Below, piece by piece: positions 1-64,000 of a DNA stretch of 64,000 nucleotides (within the stretch, counting starts at the first letter, position 1; each line of letters begins with the position of its first letter). Both the position numbers and the translations under genes were made by a program. The stretch is from Mycolicibacterium helvum. Its GTDB lineage: Bacteria; Actinomycetota; Actinomycetes; Mycobacteriales; Mycobacteriaceae. The stretch lies in NCBI RefSeq assembly GCF_010731895.1, contig NZ_AP022596.1, positions 3,596,001 through 3,660,000 of the forward strand. Direction: 5' to 3'. The notes under the pieces were generated by a model. It saw only the letters and a list, made by a program, of their open reading frames with translations, was not told the DNA's origin and did no database searches.

Positions 1-330
1 CGCGCTGTCGGGCAGATCAACGCGCTGCTGTCCGACACTCGCGCGTCGCCGTGGCTGACCCGCCACCCCGAGATGCCCGAGTGGCATCTGCACCTGGCCT
101 CCATCCACGATCCGCTGGCCCAGCGAATGGGCGCCGAGATGGCGATGTCGCTGGCCGACCTGGTGCGCGCCGGCGAACTGCGCAGGCTGAAGATCTGCGC
201 GGCCCCGGACTGCGGTGCGGTGCTCATCGATCTGTCGCGCAATCGGTCGCGCATGTTTTGCGATACCGGGAATTGCGGTAATCGCCAGCACGTCGCCGCT
301 TATCGGGAACGCCGCTCCAAAGAGGGGTAG
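1..330 (+). CDS. CGNR zinc-finger protein, C-terminal part (5' truncated by window)
   Basis: The reading frame is open from base 1, so only the last 109 codons are visible. The C-terminal half carries the CGNR-type zinc finger: a CxxxxC pair (CAAPDC), then about 20 residues later a second pair ending in C-G-N-R (FCDTGNCGNRQH), followed by a basic tail (YRERR). Proteins of this family usually have an N-terminal ABATE domain and are treated as putative stress-related transcriptional regulators. The stop lies 11 bases before the next start, so the two genes may be cotranscribed. The family assignment is firm; targets cannot be deduced. Confidence 0.85.
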   Translation, partial: RAVGQINALLSDTRASPWLTRHPEMPEWHLHLASIHDPLAQRMGAEMAMSLADLVRAGELRRLKICAAPDCGAVLIDLSRNRSRMFCDTGNCGNRQHVAAYRERRSKEG

Positions 331-341
331 CGTCAGTCGTC

Positions 342-1592
342 ATGCGCGCACGGGGGCGTGACATCGACATCGTGGTCTTCGGAGCCACTGGCTACGTAGG
401 CAAACTCACTGCGGGGTATCTCGCCAGATCCCGCTCGGGACTTCGGATCGCGCTCGCGGGCCGGTCGAAAAGCCGCCTTGAGGCCGTCCGGAGTGGGCTT
501 GGGGGCCGGGCCAAGAATTGGCCGCTGATCGTGGCTGATGTGGATAAGCCAGGCTCTGTGAAGGCGATGGCATCCCGAAGCCGGTTGGTGCTCAACGCGG
601 TTGGCCCCTACACCCGGTACGGACTGCCGGTCGTCGCGGCCTGCGCAGACGCCGGAACTGACTATATCGATCTCACCGGCGAGGTTCCGTTCGTCCGGCG
701 AAGTATCGATCAGAGTCATCGTCGGGCGAAGGACAGCGGGGCGCGCATTGTGCACTCGTGCGGATTCGACTCGATCCCTTCGGATCTCACCGTGTACGCG
801 CTGAGTCAACGGACCGCCGTCGACGGGGCCGGTGAACTCGCCGAGACGACGCTGGTGCTGCGGGACTACTCCGGCGGCTACGCCGGCGGTTCGGTGGCGA
901 CGATGGTCGACCTCATGCGCCTGACATCCTCGGATCCCCAGGTGCGCCACATGCTCGACGATCCTTACAGTCTGAGCCCCGATCGTGACGCCGAACCGGA
1001 TCTGGGACCACAGATCGATCTTCCGTTGCTGCCGGGCCACGAGGTCGCCCCCGAACTGGCGGGGTTGTGGACCAGTGGGTATGTGATGGCGCTGTACAAC
1101 ACGCGCTGTGTGCGCCGTTCCAACGCGCTGATGAAATGGGCCTACGGGCGCAGCTTCCGCTACAGCGAAACACTGATCATGGGTTCCTTCCCCGGTGCGG
1201 CGCTGGCGGGTGCGATGTTCAACGCCGGTATCGCCACCGCATCGCGCTTTGGCGGCCACTACCTGCGAATGCTCCCAACAGGTTTGGTCGACCGGATGAC
1301 ACCCGCGGCGGGGACGGGTAATGACATGGGCTCGCGTGGGCACTACCGGGTCGAGACGTATGCGACTACGACAACGGGGCGAAGGTATCGGGCCACGATC
1401 GCGCAACCCGCCGACCCCGGCTACTCGGCCACCGCAGTGCTGGCCGGGGAGAGCGCGCTCGCCCTCGTCGTGGACCGGGATCGCCTGCCCGACCGGCACG
1501 GGGTTCTGACACCGGCCTCCGCGATGGGTGATGTACTGCTCGACCGACTACCTGCCGCCGGGGTCAACTTCGAGACCGTCGGCCTGCCTTGA
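342..1592 (+). CDS. Saccharopine dehydrogenase-like NADP-binding protein (trans-acting enoyl reductase family)
   Basis: This 416-aa protein has an N-terminal Rossmann fold: GATGYVG at residues 14-20 follows a beta strand (DIDIVVF), and a basic patch (GRSKSRLE) around residue 40 suits NADP. Family knowledge: mycobacterial relatives such as Rv2953 and Rv2449c are annotated as trans-acting enoyl reductases or saccharopine-dehydrogenase-like proteins, and Rv2953 reduces PKS-bound intermediates of lipid synthesis. No PKS lies nearby, so the substrate is unknown. A TAGCGT hexamer overlaps the upstream stop codon 8 nt before the ATG and could serve as a -10 for a nearly leaderless transcript. The gene converges on the flavoprotein gene with only 4 bases between the stops. 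Confidence 0.8.
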   Translation: MRARGRDIDIVVFGATGYVGKLTAGYLARSRSGLRIALAGRSKSRLEAVRSGLGGRAKNWPLIVADVDKPGSVKAMASRSRLVLNAVGPYTRYGLPVVAACADAGTDYIDLTGEVPFVRRSIDQSHRRAKDSGARIVHSCGFDSIPSDLTVYALSQRTAVDGAGELAETTLVLRDYSGGYAGGSVATMVDLMRLTSSDPQVRHMLDDPYSLSPDRDAEPDLGPQIDLPLLPGHEVAPELAGLWTSGYVMALYNTRCVRRSNALMKWAYGRSFRYSETLIMGSFPGAALAGAMFNAGIATASRFGGHYLRMLPTGLVDRMTPAAGTGNDMGSRGHYRVETYATTTTGRRYRATIAQPADPGYSATAVLAGESALALVVDRDRLPDRHGVLTPASAMGDVLLDRLPAAGVNFETVGLP

Positions 1593-1596
1593 GCGG

Positions 1597-3657
1597 TCAC
1601 GGCATGTAGAAACCGCGGATGTGGTGGTAGCGGCCGTATCCGAGCAGGGCGTTGGCGGCCTGTAGCCCAGAGACCACAGCGGCTTCGATGCAACCGGCAT
1701 TGATGCCGCAGTCGGTCCAGTCGCCGGCGAGCACGAGGTTGTCGTAGCCACTCTCATCGGGGCGCAGCCGGTACTTGTCCGACCCCGGGACTGAGAGCAC
1801 GTAGCGGTCGGACGGGTCGATGTTGACGCTGACGTGCTGGGTTTCCAGTGCGGCCGCACCCTTTCGGTCACCCGCACCGGATAGCAGGCCCCAGCTGAAC
1901 CCGCCTTCGGTCACCGCTTTCGGCAGATACATCCCGACATGGCGGTTCAGGTAGTCAACGGCGTTGGCCAGCACGCGCTTTCGGTGGGTGGTGACGTACG
2001 CGGCGGGGTCGTCGGTGGTTGGCCAGTGGGCATCGAGCGCCCCGCAGAAGTACGCCACGGTCTGTGGTTCCTCCGACGGCGGCCACTGCTCGGCCCACAA
2101 CGTCTGGCCCATCGACGCCCAAGTGTCAAACGGTGACACGTAGCCACTGGTGGTCACTCCGGGGCGGTGCCAGCCCAGCGCGGCTTCGGTCGGCCGCAGC
2201 CAGAGTTGGAATGACTGGGTGGCCACCGTGCGGACGTTGGTAGTCATCTCGTGCCACTCCGGGCGGTCGGCGATGAGTTCTCCTGCCACCAGTTCGACCA
2301 TGCCCAACGATGTCGCCAGCACCACGTGGTCGAAGTCGGCGCCGCGGCGCAGAATGCGGGTCTCGACGTCCACCCGCTCGCCGAAGTGCGACTCCAGATC
2401 CGCTAAATCTGTTGTGGCCTTGAGTTTTTCGTAGCTGGGGAGGGCAGGGAACACGGGCAGTCCGTCGGCTAAGATCAGCGGCTCGTAGGTGTCGAGCCCG
2501 TCGGCGAGTTCGACCTGCCGACCCAGGGTGATCGCGTCGATACGGTGCCGGTGAGCGTCGAGGTGCAGCGCGTCGAGGCGGTGGAAGAACTCGAATCGGA
2601 CTCCGCGCCGGCGCAGCGCCTGATAGATCGGTGCGATGATAACGTCGCCCATGCCCGCGGTCATCTTCCAGAAGAACGCGCCCTTGTACTGGAAGAGCGC
2701 GATTCCGGTGAGTAAGACAGCCACCCCGGCGGCGAAGGTCGGGCGGGTGAAATCGCCCTCTTCGTAGCCGAACACCATGTCGTACATGCCACGAATCAGC
2801 GGGAAGTCGAGGACATCGGGGTCCGCTCCATGACGCAGTAGCCAGGCGCTGTATTCCTCGTCGTTGATGGCACGGAAGCCGGCGGGGTCGGTGATCAGCT
2901 GATCGGCGATCAAGCCGCGCGTAGTGGCCGCCAGCAGTGACATCAACAGCCACATGCGCTTGTGCTCGGGCCGGCGCTCGTAGTCGAGTGCTTCCCGCAC
3001 CGCGTCGAGCGCCTCGGTCAGGAACCCCGCGGCCGAACCCTCGGCGGTGCGGGGTTCGATCAGGGCGGCCAGCGTGGCCAGCGCCGCCCGCCGAACCGCG
3101 GCGATCCAATCGGCCGACTCCGGCTCCGGGCTGACCGACAGGGTGAGATCCTTACCGCTTGCCGCGCTGAGTGATTCGGCGAAGTCCATCAACAATCGCA
3201 GGGCGCGAGCGGCGAAATCGAGCACGGTCAGTTCGCGTCCCGTTGCACCCGGTTCGCCGGGCAGCTCGGGGGTGCGGCTGAACTTGCCGGACCAGATCAG
3301 CCAGTCGTCACCGAAGCGGTCGGCCATCCCGAGTTCTTCAGCGGGGATCAGCGCCTGATCCCAGGTTCGGACCGGGCAGCCTGGATCGGTGTTCTCCCGG
3401 TCCAGCTCGGCGTAGCACTCGCGCAGCAGCGCGAAAGCGTTCTCGTAGGAGCCCAGCCAGATGTGGAGACCGTGTTCCTCGATCCGGTTGTGCTCGCCGC
3501 GGCTGGAGGCACCCTTGCCGCCGAGGCGCCAGCCTCGCTGGTACACAGTGATCGACTCGAAGCGATCTTGCCATTGGCCGTCACTGAGCCGCCACGCAGC
3601 ACTGAGCCCGGCCATGCCCCCGCCCAGAATGGCGATCCGGCCGCGTCGGCGTATCAC
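1597..3657 (-). CDS. FAD-dependent phytoene/zeta-carotene desaturase-like oxidoreductase
   Basis: This 686-aa flavoprotein has an N-terminal dinucleotide-binding motif (ILGGGMAGLSAAWRL, about residues 10-24). A second motif at about 61-75 (EHGLHIWLGSYENAF) closely resembles the HGLHxxFGxYxN signature of plant-type phytoene/zeta-carotene desaturases and HpnE-like hydroxysqualene dehydroxylases. The C-terminus has the expected FAD-closing segment (NLVLAGDWTDCGINAGCIEAA). It starts with GTG, overlapping the stop of the upstream cyclase/ATPase gene (GTGA), so translation is probably coupled. A polyprenyl diphosphate synthase sits in the divergent arm, which supports an isoprenoid substrate, but no phytoene or squalene synthase is present here. 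Family: confident. Substrate: unknown. Confidence 0.8.
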   Translation of the reverse strand: MIRRRGRIAILGGGMAGLSAAWRLSDGQWQDRFESITVYQRGWRLGGKGASSRGEHNRIEEHGLHIWLGSYENAFALLRECYAELDRENTDPGCPVRTWDQALIPAEELGMADRFGDDWLIWSGKFSRTPELPGEPGATGRELTVLDFAARALRLLMDFAESLSAASGKDLTLSVSPEPESADWIAAVRRAALATLAALIEPRTAEGSAAGFLTEALDAVREALDYERRPEHKRMWLLMSLLAATTRGLIADQLITDPAGFRAINDEEYSAWLLRHGADPDVLDFPLIRGMYDMVFGYEEGDFTRPTFAAGVAVLLTGIALFQYKGAFFWKMTAGMGDVIIAPIYQALRRRGVRFEFFHRLDALHLDAHRHRIDAITLGRQVELADGLDTYEPLILADGLPVFPALPSYEKLKATTDLADLESHFGERVDVETRILRRGADFDHVVLATSLGMVELVAGELIADRPEWHEMTTNVRTVATQSFQLWLRPTEAALGWHRPGVTTSGYVSPFDTWASMGQTLWAEQWPPSEEPQTVAYFCGALDAHWPTTDDPAAYVTTHRKRVLANAVDYLNRHVGMYLPKAVTEGGFSWGLLSGAGDRKGAAALETQHVSVNIDPSDRYVLSVPGSDKYRLRPDESGYDNLVLAGDWTDCGINAGCIEAAVVSGLQAANALLGYGRYHHIRGFYMP

Positions 3658-6600
3658 TCCAGTAACGCGCGGGCGCGCGCCAGTTCGGGCCAGTCCTGGT
3701 CGGCGCCGATTCGGCTCAGCGCCTCCTGCAGGGCAGGGTGCGCCGATTCGCCGATGAGTTCACAAGCATCGGCGGCGCAGCGCAATTCGAATACCGCAGC
3801 ACCCTGATCGCGAGCCACCTCGATGGCCTTCTGCAGGCCGGCGCACCGCGCATCGGGATCGTCGAAAGTGTGGGCCAGGACCCGGAGTAGTTCGGCATCG
3901 TAGAAATGTGCGCCGGTGGCTCGGGTCGTCTCGAGGGCAAGCTCTGCGTGTTGGCGGGCCAGTTGCCGATCACCGATAGCGGTGAGCAACCGAGCAAGAA
4001 CACTTTCATAGGATATGACGAACGTATTCAGCTCTGCTGCACGCCAGCTCTCGACGATCAGGGTCAGGCTGTCGATATGGGGTTGCAACACAGCGGGATC
4101 GGTTTCTCCCGCGGCCAGTGCGATTCGAGCGGCGAGTGTAGCTCGGTTCGACATCGATACCATCGTCCACTCACCCAAGCCGTATTTCTGCGCGTGGTCG
4201 CCTATTTCGTCGATGATAGCGGCGGCAAGATCCAGTTGGCCCGCTTCGATGCGTGTCGAGGCCTCTCGTGCCCGCGTGTAGCAGGTTGTGGTCGCGTTGT
4301 GCGGGAATCGCAATGTGCTGCACCTGCCCGCTATCCGGGCGAAGGTCGGTTCAGCTGCGTCGAGATCACCCTGAAGGAACTGGATGAAGCCCAATTCGGC
4401 GTACATGCCGGCGATGGGGTCGTTTGGGGCGTACCACATTTCCGCCATCTCGGGCGCGCCCGTTCGATCGAGCAGCTCTGCGGCGGCCTCCAGTGCAGAA
4501 CGGGAAGCAGTGAACTGCCCGCGGAACATGGCAAGTGCCCCTGCCACTGCGTTATAGGCCGCCGTGGACCAGTCGGACTTCCCTTCCAGCGCGCGGAGAG
4601 CCTCGACGAGCTCCGTTGCTTTATCCAGGCGGCCGCGGGCGGTGAAGTAGTTCAACAGTGCGCTCAGCGCGCCGGAGAGCTCAAGGCCTGGTTCGTTGCC
4701 GATCAGTTCCAGACATTGTTCGAATTCGACGACGGCTTCGGCGCTGGTCTGTCCGCTGGCCGCTGAGGCGAGGAAGCCCCGCTCCAACCGAATGGTCACC
4801 TCGTGCCGATCGCGGTCGCGACCGGCCGGAATGTTGGCAATACTCTCCAGCGCCTTGGTGAGGTGGTTACGGGCTTCGTTGAGCGCACCCCGTTGGCGGG
4901 CTTCTGAGGACGCCCGCTGATAGGCGGTAGCGGCTTCGTCGAATCGCTCCGCCCGCTCGAAATGGTGCGCCACCAGCGGCCATTCGGGTGTTCCGCCCGT
5001 TGTGGGGTCGGCCAGGACGTCGGCGATGCGGTGATGTGACCGGCGCCGGACGCTGGGGGGTGACAGTTCGGCGGCCACCTCGCGGAGCAGCTCGTGCTGG
5101 AAGGCCCATTGACGCTTGCCCACGGGCCGAAGCACCCGGGCTCGGTTGAGATCGTCCAGGAGTGCATCGATCTTGCGCCAGCCGACCCCGGTCACCGACG
5201 ACAGCAGGTCACGGTCGAAGCGGCTGCCGATGAGTGCGGCGGCTTCGACGACCAGCAGTGAGTCGGTAGTCGAACGCAACCGTGCAACCAATGTCTCGTA
5301 CAGGGTGTCGGGCACCTGGGCCTGATCGTCGAGATCCTCGGATCGGAGCTTGAGTTTGGCCACCACTTCTTCGATGAACAGCGGCACGCCATCGCAACGC
5401 TCCTGCACCGCTCGCCTGGCATCGAGTCCCATGTCGGGATGGAGCGCCCGAATCAGTGCCTCGGACTCCTGGGCCGCAAGCGGTTTCAGGTCCAGCTCTT
5501 CGACGAACCCCCGCAGTGGGGGCACGCTTCGCCCGGTAACCACGACCAGTAGCCGGTTGTCTGCCACCCGCAGGAGGGAATTGATGATGCTGATGGTGTC
5601 TTCGTCGTACCAGTGGATGTCCTCGGCCACGATCAGGGCCGGACCGGCCCGGACACACGCCAGTAGGTAGTCCTTGACGGCTGCGGTGATCTGGTCGAAC
5701 CGTGCGCCGGCGTTGACGGTCGCGGGCTGATATCCCGCGTCTGGGGTGATGCCGAGTACCGGCGCCAGCAGCGGCACCGTCGTCGCGGGGTCCAGCGACC
5801 GGTTCTGGACCTCGGCTTCTAACCGGCGCAAGCGGTCGGGCGGATCCGAGTCGCGTTGTATCTGGCAGTGCCGCTCGATCAGGCGTCGGACCGGGCGTAA
5901 CCCGATGTCGGTGTGGAACGGGGACCCGAACAGCTCGAGGACGGTGGCATCCGATTCGCGTGCCATGTCGATGACGGCGCTGGCCAGTCGGCTCTTGCCG
6001 ATGCCGCCCTCGCCGCGCAGGAGTACACCGCGGGTGGTCAACGTACCGGCGCTGGCTTGATCCCACATCTCCCGCAGCGCAGCAAGTTCACGCTCCCGCC
6101 CGACTATCGGGCCGTAGGTCTTACCGTCGAGATCCCGCTCGGCGGTCACCCGATAGTGGGCGAGCGGACTGTCCATACCTTTGACCCGTTGCGGCGGGCA
6201 TTCGGCCATCTCGAAGTTGGCGCGCACCAGCTCTTCGATGGCGGTCGACACCGAGACGGTGCCCGGTTGGGCCAGGCTGCAGATCCGGGCGGCCAGGTTG
6301 GCGCCGAGGCCGTAGACGTCGTCTTGGTCGATGTCCAGGAACACCACACCGCGGTGAATGCCGACGCGGACGTCGATGTCGAACCCGAAGCGGCGCTCGG
6401 CGCGGGCACTGAGATCAGCGACTTCGCGGACGATGTCGAGCCCGGCCAGCACGGACCGATGGGTGTCGTCCTCGTGTGCCTTCGGATGCCCGAACACCGC
6501 GAGGAGCCCGTCGCCCTTGATCGAACCGATGTGACCCTCGTAGTGCGCGACGATATTGCCGACCACGTCGCGGTAGCGTCCGACGACGGTGCGATACACC

Positions 6601-6836
6601 TCGGGCTCGATGCGCATGGACAGTGCGGTGGAGTCGACGAGATCTGCGAATAGCACAGTGAGCCGCCGTATTTCACCGCTGCCCACCGGTGTGGCGAGCA
6701 GCTCCTCGGCGTCCGGGTTGGTGCGGTCGACAGCCAGCACCTGACCAGCGAGCTCGTCGGCGGTGGCACGGTCGCCCTCGTTGATCGCCCGGACTGCGCG
6801 TTCGAGAAGATCGTCGATGGCCGGACTGGCAGTCAC
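3654..6836 (-). CDS. Class III adenylate/guanylate cyclase fused to STAND-type ATPase and TPR region
   Basis: This 1060-aa multidomain signalling protein starts with GTG. About 50 residues precede a class III nucleotide cyclase domain at about 58-235. Both metal-binding Asp segments are present (FADLVDST at 63-70; KGDG at 107-110), as is the transition-state Asn/Arg segment (GANLAARI, 178-185), so the cyclase looks catalytically competent. An ATPase domain follows, with Walker A GEGGIGKS at 275-282 and Walker B LIVAED around 401-406. From about residue 600 the protein is helical, with TPR-like repeats. This architecture is common in actinobacterial LuxR/cyclase regulators, but no HTH is visible. 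It is the third gene of the leftward arm and overlaps the desaturase-like gene, suggesting it senses or controls that pathway. Confidence 0.85.
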   Translation of the reverse strand: MTASPAIDDLLERAVRAINEGDRATADELAGQVLAVDRTNPDAEELLATPVGSGEIRRLTVLFADLVDSTALSMRIEPEVYRTVVGRYRDVVGNIVAHYEGHIGSIKGDGLLAVFGHPKAHEDDTHRSVLAGLDIVREVADLSARAERRFGFDIDVRVGIHRGVVFLDIDQDDVYGLGANLAARICSLAQPGTVSVSTAIEELVRANFEMAECPPQRVKGMDSPLAHYRVTAERDLDGKTYGPIVGRERELAALREMWDQASAGTLTTRGVLLRGEGGIGKSRLASAVIDMARESDATVLELFGSPFHTDIGLRPVRRLIERHCQIQRDSDPPDRLRRLEAEVQNRSLDPATTVPLLAPVLGITPDAGYQPATVNAGARFDQITAAVKDYLLACVRAGPALIVAEDIHWYDEDTISIINSLLRVADNRLLVVVTGRSVPPLRGFVEELDLKPLAAQESEALIRALHPDMGLDARRAVQERCDGVPLFIEEVVAKLKLRSEDLDDQAQVPDTLYETLVARLRSTTDSLLVVEAAALIGSRFDRDLLSSVTGVGWRKIDALLDDLNRARVLRPVGKRQWAFQHELLREVAAELSPPSVRRRSHHRIADVLADPTTGGTPEWPLVAHHFERAERFDEAATAYQRASSEARQRGALNEARNHLTKALESIANIPAGRDRDRHEVTIRLERGFLASAASGQTSAEAVVEFEQCLELIGNEPGLELSGALSALLNYFTARGRLDKATELVEALRALEGKSDWSTAAYNAVAGALAMFRGQFTASRSALEAAAELLDRTGAPEMAEMWYAPNDPIAGMYAELGFIQFLQGDLDAAEPTFARIAGRCSTLRFPHNATTTCYTRAREASTRIEAGQLDLAAAIIDEIGDHAQKYGLGEWTMVSMSNRATLAARIALAAGETDPAVLQPHIDSLTLIVESWRAAELNTFVISYESVLARLLTAIGDRQLARQHAELALETTRATGAHFYDAELLRVLAHTFDDPDARCAGLQKAIEVARDQGAAVFELRCAADACELIGESAHPALQEALSRIGADQDWPELARARALLE

Positions 6837-6842
6837 GCGAGC

Positions 6843-7358
6843 CTACAAACCGACGGTGACCGTCACCGTTTCGGATTCGCGGCCGGCGCCGTCTGCCCGG
6901 CGAAGGCGCAGGGTGCCGGTGTAATTGGCACCGGTGAACTGGTCGTCGGTCAGGATCAGCTGAACCGACGTCGCGTTGGCGACGAGTACCGGCGGATCGA
7001 AGCTTATTGCCTGCAGGGGAATTCGGATATCCGGGTGGCCGACTCGCTGGAAGGGCTTTGTGATCGACACTGACCGTTGATAGGCGCGTTGCGGAACGTC
7101 GACGGGGTCGGGTGGTATCGGCTTCGTCGAGGTGGGTTGCAGGCACCACGACGGGCCGGCGAGTGCCACCTGGACGGCGCCGGCATATGTCCGCATATTC
7201 AGATCGAGCAGGTTGTGAATCAGGCGGACCCACCCGTCGATTCCCCACTTGCCCGCGTCGTCGCGCCTGGCCGCGTCTTGAGCGATGTCATTGATTTGGT
7301 CGAAGTACCCCCGGACGACGCCGGCCGGACGCTGGAGGTCATGTCGCGGTGCACTCAT
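6843..7358 (-). CDS. Hypothetical protein with C-terminal beta-sandwich-like segment
   Basis: The product has 171 aa from the ATG at 7358. I chose this start because it overlaps the upstream stop (ATGA) and has a purine-rich AGGGGGAAG about 4 nt before it; a start 60 bases further upstream is open but lies inside the previous gene. The N-terminal ~90 residues look helical and contain Trp residues (KWGIDGWVRLIHNLLDL). The last ~60 residues look like an Ig-like beta-sandwich, with alternating hydrophobics and a GANYTGTLRLRR turn. That turn resembles GLYRGTFLVED near the C-terminus of the protein encoded at 8851-9534. No known family is recognised. The gap to the cyclase/ATPase gene is 6 bases, so it is almost certainly in the same operon. 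Confidence 0.75.
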   Translation of the reverse strand: MSAPRHDLQRPAGVVRGYFDQINDIAQDAARRDDAGKWGIDGWVRLIHNLLDLNMRTYAGAVQVALAGPSWCLQPTSTKPIPPDPVDVPQRAYQRSVSITKPFQRVGHPDIRIPLQAISFDPPVLVANATSVQLILTDDQFTGANYTGTLRLRRADGAGRESETVTVTVGL

Positions 7359-8770
7359 GTGCTTCCCCCTGGCTTTCCCGGGGTCCGTGGAGTTGTCATG
7401 GCTTGGAGGTATTTCCACGGTGTACTGACGAGCTCGCTACTGACACGTGTGGTGTAGTCGGCCAGGTCGGTCATGGTGAGGCTGCCGGACAGCCACTTCT
7501 GCGTGACGTCGAAGTAGTCATTGGTCAGATCCTGCGCGCACTCGGTCCACGCATCGACCGCTGCTGGCACGAAATGGGTCATCGCCGTCGCCGCCGGTGC
7601 CACTGTGGTGTCGGGATCCTTGCCAGCCTCGTCTTCATTCCTCGGGTAGTAGAACGGCTTGCGGCCGGGGCGCTTCTTGGCCGCTGCGCCGATCAAGAAG
7701 TCGACCGATGCCGTTCCGTATCCGCCGATGCATACGAGTTTTCCCTGTGCGAACGGGGAAAGTCCGCGAATATGCACGACCTTTCTGGTCGTAACATGAA
7801 CGCCGCGCTTCTTGGGGTCGCCCGACGTCGACTTCATGTTGATGAACCCCCGGTCGACCAGTACCTTCCCGTCCCCGGTGGAGAAGTCTGACTTGTCGAG
7901 GTCGTAATCAACTGATGCTTCGAGCTTGCCGGCCCGATAAGGGTAGAACTTCAGCGGTGTGGTGATTTCCTCACCGAGCATTCTGATGGTCTCGAGAACC
8001 CGCCGCCAGCCGTCGGGCAGGAAGTCCGGCTCCTGGCCTTCCATCCGCACGAAGAGCGCCGGGTAGTCATCAGCCCAGTTGAACGGGTTGACGATATCCA
8101 TCAGATCTTGGAGAGAGACCTCATCAGAGTCGAATTCGGTATCGACGACCACCGATTCCAGGCCATCCACCCGTACCACCGCGGTCTTGCATACCGGTGC
8201 CTTGAGCGGTTTGTCGGTCCGGATATCGGCTTCGGCCTTCGCGCGCACGGCCTCGTTGAAATCCCCGGCCCGGGTGAAGCTGCTCGAGACGTGTTGCACA
8301 AAGGACTCGCGTACCGCTTCGCCGGTATCCCGGCGAGCCTTGAGCGCGGTTCCCGTCGGTGCAATCGCGGCAAGGGAATGGTTGAGTGCCGGACCAAGTG
8401 TGCCGTCGGGTTTCTCGAGGTCGGGCAGCGAGCAGCTGGGCGCGACCTTCTTCAGCCGTGCCGAGGTTGATATGCCGTACAACAGCCGAGCCTTCTGGGG
8501 CGCGCTCAGTCGCTGGTTTCGCCCGTCGGCGGCGGCGATCCGTTTCAGGGCCTCGGTGAGATTCGGCTCCTTGCCGGCGTCGCCGGGGAAGTACCGCCTG
8601 ACCAATTCGTCGTACCAGCCGGCGTTGCCGGCCGATCCGGGAAGCAATTTGTCAGCAGCCGCCAACAGTTGAGGATCGTCTTGTGCGTTGACGATGGCCT
8701 GATCGATCGCACCGAACACTTCAAGGATGTCGCGAACTGAATCCGCGCGAGTTGATTCCGCTGATGCCAT
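7355..8770 (-). CDS. Hypothetical protein, first gene of the leftward operon
   Basis: This 471-aa soluble protein shows no signal peptide or membrane segment. I do not recognise a family. Visible features are a Ser/Ala-rich helical N-terminus (about 1-130, with DILEVFGAIDQAIVNAQDD), a central region with an acidic stretch (DTEFDSDEVSLQDLMDIVNPF) and a C-terminal part with a Gly-rich turn (LVCIGGYGTASVDFLIGAAAKK). It overlaps the next gene by ATGA and heads a compact four-gene unit ending in the desaturase-like flavoprotein. Divergent transcription from the 8851 gene across 80 bases suggests shared control. It could be a structural or scaffold component; no catalytic motif supports a more exact role. 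Confidence 0.75.
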   Translation of the reverse strand: MASAESTRADSVRDILEVFGAIDQAIVNAQDDPQLLAAADKLLPGSAGNAGWYDELVRRYFPGDAGKEPNLTEALKRIAAADGRNQRLSAPQKARLLYGISTSARLKKVAPSCSLPDLEKPDGTLGPALNHSLAAIAPTGTALKARRDTGEAVRESFVQHVSSSFTRAGDFNEAVRAKAEADIRTDKPLKAPVCKTAVVRVDGLESVVVDTEFDSDEVSLQDLMDIVNPFNWADDYPALFVRMEGQEPDFLPDGWRRVLETIRMLGEEITTPLKFYPYRAGKLEASVDYDLDKSDFSTGDGKVLVDRGFINMKSTSGDPKKRGVHVTTRKVVHIRGLSPFAQGKLVCIGGYGTASVDFLIGAAAKKRPGRKPFYYPRNEDEAGKDPDTTVAPAATAMTHFVPAAVDAWTECAQDLTNDYFDVTQKWLSGSLTMTDLADYTTRVSSELVSTPWKYLQAMTTPRTPGKPGGST

Positions 8771-8850
8771 TGGCCGCCCCCAACCCTGTTCTCGCAGCTA
8801 GCATAACGTGATTGCGCGTCAATAAGCGAGACAATTCTGACGGGGGCACA
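8771..8850. promoter_or_regulatory. Divergent promoter region of the cyclase/desaturase and polyprenyl-synthase arms
   Basis: This is an 80-base spacer between two divergent starts and is visibly richer in A/T than its surroundings. On the minus strand it contains a TATGCT hexamer (TANNNT -10 type, about 8799-8804) upstream of the 8770 start. No clear -35 or operator was found. Control of both arms from this spacer is an inference. Confidence 0.45.
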
Positions 8851-9534
8851 GTGGACGGTGGCAACAACGGTGATATCCACGATGTGCCGTGGGCGTCGAT
8901 CTTCGATCCGACGGCCAACGTCCGGGCGCTGACTGCCGTTCAGGCAGAAGGCTTTCGGGCTGCCAGCGAACTCGTCGATCGTTTCGTTCGGATGGTCGCG
9001 ACCCGCCCCGACGGCAGCGCGGCAACAGTGCGGCAAGCCTCCCCGCTATCTAACGAGCAACGCGCAGATCTCTTGGGTGCCACCGACGTAGAACCGCTGA
9101 TCAGGTCATGGTGGGCGATGGCGGGGCAGTTCCTGATGGGCGGGGCGCCGCAAACTTCGCCGCCCACTGCAGCGATCTCACCCACGTTGGATTTCACCGG
9201 CTCCGCGGCGTCGGGCAGGTTGGAGTTCGAAACAGAGGCTGGCCTTGCAGCAACTGCTGAGGTGTGGCTCCATAACTCCGCTGATGGTGATATGGGTCGG
9301 ATTCGCCTGCGGTGCAGCGAGTTGATGGCCGCCGACGGATCGGTCATCGAGGCCGCGGCATGTCGGATACATCCCAAGGCCGTTGCAGTGCCCGGACGCT
9401 CCAGTCGCGGTGTCGGCATCACGGTCAAGGTCGCCAAGAAGACCAAGCCCGGCCTGTATCGCGGCACCTTCTTGGTCGAAGACCGCCCGGATTTGTGGCT
9501 GCCGGTGGCATTGACCGTCCGTCCTGCGTCATGA
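8851..9534 (+). CDS. Hypothetical protein with C-terminal beta-sandwich domain, coupled to polyprenyl synthase
   Basis: The product has 227 aa from GTG 8851, which has a GGGGG stretch 4 nt upstream. A TTG 39 bases further upstream is also in frame but has no ribosome-binding site. The N-terminal ~100 residues look helical. The C-terminal ~110 residues alternate hydrophobic strands and end in a segment (KTKPGLYRGTFLVED, then LPVALTVRP) typical of bacterial Ig-like or NEW-type beta-sandwiches. A related ending is seen in the 6843-7358 product on the divergent arm. The stop overlaps the ATG of the polyprenyl synthase (ATGA), so the two are translationally coupled and probably act together. No enzymatic motif was seen and no family is recognised. 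Confidence 0.75.
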   Translation: MDGGNNGDIHDVPWASIFDPTANVRALTAVQAEGFRAASELVDRFVRMVATRPDGSAATVRQASPLSNEQRADLLGATDVEPLIRSWWAMAGQFLMGGAPQTSPPTAAISPTLDFTGSAASGRLEFETEAGLAATAEVWLHNSADGDMGRIRLRCSELMAADGSVIEAAACRIHPKAVAVPGRSSRGVGITVKVAKKTKPGLYRGTFLVEDRPDLWLPVALTVRPAS

Positions 9535-10583
9535 CAAGCGTCGCGGACCGCTCGGACCTGACCGAAGCCGTGGAGACCAAGCTTCGTGAAGTCGGCAGGG
9601 CGGTGCGGCGCGCGATGCTCGATGCGATGCCCGACGGTGAACCGGTGCAGTGGTTGTACGGCCCGATGCGGGAATACCCGTCGCGGGTGGGCAAGGCGCT
9701 ACGCCCGGCGCTGTGCTTATCGGCCGGCCGCGCCTTTGGGGCGGCCCAAGAGGATCTGATCGGCATTGCTGTCGCAATCGAGTTGCTGCACAACGCATTT
9801 CTGGTGCACGACGACATCGCTGACGGAAGCGAGATGCGCCGCGGACGACCCACCCTGACCGCGCGGCACGGGATGGCCGCCGCACTCAACGCCGGCGACG
9901 GCCTGGCTATCGTCGCCAGCCAGGTGTTGCGCCGGGCGACCCGCCGGCTTGACCGGGACATCGCCGATCTGGTGCTCGAGGAGTTCGACATCATGGCGAT
10001 GCGGACCCTGGAGGGCCAAGCCACCGAGCTCGGTTGGCAACTCGACTGCGTGGAGGATCTGCGGCCGGCGGACTATCTCGATCTGATCATGCACAAAACC
10101 TGTTGGTATACAACGATTTATCCGTTACGGGTCGGCGCGATCGTGGGGTCGAACGGTGCGGCGGATCTGTCGCAGATGATCCGGTTCGGCTTCCATTTCG
10201 GTGCGGCCTTCCAGATCCGCGATGATCTGCTGAATCTAGTGGGCGACGAGCGCGACTACGGCAAGGAGATCCTGGGCGACATCTTCGAGGGCAAGCGCAC
10301 GCTGACCCTGGTGCACCTGATGGCCAGCGCCCGCGGTGCTGACCGTGATGTGGTCCGCGACTATCTGCGCCGCAGCCGCGCCGAGCGTTCCGAGGACTTG
10401 GTTCGCACCATCCGCAGGTTGATGGACGACTATGGCAGCATCGATTTCACCAGCGAATACGCCGAGGGCATTCTGCTGGTTGCCGAGGAGTATTTCGAGC
10501 AGGCTTTCTGCGACGCCCACCAGGGGCCCGACTTGGACTTCCTGCGCTCGCTGGTCCCATACGTATGGGAACGTTCGCGGTAG
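9531..10583 (+). CDS. Polyprenyl diphosphate synthase (trans, GGPP-synthase-like)
   Basis: This 350-aa trans-isoprenyl diphosphate synthase condenses isopentenyl diphosphate with an allylic diphosphate. Visible motifs in order are GKALRP near residue 45, the first Asp-rich motif LVHDDIADGS with RRGRPT directly after, a K-T pair (HKTCWYTT), and FQIRDDLLNLVGD as the second Asp-rich motif, where the usual last Asp is Asn. A bulky residue set before the first DDxxD would fix chain length, but I cannot assign C15, C20 or longer. The longer upstream-open frame is ignored because the ATG at 9531 overlaps the preceding stop. It is next to eccB4 but appears functionally tied to the divergent desaturase-like flavoprotein. 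Confidence 0.9.
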   Translation: MTSVADRSDLTEAVETKLREVGRAVRRAMLDAMPDGEPVQWLYGPMREYPSRVGKALRPALCLSAGRAFGAAQEDLIGIAVAIELLHNAFLVHDDIADGSEMRRGRPTLTARHGMAAALNAGDGLAIVASQVLRRATRRLDRDIADLVLEEFDIMAMRTLEGQATELGWQLDCVEDLRPADYLDLIMHKTCWYTTIYPLRVGAIVGSNGAADLSQMIRFGFHFGAAFQIRDDLLNLVGDERDYGKEILGDIFEGKRTLTLVHLMASARGADRDVVRDYLRRSRAERSEDLVRTIRRLMDDYGSIDFTSEYAEGILLVAEEYFEQAFCDAHQGPDLDFLRSLVPYVWERSR

Positions 10584-10642
10584 CCGTCAACGCGAAGAGC
10601 TACGGCTGTTGATGAACGGAATCGATGCCACGGCAACTGGTC

Positions 10643-10648
10643 TAGCGT
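10643..10648 (+). promoter_or_regulatory. Putative -10 hexamer for leaderless eccB4 transcript
   Basis: TAGCGT fits the mycobacterial TANNNT -10 pattern and ends 6 nt before the eccB4 ATG, with no ribosome-binding site in between. That is the spacing expected of a leaderless mRNA. Prediction only. Confidence 0.45.
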
Positions 10649-10654
10649 CACGAG

Positions 10655-12007
10655 ATGGCCGGCCGCCCTTCGCTTCGAGCTCAGTTGAGTGCGCAGCGTT
10701 TCCTGCTGCGCCGCCTGGAATATGCGGTGCTGGGCCGGCCGATGCCGCAGCGCCACGACCCCCTTCGCACCCAGAAGCTTTCGCTGCTGGCCGGCTGCGC
10801 GGTCGCGGCCGGGATGTTGGTGCTCGACGCGATCCTGGGGTTTTCCCGACCTGACGGAATTGCCAGCGGCGCGGCCCTGGTGATGTCGCGACAGTCGGGC
10901 GCCTTATTCGTCCGCGTCGATGACCAGCTGCGGCCGGTGGCGAACCTGACATCGGCCCGCCTGATCCTGGGGGCGCCGGCGACACCGCAGGTCATCGACG
11001 AAGGCGCCCTGGCGAACGTGGCCGACGGACCGATGTTGGGCATCCCCGGGGCGCCGCGCACGCTGGGGAAGGTGATCGCGTCCCCGGACTTGCGCTGGGC
11101 GGCCTGCAACGATTCCGGTGGACGGACCACGGTGGCAGTCGGAGATGACGCGGCCTCGGTCGCCTTGGACCCGCGTGCGGCCGTCGTCGTCACCGTGGCA
11201 CGCGGCGATGGGTCGGTCTTTCTGCTCTATGACGGCAAGCGCGCGATGATCGACCCTGGTGACCCCGCCACCGCACGTGCGTTGCACTTGGACGACGATG
11301 CTGTCGTCCGAAAGGTCTCTCCGACGGTTCTCAATGCGATTCCCGAGGTCCCGGCGATCGGCCCGCCACACATTGCAGCGATGGGGCAACCATCACCGAT
11401 CACCGGCTTGCGGGTCGGTACCGTCCTGCGGGTCATCAGAACGGACGTGCCCGAGTACTACGTTGTGCTTGCCGGCGGGCTTCAGCGGATCGGTCGGCTG
11501 ACCGTCGATCTGCTCCGGTTCGCCGACCCTGCTGCCGCCAGTGATATTGGCGAAGTGCCACCCGAGCTGGTCGCACGAAGCCCGCTCGTCGACGCCCTGC
11601 CGGTGGCCACCTATCCCGATGAAGCACCCCTGCTACGCAACACCGACGAAAATCTCTGTGCGACATGGCAGTCCGGTCGCAGCGGGATCACCATCGGTCC
11701 GTCATCGGCAGCCGATCGTGAACCAGTCGCCCTGGCCGGATCCGACGGTGACGGGCCCGGCATCGACTTCGTGCGGATGACCCCTGGGCACAGCCTGGAC
11801 GTCACTGATCCGAGCTCGGGCGCGCGCTTTCTCATCACGGACGCGGGAGTGCGCTTCCCCGTGCATGATTCGGCATTGGCCGCACTGGGGTTGGTTGAGA
11901 CGTCGACAGTCGCACCGTGGGTAATCGTGGGTGCGCTGCCCGGCGGTCCCGATCTCACGCGCGATGCTGCGTTAGTCCGCCGGGACGTCCTGGGGCCGCC
12001 GCCGTAG
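10655..12007 (+). CDS. eccB4: ESX-4 secretion component EccB4
   Basis: This 450-aa protein is the membrane-anchored, periplasm-facing EccB subunit of the type VII secretion core. An N-terminal cytosolic segment with the typical LRAQLSAQRFLLRRLEYAVL start is followed by one transmembrane helix at about 45-65 (LSLLAGCAVAAGMLVLDAIL). A large periplasmic domain of repeats follows (VRVDDQLRPVANLTSARLI and similar). Length matches mycobacterial EccB proteins. Assignment to ESX-4 rests on synteny: mycP, eccD, eccC, esxU and esxT follow, then rplM-rpsI, with no EccE, EspG or PE/PPE genes, as in M. tuberculosis Rv3450c-Rv3444c. The 3' end overlaps the convergent mycP4 gene by 36 bases. Confidence 0.93.
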   Translation: MAGRPSLRAQLSAQRFLLRRLEYAVLGRPMPQRHDPLRTQKLSLLAGCAVAAGMLVLDAILGFSRPDGIASGAALVMSRQSGALFVRVDDQLRPVANLTSARLILGAPATPQVIDEGALANVADGPMLGIPGAPRTLGKVIASPDLRWAACNDSGGRTTVAVGDDAASVALDPRAAVVVTVARGDGSVFLLYDGKRAMIDPGDPATARALHLDDDAVVRKVSPTVLNAIPEVPAIGPPHIAAMGQPSPITGLRVGTVLRVIRTDVPEYYVVLAGGLQRIGRLTVDLLRFADPAAASDIGEVPPELVARSPLVDALPVATYPDEAPLLRNTDENLCATWQSGRSGITIGPSSAADREPVALAGSDGDGPGIDFVRMTPGHSLDVTDPSSGARFLITDAGVRFPVHDSALAALGLVETSTVAPWVIVGALPGGPDLTRDAALVRRDVLGPPP

Positions 12008-13294
12008 CCGGACCGAGGCCGCCGCGAGCAGACCGGCCAGACACAGCGCTGCACCGGTCGCCGCCACTGCATAGGGACGGTGCGGTGGCAGCTCGGTTGG
12101 TACGGGCGCGTCCGGCGGACGGGACGCGGGCGGTGATGTTGACGCCACCTGGTCACTCAACGCGGCCAGCGGATCGACGACACCGTTGCCGACCGCGGCG
12201 TTCCATCCGCCGGCAGGGTGGTGGGCGGTGCTCTCGATGCGGGTCATCACCTGCCGCGCCGACAGCCGGGGGAATCGCGCCCTCACCAGGGCCACCACGC
12301 CGCTGACCAGCGGAGCGGCGTAGCTGGTCCCCGATATCGGCGCCTGGCCTGTCGGTGTGGGCATTGTGCCGATCACACCGTCGCCGTCGGGATCGAGGGA
12401 GATGACGTGTTCGCCAGGTGCAGCTGTGTCGACCCACGGACCGTTGAGGCTGAACTGCGATGGCGTGCCATTCGAGTTCACCGAGGCGACGGTCAGGACG
12501 TAGTCCTCATACCACGCCGGGCTGGCGATCACGGTGGGTTGTGCGGCGGTGTTTTGACCGGGGCACTGACCGTCCCCGCCGACATTGCCGGCTGCGGCCA
12601 CCACGACCGCGTCCTTGGTGTCGACCGCGTACGACAGCGCGGCACCGAGTGCCCGGTCATCGAGCATCGACTCGGCGCAGGCCACCGACGAGATGTTGAT
12701 CACCGATGCGCCCATATCGGCAGCGGTGCGGACAGCCATGGCCAGGGTGGCGACGTCGCCGAACCCACGGCTTGATGGGTCGGCGAGTGGTCCGAACTTG
12801 TTGCTGGACTGCCGGATCGCAATCAACACGGCGTCGGGGGCGATACCACTGAATCCCGTCGGATCGGTCCGATCGGGTGCGGCCGCGATGATCCCGGCGA
12901 CGACAGTTCCGTGCCCGTCGCAGTCTTGCCTGCCGTCGCCGCTCGAGACATAGTCGCCGCCGGCGATGACGCGGGACAACCGACGGTGTGCTGCGATCCC
13001 GGTGTCGATCACCGCGACCCGCTGTCCCGCGCCGCGGGTGAGCCGCCAGATCGCGGGCATATCGAAACCCGCTAACTGGGTTGCCGATACGTCGGCACCG
13101 TCAATGGGCAACGGCACTGCGCAGGCCTCGCGCTGTTCGGTCGGCTGGGACGGTGCAGGAGGTGCCGGCGGCGGCAGAAGTGAGTTGTCGATTGCCGGTG
13201 GGATGACTGCGAACGCCGGGGGTGCGCAGTGCGGCAGGGCGAGCAGCACGACCGCGGTCATCGTCGCGCTCAGCCGCGGGCCGCGGCCGGTCAT
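11972..13294 (-). CDS. mycP4: ESX-4 mycosin protease MycP4
   Basis: This 440-aa subtilisin-like serine protease is the mycosin of the ESX-4 complex. A hydrophobic signal sequence opens the protein, followed by a Pro-rich linker. The catalytic triad is visible as VAVIDTGI (Asp), DCDGHGTVVAGII (His) and GTSYAAPLVSGVVAL (Ser). A C-terminal transmembrane helix (PYAVAATGAALCLAGLLAAASV) ends in basic residues. The ATG at 13294 overlaps the eccD4 stop (ATGA). The frame is open far upstream, but that sequence is a shadow of eccD4. Mycosins stabilise the membrane complex and may trim substrates. Confidence 0.93.
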   Translation of the reverse strand: MTGRGPRLSATMTAVVLLALPHCAPPAFAVIPPAIDNSLLPPPAPPAPSQPTEQREACAVPLPIDGADVSATQLAGFDMPAIWRLTRGAGQRVAVIDTGIAAHRRLSRVIAGGDYVSSGDGRQDCDGHGTVVAGIIAAAPDRTDPTGFSGIAPDAVLIAIRQSSNKFGPLADPSSRGFGDVATLAMAVRTAADMGASVINISSVACAESMLDDRALGAALSYAVDTKDAVVVAAAGNVGGDGQCPGQNTAAQPTVIASPAWYEDYVLTVASVNSNGTPSQFSLNGPWVDTAAPGEHVISLDPDGDGVIGTMPTPTGQAPISGTSYAAPLVSGVVALVRARFPRLSARQVMTRIESTAHHPAGGWNAAVGNGVVDPLAALSDQVASTSPPASRPPDAPVPTELPPHRPYAVAATGAALCLAGLLAAASVRLRRRPQDVPAD

Positions 13295-14601
13295 GACGGC
13301 CCGATCCCGGGCAGCGCCGCGAACATCCCAGCCGCAGCCGCCGCGGAGGGGACGACCGCCGCGCTGACCGACACGTCGAGCACGGCGATCGCACGCAGTA
13401 CTGCCGGTGATAATCGGCGCTGCCTGGATTGCCCGAACCACACCACCGCGATCCCAGCGGACAGCAGAGCACCGCAGAGCCAGGGTGCGCACACCGGAGC
13501 CTTGACTGCGCACAGGGCGATCAGCGATGTCGCCGCAACGCCGGACGACATCATCAGCGGGATAACACGATACGGATCGACCTGCCGATAACACCTCAAC
13601 AACAATGCCGACCCGATGACCGCGATGAAGCTCGTTGCGACCGCAGGCCGGTCCGCAGTCGCTGCGGTGACGACAGCGCCAAGGGCCGCCGCTGCAGCCC
13701 CCGTCACGGTGAGCGCGCTCAGCCGATGATGAGCGGTCCTCGTTGTGCGATCGATATCGGTATCGGACAGGCCCGCCGTCGACAACCCGTGGATCGACAG
13801 CCGCGCAGACACCGTCAGCATCGCTAGCGACGCCGTCGCCAGGATCGGGCCGTCGGCTGTGGTTGGCCACCAGCCGGCCACCGCACCCACTGTCGCTGCC
13901 GCGGCCGCCATCGCTACCGCCGCCAGCGGAAGAAAAACCAAAGGCGCACAGTCCAACAGCCGCCAAGCGACCAGCGAGGTGGCGGCGCTTGCCGACATTG
14001 CCAGCAGGAAGCCGGGAGGACCGGGCTGGCCCGGAACGGCCAAGGCGGCGGTCAGGCCGGCGAATGTGGTTGCCAGCACGCCGAGCGTTGTGGCCAGAGT
14101 CGGGTCCCGACGCACCACCACCGCACCGGTCAAGGCCAGTGAGGCCGCCGCAGCGCTGATAGCGGCATGGCGAGCGGCATTCGGGTCCAGCATCGCGCGT
14201 CCGAGCAGGGTCAGAAGCACTGCTGTCGCCCAGCCCAGCACAATCCATCCCGCTCTGCGGTTGGCTGCTGGCCACGGCGGCGGCGTCAAGCCTGCCACCG
14301 CGTCGACGACGGCGGTAGTCAGGTCGAACCTGATCACCGGGGCGCGACGATCCGCCGCCGCGGTCAGGATCAGTAGCTCGCCGTCGGGAATCGAACATTG
14401 GGCGAGCGTCGCCGCCATATCGAGCGCCTCCCCGGACGCCCTGGTCAGGCGCGGTTCGGCGTTGACGAAGTCGTCCTTGCCGATGAGGTCCACGACGGCG
14501 GGTATCAGCTCCGTGATCGGAACATGGGCAGGCAGCGTGAAGTCCGCCTCGTGATCAGCGGTGCGGATCGACACCTGGCACATCTCGTCGGTTGCAGCCA
14601 T
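13291..14601 (-). CDS. eccD4: ESX-4 membrane channel component EccD4
   Basis: This 436-aa protein has an N-terminal ubiquitin-like (YukD) domain of about 90 residues (CQVSIRTADHEADFTLP...ILTAA). About ten to eleven hydrophobic helices follow, for example WIVLGWATAVLLTLLG and GFLLAMSASAATSLVAWRLL. This is the architecture of EccD, the multi-spanning subunit thought to form the rim of the type VII pore. It is followed by mycP4 with a 4-base overlap and is divergent from eccC4. A perfect inverted repeat lies between the two starts. Confidence 0.92.
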   Translation of the reverse strand: MAATDEMCQVSIRTADHEADFTLPAHVPITELIPAVVDLIGKDDFVNAEPRLTRASGEALDMAATLAQCSIPDGELLILTAAADRRAPVIRFDLTTAVVDAVAGLTPPPWPAANRRAGWIVLGWATAVLLTLLGRAMLDPNAARHAAISAAAASLALTGAVVVRRDPTLATTLGVLATTFAGLTAALAVPGQPGPPGFLLAMSASAATSLVAWRLLDCAPLVFLPLAAVAMAAAAATVGAVAGWWPTTADGPILATASLAMLTVSARLSIHGLSTAGLSDTDIDRTTRTAHHRLSALTVTGAAAAALGAVVTAATADRPAVATSFIAVIGSALLLRCYRQVDPYRVIPLMMSSGVAATSLIALCAVKAPVCAPWLCGALLSAGIAVVWFGQSRQRRLSPAVLRAIAVLDVSVSAAVVPSAAAAAGMFAALPGIGPS

Positions 14602-14606
14602 GACAG

Positions 14607-14626
14607 CGGACGCTAGCCAGCGTCCG
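14607..14626. promoter_or_regulatory. Perfect inverted repeat between eccD4 and eccC4
   Basis: CGGACGCT-AGCC-AGCGTCCG is a perfect 8-bp inverted repeat in the ~90-bp divergent spacer. It lies 5 bases upstream of the eccD4 start codon and so within any eccD4 leader. It could be an operator or an RNA hairpin hindering eccD4 translation. The function is inferred from position only. Confidence 0.5.
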
Positions 14627-14681
14627 GAACGGCCGAACTCCGTTGTCCACAGGTGAATTGCCCGGCGGTGCTGGCGGTGTC

Positions 14682-14687
14682 TACCGT
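14682..14687 (+). promoter_or_regulatory. Putative -10 hexamer for leaderless eccC4
   Basis: TACCGT (TANNNT type) ends 6 nt before the ATG at 14694, and no Shine-Dalgarno sequence is present. This supports the 14694 start over the in-frame TTG 51 bases upstream. Confidence 0.45.
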
Positions 14688-14693
14688 CCCTGC

Positions 14694-17600
14694 ATGAATC
14701 GGCCCGCCCGGGTGGCTCCGCAGTTTCCGATCAACGATCTGGTGATCGACACGCTGCCGTGCCCACCCTCGACCGGCGGGGTATCCCGATTTGTGCCCCT
14801 GCTGGGTCTCGGCGCGCTGATGGGCATCGGTGCATTGGTGTGGGGGTCGGGCATGGTCGCGCGCGGCCCGTCCGCGCTGGTCTTTCCGGCCATGATGCTT
14901 GTGTCGGCAGTGGGGATGGCGATGCACGCCGGCGCCCGGCGGGCCGGAGGCAGCCTCGACCGACAGCGAAAGCGGTATCTGGCCGGCCTCGGTCGCCTCA
15001 GCGAGCAGCTGTGCGAGGCCGCGCAATGCCAGCGAGCGTCGCTGCTGTGGACACATCCGGCGCCATCGACGTTGTGGACGCTGATCGGCGGGCCGCGCAT
15101 GTGGGAGCGCGGGCAGGCGGACTCGGACTTCTGCCACGTCCGCATCGGGCTCGGCCGGCAGAAGCTGGCACGCCGCATCGTGGTTCCACCCGTCGGACCA
15201 GTCGACGAGCTGGACCCGGTTACCGCTGATGCCTTGCGGCGCTTCGTCCACTGCCACGCCATCATCGACGATGCACCCATAGCCGTCGCCCTCGGCGAGA
15301 TGCGGGTGCTTCACATCGGCGGCGACGCGCAGAGCGTCCGCGCTCTCGCCCGGGCGATGCTCTGCCAACTGGCTGTGCTGCACAGTCCCGATACCCTCAT
15401 GATCGCGGCGGTGGTCGGACCGGGCCGCCGGCAGTACTGGGATTGGTTGAAATGGTTGCCGCACAACGTGTGTCCGTATCGGGGCGGACCCATGGTGTAC
15501 GAATCCGTGGCCAGTGTCCAGCCCCAGCGGCGCCACGTCGTGCTGATCGTGGACGGTGCCGACCACCGAAGCCTCGTCAGGACCGGAGTGATCGTCGTCG
15601 TCCTCGGGAACGACACCGATGACGCCAACGCACTGCGGCTGCACGTCGACGGTGGCCAGCTCGCCGTGCGCACCGGTGAGCACATCGAGGAGTTCGCCTC
15701 CGCCGACGGTGTGACGATGGTGCAAACGCAGATCTGCGCCCGCCGCCTGGCCCGGCATCGGACCACCGGCACTGGGCCCGACGAACTCCAGCGCTGGGTC
15801 AGCGCACTGGCTGTGAAGGATCTCGCCCCGTTGCGGATTGCACTCGGTACCTCGGCGGACGGTGATCTCGTCCACCTCGACATCAAGGAGGCGGCCGACG
15901 GTGGGCACGGTCCGCACGGGCTGTGCATCGGCGCGACCGGGTCGGGGAAGTCCGAACTGCTGCGCACCATCGTCGTTGGGATGATCGCCCGCCATTCACC
16001 CGACGATCTCAACCTGGTGCTCATCGACTTCAAAGGTGGTGCGACGTTCCTTGGCCTGGAGGGCCTGCCGCATGTAGCCGCCGTCATCACCAATCTCGCG
16101 GACGAGGCGCACTTGGTGTCGCGGGCGAAGGAGGCGCTCGGCGGCGAGATCCAGCGTCGTCAAACGCTGTTGCGGCGTGCGGGCAATGTCGTCAATCTCG
16201 GCTCCTATCAACGCCATCGGCGGGCCGATCCTACACTTCCGGCCCTGTCGACACTGTTCATCGTCGTCGATGAGTTCGCTGAACTGCTCACTCACCAGCC
16301 GGATTTCGCCGAGTTGTTCACCATGATCGGGCGCGTTGGCCGGTCACTCGGCGTGCATCTCCTTCTGGCCAGCCAGCGACTGGATGAGGGACGCCTGCGC
16401 GGCCTGGAGTCCCACCTGTCCTACCGTGTCTGTCTGAAGATCGCGACAGCCGCGGAATCCCGAGCCGTGCTGGGCGTCGCGGACGCCGCCGAGCTCCCCG
16501 CCACCCCAGGGGCCGCCATCCTTCGCACCGGCGACGGCCGCCTGATCCGGTTCCAGGCCACCTATCTTGGCGCCCCGTTGCGTGACCACGCCACAACCAT
16601 GCCCTCGAACCCGGCCGTGCGACTGTTCACCTCGGTGCCCGCCGCGCCACCGGAGATCGGTCACAGCATCAGCCGGACCGCGCTGGACGTAATCATCGAC
16701 CGGTTCCGTGTCCAGGGCAGTCGGGCGCATCAAGTGTGGTTGCCGCCGCTGACGCGGTCCCCGCACCTCTCGGAACTGGACGGTGCCGGCGGGGGAGAGC
16801 TCAGCGCGGTGATCGGTCTGGTTGACCAGCCGTTCGAGCAGCGGCGGGCGCCGCTGGCCGTCGAGCTCGACGGCGCCGGCGGCAACGTCGCGGTTGTGGG
16901 TGCACCGCAGAGCGGGAAGTCCAATGCGGTGCAAACCGTGATCACCGCGCTGGCCGCGCGCCTTGATCCACAGCGGATCCAGTTCTACGGCCTGGACTTC
17001 GGCGGCGGCACACTCGAGGGGCTGCGACGTCTACCTCACGTGGGATCGGTCGCGACCCGTCGGGAGAAGGAATTGGTGCAGCGAATCGTCAGCCATGTCG
17101 GCGCGATCTTGTCTGCTCGTGAAGCCCGCTGTGACGCCGACACATATGGTGATGTCTTTCTGGTGGTGGACGGCTGGTCGACCGTTCGGGAGGAGTTTCC
17201 TGATCTCGAGGCGACGATCACTGGGCTCGCTGCCCGCGGCTTGTCGTTCGGTATCCATGTCATCCTCACCGCGGGACGGTGGGCCGACATCCGGCCGGCG
17301 CTGAAGGATCAGATCGGCACCAGAATCGAACTGCGGCTGGGTGATCCGATCGACTCCGATGTGGACCGCAAACAGGCTTCGGCGGTCCCGATCGGCAGGC
17401 CAGGGCGGGGCATCACTCGCGACGGTCAGCACTTCCTGATTGCGAAACCGGATGATGTCGAAGTGGCTCATGCAGGATCGCGGTGTGCCCCGCCCGTTCG
17501 GTTGCTGCCCGCACTGGTTGAGCATTCCGCTGTCGTCGACGAAGCCGGCGACGACACGCAGCGGGTACTGCTGGGCCTTGGCGAAGACCGGCTCGAACCG

Positions 17601-18245
17601 GTTGCTCTCGACTTCGGCCGACAGCAGCACCTGCTGATCCTCGGCGACCCCGACTGCGGGAAGACCGCGACGGTGCGGGCGCTGTGCGGCGAGATCGTGC
17701 GCGTCGCGACGGCCCGGCCGGCATCGTTGTTCGTCGTTGACTATCGTCGTGGTTTGCTCGGACTTGCCGAATCGCAGCAGATGCTCGGCTACGCATTCTC
17801 TCCCAGCAGCCTCGCTGATCGATTGCCCGAGCTGATTGCGTTGTTGCAGAGCAGATTACCGGCCGGAGCCACCTCGATCGAGCAACTCAAGACCAGGTCA
17901 TGGTGGGCCGGGCCGGAGATCTTCGTCGTGGTCGACGACTACGACGTCGTCTCGGCGACATCGCCGGACGCACTGGGTCCGCTGCTCGCGTTGCTGCCGC
18001 ATGCCACGGATATCGGACTGCACCTCATCGTGGCGCGTCGGTGCGCTGGATCCGCGCGGGCGATGTTCGAACCACTTCTTGCTCACCTTCGCGACAGTGG
18101 TTGCGCCGGGCTACTGATGAGCGGAAGCGCCGAGGAGGGCGGGCTGATCGGCCACCACCGCGCGGTGGCGCGGCCGCCGGGGCGCGGGATGCTGGTGACC
18201 CGCTCGGCGGCGCAACTGGTACAGGTGGGCTGGTGCGCACCGTGA
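14694..18245 (+). CDS. eccC4: ESX-4 FtsK/SpoIIIE-type ATPase EccC4
   Basis: This 1183-aa motor ATPase of type VII secretion recruits Esx substrates through its C-terminal domain. Two N-terminal transmembrane helices (about 28-70) precede three ATPase modules. The Walker A motifs are GATGSGKS at about 413, GAPQSGKS at about 736 and GDPDCGKT at about 984. The D1 Walker B is canonical (TLFIVVDEFAEL). In D2 and D3 the position after the Asp is Gly or Asp (FLVVDGWS, FVVVDDYD), typical of the weakly hydrolysing substrate-binding modules of EccC. It is encoded as one chain, not split as in ESX-1. The stop overlaps the next start. Confidence 0.93.
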   Translation: MNRPARVAPQFPINDLVIDTLPCPPSTGGVSRFVPLLGLGALMGIGALVWGSGMVARGPSALVFPAMMLVSAVGMAMHAGARRAGGSLDRQRKRYLAGLGRLSEQLCEAAQCQRASLLWTHPAPSTLWTLIGGPRMWERGQADSDFCHVRIGLGRQKLARRIVVPPVGPVDELDPVTADALRRFVHCHAIIDDAPIAVALGEMRVLHIGGDAQSVRALARAMLCQLAVLHSPDTLMIAAVVGPGRRQYWDWLKWLPHNVCPYRGGPMVYESVASVQPQRRHVVLIVDGADHRSLVRTGVIVVVLGNDTDDANALRLHVDGGQLAVRTGEHIEEFASADGVTMVQTQICARRLARHRTTGTGPDELQRWVSALAVKDLAPLRIALGTSADGDLVHLDIKEAADGGHGPHGLCIGATGSGKSELLRTIVVGMIARHSPDDLNLVLIDFKGGATFLGLEGLPHVAAVITNLADEAHLVSRAKEALGGEIQRRQTLLRRAGNVVNLGSYQRHRRADPTLPALSTLFIVVDEFAELLTHQPDFAELFTMIGRVGRSLGVHLLLASQRLDEGRLRGLESHLSYRVCLKIATAAESRAVLGVADAAELPATPGAAILRTGDGRLIRFQATYLGAPLRDHATTMPSNPAVRLFTSVPAAPPEIGHSISRTALDVIIDRFRVQGSRAHQVWLPPLTRSPHLSELDGAGGGELSAVIGLVDQPFEQRRAPLAVELDGAGGNVAVVGAPQSGKSNAVQTVITALAARLDPQRIQFYGLDFGGGTLEGLRRLPHVGSVATRREKELVQRIVSHVGAILSAREARCDADTYGDVFLVVDGWSTVREEFPDLEATITGLAARGLSFGIHVILTAGRWADIRPALKDQIGTRIELRLGDPIDSDVDRKQASAVPIGRPGRGITRDGQHFLIAKPDDVEVAHAGSRCAPPVRLLPALVEHSAVVDEAGDDTQRVLLGLGEDRLEPVALDFGRQQHLLILGDPDCGKTATVRALCGEIVRVATARPASLFVVDYRRGLLGLAESQQMLGYAFSPSSLADRLPELIALLQSRLPAGATSIEQLKTRSWWAGPEIFVVVDDYDVVSATSPDALGPLLALLPHATDIGLHLIVARRCAGSARAMFEPLLAHLRDSGCAGLLMSGSAEEGGLIGHHRAVARPPGRGMLVTRSAAQLVQVGWCAP

Positions 18246-19393
18246 TCAGCACGGTGCTGGAGATCGGCCCAGCGGCAGTGATCCCTCTTCGCGGGTCGAT
18301 CGCAGCGGAGCTGGTAGCCGCGGCACTGGCCGGCATCGACGATACGACGGTGTTGTGGCAGGAGCGGCCGGTCGGCGTCGCTGATCTGTGGCGGCAAGTC
18401 ATCGCAGCGAGCGTCGAAATGGGCTGTGAATCACTAACCGTCGTGCATCCCTCATGGTGGCCGCAACATCGGGTGGAACGTATCGTTGCCGCGGCGGCGA
18501 CAGTCGTCACGGATGTCCGCGCGCTGTCGCGATCGGCGGTGATCGCGGGCAGCGACCTTGCTACCGTGGTCGAGATCGCCGACGACGTCGTCGCGATCAC
18601 CACCCTGGCCGAGTCGCCAGTGATAACGGCCCGTACCGACGACCCGGGCGATATCGCTCAGTCAATCGAGACCGATTCTGGCGCAAGGGTGCTCATCGAC
18701 GCACCACCAGGAGTAGCCGGCGCGGCCGAGTACGCCGGTGCGGTGAGCGCAGCGCTGCGTCGGCGCGGCGTGGTCGCCCAACTGGCCGGCATCGGTGATG
18801 TGCCGCCGCCGGCGTCCGCGGTCGAGCCCGTGGCGCCGGCGACGGCTCCGCGCCGCTGGCGGGTTCCGGTACTCGCGGCGGCTTCGGCGACCTTGACACT
18901 CTGTGCAATTGGTGCCAGCGCGGCCCGGGGCCAGGCCCCGGCGCCGGACGCCGTCGATATCATCGAAGGCCGTGTCACTCTGCGGATCCCTCCGCAGTGG
19001 CCGCTCACTCGGATCACCGCGGGGCCGGGATCGCGGCGCATCCAGGCCAGCTCGCCTACTGAACCGAATGTCGCTCTGCATGTCGCTCAATCCTATGCTC
19101 CCGGTGAGACATTGGATCGGACAGCGGATGTGTTGCGGCAGGCGGTCGACGAGCAGCCTGACGGCGTGTTCGTCGATTTCAATCCCGCCGACCGCCGTGG
19201 TGGGCGCCCCGCGGTCACCTACCGGGAGGTCCGGATCGGCCGGGACATCCGGTGGGCGGTGGTGCTCGACGGCTCGACGCGGATCAGTGTTGGATGCCAG
19301 AGCGCTGCGGGCCGAGAGGACAGCATCGCCCAGGTGTGCGAGCGGGCTATTGAGTCGGCTCGCGAATCGGTGGGAACCAATGGGGGCAGCTGA
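18233..19393 (+). CDS. ESX-4-associated membrane protein (Rv3446c-like)
   Basis: The product is about 386 aa. GTG at 18233 follows an AGGTGGG stretch by 3 nt; GTG at 18242 overlaps the eccC4 stop and is the alternative. The N-terminal ~200 residues are a soluble alpha/beta-looking domain (VIPLRGSIAAELVAAALAGI, TVVHPSWWPQHRVERI). One transmembrane helix follows at about 215-235 (VPVLAAASATLTLCAIGA). An extracytoplasmic ~150-residue domain (VTLRIPPQWPLTRI...) resembles the type VII secretion-associated proteins found at this position in every ESX-4 locus. Its molecular role is not established. Position and topology suggest a structural or substrate-handling accessory to EccB/C/D. Confidence 0.85.
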   Translation: MRTVISTVLEIGPAAVIPLRGSIAAELVAAALAGIDDTTVLWQERPVGVADLWRQVIAASVEMGCESLTVVHPSWWPQHRVERIVAAAATVVTDVRALSRSAVIAGSDLATVVEIADDVVAITTLAESPVITARTDDPGDIAQSIETDSGARVLIDAPPGVAGAAEYAGAVSAALRRRGVVAQLAGIGDVPPPASAVEPVAPATAPRRWRVPVLAAASATLTLCAIGASAARGQAPAPDAVDIIEGRVTLRIPPQWPLTRITAGPGSRRIQASSPTEPNVALHVAQSYAPGETLDRTADVLRQAVDEQPDGVFVDFNPADRRGGRPAVTYREVRIGRDIRWAVVLDGSTRISVGCQSAAGREDSIAQVCERAIESARESVGTNGGS

Positions 19394-19441
19394 ACGTCGA
19401 ATCTATTGTCAGCGTGTACAACTCAAATGGAAGGACGGACC

Positions 19442-19750
19442 GTGACGACTCTGAGTGCCGACTTTGATCTCATGCGCACCGCCGCCGCGGCTGCCGATAC
19501 GCGCAACGACGAGATCCGAGTGTTGTTGCAGGGCTTCATCACCCGAATGGAGTCGGTGCCGCCGACAGTGTGGGGTGGGCTGGCGGCGGCGCGGTTCAAG
19601 ACCGTGGTCGCGCACTGGAACAACGAGTCCACCAGGTTATCCAATGCCCTGGCCGCGATCGCCGACACGATCCGGAACAACGAACACGAACTGCGTGAGG
19701 CGGCGCAGCTACATGCGCGGCGCATCGCCGATGTGACCGCAGATCTCTAG
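19442..19750 (+). CDS. esxU: WXG100-family protein EsxU
   Basis: This 102-aa helical-hairpin protein has the WXG signature in its centre ([12 protein letters not shown]). GTG 19442 is chosen because a good GGAAGGA ribosome-binding site precedes it and it gives the canonical ~100-residue length; a longer in-frame start 36 bases upstream would add unlikely residues. EsxU pairs with EsxT, encoded 15 bases downstream, as the predicted ESX-4 substrate dimer. No C-terminal YxxxD/E export signal is evident. Confidence 0.92.
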
Positions 19751-19765
19751 CGAAGGAGCGCGACT

Positions 19766-20059
19766 GTGGACCCTGTCCTTTCCTACAATTTTGCCGAGAT
19801 CGACGCGGCGGTACTTGCCGATATCCAGGGCACGTCAACCCGCCTCGGTGCTGCACTCGATGATCTCAGCCGGCAGATCGCACCGCTGCGGGAGGTGTGG
19901 ACGGCCGATGCCGCGGCCGCCTACCAAGCCGAGCAGGCGAGTTGGCAGCAAGCCGCTTCCGCGTTGCACGACATCCTGGTGCGCCTGGGTACCGCGGTGC
20001 GCGACGGAGCGGCCGACGTCGCCGATGCCGATCGTCGCGCCGCCGGCATGTGGGGCTGA
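19766..20059 (+). CDS. esxT: WXG100-family protein EsxT
   Basis: The product has 97 aa and starts with GTG after a strong GAAGGAG site. It has the two-helix WXG100 size and pattern, but the turn reads VWTADAAAAY, with W-T-A instead of W-X-G. EsxT of M. tuberculosis (Rv3444c) also lacks the Gly at this position, so this is a family trait, not damage. It is the last gene of the ESX-4 rightward unit. In M. tuberculosis rplM comes next; here 6 kb of accessory DNA intervenes. Confidence 0.92.
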   Translation: MDPVLSYNFAEIDAAVLADIQGTSTRLGAALDDLSRQIAPLREVWTADAAAAYQAEQASWQQAASALHDILVRLGTAVRDGAADVADADRRAAGMWG

Positions 20060-20149
20060 TCGCCCACCCGAACTCTGTGCGGCCTCGGCGGAGGAGAGCC
20101 GTTGGGGCCGCACAGTCACTACCGCGCAGTGCCCAACTGTGCGCACGCG

Positions 20150-20270
20150 CCGTCCCGGCATCATGGCAACCCCCACCATGATGTCGGGGCGGTCGCGTCG
20201 GCCCTCCACGGTGGTGCAGGCCTCGGTGTTCTGCATCGGGCGCATCACCACGCCCAATGTGGCGTACCGT
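20150..20270 (-). pseudogene. Fragment of a GNAT acetyltransferase 3' region
   Basis: Translated on the minus strand, this stretch gives residues such as TTVEGRRDRPDIMVGVAMMPGR. They match the C-terminal region of the GNAT pseudogene at 24387-24970 (TTVEDRRGRPDTMVGFAMTPGR). At DNA level 20155-20226 and 24470-24541 agree at about 64 of 72 positions in the same orientation. Nothing of the catalytic core remains. The fragment fills the ~260-base gap between esxT and the GAF regulator, where no intact gene is present. Confidence 0.75.
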
Positions 20271-20319
20271 GACCGCACACGCGCCGGTCGGGACGACCGC
20301 GTGAGGAGTGTGATCGCCG

Positions 20320-21615
20320 ATGGGCATATCCAGAACACCGCGGACCGGAGCCGGTGGGCCGCGGCCGTCGGCGCTATTGCGTGCGGTCCACGAGCTGTTC
20401 GTCGCCGGTGAGGTCGACGCCTCGTACCTGGAATCCAGCTCATTGCGCCCAATCGTGGCCAAGAGCTGGCAGCGCAGCCTGGCCAAGGGCGTCGACCCCG
20501 ACGCTGCGGCGCAAGCCTCGCCGGTGGGGGAGGAACTGGCCCGGCTGCGTGAGGCGCATCCGCTGGCCCCGGCACTACCGGTCATCCGTCGACTGCTCGT
20601 CGATGACGCTGCCGGTTCCGGGGTAGTGGTCGCGGTGACCGGCGCCGACGGCACCCTGCTGTGGGTGGAGGGCGACCGCAACGCCCGCCGCCGCGCCGAG
20701 GCGATGAACTTCATGCCCGGCGCGGACTGGAGTGAACGCGGCGCGGGCACCAACGCGCCAGGAACCGCCCTGGCAGTCGATGCTGAGCTGCAGATTCACG
20801 GCTCCGAACACTTCTCCCGGATGGTGCAGCCGTGGAGTTGCACGGCGGTGCCCGTCCACGACCCGACCACCGGCGCACTGCTCGGCGCCCTCGACCTGAC
20901 CGGCGGATCGCGGGTCGCCACCCCGCAGGCGCTGGCCCTGGTCCGCGCCACCGTCGTCGCCGTCGAAAGCCACTTGGCTCTGCTTCGGCTGACCGGAGCG
21001 GCGGTCGAGGTGGCGCCGCGGCGTCCACGGCTGGCGGTGCTCGGTTCCGAGCGGCCGCGGTGGCTGGTCACCGACGAGTTCGGGCACCTGCGTGCGACTC
21101 AGCTGACCGGCCGGCACGCCGACATCCTGGTGCTGCTCAGCCGGCACCCCGAGGGGTTGAGCGCTGATCACTTGGCGATGCTGCTCGACGACAAGGACCT
21201 CGACGTGGTGACAGTGCGCGCCGAGATGTCACGCCTGCGAAAGGTCGTCGGCGCGGAGGTCATCGACTCACGGCCCTATCGGCTGCTGGTTCCGATCACC
21301 ACCGACATCGGTGAGGTGGACGAGGCGCTCGACGCCGGCGACGTGACCGCCGCCCTCGATCGCTATCCGGGACCGCTTCTGCCGCAATCGATCTCACCGG
21401 CGGTCGGCCGACTCCGTACCGAGCTGACGATGACGCTGCGCGCCGCCGTGCTGGCCACCGGGGACCCGGCGGTGCTGCGCCGCTGGCTGAACAGTCCCGA
21501 CGGGCGGGACGATCGGGACGGCTGGCGAGCGCTGCATGACGGCACGCTGCCCGGCTCGGTGCAGCAGGCGCAGGCCCACGGGAAGCTCGCCGGACTGGAC
21601 ATCGACCTGGCCTGA
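20320..21615 (+). CDS. GAF-domain transcriptional regulator (AcoR-like sensor part) of the aldehyde/alcohol dehydrogenase module
   Basis: This 431-aa protein is organised like the sensory half of AcoR-type activators. An N-terminal helical region (ESSSLRPIVAKSWQRSLAKGVDP, about 40-60) is followed by a GAF domain (about 90-225) with the typical GTNAPGTAL and WSCTAVPVHDPTTGALLGALDLTG segments. It has no sigma-54-interacting AAA+ domain and no Fis HTH. Instead the last ~200 residues look like a winged-helix region (TGRHADILVLLSRHPEGLSADHLAMLL, VTVRAEMSRLRKVVG) with a helical tail. It directly precedes the aldehyde dehydrogenase gene, and a perfect inverted repeat lies just after its stop, so local regulation is likely. 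Confidence 0.82.
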   Translation: MGISRTPRTGAGGPRPSALLRAVHELFVAGEVDASYLESSSLRPIVAKSWQRSLAKGVDPDAAAQASPVGEELARLREAHPLAPALPVIRRLLVDDAAGSGVVVAVTGADGTLLWVEGDRNARRRAEAMNFMPGADWSERGAGTNAPGTALAVDAELQIHGSEHFSRMVQPWSCTAVPVHDPTTGALLGALDLTGGSRVATPQALALVRATVVAVESHLALLRLTGAAVEVAPRRPRLAVLGSERPRWLVTDEFGHLRATQLTGRHADILVLLSRHPEGLSADHLAMLLDDKDLDVVTVRAEMSRLRKVVGAEVIDSRPYRLLVPITTDIGEVDEALDAGDVTAALDRYPGPLLPQSISPAVGRLRTELTMTLRAAVLATGDPAVLRRWLNSPDGRDDRDGWRALHDGTLPGSVQQAQAHGKLAGLDIDLA

Positions 21616-21616
21616 A

Positions 21617-21638
21617 GGTTGCACGACTGCGTGCAACC
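21617..21638. promoter_or_regulatory. Inverted repeat upstream of the aldehyde dehydrogenase operon
   Basis: GGTTGCAC-N6-GTGCAACC is a perfect 8-bp inverted repeat starting 2 bases after the regulator's stop codon and ~75 bases before the aldehyde dehydrogenase start. A further half-site (GCTGCAACC) follows at once. AcoR-class regulators bind TTGCA/TGCAA-containing palindromes, so this is a likely operator. A terminator is the alternative, but no T-tract follows. Confidence 0.55.
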
Positions 21639-21713
21639 GTGCTGCAACCCCGTACTGCCTAGTTTCAGTGACGACCGACACACTTCGTCGTCTTGAACAG
21701 GCAGGAGAATGCC

Positions 21714-23237
21714 ATGACTGTATATGCGAGGCCCGGGGCGGAAGGCTCCGTGATGTCGTTCGCGGCCCGCTACGACAACTTCATCGGCGGCGACTGGGTC
21801 GCGCCGGTGGGGGGTTTGTATTTCGAGAATCGGACGCCGGTGACCGGCGAGGTGTTTTGTGAGGTGGCCCGGTCCACTGAGGCTGATGTCGAGTTGGCCC
21901 TGGATGCCGCGCACGCCGCCGCACCGGCCTGGGGCAAGACCTCGGCCGCCGAACGCGCGCTGATCCTCAACAAGATCGCCGATCGTATCGAAGCCAATCT
22001 GGAGAAGATCGCTGTCGCCGAATCCTGGGATAACGGTAAGCCGGTTCGGGAAACGCTGAATGCCGATATTCCGTTGGCGGTGGACCACTTTCGCTACTTT
22101 GCCGGGGCGATCCGCGCCCAAGAAGGTGCGTTGAGTCAGATCGATGAGGACACGGTGGCGTATCACTTCCATGAGCCGTTGGGGGTGGTGGGGCAGATCA
22201 TCCCGTGGAATTTCCCGATCCTGATGGCGGTGTGGAAGTTGGCGCCGGCGTTGGCGGCCGGTAATGCGGTGGTGCTCAAGCCTGCCGAGCAGACTCCGGC
22301 GTCGGTGCTGTATTTGATGTCGTTGATCGCTGATCTGTTGCCCGCTGGTGTTCTCAACGTGGTCAATGGGTTTGGTGTGGAGGCCGGTAAGCCGTTGGCG
22401 TCCTCGAACCGGATCGCCAAGATCGCGTTCACCGGGGAGACCACCACCGGGCGGTTGATCATGCAGTACGCCTCCCAGAATCTGATCCCGGTCACGTTGG
22501 AGTTGGGTGGTAAGAGTCCCAACATCTTCTTCTCCGACGTGATGGCTGCCAACGACGACTATCAGGACAAGGCGTTGGAAGGCTTCACGATGTTCGCCCT
22601 CAACCAGGGCGAAGTGTGCACCTGCCCGTCGCGCAGCTTGATTCAAGCCGATATTTATGACGAGTTCCTGGCGATGGCCGCCATCCGCACCAAGGCCGTA
22701 CGCCAGGGTGATCCGTTGGACACCGAAACGATGATCGGGGCGCAGGCCTCTAATGATCAGCTGGAAAAGATCCTGTCGTATATCGAGATCGGCAAAAGCG
22801 AAGGCGCCAAGGTGATGACCGGCGGTGAGCGCGCCGAGCTTGGTGGTGATCTCAGTGGCGGTTACTACGTGCAGCCGACGATCTTCACCGGCAACAACGC
22901 CATGCGGATCTTCCAGGAAGAGATCTTCGGCCCCGTCGTGGCGGTCACCGCGTTCACGGACTACGACGACGCCATCGGCATCGCCAACGACACCCTCTAC
23001 GGGCTGGGTGCGGGGGTGTGGAGCCGCGACGGCAACACCGCCTACCGCGCCGGCCGCGATATCAAGGCCGGCCGGGTGTGGACCAACTGCTACCACCAGT
23101 ACCCCGCGCACGCGGCCTTCGGTGGTTACAAGCAGTCCGGCATCGGCCGGGAGAACCACCTGATGATGCTGGATCACTACCAACAGACCAAGAACCTGCT
23201 CGTCTCCTACTCCAACAAGGCCCAAGGCTTCTTCTGA
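21714..23237 (+). CDS. NAD+-dependent aldehyde dehydrogenase (ExaC/AcoD type)
   Basis: This 507-aa enzyme oxidises acetaldehyde or related short aldehydes to the acid. Key features are [17 protein letters not shown], the general-base region [12 protein letters not shown] with its Glu, and the nucleophile region [14 protein letters not shown]. The C-terminal [19 protein letters not shown] segment is characteristic of the ExaC/AcoD subgroup. The ATG at 21714 is preceded by AGGAG at 7-nt spacing; an in-frame TTG 21 bases upstream is less likely. Its stop codon overlaps the start of a small His-rich ORF (TGATG). With the alcohol dehydrogenase it would form an alcohol-to-acid route. Confidence 0.93.
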
Positions 23238-23338
23238 TGAATGACTTCGGCGCACATCCCGCGGCTCAGCAACCGGAACCGCACCGAAATCACAAGGCAC
23301 TCCACCACAACCACGTTCACGAAGGACAACAATCATGA
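23237..23338 (+). CDS. Small His-rich ORF (33 codons) bridging aldehyde and alcohol dehydrogenase genes
   Basis: This short frame starts with an ATG that overlaps the aldehyde dehydrogenase stop (TGATG) and ends with a TGA that overlaps the alcohol dehydrogenase start (ATGA). It exactly bridges the two genes. The predicted peptide is rich in His, notably HHNHVH near its end. No homologue is recognised. The next gene has its own GAAGGA site inside this ORF, so the ORF could be a translational coupler, a metal-binding peptide related to the Zn enzyme downstream, or coincidence. In several other actinobacteria a DUF779 gene occupies this place. Confidence 0.4.
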   Translation: MNDFGAHPAAQQPEPHRNHKALHHNHVHEGQQS

Positions 23339-24396
23339 CTCAGACACTTGGCACCCCCGCCACATCAACGACCACCGACACCATGCGCGCTGCCGTCGTC
23401 ACCGAATTCGGCGCGCCTCTCCAGGTCGTCGATGTCGACCTGCCCACCCCCGGCCACGGCGAAGCCTTGGTCAAGCTGGAGACCTCGGGGGTGTGCCACA
23501 CCGATCTCCATGCGGCCCATGGTGATTGGCCCGTCAAGCCGGCGCCGCCGTTCATCCCGGGCCACGAGGGCTATGGCACCGTCATCGCGCTTGGCGAAGG
23601 CGTCACCGACCTGGAACTCGGCGACAAGGTCGGCAATGCGTGGCTGTGGTCGGCGTGCGGCAGCTGCGAGTACTGCCGCACCGGCTGGGAAACCCTGTGC
23701 GAGAGGCAGCAGAACGGCGGCTACAGCGTCAACGGCAGCTTCGGCACCTACATGCTGGTGAATGCGGCCTACGCCGCGCGGATTCCCGACGGTGTCGACC
23801 CGCTTGAGGTGGCACCGATCCTGTGTGCCGGCGTCACCGTGTACAAGGGTCTGAAGGTCACCGACACCCGACCTGGCCAGTGGGTGGCGATCTCCGGCAT
23901 CGGCGGCCTGGGACACATCGCTGTGCAATACGCCCGTGCCATGGGCCTGCGTGTGGTGGCCGTCGACATCGACGATGCGAAGCTCGCCCTTGCCGCGCGG
24001 CTCGGCGCGGAGGTCACCGTGAACGCCAAGACCTCCGACGTTGTTGCGGAAGTCCAGAAGGCCACCGGCGGCGTGCACGGCGTGCTCGTCACCGCCGTGC
24101 ATCCGCAGGCGTTCGGGCAGGCGATCGGCCTGACCCGGCGTGGTGGAACCATCGTCTTCAACGGCCTCCCGCCCGGCGATTTCCCGGCACCGATCTTCGA
24201 TATCGTGTTGAAGGGCTTGACGATTCGCGGCTCGATCGTCGGCACTCGTCAGGACATGGCCGAAGCGCTGGACTTCTACGCCCGCGGCCTGATCCATCCC
24301 ACCGTGGAGGCGGCCAGCCTCGACGACATCAATGAGGTGTTCGGTCGGATGGAACGCGGCCAGATCGATGGCCGCGTGGTCATCGACTATCGCTGA
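23335..24396 (+). CDS. Zinc-dependent alcohol dehydrogenase (AdhP-type)
   Basis: This 353-aa medium-chain dehydrogenase/reductase interconverts primary alcohols and aldehydes with NAD(H). The catalytic zinc ligands are in SGVCHTDLH and PGHEGYG. The structural zinc site is CGSCEYCRTGWETLC. The nucleotide-binding glycines are in SGIGGLGHIAVQYA, followed by a strand ending VDIDD, which favours NAD+. Compared with AdhP it has a ~15-residue Thr-rich N-terminal addition. It follows the aldehyde dehydrogenase gene by 97 bases and is presumably cotranscribed under the GAF regulator. Its 3' end overlaps the minus-strand GNAT pseudogene by 10 bases. Confidence 0.93.
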   Translation: MTQTLGTPATSTTTDTMRAAVVTEFGAPLQVVDVDLPTPGHGEALVKLETSGVCHTDLHAAHGDWPVKPAPPFIPGHEGYGTVIALGEGVTDLELGDKVGNAWLWSACGSCEYCRTGWETLCERQQNGGYSVNGSFGTYMLVNAAYAARIPDGVDPLEVAPILCAGVTVYKGLKVTDTRPGQWVAISGIGGLGHIAVQYARAMGLRVVAVDIDDAKLALAARLGAEVTVNAKTSDVVAEVQKATGGVHGVLVTAVHPQAFGQAIGLTRRGGTIVFNGLPPGDFPAPIFDIVLKGLTIRGSIVGTRQDMAEALDFYARGLIHPTVEAASLDDINEVFGRMERGQIDGRVVIDYR

Positions 24397-24970
24397 TTCC
24401 CCAGCACCTCGCGCACGGCTTCGATACCGACCAGGCCGATATCGTCACGTCGGATCGTCGCCCACCGCCCCGGCGTCATGGCAAACCCCACCATGGTGTC
24501 GGGGCGGCCGCGTCGGTCCTCCACCGTGGTGCCGGTCTCGGCATACGGCAGCGAGCGGGTCACCCCCAAGGAGGCGGCATTGTCATGCCAGGCGCGGGTG
24601 ACGGCCAGGTCGGCGTCAAAGCCGGCGAAGATCAAGTGCAGTGCGGCCTGGCGGAGCTCCTTGCCGAAGCCCTGCCCCTGATGCGCGAGACCCAGCCACG
24701 AGCCGGTGGTCAAACTCCGGTTCTGCGGAAAGTGTTCTGCGTCGTCTCGGCCCGGTTGCGCCAGTAGTACTGCAGGCTGTTGCGTTCCAATTGCGGTGAC
24801 GGCACGTCGGTCCACGGTTCGCTGAACGGCATGGTCGCCGGATCGTGAATCCCGTTGGCCGCCAGGGTGGCCAGCTGCACGCCCAGCTCGTCGCTGACAG
24901 AGCGCAGCGTGACCCGCGGTGTCACCACCTGCAGATCGAATAGTGGCCAGATGTGCGCCATGCCTGCCAT
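24387..24970 (-). pseudogene. GNAT acetyltransferase, internally deleted and frameshifted
   Basis: Two reading frames together make most of one GNAT acetyltransferase. The N-terminal frame starts at 24970 or 24961 (MAHIWPLFDLQVVTPR) and runs to about QYYWRNRAETT. The C-terminal frame resumes at TTGSWLGLAHQGQGFGKEL, the acetyl-CoA-binding loop, and runs to the stop at 24387. Around 24710-24730 the frame shifts, and about 30 residues that normally lie between these blocks are absent, so the core is broken. The fragment at 20150-20270 is a second copy of its 3' part. The gene is divergent from the thioesterase gene. Confidence 0.8.
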
Positions 24971-25056
24971 CGGACCACAGTTCAAACGGGTCTCGAAAGC
25001 GATTTTCGCTGCTCGCGGCGGTTGCCGGGGCTGGCCATCTGCGAAGATGCCAGATG

Positions 25057-25968
25057 ATGAGCACACCTAACGGACCCCAGTCGGTCTTCAGCGTCGGCAA
25101 CACCGGAGTCAGCGAGGCCGGCATCTCGCTGGACCAACAGGTGCACCAGACGCTGGTCGACCACCGCGGCGTGGTGGAGATGCCGGCCTACGCGGTGATG
25201 GCCGAATCGGTCACCAGCGGCGCGTACTGGTACACGTTTGCCGAGCCCGTCGCCACCGTGCAGTCCTGGCTCGCACTCACCGCCGGCGCCCGGCCCAAGG
25301 TGGGGGATCGGCTGCATGCCGTGTCGGCGATGGCCCACCGAGATGACGCCCATGGCACCGCCACCGTGACCATCACCACCGGAAACCACGACGTCGTCTG
25401 CTCGGGAGTGGCCCGCGCCGTGCGGGTCGGCCGCAGCACCGAAGCGCTGCGGGCGCTGGACAAGGACGCCATCGCGACACCGGTCGAGACACTGCCCGCA
25501 CCGCCCGACGTCGACACCACCGTCTCGACCATCGACCCGGACTGGGATGGCCGGCGCATCCTGGCCGCGATCAGCAGCGGCGATATCGCTCGCGGGCCGC
25601 TGTGCGAACTGCTGGACATGACCGTCGCGATCGAGGACGAGCCGGTCATGACGGTCACGCCGCAAGCGTGGATGGCCAACCCGCTGGGCGCCATTCAGGG
25701 CGGCGTCATCGCGTCGCTGATCGGTCAGGCCTGTTCCCTGGCGGGCCAGGCCCACACCAGCCCCGGCGACCGCTACACCCTGGCTGACCTGTCCGTTTTC
25801 TACTTCCGGTCGCCTCCGGTCGACGGGCGGCCTCTCACGCTGGCCACCACCACCGAGCGCGTCGGCCGCCGGATGGGGACGGTGGCGGCGACCATGACCG
25901 ACGCCGTCGGCACCCGTTATGTCCGGGCTGTCGCCAACATCGCCTACGAGCGGGCAACGGCGTTTTGA
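25057..25968 (+). CDS. Acyl-CoA thioesterase-like protein with two hotdog domains
   Basis: The product has 303 aa from ATG 25057; an ATG three bases earlier is equivalent, and the frame is open further upstream without a ribosome-binding site. Two PaaI-type thioesterase halves are visible. The N-terminal half contains GVVEMPAYAVMAESVTSG. The C-terminal half contains NPLGAIQGGVIASLIGQACSLAGQ, the active-site HGG-like helix, here QGG in place of HGG, followed by the DLSVFYFRSP strand. It would hydrolyse acyl-CoA thioesters, but the substrate is unknown. Loss of His in the HGG motif may change activity. It stands alone between the GNAT pseudogene and rplM. Confidence 0.78.
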   Translation: MSTPNGPQSVFSVGNTGVSEAGISLDQQVHQTLVDHRGVVEMPAYAVMAESVTSGAYWYTFAEPVATVQSWLALTAGARPKVGDRLHAVSAMAHRDDAHGTATVTITTGNHDVVCSGVARAVRVGRSTEALRALDKDAIATPVETLPAPPDVDTTVSTIDPDWDGRRILAAISSGDIARGPLCELLDMTVAIEDEPVMTVTPQAWMANPLGAIQGGVIASLIGQACSLAGQAHTSPGDRYTLADLSVFYFRSPPVDGRPLTLATTTERVGRRMGTVAATMTDAVGTRYVRAVANIAYERATAF

Positions 25969-26150
25969 CCTGCCCGGATCGTCGCAGGTAAGCTGCCACG
26001 TTGGCGTGCGGTACGCCGCGGTTTCGCACCGTGGCGTAAGCCGGGTTCTCGGGTCAGTGTTGGTCGCCGAGAAGTAACCCCCCACCGTCGCGTACCGACC
26101 GGCACCCGGGTCATACCGGGACCAACCCGAGAAGAAAAGAAGGTAGCGCT
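25969..26150 (+). promoter_or_regulatory. Structured leader region of rplM-rpsI
   Basis: This 182-base non-coding stretch lies upstream of rplM. It contains a strong stem-loop at 26012-26038 (arms TACGCCGCGGT / ACCGTGGCGTA, pairing at 10 of 11 with one G-T, loop TTCGC). A longer-range pairing of TTCTCGG (26044-26050) with CCGAGAA (26065-26071) follows, then CCCGG/CCGGG at 26105-26120. AGAAAAGAAGG then provides the ribosome-binding site. The pattern suggests an autoregulatory ribosomal-protein leader, but no known Rfam class is recognised. It also contains the operon promoter. Confidence 0.5.
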
Positions 26151-26590
26151 GTGTCTACGTACACGCCGAAGGCGGGTGACACCACGCGTTCGTGGTACGT
26201 CATCGACGCCACCGACGTGGTGCTCGGCCGGCTCGCCGTTGAAGCAGCTAAGTTGCTGCGCGGCAAGCACAAGCCGACATTCACGCCGAATGTCGACGGT
26301 GGCGATTTCGTCATCGTCATCAACGCCGACAAGATCGCCGTCAGCGGCGACAAGCTCCAGACCAAGATGACCTACCGTCACTCGGGTTACCCGGGTGGTC
26401 TGCGCTCCCGCACCCTTGGGGACGAGATGGTCAAGCACGCCGACCGTGTGGTCGAGAACGCCATCGTCGGGATGCTGCCGCACAACAAGCTGAGCCGTCA
26501 GGTGCAGAAGAAGCTCAAGGTTTACGCCGGCCCGGATCATCCGCATGCCGCGCAGCAGCCGATTCCGTTCGAGATCAAGCAGGTGGCGCA

Positions 26591-26594
<4 letters not shown>
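26151..26594 (+). CDS. rplM: 50S ribosomal protein L13
   Basis: This 147-aa ribosomal protein L13, starting with GTG, is an early-assembly protein of the large subunit. Characteristic blocks are [39 protein letters not shown] and the C-terminal [17 protein letters not shown]...[11 protein letters not shown]. An AAGAAGG site lies 6 nt upstream. The stop overlaps the rpsI start (ATGA...), the usual rplM-rpsI operon. Confidence 0.98.
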
Positions 26595-27112
<518 letters not shown>

Positions 27113-27139
27113 TCTGCCGCGTATCCCTACGCAACGGCT

Positions 27140-27178
27140 CGCCGGGTGTCGTCCAGTTTCCACTGGAGGCGCCCGGCG
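27140..27178 (+). terminator. Bipartite hairpin after rpsI
   Basis: Outer arms CGCCGGG/CCCGGCG enclose a second perfect hairpin TCCAGT-TTCC-ACTGGA. It lies 28 bases after the rpsI stop. There is no T-tract, as is usual for actinobacterial terminators of this kind. Confidence 0.6.
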
Positions 27179-27187
27179 ATTCGTTTG

Positions 27188-27206
27188 TGGGCTGTGTCAC
27201 AGCCCA
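27188..27206. repeat. Perfect 9-bp inverted repeat in the rpsI-secreted protein gap
   Basis: TGGGCTGTG-T-CACAGCCCA is a perfect palindrome with a single central base. The 328-base gap between rpsI and the secreted protein gene holds this, the terminator at 27140 and the tandem repeat at 27385, but no gene. The near-absence of a loop favours a DNA-binding site over an RNA hairpin. Confidence 0.5.
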
Positions 27207-27384
27207 AACGCCCAGCTCAGGGTGCCTGTGAAAGATCGATTGTTACGTTTCGGTTTGAGTACTTGGCGCTTCGGCAACGCTCCTTGAAGCCGGCGGCAAC
27301 GTCGGCTGCCCCAGGTAGGAGTGACCTCTAGGGGTCGGTGTCCACCTTCGGGGCTGTGTGGTGATAGGTCCCGCAGCTCTGATT

Positions 27385-27432
27385 CCCTGCTCACCGCAGG
27401 AAGAAACTCCCTGCCAATCACAGGAAGAAATG
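27385..27432 (+). repeat. Two tandem 24-nt repeats in the 5' leader of a secreted protein gene
   Basis: The unit CCCTGC-N6-CAGGAAGAAA occurs at 27385 and again exactly 24 bases later at 27409. Each unit can form a short CCTG/CAGG hairpin. The second ends just 8 bases before the start codon and includes part of the purine-rich ribosome-binding region, so it may influence translation. Confidence 0.5.
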
Positions 27433-27440
27433 GAGCGAAC

Positions 27441-27905
27441 ATGAACATCATGACGAAGATGGCCGCAGGTGCAGTTCTCGGCGGATCGCTGCTCGTCGTG
27501 GGTGGTTTTGGACTCGCGAACGCGGCTCCGGAAGCCCCCGGGATGCCCGAGGCGCCGCAGCCGGCTGCCGGCGAACTGCTCAACATCGGACTCACCGTCA
27601 ACGGCGAGCAGGTCGGCACCATCGAGAACGTCTCGCTGAATAATGCGCAGACTCTGGCCTCGAGTGTGTGCCCGAGTGACGACCTGTCGTCCAAGCTGCC
27701 GCAGCTCGCCACCAACCAGATCCAGACCGTTCCGGTGTGCGCGAGCAGCACCGCGGGTGTGAGCTACACGTTCACCACCAGCGGACCGGGTAGCTCGGAC
27801 GTCGCTCCCGCCCAGAGCGGCCATGGCATGTCGGGCATCGGCGCGACCGCCACGTCCCCGGCGCCGGCGGCTCCGTCCGCTCCGTCGATGGCGCAGGGCC
27901 AGTAA
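27441..27905 (+). CDS. Small secreted protein, unknown function
   Basis: The product has 154 aa. A signal peptide is evident: basic start MNIMTKM, hydrophobic core AAGAVLGGSLLVVGGFGL, cleavage site ANAAP at about 28. The mature part contains two Cys residues (SSVCPSDD and VPVCASS) about 35 residues apart that could form a disulfide. An Ala/Pro/Ser-rich C-terminal tail follows. GGAG lies 5 nt before the ATG. No family is recognised; related small secreted proteins are common in mycobacteria. It is followed by a strong intrinsic terminator, so it is probably monocistronic. Confidence 0.8.
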   Translation: MNIMTKMAAGAVLGGSLLVVGGFGLANAAPEAPGMPEAPQPAAGELLNIGLTVNGEQVGTIENVSLNNAQTLASSVCPSDDLSSKLPQLATNQIQTVPVCASSTAGVSYTFTTSGPGSSDVAPAQSGHGMSGIGATATSPAPAAPSAPSMAQGQ

Positions 27906-27919
27906 CCCCAGTTGGCTCA

Positions 27920-27956
27920 CGCTGCCCGCACCTAGACCTGGTGCGGGCAGCGTTTT
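27920..27956 (+). terminator. Intrinsic terminator after the secreted protein gene
   Basis: CGCTGCCCGCACC and GGTGCGGGCAGCG are perfect 13-bp arms around a 7-base loop, directly followed by TTTT. This is an unusually canonical Rho-independent terminator for this genome. Confidence 0.9.
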
Positions 27957-28055
27957 GCTATGCCGGCGTCTCGGTGCAATGTCGGTTTGGCGGCGACATG
28001 GCGGTTAACCTCATCGGTTGTGTCTTGAGCCGGGAGTTATGAGAGGTTTGTCCGC

Positions 28056-29393
28056 ATGGGTCGACTGTTCGGGACCGATGGGGTCCGAGGCGTCGCCAAC
28101 CGGGAACTGACCCCTGAGCTGGGTCTGGCGCTGGGGGCGGCCGCGGCGCGGCGGCTCGCTGCGACGAGAAGCTCGGGGCGAAGGGTGGCGGTCATCGGTC
28201 GCGATCCGCGTGCCAGCGGGGAGATGCTCGAGGCGGCGGTGATCGCGGGCGTCACCAGTGAGGGCGTGGACGCGCTGCGCGTCGGAGTCTTGCCCACCCC
28301 GGCGGTGGCGCACCTGACGGGTGCCTACGGTGCCGACTTTGGTGTGATGATCTCCGCCTCGCACAACCCCATGCCCGACAACGGCATCAAGATCTTCGGC
28401 CCCGGCGGTCACAAGCTCGACGACGACACCGAGGACCGCATCGAGGAACTCGTCGCGCAGGGTCCGGGTTTGCGCCCGGTCGGCGCCGAGATCGGCCGCG
28501 TCGTCGACGCGAATGACGCGCTGGAGCGCTACCTGCATCACGTCCGCGCCGCCGCACCGATTCGGCTCGACGGGCTGACGGTCGTCGTCGACTGCGCTCA
28601 CGGTGCCGCATTCCAAGCCGCGCCGCGGGCCTACCACGCCGCGGGTGCACGGGTTATTGCGATCAACGCCGAACCCGACGGTCTGAACATCAATGACGGC
28701 TGCGGGTCGACACACCTGGAGCAGCTGCAGGCGGCGGTGGTGGCTCACCGGGCCGATATCGGGCTGGCCCATGACGGCGACGCCGACCGCTGCCTGGCGG
28801 TGGATGCGACCGGCCGGGTCGTGGACGGCGACGCCATCATGGTGATCTTGGCCGTTGCCATGCGTGATGCCGGTGAGTTGGCCTCGGAGACGCTGGTGGC
28901 CACCGTGATGAGCAACCTCGGTCTGCACCTCGCCATGCGCGAGGCCGGTATCGCCGTGCGCACCACTGGCGTTGGAGACCGCTACGTCCTTGAGGAATTG
29001 CGGGCCGGCGAGTTCACGTTGGGCGGTGAACAGTCGGGCCACATCGTGATGCCCGCGCTGGGCACCACCGGCGACGGGATCGCCACCGGTCTGCGGCTGA
29101 TGGCCCGCATGGCGCAGACCCGCTGGCCGCTGGCCGAGCTGGCCGCGCCGATGCGCACCATGCCGCAGGTCCTCATCAACGTCGAGGTCGCGGACAAGAC
29201 TACGGTCGCCGAGGCGCCCGCGGTGCAGAGCGCGGTGCGCCAGGCCGAGGCCGAACTTGGACATACCGGGCGAATTCTGTTGCGGCCGTCGGGAACCGAG
29301 CAGATGGTTCGCGTCATGGTGGAAGCCGCCGACGAGGACACCGCCCGGCAGCTGGCGATCCGCATCGCCGAATCGGTCAGCGCCGAAGGCTGA
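28056..29393 (+). CDS. glmM: Phosphoglucosamine mutase
   Basis: This 445-aa enzyme converts glucosamine-6-phosphate to glucosamine-1-phosphate, a step towards UDP-GlcNAc for peptidoglycan. The N-terminus [15 protein letters not shown] is diagnostic. The phosphoserine loop is [12 protein letters not shown]. The Mg2+-binding DGDADRC follows in the third domain. GEQSGH and the C-terminal phosphate-binding [10 protein letters not shown] complete the set. GAGAGG lies upstream of the ATG. glmS, which makes its substrate, is encoded 4 kb downstream. Confidence 0.97.
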
Positions 29394-29442
29394 TTTCACA
29401 AGCCCTGGAACCAATCACCGCGTCCGTGCGTCATAGACGGAC

Positions 29443-29721
29443 ATGGGTAACACACGCGTGGACACTGCGGCGGTGCGCGCTGCCGCCCAACGCTTCGATG
29501 CCGCCGCCGACCTGCTCGGTGGCGCGTCACGGAACCGATTGCAGTTCGACGGGAGCGTGGCGGGGCGAACGCACGCCGCTCACGGTGATGCGGTGCGATC
29601 GGCATTGGACCGGCTGGTCGCCGGGGTGGCACAGTGGTCACGCGCCGCTGAGGAGGTCGCCGCCGCATTGCGAGTCACCGCTGACCGCTACGGTGATGCC
29701 GAGCTGAGGGCGGCCCGATGA
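29443..29721 (+). CDS. Small WXG100-like helical protein with YxxxE motif (Rv3440c-like)
   Basis: This 92-aa, Ala-rich protein is predicted to be all-helical. It has a central Trp (AQWSRAAEEVAAALRV) but no full WXG. Its C-terminus carries Y83-G-D-A-E87, matching the YxxxD/E general secretion signal of type VII substrates. Its stop overlaps the ATG of the next gene (ATGA), and that gene has a real WXG turn. By analogy with Esx/PE-PPE pairs it may be the export-signal-bearing partner. M. tuberculosis has a small ORF (Rv3440c) at the same place next to glmM. Confidence 0.7.
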   Translation: MGNTRVDTAAVRAAAQRFDAAADLLGGASRNRLQFDGSVAGRTHAAHGDAVRSALDRLVAGVAQWSRAAEEVAAALRVTADRYGDAELRAAR

Positions 29722-31028
29722 CAGTGAACGTCGCGGCCCAGTTGGCGACTGGGCGAGCATCGGTGTCCAACACCCAGGCCTATGTGTCGGCCTGTCATGC
29801 CGTGGGCTACCAGCATCCGGATCTGACCGCATACGCGGCGCAGATCCTCGAATGGTACGGCGGTGAGGACGGTTTGGATCTGCGTACGCTGGATGCTGAC
29901 TGCGCTGTGTTGCGAGCCGCGTCGGCTGCGGCCGATGAGGCGCTACGGGTTGCGCGTGACGGCGGCGCCACGATATCGGCGGCGTGGCAGGGTGAGTCTG
30001 GTTCGGTGGCAGACGATTTCATCGAGCGGCACAACGCTGCTGGGACAGCCGTGACCCAGGCGTTGCACGCCGCGGCAGGAGCCTGCGAGGTACTACGGGA
30101 CAACCTCGGTCGTCTGGTCGACGAAAAGGTCAGTGCGGCCGTGTCGATCGACGACCGGCGTGCCGGTGAGCGGCCGGTTTGGCTGGCCGCGGCGGCCGCC
30201 GTGACGGGTGGGGGAGCGGGACGTGAGGAGGCGGTCAAAGTTGTCACTCAGCAGATCACGCCCTACGTTGATGCCGATATCCGCACCGAATGGCTCTCCG
30301 CGATGCGCTCGGCAACGGCATCGGCGGCAGCAGCCTACGAAGACGCGTTGCGACAGCTGAATGGCGCTCCAACAGCATATTTCGAGGTCCCCGGACAGTT
30401 CGGTGCGCCGCGCGTCTCGCCGCAGTCGCCGCAGTCGCCGCCGTCAGCCGCTGCGGCGACCGTGCCCGCCGCGGAAGTGCCGCCGCCAGCGGCCGAATCT
30501 GTACCAGTGCCGCCACCGTCAATACCGGATGATCCAGCCGCGCAATCCCTTCCACCGGCTCCGCTGGCCGAGCAGTCGGCCCCGCCCAGCCTCGGTGGTG
30601 GGATGCCCGCGGGAGCGCCAGCCATTCCAGACGTCGCCGGCGGGCTGTCGGGTCTGGTGGGCCAGATCGCCGATGCTCTGGGCGGGTTGTTCGACGGCAT
30701 ACCAGACAGTGCTGCGATCGATGATCCACCTGAACTCGACGACTCCATCGAGCAGGACGAGGACGAGGACGATCCCGTCGGCGACGTCGGCGAACCGGAT
30801 GCCGAAGAGACTGTGCCCGAGGATGTTCCGGTTGTTCAGGAGACCGCTGAGGACGAATCGCTGCCCGCGGATGCGCCCGAGATCACCGACGCTCAACCCG
30901 CCGACGCGGTGCCGGAGCCGGAGCCGGCCCAAGTCGACCCAGTGGACCCGCCGGACCCACCCGGGCAGCTTGATGAGCAGACGCCGTGTGAGATCGCCGC
31001 CGACGAGCTGGCGCAGGTCGGTCAGTGA
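29718..31028 (+). CDS. Ala/Pro-rich protein with N-terminal WXG domain (Rv3439c-like)
   Basis: This 436-aa protein has three parts. An N-terminal helical region (about 1-230) contains a WXG turn (SAAWQGESG, W90). A Pro/Ala-rich linker spans about 230-320. A strongly acidic, Pro-rich C-terminal third follows (DEDEDDPVGDVGEPDAEE, then EPEPAQVDPVDPP). No signal peptide or membrane segment is present. Synteny identifies it with the alanine/proline-rich Rv3439c. The WXG turn, and the coupled upstream gene with a YxxxE motif, suggest a type VII-secreted pair, perhaps served by the nearby ESX-4. That role is an inference. Confidence 0.72.
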   Translation: MTVNVAAQLATGRASVSNTQAYVSACHAVGYQHPDLTAYAAQILEWYGGEDGLDLRTLDADCAVLRAASAAADEALRVARDGGATISAAWQGESGSVADDFIERHNAAGTAVTQALHAAAGACEVLRDNLGRLVDEKVSAAVSIDDRRAGERPVWLAAAAAVTGGGAGREEAVKVVTQQITPYVDADIRTEWLSAMRSATASAAAAYEDALRQLNGAPTAYFEVPGQFGAPRVSPQSPQSPPSAAAATVPAAEVPPPAAESVPVPPPSIPDDPAAQSLPPAPLAEQSAPPSLGGGMPAGAPAIPDVAGGLSGLVGQIADALGGLFDGIPDSAAIDDPPELDDSIEQDEDEDDPVGDVGEPDAEETVPEDVPVVQETAEDESLPADAPEITDAQPADAVPEPEPAQVDPVDPPDPPGQLDEQTPCEIAADELAQVGQ

Positions 31029-31118
31029 CCGCTGACCGGGACCGGCCCGCCATGCCCTCATCGCAACGTCGGTTATTGCGCCCGGTTGATGAGCAGCGCG
31101 CCGCGCGCCCCCCGGTGA

Positions 31119-32159
31119 TCAGGGCAGCAGCTGCTGTAATTCCTCCACCCAGCTGAGGTATTCGCCCGTGTCGGTGGTGGCCGGTGTGGCCAACAGCGTG
31201 GTGACCCCCGCTTCGGCGAAGGCGGCGATCCGTTCCTTGACGAAGCCGCGCGGGCCGATCAGGTTCACCTGGCGCACCAACTCGTCGGGCACCGCGGCGA
31301 TCGCCTCGGCTTTGCGGCCGGACAGGAACAGATCCTGGATGTGGTCGGCCACCTCGCCGTAGCCATACCGGGTGGCCAGCTTGTGGTAGAAGTTCTGGCC
31401 CTTGGCGCCCATGCCGCCGATATAGAGTGCCAGATGCGGCTTGGCCCAGTTCAGCCGCTCCTCGACGTCATCGCCGATCGCCAGCGACACGCCGACCATC
31501 ACGTCGAGTTCACCGAGTTGGCTGTCGCGCTTGGCTTTTCCGGCCCGCAGTGCCTCACCCCAGACGGCGTCGGCCTTCTCCGGGTAGAAGAACACCGGCT
31601 GCCAACCCTCGGCGATCTCGGCGGTCAGTTCGACGTTCTTGGGGCCCAACGCGGCGATGGTGATCGGAATACGTTCGCGCACAGGGTGATTGATGATCTG
31701 AAGTGGTTTGCCCAAGCCGGTGCCCTGGCCGGCCGGTAGCGGGATCTGGTAGCTGCGGCCCTGGTGCTGCACACGTTCGCGACGCCAGACCTGGCGGCAG
31801 ATGTCGACGACTTCCCGGGTGCGGCCCAGCGGGGCGTCGAACGGGACCCCGTGAAAACCCTCCACCACCTGCGGGCCGGACGTACCGATGCCGAGCCGGA
31901 AGCGGCCGTCGGACACGAAGTCCAGGCCGGCGGCCGTCATCGCGAGCAGCGACGGCGTCCTGGTGTAGATGGGGAAGACGCCGGAGCCCAACTCGATGGT
32001 CGAGGTCTTGGCGGCCAGATAGCCGAGCTGACTGACGGCGTCGTAGGAGTAGGCCTCGGCTACCAGGGCGATGTCCACCCCAGCCTTCTCCAACACCACG
32101 ATGTGCTCGACGGCCTCGCGGAAGCCGCCCGAATAGTCCAGAAAAATCCCGGTGCGCAT
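31119..32159 (-). CDS. LLM-class F420-dependent oxidoreductase
   Basis: This 346-aa luciferase-like TIM-barrel protein resembles the actinobacterial F420-dependent group. Typical segments are GIFLDYSGGFREAVEHIV at the N-terminus, ELGSGVFPIYTRTPSLLAMTAAGLDFVSDGRFRLGIGTSG (about 57-96), and PITIAALGPKNVELTAEIAEGW. Relatives reduce or oxidise small molecules with deazaflavin F420; the substrate cannot be read from sequence. A TATAAC box ends 6 nt before the ATG, so the transcript may be leaderless. A perfect 16-bp palindrome sits just upstream of that box. The gene faces the type VII pair tail to tail. Confidence 0.88.
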   Translation of the reverse strand: MRTGIFLDYSGGFREAVEHIVVLEKAGVDIALVAEAYSYDAVSQLGYLAAKTSTIELGSGVFPIYTRTPSLLAMTAAGLDFVSDGRFRLGIGTSGPQVVEGFHGVPFDAPLGRTREVVDICRQVWRRERVQHQGRSYQIPLPAGQGTGLGKPLQIINHPVRERIPITIAALGPKNVELTAEIAEGWQPVFFYPEKADAVWGEALRAGKAKRDSQLGELDVMVGVSLAIGDDVEERLNWAKPHLALYIGGMGAKGQNFYHKLATRYGYGEVADHIQDLFLSGRKAEAIAAVPDELVRQVNLIGPRGFVKERIAAFAEAGVTTLLATPATTDTGEYLSWVEELQQLLP

Positions 32160-32174
32160 CAGCAGGTTATATCA

Positions 32175-32190
32175 CCAACCAGCTGGTTGG
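32175..32190. promoter_or_regulatory. Palindromic operator (TetR-like) over the LLM oxidoreductase promoter
   Basis: CCAACCAGCTGGTTGG is a perfect 16-bp palindrome, flanked by a further AACC/GGTT repeat. It lies 15-31 bases upstream of the 32159 start, between the expected -35 and -10. AACCAACC...GGTTGGTT-type sites are typical of TetR-family repressors. No tetR gene is in the window. Confidence 0.6.
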
Positions 32191-32202
32191 TTGGTTGTTG
32201 GG

Positions 32203-33054
32203 CTACCTGAGCAGCGCGACGATCTGGTCCTCCGGCGTGACCGGCGGCGCCTCGGGGTCGAGCAGCTCGGTCTTGGGCAGCAGTGCCTCGGGGTCGGCGA
32301 ACTCCCGGTAGTCCTTGTCTCCGGTCAGGTGATAGAGCAGGAAGCCGGTCAATAGCGCGCGCGCCGTCTTCTGGGTGCGCCGATCCGAACCTGGCAGTCC
32401 CAACACCCCCGCGAAGCGGCGCTTCTCGGCCAGCCCGGCGGATTCTGCCTTGCTGACGATGTGCAGCACCGATCCCTTCCAGGCGCCGGCCAGGTCCAGG
32501 GCATCGCTCCGCAGCGACTGCGGATCGTCGGGTGCACTGAGCACCAGGCCGGGCACCTTCAACGCTGCTGCGGGCTGCTGGGCGGGAGGTTTGGTGACCG
32601 ACGGGAACAGTGCCGCGACCGCCTTGGGCGCGCCTGAGCCCGCCCCGGACAGGCCCGCGGCCGCGAACACCGCAGCTGAACCGCCGAAGCCATGCCCGGC
32701 CAAGCCCAGTTTGGTGGGGTGCACGCTGATCTGGCCGGGGCCCAGTCGCACACCGGTGATGATGTCGAGGGTGGTGCCCAGGTCGAACGCCAGGTTCAGC
32801 ACCGACGGGGCCAGGCCACGCTCGGTGCTCGGAGCAGCGGCGACGATGCCCCATGAAGCGAGGTGTTCCAGCGTTTTCAGGTAGTGATCAGCATCTGTGA
32901 GCCAATCGTGGCCAAAGGCCACTCCGGGCAGATTGAAGCCCGACGCCGGGGTGTAAACAATGCCGGGGAGCCCGGCAAAGGCCAGGTCACCGCGTAGAAC
33001 CTGATGCCGACCGCGGCGAGTCAGTGCCGCGAAGAGCTTGCGAGTCCGGGCCAC
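32203..33054 (-). CDS. Dienelactone-hydrolase-like alpha/beta-hydrolase fold protein (Rv3438-like), nucleophile absent
   Basis: This 283-aa protein has an alpha/beta-hydrolase fold: a HDWLTDADHY oxyanion-side loop, the strand-turn-helix LGLAGHGFGGSAAVFAA and a late VLSAPDDP strand. The nucleophile elbow reads G-H-G-F-G, with Gly where Ser or Cys is required, so classical hydrolase activity is doubtful. The position between glmM/Rv3439c-like and glmS matches M. tuberculosis Rv3438. It is divergent from glmS over 54 bases. It may be a non-catalytic or atypical family member. Confidence 0.75.
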   Translation of the reverse strand: MARTRKLFAALTRRGRHQVLRGDLAFAGLPGIVYTPASGFNLPGVAFGHDWLTDADHYLKTLEHLASWGIVAAAPSTERGLAPSVLNLAFDLGTTLDIITGVRLGPGQISVHPTKLGLAGHGFGGSAAVFAAAGLSGAGSGAPKAVAALFPSVTKPPAQQPAAALKVPGLVLSAPDDPQSLRSDALDLAGAWKGSVLHIVSKAESAGLAEKRRFAGVLGLPGSDRRTQKTARALLTGFLLYHLTGDKDYREFADPEALLPKTELLDPEAPPVTPEDQIVALLR

Positions 33055-33108
33055 CCCACGAACTTAGTCCACCAGGTCGAGCCCCCTGCTGCACTACCCT
33101 GGATCAAC

Positions 33109-34977
33109 ATGTGCGGAATCGTGGCTTATGTCGGCCATCGTCGCGCCCAGGGCGTCGTCGTGGACGCACTGCGGCGGATGGAGTACCGCGGCTACGACTC
33201 CTCCGGTATTGCCCTACTCGATGGCCACGGGGGCCTGACTGTGCGCCGCCGCGCGGGCCGACTGACCAATCTCGAGGAAGCGCTGGCCGAAACGGAACCG
33301 GCCGCGCTGACCGGCGTCGCGGGCATGGGCCACACCCGGTGGGCTACGCACGGCCGTCCCACCGACCGCAACGCCCACCCGCATCGCGACGCGGCGGGCA
33401 AGTTCGCCGTCGTCCACAACGGCATCATCGAGAACTTCGCGACGCTGCGCCAGGAGTTGGAAGCCGACGGTGTCGAGTTCGCCAGCGACACCGACTCCGA
33501 GGTGGCCGTCCACCTGGTCGCCCACGCCTACACCCACGGTCCGACTGCCGGTGACTTCGAAGGCTCGGTGCTGGCGGTCCTGCGCCGGCTGGAGGGGCAC
33601 TTCACGTTGGTGTTCGCTCACGCCGATGACCCCGGCACCATCATCGCCGCCCGTCGGTCCACCCCGTTGGTGGTCGGCATCGGCGATGGCGAGATGTTCC
33701 TCGGTTCCGACGTCGCGGCCTTCATCGAGTTCACCAGGGATGCCGTCGAGCTGGGTCAGGACGAGGCGGTCGTCATCACCGCCGACGGTTACCGAATCAC
33801 CGACTTCAACGGTGCCGACGACACCGCGAATGCTCGCGAGTTTCATATCGACTGGGACCTGTCGGCCGCCGAAAAGGGCGGCTACGAGTACTTCATGCTC
33901 AAGGAGATCGCCGAGCAGCCGGCCGCTGTCGCTGACACCCTGCTCGGCCACTTCGTCGACGGCCGCATCGTGCTCGACGAACAGCGCCTGTCCGACCAGG
34001 AGCTGCGTGAGATCGACAAGGTTTTCATCGTGGCCTGCGGCACCGCTTTCCATTCCGGGCTGCTGGCCAAGTATGCGATCGAGCACTGGACCCGGCTCCC
34101 GGTAGAGGTCGAGCTGGCCAGCGAGTTCCGCTATCGCGACCCGGTGCTGGACCGCGGCACCCTGGTGATTGCGATCTCCCAATCCGGCGAGACCGCCGAC
34201 ACGTTGGAAGCCGTCCGGCACGCCAAGAGTCAGAAGGCCAAGGTGCTGGCGATCTGCAACACCAACGGCAGCCAGATCCCGCGCGAAGCCGACGCGGTGC
34301 TCTACACCCGCGCCGGTCCCGAGATCGGGGTGGCCGCCACCAAGACATTCCTGGCCCAGATCGCCGCCAACTACCTCGTGGGCCTCGCGCTGGCTCAGGC
34401 CCGAGGCACCAAGTACCCCGATGAGGTCGAGCGGGAGTACCACGAGCTGGAGTCGATGCCCGACCTGGTGGCCGGGATGCTCGACCGCCTGGGACCCATC
34501 ACCGAGTTGGCGCAGCAATTCGCGTCGTCGCCAACGGTGCTGTTTCTGGGTCGCCACGTCGGCTACCCGGTGGCCCTAGAGGGTGCGCTCAAGCTCAAGG
34601 AACTGGCTTACATGCACGCCGAGGGCTTCGCCGCCGGCGAGCTCAAGCACGGTCCGATCGCGTTGATCGAAGAAGGCCTGCCCGTCATCGTGGTGATGCC
34701 GTCGCCGAAGAACGCCGCGATCCTGCACGCCAAGCTGCTGAGCAACATCCGCGAGATTCAGGCGCGCGGGGCGATCACCATCGTGATCGCCGAGGAGGGT
34801 GACGACACGGTGCGCCCGTACGCCGATCACATCTTCGAAATACCAGCGGTGTCAACGCTTTTCCAGCCGCTGCTGTCGACGGTCCCGCTGCAGGTGTTCG
34901 CCGCCGCGGTGGCCCGGGCCCGCGGCTACGACGTCGACAAGCCGCGCAACCTGGCGAAATCCGTCACGGTCGAGTGA
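33109..34977 (+). CDS. glmS: Glutamine-fructose-6-phosphate aminotransferase (isomerizing)
   Basis: This 622-aa enzyme makes glucosamine-6-phosphate from fructose-6-phosphate and glutamine. The mature N-terminus CGIVAYVGHR places the catalytic Cys at position 2. MEYRGYDSSGIAL and GMGHTRWATHGRPTDRNAHPH mark the glutaminase domain. Two SIS domains follow (VACGTAFHSGLLAKY and ISQSGETADTLEA). KSVTVE at the C-terminus is invariant in the family. The start is fixed by the Cys2 rule; a TACCCT box 8 nt upstream suggests a near-leaderless transcript. No glmS ribozyme is seen. Confidence 0.97.
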   Translation: MCGIVAYVGHRRAQGVVVDALRRMEYRGYDSSGIALLDGHGGLTVRRRAGRLTNLEEALAETEPAALTGVAGMGHTRWATHGRPTDRNAHPHRDAAGKFAVVHNGIIENFATLRQELEADGVEFASDTDSEVAVHLVAHAYTHGPTAGDFEGSVLAVLRRLEGHFTLVFAHADDPGTIIAARRSTPLVVGIGDGEMFLGSDVAAFIEFTRDAVELGQDEAVVITADGYRITDFNGADDTANAREFHIDWDLSAAEKGGYEYFMLKEIAEQPAAVADTLLGHFVDGRIVLDEQRLSDQELREIDKVFIVACGTAFHSGLLAKYAIEHWTRLPVEVELASEFRYRDPVLDRGTLVIAISQSGETADTLEAVRHAKSQKAKVLAICNTNGSQIPREADAVLYTRAGPEIGVAATKTFLAQIAANYLVGLALAQARGTKYPDEVEREYHELESMPDLVAGMLDRLGPITELAQQFASSPTVLFLGRHVGYPVALEGALKLKELAYMHAEGFAAGELKHGPIALIEEGLPVIVVMPSPKNAAILHAKLLSNIREIQARGAITIVIAEEGDDTVRPYADHIFEIPAVSTLFQPLLSTVPLQVFAAAVARARGYDVDKPRNLAKSVTVE

Positions 34978-35041
34978 CGATCGTTGGCAGAGTCGCCCAA
35001 CGCCTGCCGGCTCACGCATCCACCACGTAACCTTGGTGCCG

Positions 35042-36493
35042 ATGCGGCACTACTACACCGCCGACGCGATTCGCGCCGCCGAGGCGCCTTTGCTGGCCAG
35101 CCTGCCCGATGGTGTGTTGATGCGTCGTGCCGCCTATGGATTGGCCACCGCGATCACCGCTGAGCTGCGGGCCCGCGCCGGTGCGCTCGCCGGCCGGGGT
35201 GTGTGTGCGGTGGTCGGATCGGGCGACAACGGCGGTGACGCGCTGTGGGCGGCGACTCTTCTGCGCCGCCGAGGTGTCGCGGCGACCGCGGTACTGCTGA
35301 ACCCCGAACACACCCATGTCAAGGCGCTGGCGGCGTTTCGTAGCGCCGGAGGACGGGTGGTGCCCACCGTGCCGCCGTCGGCGGATGTGGTGATCGACGG
35401 GGTCGTCGGCATCTCGGGCAAGGGCCCCTTGCGCAAGGAGGCCGCCGCGGTGTTCGCCGCGGTCGAGGCCGCCGAGATTCCGGTGGTGGCTGTCGACATT
35501 CCCAGCGGCGTCGACGTGCAGACCGGCGCGATCAGCGGCCCAGCCGTTCGCGCCGACGTCACCGTGACTTTCGGTGGGCTCAAACCCGTTCATGCCCTGG
35601 CTGACTGCGGTCGAGTCGAACTCGTCGACATCGGGCTGGACCTGCCGTCCACCGAGCTGCTGAGCTTTGAGGCGGCCGACGTCAAGGCCCGCTGGCCGGT
35701 GCCCGGCGTGCACGACGACAAGTACACCCAGGGGGTCACCGGCATCATGGCTGGTTCCTCCACGTATCCCGGTGCGGCGATCCTCTGCACCGGGGCCGCG
35801 GTGGCCGCGACGTCGGGGATGAAGCGCTACGCCGGCTCGGCTGCTGCCGAGGTCGTGTCGCATTGGCCCGAGGTGGTGGCCGCCCCGAACCCGCACGCCG
35901 CAGGCCGGGTGCAGGCCTGGGTCGTCGGGCCAGGGCTCGGCACCGACGAAAAAGCTTTTGGTGCTTTGACTTTCGCGCTGGGCACCGCGCTTCCGGTGGT
36001 CGTCGACGCCGACGCGCTGACTCTGCTGGCTGCTCAACCCGACCTGGTGACGGGTCGCCAGGCCCCGACGGTGCTGACTCCACACGCCGGTGAGTTCGCC
36101 CGACTGGCGCGCGGCGCCGGATGGCCGGCGACATCGGACCCAAGCCCGCCGGGAGAGGACCGAGTGGCGGCCACCCGCAGGCTGGCCGAGGCGTTCGGTG
36201 CCACGGTGCTGCTCAAGGGCAACGTCACCGTCGTCGCTGAGCCGTCCGGCAAGACCTACCTGAATCCCGCTGGGGGGTCATGGGCGGCGACCGCCGGATC
36301 CGGCGATGTGCTGTCCGGCATGATCGGGGCGCTGCTGGCCTCGGGTCTGCCAGCGATCGAGGCGGCTGCTGCTGCGGCGTTCGTGCATGCTCGCGCTGCC
36401 AATGCTTCGGCCGCCGACCCCGGTCCGACCCCGGTGCCCACATCGGCGTCGCGCATCCTTGCCCACATTCGTCAAGCCATCGCAGAACTCTAA
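35042..36493 (+). CDS. nnr: Bifunctional NAD(P)H-hydrate epimerase / ADP-dependent dehydratase
   Basis: This 483-aa repair enzyme restores damaged NAD(P)H hydrates. The N-terminal YjeF_N epimerase domain (about 1-210) has VVGSGDNGGDALWAA and VDIPSGVDVQTG. The C-terminal kinase-like dehydratase domain has GPGLGTDE, DADALTLLA, LTPHAGEFARL and the catalytic-loop AATAGSGDVLSGMIGALLA. The ATG at 35042 follows a TAACCT box by 8 nt; the longer open frame upstream belongs to the shadow of glmS. It corresponds to Rv3433c and precedes gadB by 12 bases, so the two are likely cotranscribed. Confidence 0.93.
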   Translation: MRHYYTADAIRAAEAPLLASLPDGVLMRRAAYGLATAITAELRARAGALAGRGVCAVVGSGDNGGDALWAATLLRRRGVAATAVLLNPEHTHVKALAAFRSAGGRVVPTVPPSADVVIDGVVGISGKGPLRKEAAAVFAAVEAAEIPVVAVDIPSGVDVQTGAISGPAVRADVTVTFGGLKPVHALADCGRVELVDIGLDLPSTELLSFEAADVKARWPVPGVHDDKYTQGVTGIMAGSSTYPGAAILCTGAAVAATSGMKRYAGSAAAEVVSHWPEVVAAPNPHAAGRVQAWVVGPGLGTDEKAFGALTFALGTALPVVVDADALTLLAAQPDLVTGRQAPTVLTPHAGEFARLARGAGWPATSDPSPPGEDRVAATRRLAEAFGATVLLKGNVTVVAEPSGKTYLNPAGGSWAATAGSGDVLSGMIGALLASGLPAIEAAAAAAFVHARAANASAADPGPTPVPTSASRILAHIRQAIAEL

Positions 36494-36505
36494 GAAAGGA
36501 CCCTT

Positions 36506-37885
36506 GTGCCCCACGTCAAGTACCGTTCCCCGTCGATCGCACCGGCCTACACCGGGCGACTGTCCACCGATCCCATCCCGTCGTTGCGGCTGCCCGACGA
36601 GGCCATGGAACCCTCTGCGGCATACCGGTTCATCCACGACGAGCTGATGCTCGACGGCAGCTCCCGGCTCAACCTCGCGACATTCGTTACGACGTGGATG
36701 GATCCCGAGGCCGAGAAGCTGATGGCCGAGACGTTCGACAAGAACATGATCGACAAGGACGAGTACCCGGCCACCGCCGCCATCGAGTCCCGTTGCGTGG
36801 CAATGGTTGCCGACCTCTTCCATGCCGAGAATCTGCGTGACGATGACGCCGCGACCGCGGTCGGGGTCTCCACGATCGGTTCGTCTGAGGCGGTGATGCT
36901 CGGCGGCCTGGCGTTGAAGTGGCGGTGGAAGAATCGTGTCGGCGATCAGTGGAAGACGCGCACCCCGAACCTGGTCATGGGCTCCAACGTGCAGGTGGTG
37001 TGGGAGAAGTTCTGCCGCTACTTCGAGGTCGAGCCGCGCTACTTGCCGATGGCCGAGGACCGCTACGTCATCACCCCCGAACAGGTCCTCGAGCACGTCG
37101 ACGAGGACACCATCGGGGTGGTGGCGATCCTGGGCACCACCTACACCGGTGAGCTGGAGCCGGTCGCCGAGATCTGCGCGGCCCTGGACAAACTCGCACG
37201 GGACACGGGACTCGATATCCCCGTGCACGTCGACGCGGCCAGTGGCGGTTTTGTGGTGCCGTTCCTGCACCCGGACATCAAGTGGGATTTCCGGTTGCCG
37301 CGAGTGGCGTCGATCAATGTCAGCGGCCACAAGTACGGGCTGACCTATCCGGGTATCGGATTCGTGGTGTGGCGCAACGCCGATCAGTTGCCCGAGGAGC
37401 TGGTGTTCCGTGTCAACTATCTCGGCGGTGACATGCCGACCTTCACGCTGAACTTCTCCCGGCCCGGCAATCAGGTGGTCGGCCAGTACTACAACTTCCT
37501 GCGCCTGGGCCGCGCCGGCTACACCCACGTGATGCAATGCCTGTCGGGTACGGCGCGCTGGCTGTCCGACCAGCTGGAGGGTTGCGAGCACTTCGAGGTG
37601 ATCTCCGATGGGTCGGCGATTCCCGTGGTGGCGTTCCGGCTGAAGGGTGATTTCGGCTACAACGAATTCGACGTGTCGACGGCGCTGCGATCCTACGGCT
37701 GGCAGGTGCCCGCCTATACGATGCCCGAAGGCGCCGAGGATATTTCGGTGCTGCGGGTTGTGGTGCGGGAGGGCTTCTCCGCCGACTTGGCCCGCTCGCT
37801 GTGGGAGGACCTCAAAGCGGTGCTCACCCATATGGACGCGATCAAGCCCGACGGGTACTTCACCCAGGAACACTTCGCGCACTGA
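36506..37885 (+). CDS. gadB: Glutamate decarboxylase
   Basis: This 459-aa PLP-dependent decarboxylase forms GABA from glutamate and consumes a proton, and is often linked to acid resistance. The PLP-binding Lys lies in VSGHKYGLTYPG. HVDAASGGFVVPF holds the Asp that contacts the PLP pyridine nitrogen. The N-terminal YRFIHDELMLDGSSRLNLATF is characteristic. The start is GTG with AGAAAGGA 8 nt upstream. No antiporter gadC is adjacent. The stop overlaps the next ATG (TGATG). Confidence 0.95.
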   Translation: MPHVKYRSPSIAPAYTGRLSTDPIPSLRLPDEAMEPSAAYRFIHDELMLDGSSRLNLATFVTTWMDPEAEKLMAETFDKNMIDKDEYPATAAIESRCVAMVADLFHAENLRDDDAATAVGVSTIGSSEAVMLGGLALKWRWKNRVGDQWKTRTPNLVMGSNVQVVWEKFCRYFEVEPRYLPMAEDRYVITPEQVLEHVDEDTIGVVAILGTTYTGELEPVAEICAALDKLARDTGLDIPVHVDAASGGFVVPFLHPDIKWDFRLPRVASINVSGHKYGLTYPGIGFVVWRNADQLPEELVFRVNYLGGDMPTFTLNFSRPGNQVVGQYYNFLRLGRAGYTHVMQCLSGTARWLSDQLEGCEHFEVISDGSAIPVVAFRLKGDFGYNEFDVSTALRSYGWQVPAYTMPEGAEDISVLRVVVREGFSADLARSLWEDLKAVLTHMDAIKPDGYFTQEHFAH

Positions 37886-38382
37886 TGGCGGACGCCGACG
37901 CTGCCGCAATCCGTGCTAGCGGTGCTGATTGGACGGCTCAGCACCTCGCGACGTATCTCGAGAGTGGGGGCGCGCGGGGACACATCGTCGATATCAGCAA
38001 TGTCGGTGGTCGCGAGTTCACCACCCACTGCCTGATTCGCTACACCGGCCGCAAGTCGGGGCGGCGCTTCATCAAGCCGCTGATCTACGGGAACGTGGGC
38101 GGTGAGATCGTGATTGTCGCTTCGAAGGGGGGAGCCGACAACCATCCGGAGTGGTACCTGAATATCCAGGCCTGCGAAACGCTCGACGTGCAGATCGCGA
38201 CGCAGGCGTTCGAGGCCACTTGGCGCGAACCGCAGGGCGATGAACGGCATCACGTGTGGGAGTACATGTGCCACCTGTACCCGCCGTATATCGCGTATCA
38301 GCAGTCCACGAGTCGACGCATTCCGATCGTGATGTTGCATCCGTTGCGCCCCACCGCGACGTTCACCGAAGGGTCGAGCTGA
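37885..38382 (+). CDS. Deazaflavin-dependent nitroreductase-family protein (Ddn-like)
   Basis: This 165-aa protein of the split-barrel F420-binding nitroreductase family has the hallmark strand TGRKSGRRFIKPLIYG. The cofactor-contacting VIVASKGGADNHPEWYLN follows, then the DVQIATQAFEA strand and a Tyr-rich stretch (LYPPYIAYQQ). Relatives such as Ddn (Rv3547) use F420H2 to reduce quinones and nitro compounds. The ATG overlaps the gadB stop, so the two are translationally coupled; the functional reason for that pairing is not evident. Confidence 0.88.
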   Translation: MADADAAAIRASGADWTAQHLATYLESGGARGHIVDISNVGGREFTTHCLIRYTGRKSGRRFIKPLIYGNVGGEIVIVASKGGADNHPEWYLNIQACETLDVQIATQAFEATWREPQGDERHHVWEYMCHLYPPYIAYQQSTSRRIPIVMLHPLRPTATFTEGSS

Positions 38383-38403
38383 GGCGCCTATGGTGCGAGT
38401 CGG

Positions 38404-40860
38404 CTAACGCACACGCTCATTGGCCGGGTCGTAGATCGCCTTGAGCGACACGGTGATCGGGTAGATTTCGCCGCCGACGTTGACGGCGTAGGAACCGGCG
38501 TGTACCCACTCGGGTGTGACAACCGTGTCATCGGCGGAGCGGACGTAGCCCAGCCCGACGCAGGCCCCGGTGGTGGCACCCCACGCCGCCGAACTGACCT
38601 GCCCGGCAACGGCGCCGTCCCGCAGGATCAGCTCACCGCCCCACAGCATCGGCTGTGCCGAGTTGACGGCGAAGCTGACCAACCGCCGCCGCGGACCCTC
38701 GGCCTTGGCTTTCTCCACCGCCGAACGGCCGAGAAAGTCGATGTCGGATTTGAGCTTGCAGGCGAACAACAGACCTGCCTCGACGGGATTGTCGCTGGGC
38801 GTCAGCTCCCGGCCGAACGCCCGGTAACCCTTCTCCAGTCGCATCGACTCGATGGCGTAGTAGCCACCCCGGGCGATGCCGAACCGCTCACCGGCGGCCA
38901 ACAGATCCTCGTAGACGCCGACCGCGAACTCGGCGGGAACGTAAAGCTCCCAACCGAGTTCGCCGACGTAGGTGATTCGGGTGGCGCGCACCGTCGCATA
39001 GCCGAGCGAGATCACCTGGCTGGAGGCGAACGGGAATGCGGCGTCGGATAGATCCGCGTCGGTCAGGGTGCCCAGCAGCTCGCGTGACTTCGGTCCCATC
39101 ACACCGAACACCGCCATCGAGGACGTGACGTCCACCAGCTCGGCGTGCGCCCCGGCGGGCAGATTCTTGCGGATGTGGTCCTTGTCCCGTTCGGTGGTGG
39201 CCGCGCTGCTGACGATCAGGAATTCCTGCGCACCGGTGCGAGTGACGGTGACGTCGGACTCGTAGGTGCCGCGCTCATTGAGCAGGCCGGTGTATACCGA
39301 TTTACCCACCGGCACGGCAACATCGGCGGTGCACAGCCACTGCAGGGCCGCCTCTGCTCCCGGCCCGGCCAGCACATATTTGGAGAACGAGGTCTGGTCG
39401 AAGACGGTGACTGCGGTGCGGGTGTTCACCTGTTCGGCCGCCGACCAAGGCAGCCAGTTCTGCTTGCCCCACGAGTATTCGATGACCGGCTCACTGCCTG
39501 GCGGGGCGAAGAAGTTGGCCCGCTCCCAGCCCATCCGGCTGCCGAAGTTGGCGTTAGCGGCGACCAGCAGATGGTGCACCGGCGAGCGGCGGAACGGCCG
39601 CGCGGTCGCCAGTTCACGGTTGGGCCAGGGGATCTCGTAGTGCACGCCGAGGATCTCGGCTACCCGATCGTGCAGCCAGGCCACGTTGCCGTTGAACGGC
39701 GCGAAGCGGCGGATGTCGACACCGGTGAGATCGGTGGTGGGGGAGCCGTTGACGATCCACTCGGCCAGCGCGCGCCCAGCCCCGCCCGCCGACGCGATAC
39801 CCACCGAATTGAAGCCCGCGCCAACGAAGAAGTTGGCACACTCGGGTGCTTCGCCAAGGATGAATTGGTTGTCCGGGGTGAAACTCTCCGGCCCGTTGTA
39901 GAGCTTTTTCAGCCCGGTGTGCTCGAGGGCGGGAATCCGCAACAGCGCGTTTTCCATCAGAATTTCGAAGTGCTCCCAATCCTCCTCGAGGAGCTGGAAT
40001 TCGAACGGGTAAGGGATCTTGTCGGGCGCCACCCACGGCTTGGCCTCCGGCTCGAAGCCCCCGATGACCAGGCCGCCGACTTCCTCTTTGAAGTAGGTAT
40101 AGCCGTCGGGATCGCGCAGGATCGGCAGGTCGGGGTGCACGCCGGCGATGGTCTCGGTGACGACGTAGAAGTGTTCGGCGGAGTACAGCGGCACGTTGAC
40201 CCCGGCCATCGCACCGATCGCCTTGGCCCATTGCCCGGCGCAGTTGACCACGATCTCGGCTTCGATGTCGCCGGCGTCGGTCCGCACGCCGGTTACCCGA
40301 CCGTCGTCGGTGAGCACATCGAGCACCCGGACGTGTTCGACGACCTTGCCGCCGCGCTGCCGGGCACCCTTGGCCAACGCCATCGTCAGATCGGTCGGAT
40401 TGGCCTTGCCATCGGCAGGCAGCCAGATGGCGCCGACCAGATCGTCCACCCGCATCACCGGATAGCGCGCGTAAGCCTCATCGGGACTGAGCAGTTCGCA
40501 GTCGAGCTGATAGGCGGCGGCGTTGGCGGCGGTGCGCCGCAGCTGCGTCATCCGATCTTCGGTGCGGGCCACCGTCACACCGCCGCACTGCTTGTAGCCG
40601 GCGCTCAGCCCGGTCTCGGCCTCCAGTTCGGCATACAGCTGGGTTGAGTACTGCACCAGCCGGGTGCCGCTCTCGGAGGCGCGCAGCTGCCCGACCAGAC
40701 CCGCTGCGTGCCAGGTTGTTCCACACGACAGCTGACCCTGCTCGAGCAGCACGACGTCGGTGTGGCCGAGTTTGGTGAGGTGGTAGGCGACGCTGGTGCC
40801 GATGACGCCGCCCCCGATGATGACGATCTGGGCGCGGTCAGGCAGGTCGTGGGTTGGCAT
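38404..40860 (-). CDS. FAD-dependent sarcosine/dimethylglycine dehydrogenase-like protein with GcvT-type C-terminal domain
   Basis: This 818-aa protein opens with a DAO-type flavin domain (VIIGGGVIGTSVAYHL; covalent-FAD-type GTTWHAAGLVGQLR with the His at 51). A GcvT/aminomethyltransferase-like second half follows (about 430-818), with YVGELGWELYVPAEF, MRLEKGYRAFGRELTP and NPVEAGLLF. Dimethylglycine and sarcosine dehydrogenases with this architecture oxidise N-methyl groups and pass the C1 unit to tetrahydrofolate. It is the second gene after a choline-kinase-like phosphotransferase, 16 bases apart, and belongs with the adjacent HAD hydrolase and GntR genes. The substrate may be a methylated amine or amino alcohol; unproven. 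Confidence 0.87.
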   Translation of the reverse strand: MPTHDLPDRAQIVIIGGGVIGTSVAYHLTKLGHTDVVLLEQGQLSCGTTWHAAGLVGQLRASESGTRLVQYSTQLYAELEAETGLSAGYKQCGGVTVARTEDRMTQLRRTAANAAAYQLDCELLSPDEAYARYPVMRVDDLVGAIWLPADGKANPTDLTMALAKGARQRGGKVVEHVRVLDVLTDDGRVTGVRTDAGDIEAEIVVNCAGQWAKAIGAMAGVNVPLYSAEHFYVVTETIAGVHPDLPILRDPDGYTYFKEEVGGLVIGGFEPEAKPWVAPDKIPYPFEFQLLEEDWEHFEILMENALLRIPALEHTGLKKLYNGPESFTPDNQFILGEAPECANFFVGAGFNSVGIASAGGAGRALAEWIVNGSPTTDLTGVDIRRFAPFNGNVAWLHDRVAEILGVHYEIPWPNRELATARPFRRSPVHHLLVAANANFGSRMGWERANFFAPPGSEPVIEYSWGKQNWLPWSAAEQVNTRTAVTVFDQTSFSKYVLAGPGAEAALQWLCTADVAVPVGKSVYTGLLNERGTYESDVTVTRTGAQEFLIVSSAATTERDKDHIRKNLPAGAHAELVDVTSSMAVFGVMGPKSRELLGTLTDADLSDAAFPFASSQVISLGYATVRATRITYVGELGWELYVPAEFAVGVYEDLLAAGERFGIARGGYYAIESMRLEKGYRAFGRELTPSDNPVEAGLLFACKLKSDIDFLGRSAVEKAKAEGPRRRLVSFAVNSAQPMLWGGELILRDGAVAGQVSSAAWGATTGACVGLGYVRSADDTVVTPEWVHAGSYAVNVGGEIYPITVSLKAIYDPANERVR

Positions 40861-40876
40861 GGGTTCCTATCGGTCG

Positions 40877-41797
40877 TCAGTCGGATGCTTGTGCGTCGGT
40901 GAGCAGGCGGGGAAAGTCTGGTCCGCGGAATTCGGCGACGGCAGACTCGTAGCGTTCCATCGCCCATTCCCAGAAATCGAAATCCAAAGAACTGGAACCA
41001 TTCTGGATACAGCCCCAGAGCGTCCAGCCGTACTTGCCGACGATGCCCTGCAGGCGCGCCCTGGCCGTCTTGTGCCGCAGCCGGCGGCCGTAGTACTGCG
41101 TGACCAATTCGTCGAGCTGATCGGTGGAGAGCCCGCATTCGGCCCAGATATTGCCCAGCTCAAAACACGGGTCGTTGTTGCCGGAGTACTCGTAGTCGAT
41201 CAGCCAGACCTTCTGTCCGTTGTCGACGAAGTTGCCCGCCAGCAGATCGTTGTTGCACGGAACGGTGGCGTGCTCGGCAGGTCCGAGAATCCTGCGCACC
41301 GCGTGGAATTCGCGGGTGTAGTACAGGTAGTCAGTTGGTATCCGGAAGCCCCGCTCTTGGGCCACCTTCAGATAGGCGGGCTGACGCTCGAACATGTCGA
41401 ACCGGTCCCGGAATCGCGGTCCGGCGTGCAGGGCCCGACAGCCCGCGGCGACCCGCGCCAGCACGTCGGGACGCTGTAGGTCGGCGTTGGTCAGTGTGTT
41501 GCCCTCGAGGAAGCCCACCAGCAGGATGCCCAGATCGGGCCGGTAGTCGATCACCGGTGCACCGACACCGGCCTGCTCGGCGGCCTTGCTGTTGTAGTAC
41601 TCGTTGTCGCGATCGATGCCGAGGAGGTTCGTCCGATTGACGCTGCACCGCGCGACGTACGTCGCGGCCGGCGTGGTGATCTTGATGTTGCGATTGGTCA
41701 GACCGCCGGAGAGTTCCTCGAGTTGGCGTGGTTGGTCGGCCAGTGCCGGCAGTTGGTCCAGCAGCGTATCCAGTTCCGGGTCAGACAGGAACGGCAT
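40877..41797 (-). CDS. Choline/ethanolamine kinase-family phosphotransferase
   Basis: This 306-aa protein has the aminoglycoside/choline-kinase fold. An N-terminal Gly-rich region (LEELSGGLTNRNIKI) contacts ATP. The catalytic loop is VPCNNDLLAGNFV, with the usual His of H-N-D replaced by Asn. The metal-binding VWLIDYEYSGNNDPCFELGNI follows. It would phosphorylate an amino-alcohol such as choline or ethanolamine. The start at 41797 has a GAGGA site. A GTCTA-N6-TAGAC palindrome lies ~32 bases upstream. It heads the leftward operon with the dehydrogenase. Confidence 0.83.
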   Translation of the reverse strand: MPFLSDPELDTLLDQLPALADQPRQLEELSGGLTNRNIKITTPAATYVARCSVNRTNLLGIDRDNEYYNSKAAEQAGVGAPVIDYRPDLGILLVGFLEGNTLTNADLQRPDVLARVAAGCRALHAGPRFRDRFDMFERQPAYLKVAQERGFRIPTDYLYYTREFHAVRRILGPAEHATVPCNNDLLAGNFVDNGQKVWLIDYEYSGNNDPCFELGNIWAECGLSTDQLDELVTQYYGRRLRHKTARARLQGIVGKYGWTLWGCIQNGSSSLDFDFWEWAMERYESAVAEFRGPDFPRLLTDAQASD

Positions 41798-41828
41798 ACA
41801 AACATCCTCGCGCCGGGAGGGACCTCGC

Positions 41829-41844
41829 GTCTAAAAGACTAGAC
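41829..41844. promoter_or_regulatory. GntR/HutC-type operator in the divergent kinase-HAD promoter
   Basis: GTCTA-AAAGAC-TAGAC is an inverted repeat of the GTCTA/TAGAC half-sites typical of HutC-subfamily GntR regulators. It lies between the divergent 41797 and 41867 starts. A GntR/HutC gene is encoded next to it (42622-43437), which makes it the likely binding protein. Confidence 0.6.
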
Positions 41845-41866
41845 CATTGACTTGCGACGGCACCAA

Positions 41867-42625
41867 ATGTTTGACTCGGCCGTGCCGTCGAACCCCGATG
41901 CCCGTCCGGCCCATGAGGTGATATCGGACTGGGGCACCACCCAGCGACCGGCGGTGATCTTCGATTTCAACGGGACGCTGTCCGATGACGAGCCGATCCT
42001 GTTCCGCATCTTCACTGAGCTGTTCGACGAGCACCTGGGCTGGGCAATGACCCAGCACGACTACGACAGCCAGCTGCTGGGCCACAGCGACCGTGAGATC
42101 GTCGAGAAGGCCCTTCAGATCGCCGGTGCCCAGCAGATCACTGGCGTCCACGGCCGCGACGTCGACTCGCTCCTGGCATTGCGCAAGAACCGCTACCGCG
42201 AATTGGTGGCCGACGACAACCCGATCCAGCCCGACACCGTGCGTCTGGTGCAACTGCTGGCCGAGCACGGCGTGCCGCTGGCCATCGTCACCGGCGCCCA
42301 GCGCGACGATGTCCGGGCCGTCCTGGCAAACAGTCCGGTCGGCGAGCTGTTCGGCGTCGTCGTCGCCGAAGAGGATGTCACCCGCGGCAAGCCGGACCCG
42401 GAAGGATTCCTTGCCGGAGCCGCTCAACTCGGTTGTGCACCAACCGATATCGTGGTCTTCGAAGACTCGGTGCCCGGGCTGCGAGGCGCGCTCGCGGCGG
42501 GCATGCGGTGCATCGCGGTGAGCGCCGCGCCCAGCGACGAACTGGCGGCGGTAGCCCCGGCACTGATCCCGCGGCTATCGGCAGACGTCGTCGAGCACGT
42601 GCTGCCGTCATTGCGCAGACGCTAG
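41867..42625 (+). CDS. HAD-family hydrolase (subfamily IA, DxN variant)
   Basis: The product has 252 aa from ATG 41867; an in-frame TTG 15 bases upstream is less likely. HAD motif I reads [11 protein letters not shown], with the second Asp replaced by Asn. Motif II is [10 protein letters not shown], motif [15 protein letters not shown] and motif [15 protein letters not shown] helical cap lies between motifs I and II. Members act as phosphatases, mutases or phosphonatases; loss of the general-acid Asp recalls the DxA of phosphonatase, so the mechanism may be modified. It is divergent from the kinase, shares the operator, and ends overlapping the convergent gntR gene by 4 bases. Confidence 0.85.
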
Positions 42626-43437
42626 GACGCCGGCGAAGCCTCCACTTCGGCGTCGGGTCCGCGGTCCACTCCGGAGCGCACCCGGATGCGGGTGCGGTCG
42701 GAGCGGAAGTAGTCATGGGAGAACTCCACCGGAATGCCACCGCGGTCGTAGGCGGTTCGCGTCACCACCAGCAAGGGGTCTCCGACGGCCACCCCGAGCA
42801 ACTCGGCCGACGACTCCGAGGCCGGCGTGGCCTCGATGTGCTCGTCGGCCGAGAACAACGGGGTGTCGAAATCGTCGGCCATCAGCGTGTAGACCGAGCC
42901 AGTGAGATCGGCGGACAGCAGGCCGGGGAATCGGGCTGCCGGCAGATAGGTCTCCTCCAGCAGCACCGGTGTGTTGTTGGCCGATCGAATGCGGATGATC
43001 TGATGCACGAGAACGCCGCGTTTGAGCTGCAAGGCGTGCCGGACATCGGCCGCCGGCTGCCGGGTCGCGGCGCGGATCACTCGCGCCCCGGCGGACATGT
43101 CCAGCCGGCGCAGTTGCTCGGTGAAGCCCGGCAACCCAATGTGGTCGAACTCCAGGCGCGGCGTCTCGACGAAATTCCCCCCGAACCGTCCCCGCCTGCG
43201 CCGAATCAGCCCCTTGGCTTCAATGGCCGCCAGCGCCTGTCGCAGCGTCATCCTGCTCACGCCCAGCGCACCAGCGATCTCGACCTCGGAGGGCAGCTTG
43301 TCGCCCGGCGTCAACCGGCCGCTGACGATCAGCTTCTCCAACCAGGCGGAAATCCTGGAGTGGGCCGGCTGCTCGGACGGGGCACCGAGGTCCGGCCGCT
43401 GGGCCAGCACGGCGTCGTCCATCGACAGCACCTGCAT
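42622..43437 (-). CDS. GntR/HutC-family transcriptional regulator
   Basis: This regulator is about 271 aa (an internal ATG 15 bases later, with better ribosome-binding spacing, is possible). The N-terminal winged helix-turn-helix is [50 protein letters not shown]. The C-terminal UTRA ligand-binding domain has [17 protein letters not shown] and [28 protein letters not shown]. HutC regulators usually repress catabolic genes and are released by a pathway metabolite. The neighbouring GTCTA palindrome suggests control of the kinase, dehydrogenase and HAD genes. Confidence 0.9.
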
Positions 43438-43533
43438 TCCGACGACTCTACCGTCCCCAACAGCCACGAAATGAGAGGTCAGCGCCCTATGCGAGCTTCT
43501 GCGCCGGCTTCTGGGACAATTGGCGGCGGTGAC

Positions 43534-44721
43534 ATGAACATGCACACGACTTCGTTGACCCCGTCGACGCAAACCCAGGTTTCCGGTCCAGGCGCCGAAG
43601 CGCTCGTCGATCTCGGAGCGATAGCCCACAACGTGCGCGTTCTGCGTGAGCACGCGGGATCCGCCCAGGTGATGGCGGTCGTCAAGGCCAACGCCTACGG
43701 CCACGGCGCAGTGCCGGCCGGCCGGGCCGCGGTCGCCGCCGGCGCGGCCGCACTCGGCGTCGCGACCATCGATGAGGCGGTGGCGCTACGTGACGGCGGC
43801 ATCACCGCCCCCGTGCTGGCGTGGCTGCATCCGCCCGGCACCGACTTCGCCCCAGCCCTGGCGGCCGATGTCCAGGTCGCGGTGTCGTCGGCACGCCAGA
43901 TTGCCGAGCTGCTCGACGCGGTCGCGCGCACCGGACGCACGGCCGAAGTCACCATCAAGGTCGACACCGGGCTCAACCGCAACGGCGTCAGCCTCGCCGA
44001 CTACCCCGCGCTGCTGACCGAATTGCAGCGCGCCGTCGCCGCCGACGCGATCCGGCTGCGCGGCATCATGTCGCACCTGATCAACGGTGATGTCCCTGAC
44101 GATCCGCTCAACGATCTTCAGGCGCAACGCTTTACCGGTGTGATCGCCGAAGCGCGCAGGCGGGGAATCGAATTCGAGGTTGCCCATCTGTCGAACTCGC
44201 CATCGGCGATGACACGACCAGACCTGGGTTTCGACATGGTTCGCCCCGGCATCGCGGTCTATGGGCTGAGCCCCATCCCTGAGCGCGGTGACATGGGACT
44301 GCGGCCGGCGATGACACTCAAATGTGCCGTGACAATGGTGAAGCCGGTCAAGGCCGGCGACGGGGTGTCCTACGGGCACACCTGGATCGCTCAGCGGGAC
44401 ACCAACCTGGCGCTGCTGCCCATCGGCTATGCAGACGGGCTCCACCGCCCACTCGGCGGCCGGATCGACGTCCTCATCAACGGCCGTCTGCGCCGCAGCG
44501 TCGGACGGGTCTGCATGGACCAGTTCGTGGTCGACCTCGGCCCCGGCGCCCCCGACGTCGTCGAGGGCGACGAGGCAATCCTTTTCGGCCCGGGAACATC
44601 CGGCGAGCCGACGGCCCAGGACTGGGCCGATCTACTTGGCACCATTCACTACGAGGTGGTCACCAGCCCGCGGGGGCGGGTGGTGCGCACGTACCGGGAG
44701 GCCGACACTGGTGGGCAGTGA
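43534..44721 (+). CDS. alr: Alanine racemase
   Basis: This 395-aa PLP enzyme supplies D-alanine for peptidoglycan. The PLP Lys is in [13 protein letters not shown] near the N-terminus. [11 protein letters not shown] and the C-terminal [24 protein letters not shown] and [13 protein letters not shown] segments contain the second catalytic Tyr and substrate contacts. A much longer open frame upstream is the antisense of gntR and is ignored. It starts the alr-hydrolase-tsaE-tsaB-rimI-tsaD run, all genes touching or overlapping. It is the orthologue of Rv3423c. Confidence 0.96.
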
Positions 44722-45907
44722 CGACGAGACCAACTCCAAGCGGGGGATCGACGAGCGGTTGGCGCGCCGTGCCGCCAAGAGTGCAGAACGGTTGGCGCGT
44801 AAGACCGACCATCCCGGTCTCGGTGTGGGCAAGAAGGCCGGGCTGCTGGCCGGGATGGCAGGCCTGAGCGCGGTCGGCACTGTCGCCGGGGTATCGGCGG
44901 CCCGCGCGTTCGGGCACCGGTCCCATGTCGAAGATCTGTACCAGCGTGAGGATTTCGGGCTCCTCGATGCCGACCGCGGGTGCGTGGTCACCACGCCGGA
45001 CGGTATTCCGCTGGTGGTGCGCGAAGTCGGCCCGACCACCGCGCCGCTGACGGTGGTGTTCGCCCACGGGTTCTGCCTGCGGATGGGATCGTTTCACTTC
45101 CAGCGCGCGGCCCTGGCCGCGCGCTGGGGCGATCAGGTCCGGATGGTGTTCTACGACCAGCGCGGGCACGGCCAGTCCAGCCCAGCCCCGGTTGACACCT
45201 ACACCGTGCCCCAGCTGGGTAAGGACCTGGAAACCATTCTGCAAGTGATGGTTCCGCGCGGACCGGTCGTGCTCGTCGGCCATTCGATGGGTGGTATGAC
45301 GGTGCTGTCGCATGCCCGGCAGTTCCCCAAGCAGTACGGCAGCCGCATCGTCGGTGCGGCGTTGATCTCCTCGGCGGCCGAAGGGCTGTCCCGCTCACCG
45401 CTGGGTGAGATCTTGCAGAACCCCGCGCTGGAGGCCGTGCGGTTCGCCGCGCGTTACGCGCCCAAGCTCGTGCACCGCACCCGTGGCGCGGCCCGGTCGG
45501 TGATTCGCCCGATCCTGCGGGCCGCCTCCTACGGCGACGATCACATGAGCCCGCGCGTTGTGGCGTTCTCCGAAGAGATGATTCACGACACCCCGATCGC
45601 CACCCTGGTCGAGTTCCTGCACGCTCTGGAAGTTCACGACGAGAGCGCGGCGTTGCCGGTGCTGGCCAGAATCCCGACGTTGATCGCCTGCGGCGACCAC
45701 GATGTGCTGACCCCGATCGTGCACTCCGAGGAGATGGCCGCGGTGCTGCCGAACTGCGAACTGCTGATCGTCGGCGGCGCTGGCCATCTGGTGCAGCTCG
45801 AGCAGCCCGAGCTCATCAACGACGCACTCGTGCACCTGGTCGAGCGGGCGACTCCGTCGAAGTTGGTGGCCTTCACCCGCCGGCTCAAGGACCGCGCTCG
45901 TGGATAG
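44711..45907 (+). CDS. Alpha/beta hydrolase between alr and tsaE
   Basis: This 398-aa protein starts with GTG inside the end of alr (11-base overlap). After a basic N-terminus comes one hydrophobic segment ([20 protein letters not shown], about 40-60) that may be a membrane anchor. An alpha/beta-hydrolase domain follows with [12 protein letters not shown] (oxyanion), the nucleophile elbow [13 protein letters not shown], the acid-bearing [10 protein letters not shown] and the terminal [12 protein letters not shown]is. The substrate is unknown; an ester or lipid is plausible. Its stop overlaps the tsaE start. M. tuberculosis, as far as I know its gene order, has no gene at this place. Confidence 0.85.
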
Positions 45908-46373
45908 GACGCAGGTGCGCAGCGGCACGGCCGAGCTGCCCACCGTCGAGGACACCATCGCACTGGGCGAGCAGCTGGGCCGCCAACTGAGGGCCGGCGA
46001 CGTCGTCGTCCTCTCCGGACCCCTGGGGGCCGGAAAGACCGCTTTCACCAAGGGAATCGCACTCGGCATGGATGTCGAGGGGCCAGTGACGTCGCCGACT
46101 TTCGTGCTGGCCCGGGTGCATCGGGCACGGCGGGCCGGGCAGCCGGAACTGGTTCATGTCGACGTCTATCGCTTGCTTGAGCACACCGGCGCCGATCTGC
46201 TGGCCGAACTGGATTCGCTGGACCTCGACGCCGATCTCGACGACGCCGTCGTGGTGGTCGAATGGGGAGAGGGTCTGGCCGAGCGGCTCTCCGAGAACCA
46301 CCTCGACATCACGCTGGCGCGCAGCGCCGATAGCGACGTGCGCAAGGTGACATGGCGGTGGAACAACGAATGA
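45900..46373 (+). CDS. tsaE: tRNA t6A biosynthesis ATPase TsaE
   Basis: This 157-aa P-loop protein of the TsaBDE complex makes N6-threonylcarbamoyl-adenosine at position 37 of ANN-decoding tRNAs. The Walker A is SGPLGAGKTAFTKGIA. SPTFVLARVH is the conserved threonine region. LVHVDVYRL and VVVVEWGEGLAERL complete the family signature. The GTG start overlaps the preceding stop by 8 bases, and the stop overlaps tsaB (ATGA). Confidence 0.95.
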   Translation: MDRTQVRSGTAELPTVEDTIALGEQLGRQLRAGDVVVLSGPLGAGKTAFTKGIALGMDVEGPVTSPTFVLARVHRARRAGQPELVHVDVYRLLEHTGADLLAELDSLDLDADLDDAVVVVEWGEGLAERLSENHLDITLARSADSDVRKVTWRWNNE

Positions 46374-47008
46374 CGCGCACCATTCTGGTTATCGACACCG
46401 CCACACCGGCCGTCACCGCCGCGGTGGTGGTCCGCGACGGCGGCATCGCCGTGGCCGGGGAGCGGATCACCCTCGATGCGCGCGCCCACGCCGAGACGTT
46501 GACCCCCAACGCGGTGGCCGCCGTCGCGGAGGCCGGCCTGACGATGGCCGATCTCGATGCTGTTGTCGTTGGTTGCGGCCCAGGACCTTTCACCGGTCTG
46601 CGGGTCGGGATGGCCACCGCAGCGGCCTACGGGCACGCCCTGAACCTGCCCGTGTACGGCGTGTGCAGCCTAGACGGCATCGGGGTGCTCACCACCGGCG
46701 AGGTTCTGGTGGTCACCGATGCCCGCCGTCGCGAGGTGTACTGGGCTCGCTACCGCGACGGGCAGCGGATCGACGGCCCGGACGTTGCCGCGCCCGCCGA
46801 CGTACCTGTCGACGGAGCCGAAGCGGTAGCCGGATCGCCCGAGCATGCCGCCCTCTTCGCGCTTCCCGTCGTAGGCCCCGCCTACCCAACGGCTGCGGGT
46901 CTGGTTGCCGCCGTTACCGATTGGGTCGGCGAGCCCGCCCCGCTGGTGCCGCTGTACCTGCGCCGCCCCGATGCCAAGACGCTGGCCGAGCGAGGTGTGT
47001 TGCGATGA
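46370..47008 (+). CDS. tsaB: tRNA t6A biosynthesis protein TsaB
   Basis: This 212-aa ASKHA-fold, non-catalytic partner of TsaD has the N-terminal ILVIDTATPAVTAAVV, HAETLTPNAVAAVAEA and VGCGPGPFTGLRVGMATA blocks of the family. The ATG at 46370 is preferred over an ATG 18 bases upstream because it forms the ATGA overlap with tsaE used throughout this operon. The stop overlaps rimI in the same way. Confidence 0.95.
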   Translation: MTRTILVIDTATPAVTAAVVVRDGGIAVAGERITLDARAHAETLTPNAVAAVAEAGLTMADLDAVVVGCGPGPFTGLRVGMATAAAYGHALNLPVYGVCSLDGIGVLTTGEVLVVTDARRREVYWARYRDGQRIDGPDVAAPADVPVDGAEAVAGSPEHAALFALPVVGPAYPTAAGLVAAVTDWVGEPAPLVPLYLRRPDAKTLAERGVLR

Positions 47009-47466
47009 ACGTCCGGTACGGCCCGTTGGTCAAGGGTGACGCCGCCCGTTGCGCTGAACTCGAGAACATGCTGTTCGAGGGTGACGACCCATGGCCGGAC
47101 TTCGCGTTCATCCGTGAGCTGGCCGCCCCGCACAACCGCTATGTAGCCGCCCGGGTCGACGACAAGCTGGTCGGCTATGCCGGCATCTCCCGGCTGGGCC
47201 GAGCCGAGCCATTCGAATACGAAATCCACACCGTCGGTGTCGATCCCGCGTATCAGGGGCACGGTATCGGCCGGCAGATGATGATCGATCTGCTCGGTGC
47301 GGTCGGCCCCGAGTCGGTGGTGTACCTGGAGGTGCGTACCGACAACGAACCGGCGATCGCGCTGTACACCAGCCTGGGCTTCACCCGAGTCGGGGTGCGC
47401 AAGCGCTACTACCGGGTCAGCGGCGCCGACGCCTACACGATGCGACGGGATCCAGTCCATGTCTAA
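47005..47466 (+). CDS. rimI: Ribosomal protein S18 alanine N-acetyltransferase (RimI-like GNAT)
   Basis: This 153-aa GNAT-fold acetyltransferase has the acetyl-CoA-binding loop [15 protein letters not shown]. The catalytic-side strand [25 protein letters not shown] follows, and the usual RimI ending [18 protein letters not shown]. In mycobacteria it is encoded between tsaB and tsaD (Rv3420c). It overlaps both neighbours by 4 to 8 bases. Confidence 0.94.
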
Positions 47467-48535
47467 CCCCGAGTCGCTTCGCTCCTGCCCGCCGAGCATC
47501 ATCCTCGCCATCGAAAGTTCTTGTGACGAAACCGGAGTCGGCATCGCCCGGCTGGACGCCGACGGCACGGTCACGCTGCTGGCCGACGAGGTGGCCTCCA
47601 GCGTCGACGAACACGCCCGGTTCGGCGGAGTGGTTCCCGAGATCGCGTCGCGGGCACACCTGGAGGCCCTCGGGCCGACCATGCGCCGTGCGCTGCAGAC
47701 CGCAGGCATCGACAAGCCCGATGTCGTCGCAGCTACCATCGGACCCGGACTGGCTGGCGCGCTGCTGGTCGGGGTAGCCGCAGCCAAGGCCTATGCCGCC
47801 GCGTGGGGGGTGCCGTTCTACGCCGTCAACCACCTCGGCGGGCACTTGGCTGCCGACGTCTACGACCACGGCCCGCTGCCCGAATGCGTTGGCCTGCTGG
47901 TGTCCGGCGGACACACCCACCTGTTGCACGTGCGCTCGCTGGGTGAGCCGATCATCGAACTCGGCAGCACCGTCGACGACGCCGCGGGGGAGGCCTACGA
48001 CAAGGTGGCTCGGCTGCTGGGCCTCGGCTATCCCGGTGGGCGGCCGCTCGACGAGCTCGCCCGCACCGGTGATCGCGACGCGATTGTCTTCCCACGCGGC
48101 ATGAGCGGCCCGCGCGACGAACCGTTCGCCTTCTCGTTCTCCGGCCTCAAGACCGCCGTCGCCCGCTATGTCGAGAATCATCCCGACGCACCGACCGCCG
48201 ACGTCGCCGCCGGATTCCAGGAAGCGGTAGCCGACGTGCTCACCGCCAAGGCGGTGCGGGCGGCCGGCGAACTCGGAGTGTCGACGCTGCTGATCGCCGG
48301 CGGGGTGGCGGCCAACTCGCGGCTGCGTGAGTTGGCCGAAGAGCGTTGTGCGGCAGCCGGTTTGACGCTACGGATTCCGCGACCGCGGTTGTGCACCGAC
48401 AATGGGGCGATGATCGCCTCGTTTGCCGCGCACCTCATCGCCGCCGGAGCGGCGCCGTCGGCCCTGGATGTGCCCAGCGACCCCGGCCTACCGGTCATCG
48501 CCGGCCAGGTCGTCACCAGCCGATCCAGCCGTTGA
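47459..48535 (+). CDS. tsaD: tRNA N6-adenosine threonylcarbamoyltransferase TsaD
   Basis: This 358-aa catalytic subunit of t6A synthesis has [15 protein letters not shown] at the N-terminus. The metal-binding HxxxH is in [35 protein letters not shown] and the C-terminal [11 protein letters not shown] complete the fold. The catalytic metal is normally iron, held by these two His and a late Asp (CTDNGAMIA). The stop overlaps the next ATG (TGATG). Confidence 0.96.
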
Positions 48536-49527
48536 TGCACTACGACGTTGCGCTGCGTCCCGCGCAGCCGGCCACCCCGGCCCCGGACGCCTTCGCCGTC
48601 CACCGCGCTGAGGTGCCGGCCAGTCCCGGTCGCGACGGGCTGGCGCTGGCTTACCTCCACGAGGGGATCGGCGGGTATCCGCTGCTCCTGCTGCACGGCT
48701 ACCCCGAGACCAAGCGGATCTGGTGGCGCAATATCGCCGCGTTGGTCGACGCCGGCTACGAAGTGATCGCCCCGGATCTGCGCGGGCACGGCGACTCCGA
48801 CCTGTCGCCGGCCGGCGTCTACGACATCGCGGCCTACAGCCGGGACGTCTACCTGTTGGTCCACGACGTCCTGGGCCATGAACACTGCGGGGTGATCGGC
48901 GGCGACGTCGGTGGGGTGGTCGCGGTGGACCTGCTGCACCGGTATCCGGGTTTCGTCGACAAGCTGGTGTTCTTCGATACCGTCCCGCCGCTGGTCTTCG
49001 ACGACTACGTCGCCGCCGGGATCGACCCGGCCACGATCCTGAGCGACGGACCGACTGGCGACTACCGCCACCGGCAGGGCGAAACCCCCGACGAACTCGC
49101 TGCCGAGTTGGACACGGTCGACAAACGGCGGCGCTACATCGGTGAGATGTACGGGCACCGGCTGTGGGCGTCGCCGGGCACGTTCGCCAAGGCCGACGTC
49201 GACTTCATGACCGAACCCTTCGGGACCGAGGAGCGACTGCGGGCCGGGTGGGCCGTCTACCAGTTGGCTTACGGCAGGCCGTCGAGCGAGCCGCCGATCA
49301 TGGACCGCAAGGTCGACGTGCCGACTCTGATCCTCTACGGCATGGACGACCACGTCGTCGGCCCGGAGTTTGTGCACCTGTGCGAAGTGGCCTTCACCAA
49401 TCGGACCGGGCCCGTCGTTCTGCCCGGCGCCGGGCACTTTCTGCAGTGGGAACGCGCGGATTTGTTCAATGCCCTGGTCATCGCGTTCTTCGGCGACCTG
49501 CGGGTGCTTCACGAGCTGCCCGTCTGA
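48535..49527 (+). CDS. Alpha/beta hydrolase with Asp nucleophile (epoxide hydrolase/haloalkanoate dehalogenase-like)
   Basis: The product has 330 aa. HGYPETKRIWW provides the oxyanion region. The nucleophile elbow is VIGGDVGGVVAVDL, with Asp rather than Ser. GMDDHVVGPEF and PGAGHFLQWERAD carry the acid and His. An Asp nucleophile is typical of epoxide hydrolases and fluoroacetate or haloalkane dehalogenases; the substrate is undetermined. It is coupled to tsaD by TGATG at the end of the t6A operon, upstream of the CIRCE-controlled groES. Confidence 0.87.
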   Translation: MHYDVALRPAQPATPAPDAFAVHRAEVPASPGRDGLALAYLHEGIGGYPLLLLHGYPETKRIWWRNIAALVDAGYEVIAPDLRGHGDSDLSPAGVYDIAAYSRDVYLLVHDVLGHEHCGVIGGDVGGVVAVDLLHRYPGFVDKLVFFDTVPPLVFDDYVAAGIDPATILSDGPTGDYRHRQGETPDELAAELDTVDKRRRYIGEMYGHRLWASPGTFAKADVDFMTEPFGTEERLRAGWAVYQLAYGRPSSEPPIMDRKVDVPTLILYGMDDHVVGPEFVHLCEVAFTNRTGPVVLPGAGHFLQWERADLFNALVIAFFGDLRVLHELPV

Positions 49528-49575
49528 GCAGCGGCGTCCGCTCTGGGCGAATACGCAGCACGCCACCCTTGAGTG

Positions 49576-49602
49576 CTAGCACTCGCATGTATAGAGTGCT
49601 AG
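49576..49602. promoter_or_regulatory. CIRCE element (HrcA operator) upstream of groES
   Basis: CTAGCACTC-N9-GAGTGCTAG is a perfect match to the CIRCE inverted repeat bound by the heat-shock repressor HrcA. It lies about 140 bases before the groES start. The 214-base gap between the hydrolase and groES holds this element, the groESL promoter and an AGTGGAGG ribosome-binding site. Confidence 0.95.
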
Positions 49603-49741
49603 GTGGCTTGCGGACAACCCCTGCGCCGGCACCCGCGACGACGACGCGAGGGCATGGACGTATGCCGAACACCTGGTAATTCCGACTGGTCCGGGCGCAC
49701 TTGCCCCCGGCCCGCAAGTTAACTAAGTGGAGGACTCCATC

Positions 49742-50041
49742 GTGGCCGTGAACATCAAGCCACTCGAGGACAAGATCCTCGTACAGGCCAATGAGGCCGA
49801 GACGACCACCGCGTCGGGTCTGGTCATCCCGGACACCGCCAAGGAGAAGCCGCAGGAAGGCACCGTCGTCGCAGTTGGCCCCGGCCGCTGGGACGAGGAT
49901 GGCGAGAAGCGGATTCCCCTGGACGTGGCCGAGGGTGACACCGTCATCTACAGCAAGTACGGCGGCACCGAGATCAAGTACAACGGCGAGGAGTACTTGA
50001 TCCTGTCGGCACGCGACGTGCTGGCGGTCGTCAACAAGTAG
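49742..50041 (+). CDS. groES: Co-chaperonin GroES
   Basis: This 99-aa GroES starts with GTG ([13 protein letters not shown] near the start); the 15-base-earlier ATG is not needed. The mobile loop is [19 protein letters not shown], the roof and core are [14 protein letters not shown], and [28 protein letters not shown] closes the chain. It caps the GroEL ring. Control by HrcA is indicated by the CIRCE element upstream. Confidence 0.98.
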
Positions 50042-50051
50042 CAACCGTGAA

Positions 50052-50096
50052 CCGCCCCGGAGATCCCTGTATTCGTACGGGTGGTTTCCGGGGCGG
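50052..50096 (+). repeat. Long hairpin between groES and groEL1
   Basis: Perfect 10-bp arms CCGCCCCGGA and TCCGGGGCGG enclose an inner CCC-T-GTA / TAC-GGG pairing. It is located 11 bases after the groES stop and 30 bases before groEL1, without a T-tract. It is likely an mRNA processing or attenuation structure setting the groES:groEL1 ratio. Confidence 0.65.
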
Positions 50097-50123
50097 ATCG
50101 CGCTTAAGCCAAGTCAGGACTGA

Positions 50124-51752
<1,629 letters not shown>

Positions 51753-51767
51753 GTAGTTCGTACGAAG

Positions 51768-51799
51768 CACCCCCGGTCCTGTTGGGCCGGGGGTGTTTT
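51768..51799 (+). terminator. Intrinsic terminator of groESL1
   Basis: CACCCCCGG and CCGGGGGTG are perfect arms around a short loop, followed by TTTT. It lies 15 bases after the groEL1 stop. A decayed copy of this segment occurs at 53002-53050. Confidence 0.9.
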
Positions 51800-51811
51800 C
51801 GTTGTTGCGGG

Positions 51812-52162
51812 CTACAGGCAGCGGAACGGGTGCAAGATATCGCGGATCGGCCCACCGCAGGGGTTCCAGCCCACCGGGGGTCCCCAGCCGGAAGGATTGT
51901 TCCAGTCGGGCGGCGCCTCCCAGCCCTGCGGGGGAATCCAGCCCGCCGCCGGATACCCGTTGTTCCATCCGGGCCACTCGGGGTGGTACCAATCGGCAGG
52001 TCCGCGCCAGCCCGGAGGAGGAGGCGGCGGGCCGTATGGACCATAGGCTGGCACTGGCGCGAAGCCAGGCGCGGCGCTGGCGATACCGGTGCCAACGCCT
52101 ATAGCGCCGGCGACCAGAGCGCCGGTAATCCCCACTGCGGCAACGATCTTTGTTGACTTCAT
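51812..52162 (-). CDS. Small secreted Pro/Trp-rich protein
   Basis: This 116-aa protein has a signal peptide (MKSTKIVAAVGITGALVAGAIGVG, cleavage near ASAAP). Its mature part is dominated by Pro, Gly, Trp and Tyr (PAYGPYGPPPPPPGW, PADWYHPEWPGWNNG). Two Cys flank a short C-terminal segment (NPCGGPIRDILHPFRCL), probably a disulfide. ATG 52162 has AAAGG upstream; the frame's TTG start nine bases earlier is ignored. It is likely a cell-surface or wall-associated protein. It converges on groEL1. Confidence 0.75.
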   Translation of the reverse strand: MKSTKIVAAVGITGALVAGAIGVGTGIASAAPGFAPVPAYGPYGPPPPPPGWRGPADWYHPEWPGWNNGYPAAGWIPPQGWEAPPDWNNPSGWGPPVGWNPCGGPIRDILHPFRCL

Positions 52163-52498
52163 TCCGATCAACCTTTCCCGGTCCCGACGCCATGGGATCC
52201 GCGGTTGCAGTGCTTTGCTTCACTGACGATCCGACGCCGATCGAGTTCCATCGGCGGTGGCGTCTGCTGGTTAACCTAACTAGGCAAGCTAAGAATGGGC
52301 TATGCCCACGCTCGCAGTGTGGTGTCCGAACCCTGTTAAGCCGGAGGTGTTTTCGCTTCCTTCGCCGGTCACGCCAGTCGGCATCGGCACGAGTTCCGCA
52401 CGGTGGGCAACGATCGCCTGTGGGTTACCTGTGCGGGCCTGCTGCGGGGCGTGGGCTCGGGTAGCGTTTCGTTGGGGAGCGGTGGGACTGGGGGCACT
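52163..52498. other. Gene-free region (336 bases)
   Basis: This is the divergent spacer between the secreted protein and the DUF6941-like gene. An A/T-richer patch around 52270-52300 (GGTTAACCTAACTAGGC) probably contains promoters for one or both. No gene or RNA was recognised. Confidence 0.4.
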
Positions 52499-52951
52499 AT
52501 GCATGTCTCGGCCTTTGTGCCAGTAGTGAGTGCGATTGACAGTGGCTCAGGCATAAATGCCATTGGATTTCCGATGTCAACGTTCTCTGTCAACGAGTTC
52601 CCGATCGGGGTTCAGATTCCGATCGTTCTGTCGGTGTGGACCGAAAGTGGCTCCGATCATGACCCGCACTTGTACGCAGTGGCCCATGATCCGGACGGAG
52701 TGCGGCGCGGCACCATCGACATCTTCTGGCATTGGCCTGACGTCGAGGGCCAGTCGTGCAAAGTCGGGGTGCGGGTTCTGCAGTTAGCCTTCGTCGCTAC
52801 GAAGCCGGGGGCGTATCGGGTGGGCCTCTACGGCGATCCGGACTCCACGGAAACCGGGCACTCATTCCCGTTGCTGGTGACGTTAGCGGTACCCAGCGAG
52901 GTTAGCAAACAGGGCTCAAAAATCTTGGTAACGAACCCTATTCGCCGTTGA
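52499..52951 (+). CDS. DUF6941-like hypothetical protein
   Basis: The product has 150 aa from ATG 52499; the frame is open 96 bases further upstream with Gly/Ser-rich, unlikely residues. The sequence looks all-beta. It has an N-terminal MHVSAFVPVV, a MSTFSVNEFPIGVQIPIVLSVW strand pair, and a C-terminal AYRVGLYGDPDSTETGHSFPLLV. The opening and layout recall DUF6941 proteins, small uncharacterised bacterial beta-domains, but this is pattern memory only. No partners nearby suggest a role. Confidence 0.6.
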   Translation: MHVSAFVPVVSAIDSGSGINAIGFPMSTFSVNEFPIGVQIPIVLSVWTESGSDHDPHLYAVAHDPDGVRRGTIDIFWHWPDVEGQSCKVGVRVLQLAFVATKPGAYRVGLYGDPDSTETGHSFPLLVTLAVPSEVSKQGSKILVTNPIRR

Positions 52952-53001
52952 TCGTACCGGGTCAGCCCGCGGTCGAGTGCGCCTTGGCCGGCTTGCGTGA
53001 G

Positions 53002-53050
53002 TAGCTCGTACGTGGCGCCCTGGCCCTGTTGGGTCGGGGATGTTCTGTTA
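53002..53050 (+). repeat. Degenerate copy of the groEL1 terminator segment
   Basis: TAGCTCGTACG...CCTGTTGGGTCGGGGATGTT resembles TAGTTCGTACG...CCTGTTGGGCCGGGGGTGTT at 51754-51805 over about 50 bases with one small gap. The stem is no longer perfect. Apart from this, the 224 bases from 52952 to 53175 show no gene. Confidence 0.55.
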
Positions 53051-53175
53051 TGTGGTCGACCACCTTCGACTGGATCGCTGCAGGGGGATGTCCTTTGTAC
53101 TCGTTGCTGACCGTCTTGATGCCAGGATTGACACCGTTGAACTGTGGACGCGAGTTCCGAACGACCGAGGTCGGT

Positions 53176-53632
53176 TCACGTCAGCGACGTGGCGATGTCG
53201 ACCTCTGATGTCAGCGCCTGGTGCACAGGGCACCGCTCGGCGATTTCCAGAAGCCGCTGCGGTTGGGCGGCGTCGAGGTCGCCCAACCAATGTGATTGTT
53301 CGATCGATATGGCTAATCTGGCCCTTGGTGGTTTCACACTCGGCGCAGTCCTCTGCGTGAACACGGCTGTGCCGCAGGGTCACCTCGACCCGCTCCAGTG
53401 GCCAGCCTTTCTTATTGGCGTATGGGCGCACCGTCATCGAGGTGCATGCGCCAAGGCCGGCCAGCAACTAGTCGTAGGGCGTCGGTCCCGCATCATCGCC
53501 GATCGGCCGTGGCTCGTCCGCGAAGAGTTGGTGCCGACCTGCCGTGATCTGCTGGGTGTTGGTCCCCGTGCCCGTCTCGGTCACGGCGACAGTGCCTTCG
53601 GATGTTTTTTCAGTGGTGTCGTGTGCAGTCAT
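53176..53632 (-). pseudogene. OsmC-family protein, inactivated by nonsense and frameshift mutations
   Basis: Reading from ATG 53632, the minus strand encodes an OsmC-like N-terminus (TAGRHQLFADEPRPIGDDAGPTPYD). It then hits TAG at 53468-53470, where a Leu codon is expected. The next residues, [29 protein letters not shown], are the diagnostic Cys-containing OsmC helix. After [10 protein letters not shown] near 53295-53315 the frame must shift by one base to continue as [33 protein letters not shown], the second conserved Cys region. OsmC proteins detoxify organic hydroperoxides with these two Cys. Both lesions must be corrected to make a full protein. Confidence 0.88.
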
Positions 53633-53646
53633 GGCCGTAATCCAAT

Positions 53647-53665
53647 ACCACCGAGACGCGGTGGT
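53647..53665. promoter_or_regulatory. Inverted repeat between osmC pseudogene and flavin oxidoreductase
   Basis: ACCACCG-N5-CGGTGGT is a perfect 7-bp inverted repeat 15 bases upstream of the osmC pseudogene start and ~80 bases before the oxidoreductase. It is a possible operator of the divergent region. Confidence 0.45.
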
Positions 53666-53732
53666 CGATAACTTCGATACCCGTGTCCGGGACCGATTGC
53701 CATGGTCGTCATCGGCGGGCGGATAGCCAAAA

Positions 53733-53738
53733 TATAAG
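53733..53738 (+). promoter_or_regulatory. Putative -10 box for the flavin oxidoreductase
   Basis: TATAAG lies within an A/T-rich AAAATATAAG run and ends 7 nt before ATG 53746, compatible with a leaderless start. No Shine-Dalgarno sequence is present. Confidence 0.4.
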
Positions 53739-53745
53739 TCGGGTG

Positions 53746-56193
53746 ATGATTCGCATTTACGATTCTGCCGAGCAGGACCGCGACTATCGTCTCGGCCAAC
53801 CAGCCAGGTACTACCTGGGAAAACGCTGTCAGAATTTGGACCGAGGACGACTCGTGAGCGAAAAATCGATTCCAGACCAATCGCCGGCAGTGTCGAAACC
53901 CGGAGCGGGCCATTCGAATACGAAAGAAGAAAGGATCGCGATTATTGGGGGCGGCATCGCGGGCCTTTTATGTGCCTACGTGCTAAGAAAATTCGGCCAT
54001 ACGGTGGTGCTGTTCGAGTCGTCGGATGTCCTCGGCGGACGAATTCGATCGTTCAGGTTCAACCCCAAGATGTTGAACGAGATCGAACGTGACGACGATG
54101 TGGTCCGCGAGCCAGTAAAAAGCCAAGCGATTCTCAAAAATGCGCTCTTGCCCCGCTCACTCTCCCCATCGGGGCAGCTTCCGCTGAGGCTTGAGGACAG
54201 TGATGATGCGCCGCCTGACTTCCAAGGCGGAACGTACTCTGCGGAGGATTACGACCTGCGTGCGTGGGACCACCTTGAGTTCAACGCCGAGTTTGGGCCG
54301 ATGCGAATCGAACTCGAGGTTCAGAGGATGCTCGGTTTCCTGATTGATCATCTCGGCATTAAGGGTCCGTATGAAGACCCGCCCACGATAGTCGCAGTGC
54401 CTCATGATCTCGTCCGAATGCAGGGCTTCCCGCCGTTCTCGTCGCCAGCGTCCAAAGGTGATCCGGTCTACTATCTCAGGCCTGAAGAAGAAGGCAAGAC
54501 ACCTCTCGATCTGCTGAAACTCGGTCTGTGCCGCGCTGTAGCGGACCTGAACTTCGGTCCCATGAAAACTGCAGCAATTGAGGTGGAGGACGCGGCCAAC
54601 GTCAAGATCCCGGAGTCGATTGGAAGCCAGGATGTGAAGAGATACCTGGACTTTCAGGCCTCGCACGCCGATCTGCTCGCCAAACTCGGCAAGGCGACCG
54701 CCACCCAGCGCTCGGCGGCCCCGGTCTTCGAATCCTGGGTACGCCACCAGCTGCATGAAGACGACTACTGGATCATCCAGCGGTATGGGCGAATCCCCGT
54801 TCTCTACGGCGCCGAAGAGTACATCGATCTGCACACGATGGGGTTTTGGAACCTGATGGCGGCCTACCTTAGCCATAACGCGTTAGCCAAGGTTCGCGAA
54901 CTAGGCTCGTTCTACCACTTGATCCCTGAGAACCCCAACGCAGCAGAATGGCTGACATGGTGGCTGCGCCAAATCTCCATCAGCGGCCAACTACAAGGCG
55001 TGTTCGGCGGCATGCAGTCCATTACCGAGATGCTCGTGGCGAAGATGGGCATCAACGTGGAATCGCATGACGCTGACCGACAATTATCCGAGGACGACCC
55101 ACTCACCGCTGACGATGACAAACTCAAGATCTACCGCAACGCGACAGTGACTATTCTGCACAACGACAGCAAGACGATCGCTGTCGCCGTGAAGAACCGC
55201 GATGTGGCCGAAGAGTCGTTCGACCGCGTCATCATGGCGCTACCAACAGTTCCTGCAGAAAAACTGGTCCAACGATCAAACCTGTGGTCCCAGAGTGCCA
55301 AACCCGAAAAGGTCGAAGAGAAGTTCGCCGCGTATCTGCACTCGGCACTGCCATTCCCACTGCTGAAGGTGTTCTTCGTTGTTAGGGATCGATGGTGGGA
55401 AGAACCGGTGAGAGCCAACCCCGACGTCAGCCGCTATCCGACGCGCGAGGTTTATTTCTGGAAGTCTCGCTTCAAAGACAGCCGTCGGGGTCTGGTCATG
55501 CTGTACACCGACCGCCCGGCGTCCTCGTTCTGGGCCAACTACGTTCCGAACCCAACCCAAGAAGATATCGACGAACTCTGTCGCAGCTCCTCTACCGACC
55601 CCGATGCGGATGCTGTCAAAATCCTTCGTGCCAGACTTAAGAGCCGATTCGTAGAGTACGTCAACGAAGCCGAAGGCGAAGCCACCATCACCACAGATGA
55701 CATCATCTGGTGCGGCATCATGGACTGGGGCCGCGAACCTTACGGCGCCGCATCTCACGCGTGGCGACCCAACCGCGAATATTGGAATACCCTTGCAGGC
55801 CTGTCTGACTGGGCACTGGGTCCTGATGGTTCGGGTCCTCACCTGCACGTATGCGGAGAGGCGTACTCCGACTACCACGCCTTCATCGAAGGTGCGCTGC
55901 GTTCAGCCGTCCACGTACTCACCCAAATCCCCAACCCGCGAGAACCCTCGGAAGAGCGAGAGCCCTCGGAAGAGAAAGAAGCTGCACTCACTTTCATCCT
56001 GAAGGGTGTGCTCGGAGTTGACGTCGACATGTCAGCTGTCCTCAAGACCGGAGACGCAACGTCCTCGGCCTTGAGGGGCGATGCCGATCCGAAGTCCGAA
56101 GACAAGCAGAAGAAAATTAAGTACATCAAAGACTTCTTCGACTGGTCATTAAACCTCGACCAAATGAAGAGTCGTGCGCAATCGGTGGACTAA
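53746..56193 (+). CDS. Large flavin-containing amine-oxidase-like oxidoreductase
   Basis: The product has 815 aa from ATG 53746; GTG 53854, with a GAGGAC site, is an alternative. The FAD-binding fold starts around residue 60 (IAIIGGGIAGLLCAYVLRKFGHTVVLFESSDVLGGRIRS). The late FAD-binding segment is HLHVCGEAYSDYHAFIEGALRSAVHVL. Between them are ~550 residues without recognised motifs. A ~100-residue charged C-terminal tail contains the duplicated EPSEERE/EPSEEKE. The group includes monoamine oxidases and tryptophan 2-monooxygenases; the substrate is unknown. Base composition is visibly less GC-rich, with more A/T-ending codons than neighbours, suggesting horizontal acquisition. Confidence 0.78.
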   Translation: MIRIYDSAEQDRDYRLGQPARYYLGKRCQNLDRGRLVSEKSIPDQSPAVSKPGAGHSNTKEERIAIIGGGIAGLLCAYVLRKFGHTVVLFESSDVLGGRIRSFRFNPKMLNEIERDDDVVREPVKSQAILKNALLPRSLSPSGQLPLRLEDSDDAPPDFQGGTYSAEDYDLRAWDHLEFNAEFGPMRIELEVQRMLGFLIDHLGIKGPYEDPPTIVAVPHDLVRMQGFPPFSSPASKGDPVYYLRPEEEGKTPLDLLKLGLCRAVADLNFGPMKTAAIEVEDAANVKIPESIGSQDVKRYLDFQASHADLLAKLGKATATQRSAAPVFESWVRHQLHEDDYWIIQRYGRIPVLYGAEEYIDLHTMGFWNLMAAYLSHNALAKVRELGSFYHLIPENPNAAEWLTWWLRQISISGQLQGVFGGMQSITEMLVAKMGINVESHDADRQLSEDDPLTADDDKLKIYRNATVTILHNDSKTIAVAVKNRDVAEESFDRVIMALPTVPAEKLVQRSNLWSQSAKPEKVEEKFAAYLHSALPFPLLKVFFVVRDRWWEEPVRANPDVSRYPTREVYFWKSRFKDSRRGLVMLYTDRPASSFWANYVPNPTQEDIDELCRSSSTDPDADAVKILRARLKSRFVEYVNEAEGEATITTDDIIWCGIMDWGREPYGAASHAWRPNREYWNTLAGLSDWALGPDGSGPHLHVCGEAYSDYHAFIEGALRSAVHVLTQIPNPREPSEEREPSEEKEAALTFILKGVLGVDVDMSAVLKTGDATSSALRGDADPKSEDKQKKIKYIKDFFDWSLNLDQMKSRAQSVD

Positions 56194-56264
56194 CCACATC
56201 TGACATGAAAGAACTGTCATGAGGATCCGTACCGTTGGGCACTTGCTCGCTTCAGCCCGCCGGT

Positions 56265-56759
56265 TCACCGCGCTGTCGGCTGAATCGACACCAGCCGGAA
56301 CGTTCCCGGCGAGGCGTCATCGGACGTGAACCGGACCACCAACATATCCGGGGGAAACTGCGTCGCAAGGTCATTGAGCGTCCTGGGCATGAACACCCGC
56401 GACTTCGCATTGCCGTACCAACCGGGATCCGACGGGTCAACGCTGAGATTGCGCACGCTGTCGATGCTGGCGTCCCAGCGCTGAACAGGATCAGGCAAAG
56501 CATCGCCGAATCCTGCTGACCTCTGGTACGCATCCAGTTGTCCCGCAAGGGTTACCGCCGTCCCGCCACCGACAGGGGTGCCAGTGATCGTCCCGTTGAT
56601 GACGTCGGCGGTCACTGACGTCAGGCGCGCCGTGCATACGTTGTCGACGACGGCAGACGGCGCGCAGAACTGAGGGAGCGGGTCAGCGTGGGCCGGGGCA
56701 ACGTTGAGTGTCACCGGCAGCGCAATGCCAGCGATGGCGGCCCATGCACGCTTTCGCAC
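56265..56759 (-). CDS. Secreted protein of unknown function
   Basis: This 164-aa protein has an N-terminal signal peptide (MRKRAWAAIAGIALPVTLNVAPAHA, cleavage after AHA). The mature region has an early Cys pair (QFCAPSAVVDNVC) that may form a disulfide. It then looks beta-rich (ARLTSVTADVINGTITGTPVGGGTAVTLAGQL), ending in VVRFTSDDASPGTFRLVSIQP. No family is recognised. It lies on the minus strand after the flavin oxidoreductase, converging with it across ~70 bases that hold no gene. Confidence 0.72.
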   Translation of the reverse strand: MRKRAWAAIAGIALPVTLNVAPAHADPLPQFCAPSAVVDNVCTARLTSVTADVINGTITGTPVGGGTAVTLAGQLDAYQRSAGFGDALPDPVQRWDASIDSVRNLSVDPSDPGWYGNAKSRVFMPRTLNDLATQFPPDMLVVRFTSDDASPGTFRLVSIQPTAR

Positions 56760-56773
56760 AGGTATGTCCTCCC

Positions 56774-57340
56774 TTAGGTATCTGAAAGGTATTCGGCCCC
56801 AGGGACCCAGGAGTTACACGTCGTGCTCAACGCGACGCTCAGCCGGCGGGTCACAGCAGCAAGTTGCTCACCCGCCCGAGTGACATCGGCGCCGCTCATC
56901 GGCTCCGCGCTGGGCACCAAGCTGAGCATCAGCGAGATGCGGGAGTCCGGGCCGAGTATGGGGGAGTGGATGTGGCTCACCGTGTAGGTCTCCTTCGGCG
57001 CGAGGCTGACTGGGAACCACTCCTCCTGATGGATCAGTTCATCGGTCAACGCCTGCGCCAACTGACTCAGCCGGGTCGAGCGCACCTCGGCGCTGCGCAC
57101 CACCAGCGCCAGTTCCTGCAACCGCAGATCCGGCAGGATGTGCAGGCCCACCGCATAGCCACGCTGATTGGCATTGGTGATGGCCTCGCGGTAGCGCTCG
57201 CGCACGTCCTCGGGCAGCGCGCCCAGCCAGCGCTCCCGCACATCCGGCCCCCGCCACGCGACGGTCGACGCCCCATACGGTGGCCGGTGCGGAATTTGGG
57301 TACCGATCGGCATCGGATGACCACCGCCGTGACCGCTGCG
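56774..57340 (-). pseudogene. IclR-family regulator remnant (effector domain only)
   Basis: The minus strand encodes the C-terminal effector-binding part of an IclR-type regulator: PIGTQIPHRPPYGASTVAW, then LPEDVRERYREAITNANQRGYAV, and an ending with SRISLMLSLVPSAEPMSGADV. The N-terminal winged helix that should precede it is absent. Beyond about 57340 the sequence becomes the start of a truncated crotonase on the other strand. The coding frame is open upstream only as a shadow. Probably non-functional. Confidence 0.65.
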
Positions 57341-57347
57341 GACCTGA

Positions 57348-57797
57348 CTGACACCGTCAATGATCACGTTGATGGCAGAGGCGTGGGATGAGATCGACAC
57401 CAACCCTGATATCCGCGCCGCCATACTCACCGGGGAGGGCTCGTCGTACTGCGTCGGCGGCGACTTGGCCGACGGCTGGATGGTTCGCACATCGTCAGAC
57501 AAAGGCCCCGAGCCGCAACCAGAACGGAAGACTGCCGGCAACGTCATCACCGATGGGCTGCTGCTGACCCGCTCACTAACCAAGGCCCGGGAGATCGCAG
57601 CGAAGGTCTGCGCCAATGGTCCACTGGCAGTGCGCAATGCGAAGGCATCTATCGTGGCTAGCGGGTGGCTCGATGAGGGCGACGCTCGCCAGATCGAGCA
57701 GAGGTTCGTTGCCGAGGTGATGCGTTCCGACGACGCCAAGGAGGGCCTCGCGGCCTTCCGCGACAAACGTGCGCCGCGCTTTACCGGGCGGCGCTGA
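57348..57797 (+). pseudogene. Enoyl-CoA hydratase (crotonase) remnant, N-terminally truncated and internally deleted
   Basis: From about 57348 the frame reads LTPSMITLMAEAWDEIDTNPDIRAAILTGEGSSYCVGGDL, the interior of a crotonase, so the first ~30 residues are missing. At about 57585 it jumps in frame from TDGLLLTRSLTK directly to AREIAAKVCANGPLAVRNAKAS. This skips the ~100 residues that normally hold the second oxyanion-hole glycine and the catalytic Glu. The C-terminus (EGLAAFRDKRAPRFTGR) is intact. An open 145-codon frame from ATG 57360 exists but cannot encode a functional hydratase. Confidence 0.78.
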
Positions 57798-57811
57798 CCG
57801 GGAGGATGCTG

Positions 57812-59008
57812 ATGGAACACACGGGGCCGCTGAGCGGTATTCGCGTTCTGGAATTGTCGCTTGCGCTCACCGGTCCGTATATCGGTGCCCTGTTCGCCGA
57901 CCAAGGTGCTGACGTTGTGAAGATAGAGCGCCCGGATATCGGCGACATCCTGCGGTGGATTGGCCCGAGCGTCAACGGGTTAAGTGCCGTTTTCCGGGTC
58001 TGCAATCGCGGCAAGCAGTCGATCGCCGTGGACATCCGGACCGACGCAGGTCGGGACATCGCACTCGAACTGGCCGCGCAGGCCGACGTCGTCATCCAGA
58101 ACTTCCGTCCCGGGGTGGCGGAGCGACTTGGCCTTGGCTATGACAACGTTGTCGCAATCAACCCCGGGGTCGTCTATCTGTCGCTGAGCGGATTCGGCGA
58201 GGTTGGGCCCTACCGTGAGCGCAGCGCTTATGACACCGTGATTCAGGCCTACGGCGGTGTCGCGTCGAGCCAGGCCGATCCGGGAGTTGGGGAACCGATA
58301 TTCCTGCAGCAAGTGCTCGCCGATAAAGTCACCGCGCTTTATGCCAGTCAAGCCGTCACCGCCGCTTTGCTCGCGCGTGCGAACGGCCGCGGCGGACAGC
58401 ATGTGCACGTCTCGATGGTCGACGCAGTCGTGTCGTTTCTGTGGACCGACGCGACCGGCAATGAGGTGCTGCTCGACGCCGACGGCTCGCAGCCGTCGAG
58501 TTTCACCTCCGGCTTCAAGCCATTCCACTTCGTCGACGGGTGGGGCGTGGTGACACCGATCTCGGACTCCGACTTCACCGGAATGTGCCGCGCGTTGGAC
58601 GTGCCCGGTGCGGATGATCCACGACTTGCGACCGCTGACCTCCGTAACCAGCATCGTCCGTTGATGGCGCAGGTGCTGGAGTCCTGTTATGCGGGCGCAG
58701 AAAAGCTCACGGTGGAAGAGGCGACAGCGCGCTTCGAGGCCGAGGACGTGCCCTACGCGATGATCGTCCCGCCTGACGAATTGCCCAACGATCCGCACGC
58801 CATCGAGATGGGGCTGTTCGTAGAAGCCGACGATCCGGTGGTGGGGCGCACCCGTATCCCGAGGCATCCGGCTCTGTTCGATGGCACGCCCGCTCAACTG
58901 GCCGGTGCTGCACCGGCTTTGGGTGAACACACCACCGACGTGCTGGTGCGGCTGGGTCGTTGCGATCAGGAGAGCGAGCTCCGGCAATCGGGCATCATCG
59001 CGGGGTGA
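57812..59008 (+). CDS. Family III CoA-transferase (CaiB/BaiF-like)
   Basis: The product has 398 aa from ATG 57812, 6 nt after GGGAGG; an ATG six bases earlier overlaps that site. Family blocks are GPLSGIRVLELSLALTGPYIGALFADQGADVVKIERP at the N-terminus, NRGKQSIAVDIRTDAGRDIALELAAQADVVIQNFRPG, and a middle AYDTVIQAYGG. It moves CoA between carboxylic acids. It lies 14 bases after the crotonase remnant, so it was once the second gene of a fatty- or aromatic-acid catabolic operon that has since decayed. Confidence 0.9.
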   Translation: MEHTGPLSGIRVLELSLALTGPYIGALFADQGADVVKIERPDIGDILRWIGPSVNGLSAVFRVCNRGKQSIAVDIRTDAGRDIALELAAQADVVIQNFRPGVAERLGLGYDNVVAINPGVVYLSLSGFGEVGPYRERSAYDTVIQAYGGVASSQADPGVGEPIFLQQVLADKVTALYASQAVTAALLARANGRGGQHVHVSMVDAVVSFLWTDATGNEVLLDADGSQPSSFTSGFKPFHFVDGWGVVTPISDSDFTGMCRALDVPGADDPRLATADLRNQHRPLMAQVLESCYAGAEKLTVEEATARFEAEDVPYAMIVPPDELPNDPHAIEMGLFVEADDPVVGRTRIPRHPALFDGTPAQLAGAAPALGEHTTDVLVRLGRCDQESELRQSGIIAG

Positions 59009-59177
59009 GCGCCGCGCCGCGCTAATTGTGCCTACCGTCATCGACTCGTCGAATGCGTTCTAGTGGTCCACTGGTGTGTGCATCTGCGGCAGCGACCCGT
59101 GGCCGTACCAGTCGATGCCGTAGAGGGCCGGGCCGGTCGCGCTGGCGAAGGTTGCCACATCGGATCGGTGACCGCAG

Positions 59178-59183
59178 TAAAGT
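59178..59183 (+). promoter_or_regulatory. Putative -10 hexamer for the M15-like protein gene
   Basis: TAAAGT (TANNNT type) ends 7 nt before GTG 59191, fitting a leaderless transcript. The preceding ~170 bases after the CoA-transferase contain no gene. Confidence 0.4.
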
Positions 59184-59190
59184 GCTGCTC

Positions 59191-59853
59191 GTGGTCAGAG
59201 TCTTCGCCGGCGCCCGCGGTCGCTGGCTTGCGGTGGGGGCGTCGGTCGCCATCGCAACGGCGATGTTCTACGCCCAGAGCCACGAAGAGCGGTGTTGTGT
59301 TGCCGTGCCTGCTGTTTCACCCGCGGGACAGGCATTGGCATCATCCGACGCCCCTCGTGTCGCCCAGCCCACCGAAGCGGAATTGCTGGCCGCGAGCGCA
59401 CCCGTCGCCGGCGCGGACTTCCAGCTCGCGTTGCCGCGCGGCCTCGCGCCCGAGGAGGGTTTGCAGGTCCATACCATCTGGGTGGCTCGCGCCATCAGCG
59501 TGATGTTCCTCGAAATCAAGACAATCGGCGGTTATCGGCAAGACCCGTTGCCGTGGCATCCGAACGGGTTGGCGATCGACGTGATGATCCCGAACTACCA
59601 CTCGCAGGAGGGGATCGAGCTCGGCAACCAGATCGCTGGGTTCGCCCTGGCCAATGCGAAGCGGTGGGGAGTGCTGCATGTGATCTGGCGGCAGGGCTTC
59701 TACCCGGGCATCGGCGCGCCGAGTTGGACGGCGGACTACGGCAACGAAACCGCCAACCACTACGACCATGTGCACATCGCCACCGACGGTGGCGGCTACC
59801 CGACCGGACGCGAAACGTACTTCCTCGGGTCTATGCGCTCGGAACCGGCCTGA
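59191..59853 (+). CDS. Exported M15-like (ARB_07466-type) cell-wall protein
   Basis: The product is about 220 aa from GTG 59191; GTG 59182 is an alternative, and the frame is open further upstream. A basic start and hydrophobic stretch (WLAVGASVAIATAMFYAQS) form a signal peptide or anchor. After a spacer, the C-terminal domain (about 90-215) has IKTIGGYRQDP, HPNGLAIDVMIPNY and NHYDHVHIATDGG. These HxxxxxxD and HVH elements resemble the zinc ligands of M15/VanY-like peptidases and the ARB_07466-like domain. It may bind or cleave peptidoglycan stem peptides. The DUF4349 lipoprotein gene follows 5 bases later. Confidence 0.78.
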   Translation: MVRVFAGARGRWLAVGASVAIATAMFYAQSHEERCCVAVPAVSPAGQALASSDAPRVAQPTEAELLAASAPVAGADFQLALPRGLAPEEGLQVHTIWVARAISVMFLEIKTIGGYRQDPLPWHPNGLAIDVMIPNYHSQEGIELGNQIAGFALANAKRWGVLHVIWRQGFYPGIGAPSWTADYGNETANHYDHVHIATDGGGYPTGRETYFLGSMRSEPA

Positions 59854-59858
59854 CGACG

Positions 59859-60779
59859 ATGAAGCACGTGCTGCGGACTTCGTGTGCTCGCTTGGCGGTG
59901 CCGTTGGTGGTGGGCGTTGCTGCGTTGACGGCCTGCGCCGGACCCGACCCGCGCCCCGCGACCGCTCCGGCGCCGTCCGTCACCTCGGTGGAGGCCGCCG
60001 GAGCGCCCATGCCCCAGGATGCGCCGGGCCAGCCCCCGTTGGTCAAACGCGACGTGGTGAAGACCGCAGCCATGACGATCTCGGTGACGGAACCCGCCGC
60101 GGCCGCGGATAAGGCCGCTGCCCTTGTCGCGACCGCGGACGGCCGCGTCGACAACCGTTCCGAGGATGCGGGATCGGGCACGGACAGGGCGCGATCGACG
60201 GTGGTCTTGCGGGTCCCCGTCGCCAAGCTCGACGACGTGTTAGGGCAACTCAAGGCATTGGGCACCGTCGAACACGTCGAAATCACCTCCGACGACGTCA
60301 CCGCGCAGCGCGTCGACCTCGATGCCCGGATCAAGGCACTGCAAACGTCGGTCGACCGGCTGCTGGGGATCATGCGGGACGCCAGAGACCCCGACGCCCT
60401 GATCAAGGCCGAGGGCGCGCTCTCCGAGCGCCAGGCGGAGTTGGACAGTCTCCGGGCGCAACGGGAGGCGCTCGGCGACCGCATCGACTACAGCACCGTC
60501 AACGTCACCTTCGTCGCCCAGACCATCGGTGGCCCCGCGCTAACTGAATACCGGGGCTTCTTCGGTCAAATCGAACGAGGTTGGGACGGTTTGGTTTCCG
60601 CCGTCGGCAACCTGGTGCTGTTTTTCGGGCTGCTGCTTCCCTGGTTGGCTGTGCTCGCGGCCGTCGGTGGGATCGCGTACGGGGCGGTACGGCTGGTGCG
60701 GGGGCGGCGGCCCAAGCCGACACCCCCTGCGACCACCGCGGTGGATACTCCGGCCGAGGACCACGCCAACGGGGCATGA
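59859..60779 (+). CDS. DUF4349 membrane lipoprotein
   Basis: The product has 306 aa. It has a lipoprotein signal peptide with lipobox (VGVAALTACAG, Cys at about 26), a Pro/Ala-rich linker and the DUF4349 domain (about 70-220), with STVVLRVPVAKLDDVLGQLKALGTVEHVEITSDDVT. A coiled-coil helix pair follows (RIKALQTSVDRLLGIM...SERQAELDSLRAQREAL). A C-terminal transmembrane helix (LVLFFGLLLPWLAVLAAVGGIAYGAV) ends in a basic cytosolic tail. The family is uncharacterised and probably acts at the envelope. It is likely cotranscribed with the M15-like gene. Confidence 0.87.
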   Translation: MKHVLRTSCARLAVPLVVGVAALTACAGPDPRPATAPAPSVTSVEAAGAPMPQDAPGQPPLVKRDVVKTAAMTISVTEPAAAADKAAALVATADGRVDNRSEDAGSGTDRARSTVVLRVPVAKLDDVLGQLKALGTVEHVEITSDDVTAQRVDLDARIKALQTSVDRLLGIMRDARDPDALIKAEGALSERQAELDSLRAQREALGDRIDYSTVNVTFVAQTIGGPALTEYRGFFGQIERGWDGLVSAVGNLVLFFGLLLPWLAVLAAVGGIAYGAVRLVRGRRPKPTPPATTAVDTPAEDHANGA

Positions 60780-60837
60780 ATCCTCGATGGGGCCCCGCCA
60801 TCGGATTCCCAGCGCTGCAAGGAGATGGACTCCTCGA

Positions 60838-61317
60838 CTACCGACATGGCTCTTCTGTCCGTGCGGTGTGCATGCCATACGGCACGGCCTTGAGCACAGT
60901 GACGGACAGTGCAGCGCCGCTGGGCAATGTGTAGGCGAGTTGCTGACCCGGGCGCGCACCCGCGATGGCCGAGCCCAGCGGTGATTGGACGGAGTAGACC
61001 TCCATGTCACCGTATTCAGCGCCACGAACCCCCAGGAGGAAGGTCTCGGTGTCGCCGGTGTCGTCGTAGCGGATGGTCACCACCATGCCAGGCTCGGCGA
61101 TGCCGTCGTCGGGCGGATCCTCGCCAACGACTGCGGTCACGAGCAAGTCGTGAATCTGCTGGATTCGGCTTTGCCATCCGCGCTGGATGGCGGCTGCGTT
61201 CTCGTCGTTGTCAGCGTTGTCCACTCCGCCGGCTGACAACTGGCGCAGCGTTGCCAATTCCTGTTGCAATCGGTCGAAGGCCTGTGGTGATATCCAGACG
61301 CGCTGGGCGGTGGTCAT
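60838..61317 (-). CDS. GreA/GreB C-terminal-domain protein
   Basis: This 159-aa protein has an N-terminal helical region (WISPQAFDRLQQELATLRQLSAGG...) that is much shorter than, or different from, the full coiled coil of GreA. It is followed by the FKBP-like GreA/GreB C-terminal domain (EPGMVVTIRYDDTGDTETFLLG, SVQSPLGSAIAGARPGQQLAYTLPSG). The acidic residues between the helices (NADNDEN) could take the place of the catalytic tip. Similar mycobacterial proteins, such as Rv3788-type ones, bind RNA polymerase in the secondary channel. The role here is inferred from fold only. It faces the DUF4349 gene tail to tail. Confidence 0.8.
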   Translation of the reverse strand: MTTAQRVWISPQAFDRLQQELATLRQLSAGGVDNADNDENAAAIQRGWQSRIQQIHDLLVTAVVGEDPPDDGIAEPGMVVTIRYDDTGDTETFLLGVRGAEYGDMEVYSVQSPLGSAIAGARPGQQLAYTLPSGAALSVTVLKAVPYGMHTARTEEPCR

Positions 61318-61395
61318 ATTTTCTGTCCTTTCGGGCTAGCGAGGCGTGTGCGAAGGTGCATCACGCGTTGATCTTTCGTGCCTTTCGAGGTTGCC

Positions 61396-61431
61396 GTCAG
61401 GGGCGGGCGGTACATCAGCTCCGCCCCTGAC
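61396..61431 (-). terminator. Hairpin after the D-amino-acid-dehydrogenase-like gene
   Basis: GTCAGGGGCGG and CCGCCCCTGAC are perfect 11-bp arms around a 14-base loop, 47 bases beyond the 61479 stop. There is no T-tract. Confidence 0.6.
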
Positions 61432-61478
61432 GACTCGCGAGCCCGGGTCGGGGCGTGGTTGTGATCGCGTTGCCGGGG

Positions 61479-62744
61479 CTAGCGGCCGACTCGGCGCAGC
61501 GGGTCGAACTCGCGCAACGCGTCGGGCTGTTTGCCGGTGGTGATGTATTCGGCCAGCAGCCGGCCGGTTACCGGGCCGTGTGCCAGTCCCCACATGCCGT
61601 GGCCGCCGGCGACGTAAACCCGTGGCGACGTCTCCCCAATCAGGGGCCGCCCGTCAGTCGTGATCGGTCGAGCGCCCACCCAGACATCGCTGCGTTCGTT
61701 CCATCGCACCCCGCTGAGTAACGAGCCGGCTGACTCGACGATCGCGGCCACGCGCTCTGGCCGCAGCGGTTCGTGCGGATCGCGAAACTCCATGGTGCCC
61801 GCCACACGTAGTGCACCGTTGTAGGGCGTGCACGCCACCCGCGCGTGCGGCAGGTAGATCGGGCCCGGAATGGGGCGGTCCACCGGCACGGTGAACGAAT
61901 ACCCGCGACCTGCTCGCACCGGAATCCTTACTTGACGGCCAGCGAGCCGTGACAGCCATGCTCCGGTCGCGATGACCGCGGTGTCTGCGCGCACCCGGGC
62001 ACCGTTGCGCGGGTACACCGAGACACCGTCGCTGAAGCTGATCACGTCGCTGATCTCCATGGTGCGCATCGTGGCACCGCGCTGGACGACCGCGCGGCCG
62101 AGGCTGTGTACGAATCGCCCTGGGTCGACGAACCGCTGCCCGTTGATGTTGAGCCCGGCGCCGATGAGAGGCGATGCCAGCGGCACCTGCTCGCGCAGCG
62201 CCGCGCCGGTCAATTCGGTGACGAGTACTGGGTGTCCGGCCTTTTCGAACTGGCGAAGCTCGCGCACCATCGCGTCGGCCTCATCGGTGCTCTGGAACAA
62301 CGCGGTGATGGGGGCGTCGGTGACCGGCGCGTCCACACCGTTGGCGACCAGCACGTCGAAAGCTTCGATGCACTCCTCGTTGAGGGGGGCGTTGGCTCGC
62401 GCCACCCGATTCCAGGACGAGCGCCGGCAGTTCGCCGCGAACCTGAGCAGGAATAGCGCCAGCGACGGATCAGCCCGCAGCGGGATGTGCAGCGGACTCG
62501 TGGGGTCGCCTAACGAACTCAGTCCGTAACGCAACACGGACGGCGAGTTCAGCGGCAGAGTCAGTCCGGGCGAGATCCAGCCGGCGTTGCCCCAGGACGC
62601 GCCGGCGGCCACGCCGGCGCGGTCCACCACCGTGACCTCGACCCCGCGCTCCTGCAGGAACCATGCCGTCGACAACCCGACGATTCCCGCACCGACAACA
62701 ACCGCTGATCGCGGCCCGCCATCGATGCGCTGTACGCCGCCCAC
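61479..62744 (-). CDS. FAD-dependent D-amino-acid dehydrogenase-like oxidoreductase (DadA family)
   Basis: The product has 421 aa from GTG 62744, 6 nt after GGAGG; GTG codons slightly upstream are possible. The FAD fold is AVVVGAGIVGLSTAWFLQERGVEVTVVDR, then GASWGNAGWISPGLTLPL, the segment typical of DadA. The central VYPRNGARVRADTAVIATGAWLSRL and the C-terminal YVAGGHGMWGLAHGPVTGRLLAEYI complete the DAO domain. It would oxidatively deaminate D-amino acids to 2-oxo acids. The PucR-type regulator gene lies 150 bases upstream on the same strand and may control it. Confidence 0.88.
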   Translation of the reverse strand: MGGVQRIDGGPRSAVVVGAGIVGLSTAWFLQERGVEVTVVDRAGVAAGASWGNAGWISPGLTLPLNSPSVLRYGLSSLGDPTSPLHIPLRADPSLALFLLRFAANCRRSSWNRVARANAPLNEECIEAFDVLVANGVDAPVTDAPITALFQSTDEADAMVRELRQFEKAGHPVLVTELTGAALREQVPLASPLIGAGLNINGQRFVDPGRFVHSLGRAVVQRGATMRTMEISDVISFSDGVSVYPRNGARVRADTAVIATGAWLSRLAGRQVRIPVRAGRGYSFTVPVDRPIPGPIYLPHARVACTPYNGALRVAGTMEFRDPHEPLRPERVAAIVESAGSLLSGVRWNERSDVWVGARPITTDGRPLIGETSPRVYVAGGHGMWGLAHGPVTGRLLAEYITTGKQPDALREFDPLRRVGR

Positions 62745-62894
62745 CACACACCTCCACACTCGATACCTGCTGTTAGCTCCACAGTGGCCCGTCGGTGGGG
62801 GATCCGATTGTCATGATTCGACAATCCAGCGGTCGGGTTCTGTTCGCCCGCGACAAACCATCGCGGGCGGCGGGGCTGCTGCCGCCGGACGAGG

Positions 62895-64000
62895 TCACGG
62901 CGGATTTTCGACAGCCAGCGGCTGGGCAGGGTCGGTGGCGGCGAGCTCGATCATCATGGCCAGCCGTTTCTTGGCGTCCCCGAGTGGCAGCGTGGTGGTC
63001 TCGTTCATCTTGCGCATCCGATAGCGCACGGTGTTCTCGTGCACCCCCAACAATCGGCCCGCCTCGGCCGGGTCACCCTGGGCTGCCAGCCACGCCCGCA
63101 GGGTCGCCACGTAGTCGCTGGCATGACTTTGGTCGTGCCTGCGGAGCTCGGCCACCGGACCACGGTCGGGCGAGCGGCCCGTTGCGGCCGCGGTGCGCAG
63201 GCGTTGCAACAGGATGTCGTCCCAGGACTCGTCGTAGGCCGGCGGCGGAATGCGTGGTGCGCCGATCTCGTTCAGCGCCAGACATTCGTCGGCTTCGTGC
63301 CGTGCGGCCACCAGGTCCGCCACCGCGGCCACCGCACTGATCCCGGCCAACATTGTCACCTGCTCGGGCAGCGCAGCGGCCAAATCCGACACCCAGCGCC
63401 GCGACGTCGTCAACTGCTCGCCGGGCAACACCGTGTAGACGGTGTTGCCGGCCAACGCGCTACGGCCCGGCCGCGACCAACCGAACCCCGTTGTGGCGCG
63501 TTCGAACGCCAACAACAGCCCAGCATCGCGTTGATCGCCGATGTATGCCTGTACCGCGATCACTCGCAACTGATTCTGCGGCAGTCCCAGCCGGCTGGCT
63601 ATCGTCGCGGCGTCCGCGCTGCCCTCGAGTAATCGGATCACCAGGTCCGATTCCACCTGACGCTCGAGGTCCGCACTGGCACGGGAGCGCAGCAGATGCA
63701 TTGCGACGGTGCGCGCCCCATCTGCCAACGCGATCAGCGCCGCGCCGACCAGCGGCGCCGTACACGCCACCCACACCGATCCCATGAACTCTCGGCCCGA
63801 GCGCACCGCCACCACCATGCGCCCCGTCATGCCATGGCCGGACTCCGGGGCCACGAACATCGGTTCGTCGGAAGCGGCCAGATGCGCGAACACGCCGCGG
63901 TCCTCAAAGAAACCGCGCAACTGCTCCGGTGTGCGACGGTCCATGATGGTCTGCACCCGCGCGGGGTCGGCGTGCAGTTGCCGCCTGGAATATGCCAGAA
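62895..64000 (-). CDS. PucR/CdaR-family transcriptional regulator (N-terminus beyond the window)
   Basis: The frame is open to the last base of the window, so the start is missing; at least 368 codons are visible. A GAF- or PucR-like sensor region is followed by a central GGDEF-like domain (LRVIAVQAYIGDQRDAGLLLAFE...). The C-terminal PucR helix-turn-helix is YVATLRAWLAAQGDPAEAGRLLGVHENTVRYRMRKM. Such regulators control purine, amino-acid or sugar-acid catabolism, often of adjacent genes. The next gene on the strand is the DadA-like enzyme, so D-amino-acid or proline metabolism is the likely target. The 150-base gap between them holds no gene. Confidence 0.88.
   Translation of the reverse strand, partial: LAYSRRQLHADPARVQTIMDRRTPEQLRGFFEDRGVFAHLAASDEPMFVAPESGHGMTGRMVVAVRSGREFMGSVWVACTAPLVGAALIALADGARTVAMHLLRSRASADLERQVESDLVIRLLEGSADAATIASRLGLPQNQLRVIAVQAYIGDQRDAGLLLAFERATTGFGWSRPGRSALAGNTVYTVLPGEQLTTSRRWVSDLAAALPEQVTMLAGISAVAAVADLVAARHEADECLALNEIGAPRIPPPAYDESWDDILLQRLRTAAATGRSPDRGPVAELRRHDQSHASDYVATLRAWLAAQGDPAEAGRLLGVHENTVRYRMRKMNETTTLPLGDAKKRLAMMIELAATDPAQPLAVENPP

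Follow-up and report, generated by a model that had tools for sequence, protein, structure and literature searches.

Genes for a polyprenyl synthase and a desaturase-like flavoprotein flank a large nucleotide cyclase at positions 1597-10583 of a 64,000-nucleotide stretch of Mycolicibacterium helvum contig NZ_AP022596.1 (the whole stretch is referred to here as the window), which raises the question of whether the cyclase governs the isoprenoid enzymes or instead responds to what they make. The answer depends on whether the genes form a conserved unit, on what each protein is likely to do, and on how the cyclase is paired with similar enzymes elsewhere.

Organization of the locus

Six open reading frames (ORFs) form two divergent, overlapping arms on either side of an 80-bp gap (8771-8850). 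All six lie where the initial annotation had placed them and have the sizes that it gave (686, 1060, 171, 471, 227, and 350 aa, with starts chosen by conservation). On the minus strand, U471 (471 aa; 7355-8770) is followed by U171 (171 aa; 6843-7358, in an ORF open from 7418), the cyclase-ATPase protein CYC (1060 aa; 3654-6836), and the flavoprotein FAD (686 aa; 1597-3657), while the plus strand carries U240 (227 aa; 8851-9534) and the trans-isoprenyl diphosphate synthase IDS (350 aa; 9531-10583). The U471/U171, CYC/FAD, and U240/IDS junctions each overlap by 4 nt, and U171 and CYC are separated by 6 nt. The gap had been described as a shared 80-base promoter, and its length is confirmed if U240 starts at the GTG at 8851; however, a promoter/terminator scan of the gap returned nothing, including no sigma-70-like site, so it is only presumed to be a shared promoter region. 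None of the three unknown proteins (U171, U471, and U240) had a Pfam match over the cut-off.

Conservation of the six genes

These six genes form a single conserved unit and were found together wherever they were seen. FAD and U471 occurred in the same 34 of 148 sampled genomes of the genus, and U240 and IDS occurred in 33 of those 34 (in the remaining genome a contig end interrupts the locus). At the thresholds used, neither was found in the 114 genomes left, absences here resting on the best-scoring candidates per genome; two other searches scored only about 8,000 candidates each. Four of 56 mycobacterial loci were cut by contig ends, and in the other 52, FAD, IDS, U471, and U240 were always present and CYC was present in 51. 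The U171 profile was silent in seven loci, each of which has an ORF with a similar end. The initial annotation had made its proposal depend on the unknown proteins not being widespread without their partners and on the two arms being kept together in other genomes. U471 and U240 were never found without FAD in the 148 genomes, IDS accompanied them, and the arms stayed together in the other genomes sampled. Co-occurrence and conserved overlaps together indicate that the linkage exceeds chance.

Correlation analysis was less discriminating. IDS tracks the other five proteins less closely (r = 0.66-0.76), which is no improvement on the ESX protein EccB (0.75). The neighboring saccharopine-dehydrogenase-like protein TER (342-1592) tracks FAD, CYC, U171, U471, and U240 at r = 0.91-0.98 (n = 11-18), as well as these track one another, and TER and EccB correlate at 0.93 (n = 12). 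Since IDS does no better than EccB and TER does as well as the parts, the correlations do little to show that the unit is special.

Predicted functions of the proteins

Judged by its profile matches and residues, CYC consists of an intact class III cyclase domain (residues 56-223; 6168-6671, minus strand; PF00211, Guanylate_cyc, 58.2 bits), an intact AAA_16 STAND-type ATPase domain (residues 244-432; 5541-6107, minus strand; PF13191, 64.5 bits), and a long TPR-like tail. It had been described as a cyclase/ATPase/TPR protein with all cyclase catalytic residues; D65, K107, D109, D173, N180, and R184 are indeed present, as are Walker A (G275-S282) and Walker B (D406), but the TPR match stays below the cut-off (18.4 versus 30.1). 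D65, D109, N180, and R184 are found in 54 of 55 mycobacterial rows (one gap), and K107 and D173 in 53 each. Among 14 non-mycobacterial cyclase rows, D65, D109, and R184 are kept in 13 each, N180 in 9, and K107 and D173 in only 1 each; the substrate-choosing residues thus mostly differ outside the mycobacteria, where part of the cyclases may have changed or lost their activity. In the ATPase, all 69 rows keep D406, and 68 keep G275, G278, G280, and K281 (the other has a gap).

IDS matches PF00348 (polyprenyl_synt) at 191.6 bits, against a cut-off of 27, and keeps the residues that prenyl-elongating synthases use for catalysis: those of the FARM DDxxD, GKxxR, H, RR, and KT motifs are present in 62 of 62 relatives, Q228, D231, D232, K245, and D250 in 61 (one gap), and K255 in 61. 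Its second Asp motif is DDLLN, the fifth position being N in 60 relatives, D in one, and a gap in one. The nearest solved relatives are the GGPP synthases 1wmw and 1wy0, from which a C20-like product can be guessed. The partner protein U240 had been described as a beta-sandwich-ended protein coupled to the synthase, which agrees with the AlphaFold2 model of the 240-aa ORF open from 8812 (helices and an Ig/PapD/MSP-like sandwich; mean pLDDT 80.1, pTM 0.57), with the overlapping junction, and with a relative (L079) in which U240 is fused to IDS. U171, from sequence only, has a helical-looking N-terminal part and a sandwich-like C-terminal end, and the two proteins seem to share this arrangement. 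At E values up to 10, the only family match for either was a weak one of U240 to GH123-N.

FAD (PF01593/PF13450, Amino_oxidase/NAD_binding_8), which we take to fall under COG3349, belongs by its profile matches to the amine-oxidase/HpnE/PDS superfamily, whose members desaturate, isomerize, or reduce long polyene or prenyl hydrophobes. It is 83 to 61% identical to the orthologues of nine relatives (mean column identity 75%), and no sequence relative was found in the PDB at 1e-5. The label "plant-type phytoene-desaturase-like" is right as to superfamily but only loosely so, because HpnE is the best NCBIfam model (TIGR03467, 78.6 bits; cut-off 283.05), ahead of the zeta-carotene desaturase (TIGR02732, 35.9; 622.15) and phytoene desaturase (TIGR02731, 32.9; 569.4) models, and all three scores are far below their cut-offs. 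The best-matching stretch is the N-terminal dinucleotide-binding region. We therefore rejected FAD as a hydroxysqualene dehydroxylase or as either desaturase.

The AlphaFold2 model of U471 (mean pLDDT 85.9) places a START/SRPBCC helix-grip domain (residues 195-369; 7664-8188, minus strand), previously unnoticed here, between a helical domain and C-terminal helices. By sequence, no PDB relative was found at E values up to 1. Identity to START/SRPBCC carriers, aromatase/cyclases, and abscisic acid (ABA) receptors is only about 10%, and the N-terminal helical domain and C-terminal helices are extra relative to these proteins. The predicted fold may be catalytic, as in the aromatase/cyclases, instead of serving as a receptor; folds absent from the match lists were not taken as ruled out.

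STAND partners of distant flavoproteins

Distant FAD relatives, many of them without a synthase, neighbor STAND ATPases in 18 of 22 non-mycobacterial loci, a set whose independence was judged by eye, without a tree, and whose members are not independent, as they include four Rhizobium loci and several from related actinobacteria. A STAND protein was not found in L091, L108, and L113. The ATPase is kept while the output differs between phyla (cyclase, histidine kinase, or GGDEF), and, in our view, this fits better with a STAND protein that reports a pathway compound to the cell. Where the synthase is lacking, the neighboring STAND proteins score 84-288 bits against the CYC profile (no match in L109 and L111), much as the window genome's own CYC paralogue does (220 bits); pairing with a STAND protein may therefore have arisen there independently.

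Proposed mechanism and alternatives

We tentatively favor a scheme in which the module makes and modifies an isoprenoid, the START protein binds the product, and the STAND-type cyclase reports it. IDS, held by U240 as an adaptor, would make a prenyl diphosphate, and FAD would oxidize, isomerize, or reduce the prenyl chain. U471, with U171, would bind the product in the cavity of its START domain or cyclize it there; the TPR/STAND part of CYC would recognize either this product or the START protein carrying it, and ATP-dependent assembly would pair the CYC cyclase domains to yield a cyclic nucleotide. The compound would act as a signal or as a reporter of lipid state, with the output passing to the cell's cNMP receptors. 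Gene set, folds, linkage, and residues are observed or modeled, and from them we infer the product, the ligand, and which way control runs. It could equally be the STAND protein that regulates the enzymes, and this main alternative, the regulated production suggested by the initial annotation, is possible but rather doubtful: CYC would sense something else and control the isoprenoid enzymes through cNMP or contact, the isoprenoid being an end product such as a membrane, envelope, or pigment lipid. Pathway operons commonly contain a regulator, and the CYC and FAD reading frames share 4 nt in 51 of the 55 mycobacterial loci that have both. However, it would be odd for an activator dedicated to the same set of enzymes to keep its ATPase and vary its output between phyla, and one locus (L041) keeps the enzymes, and all five other genes, without a CYC gene between U171 and FAD. 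The other genes can thus persist without CYC at that place, although this does not settle which partner controls the other.

A carotenoid- or triterpenoid-type pathway, with a head-to-head synthase acting in trans, FAD as desaturase or dehydroxylase, a START carrier or cyclase, and an incidental STAND protein, is improbable. It would explain why HpnE and the two desaturases are the best models for FAD and why the fold matches of U471 include the carotenoid-binding STARD3 and BmCBP. The initial annotation was correct that the locus is not an ordinary carotenoid or hopanoid cluster, as it lacks a phytoene or squalene synthase, but such genes (PF00494, SQS_PSY) lie at three places elsewhere in the genome, none of them in the window. 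One of these, at 3675105, about 15 kb beyond the window's end, is accompanied at a distance of about 1.8 kb by a polyprenyl synthase gene of its own and would not need a second one here; the FAD scores also argue against this pathway. Still less probable is assembly on a lipid droplet or granule, a guess from architecture in which U240 and U171 would coat a hydrophobic inclusion and gather IDS, FAD, and U471 there while CYC monitors its filling. The shared helical and sandwich-like build of the two proteins, the U240-IDS fusion, and the finding of no clear membrane span in any of the six proteins by crude hydropathy are consistent with it, but searches with U240, U171, and four related proteins returned no phasin or other coat family at E values up to 10. 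The least probable of these seems to be a role in anti-phage defense or conflict, in which the STAND protein would be the sensor, a cyclic nucleotide the output, and a membrane-active effector the product of the enzymes. STAND ATPases and cyclases are found in defense, and PADLOC Pycsar-cyclase (PycC) models weakly match the cyclase domain of CYC (best 4.8e-14). A class III cyclase domain is common to Pycsar and CYC, but that of CYC sits inside a large STAND-type protein, the other five proteins have no PADLOC match, no effector was recognized, and in 27 of 56 mycobacterial loci the genes sit at one and the same site, next to ESX genes, unlike the usual shifting defense islands. Pycsar was rejected as an identity.

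Relation to known systems and implications

Two further known systems were considered. CYC matches positions 324-1263 of the TOMM kinase/STAND/cyclase model TIGR03903, but at 313.4 bits of the required 705.75 and with no Pkinase match; this identity was rejected, CYC having no kinase domain and TOMM enzymes not being among the families matched by the locus proteins. Family 2B encapsulin operons have polyprenyl transferase or terpene cyclase cargo, and the best NCBIfam model for IDS is f2_encap_cargo4, although its 178 bits are far below the cut-off of 450. No shell gene lies at the locus: of seven genome matches to the 2B model, none is in the window, and the best (332 bits, cut-off 400; 43960-44832) is without the model's middle part. 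An encapsulin identity was likewise rejected. According to PMC8346489, the 2B shell has a cNMP-fold domain, which would join isoprenoid enzymes to a cyclic-nucleotide theme; PMC12407261 states that cyclic nucleotides are not bound by this domain, which makes the parallel a weak one.

No description of the six-gene module was found in the literature searched. If our proposal is right, about a quarter of the sampled mycobacterial species (34 of 148) carry a dedicated isoprenoid-to-second-messenger circuit, found nowhere described in that literature, that uses the fold by which plants perceive abscisic acid. Whether it amounts to a bacterial hormone-like system is more doubtful still; here, the module's own isoprenoid would signal through a START-domain receptor and a STAND protein to a cyclic nucleotide, and it would belong to a broader, undescribed class found in several phyla, where STAND sensors of interchangeable output receive their input from a desaturase-superfamily flavoenzyme together with a ligand protein of START or ADC-like type. 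Even with control reversed, the locus is defined and genetically tractable, offering testable roles both for three unannotated protein families and for a large family of flavoproteins whose sole annotation is oxidoreductase. It would also give a STAND-type cyclase a concrete candidate input.

Neighboring genes

Two neighbors were rejected as core parts. ESX genes were set aside because EccB lies in the fetched flank of only 27 of the 56 mycobacterial loci, and TER because it adjoins FAD, at full length, in only 17 of 72 loci. Each of the 12 genomes tested, 2 with a U471 match and 10 lacking one, has a TER relative, and in one of them (G022) it lies about 1.3 Mb from the system.

Organization and co-occurrence of the module in mycobacteria

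An ORF check of the window confirmed the positions assigned to all six genes in the initial annotation. The minus arm begins with U471 (7355-8770), a START/SRPBCC protein of 471 aa, and continues through U171 (6843-7358; 171 aa) and the class III cyclase/AAA_16 STAND-type ATPase/TPR-like protein CYC (3654-6836) to its last gene, the desaturase-superfamily flavoprotein FAD (1597-3657). The divergent plus arm, separated from it by 80 bp, consists of U240 (8851-9534; ORF open from 8812), a protein of helices and an Ig/PapD-like sandwich, followed by the trans-isoprenyl diphosphate synthase IDS (9531-10583). Three of the junctions within the arms are 4-nt overlaps and one is a 6-nt gap; the U240/IDS overlap is kept in 49 of the 52 mycobacterial loci having both genes, and the CYC/FAD overlap in 51 of 55. 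Judged by crude hydropathy, all six proteins lack a clear membrane span.

The distribution of the module is patchy, yet its parts occur together. GTDB species genomes were scanned with an alignment of the flavoprotein, so that neighbouring genes played no role in the query, and the best 80 of 84 confirmed stretches yielded 72 distinct loci; named records were mostly Mycolicibacterium, Mycobacterium, and Mycolicibacter. Four of the 56 mycobacterial loci (L035, L038, L050, and L074) are cut by a contig end and were left out; among the other 52, FAD, U471, U240, and IDS were each present in 52/52, CYC in 51/52, and U171, by HMM, in 45/52, with an open frame of 195-261 codons and a similar sandwich-like end at the U171 place in the remaining seven. 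The sole CYC exception, a Mycolicibacterium locus (L041), has the other five genes, with U171 and FAD spaced by 60 bp (9935-9994).

In an even draw of 148 genomes from the genus (Mycobacterium sensu lato), FAD was present in 34 and U471 in the identical 34, while U240 and IDS were present in 33 of these; none of the four was detected in the other 114 at the thresholds used (1e-100 for FAD, 1e-5 for U471, 1e-10 for U240, and 1e-120 for IDS). The one FAD genome without U240 and IDS, G094, has a completeness of 73%, with the contig beginning inside U471. Adjacency is not visible in two drafts (G065 and G169) because the module genes are split over two contigs in each. U471 occurred in 10 of the first 61 genomes, all 10 within the genus, and FAD, CYC, U471, U240, and IDS were all present in the 20-kb stretches of nine of nine relatives. 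The proposal that these genes form one system is borne out.

Inheritance, gene order, and fusions

Where the type VII secretion gene EccB lies alongside at full length (21-23 loci), distances of FAD, CYC, U171, U471, and U240 were mutually correlated (r = 0.91-0.97; 0.79-0.90 over all mycobacterial loci), compared with 0.69-0.79 against EccB. IDS correlated less with these five proteins (0.66-0.76) and to an equal degree with EccB (0.75), its median identity to the window's IDS being 77%. TER, a saccharopine-dehydrogenase-like neighbour in some loci only, gave r = 0.91-0.98 with the same five (n = 11-18) and 0.93 with EccB. These correlations are compatible with joint inheritance without singling out the six genes, because IDS tracks less well and TER equally well.

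The divergent arrangement is found in mycobacteria and L086, and one collinear run in L079, L082, L084, L085, L087, and L097; FAD precedes CYC in L019, L048, L056, and L062. U240 and IDS are fused into a single protein in L079, U471 and U171 share one reading frame in L014, their HMMs match one ORF in L073, and the U471 relative of L082 carries a C-terminal stretch like the U240 sandwich (12.5 bits). A single open frame in L087 (9842-12526) is matched by both the FAD and U240 HMMs, the FAD match ending at 634 of 687 positions, and is either a fusion or a frame error of the metagenome assembly. The U471 match lies in two pieces in L051, L053, L070, L071, L088, L098, and L099, as though these loci encoded the C-terminal helices in a following ORF, ahead of U171. 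A second, divergent U471 copy stands beside the module in L048 (4765-6246), L073 (2185-3789), and L074 (4-363). In L012 (7387-8444) and L032 (3078-4138; M. litorale F4), the IDS match crosses two frames; either the gene is disrupted or the sequence contains an error.

Relatives beyond mycobacteria and a possible mechanism

The 22 non-mycobacterial loci comprise 16 of the 72, two new ones from 396 Actinomycetota genomes (FAD, at E up to 1e-40, in six, three of which belong to the genus), and four from a plasmid collection. In that collection 11 records from four genera matched, and each genus is represented by a single record, so that one of the eight Azospirillum matches was included. By HMM, IDS is present in 10/22 (L079, L082-L087, L089, L090, and L097) and U471 in 8/22 (L079, L082, L084-L087, L090, and L097). 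An ADC-like domain, as a separate putative ligand protein or fused to another, is present in 11/22 (L089, L091-L096, L108, L110, L111, and L113), seven of which built the HMM while four are independent matches; Pfam PF06314 scored below its cut-off on those of L092 and L108. U471 and ADC-like proteins never occur together, and L083, L109, and L112 have neither. A STAND-type protein (CYC HMM or Pfam AAA_16) lies within ~10 kb in 18/22; none was seen with these models at L091, L108, and L113, and L083, also without a match, is cut off upstream of FAD. With 8 AAA_16 matches above 60 bits and 22 above cut-off in the window's single-contig 6.4-Mb genome, a randomly chosen position would have such a match within 22 kb in ~3% or 8% of cases, a yardstick that may differ in other genomes.

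The STAND output domain is an N-terminal cyclase in most of these loci, preceded by a SAM domain in Granulosicoccus (L089). Elsewhere the architecture is BTAD with a weak cyclase match (L096), kinase-AAA_16-GAF-GGDEF (L109), kinase-AAA_16-GAF-cyclase (Rufibacter, L112), or kinase-AAA_16-GAF-PAS-histidine kinase (Azospirillum). In Qingshengfaniella, the cyclase gene is overlapped by a cNMP-binding Crp/Fnr gene, and in Azospirillum a FadL-type outer-membrane channel is placed between the genes. Azospirillum plasmid p3 (L111, 314498-327213) brings together two desaturase-superfamily flavoproteins, the channel, the ADC-like protein, and a kinase-STAND-histidine kinase of 1919 aa.

The flavoenzyme thus recurs across phyla, in most cases accompanied by a STAND ATPase and a protein of ADC-like or START type. 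The STAND output varies, and so does the substrate source, which is the locus's own synthase in 10 of the 22 and perhaps uptake elsewhere. Such a pattern would be expected of a STAND protein reporting a compound that is made or removed by the flavoenzyme. Class III cyclases work only as a pair of catalytic domains, and ligand binding causes STAND proteins to assemble; activation of CYC by assembly would therefore be the simplest mechanism. The alternative, that CYC controls production by the isoprenoid enzymes, as the initial annotation had suggested, appears somewhat less likely to us. The individual parts are members of known families. The module fitted none of the known systems with which its identity was tested, and no paper on this gene combination was found in the literature searched, which was mostly that available without subscription. 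We infer that its function is that of an enzyme set coupled to STAND-type signalling.

Genomic surroundings

A type VII secretion locus (10655-19393; EccB, mycosin, EccD, EccC, and an Rv3446c-type protein), which we take to be ESX-4, judging from Rv3446c, begins 71 bp past IDS; EccB lies within the fetched flank of 27/56 mycobacterial loci. The window also holds a second large amine-oxidase-type flavoprotein ORF (53683-56193; 836 aa, Amino_oxidase 67 bits) in a region of lower G+C (0.59 at 52-56 kb). Elsewhere in the genome, a phytoene/squalene-synthase-type gene adjoins another polyprenyl synthase gene ~15-18 kb beyond the window's end (3675105-3678440), probably an ordinary carotenoid cluster. 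A Family 2 encapsulin-like gene at 43960-44832, matched by the ends of the 2B model and not by its middle, is probably of type 2A.
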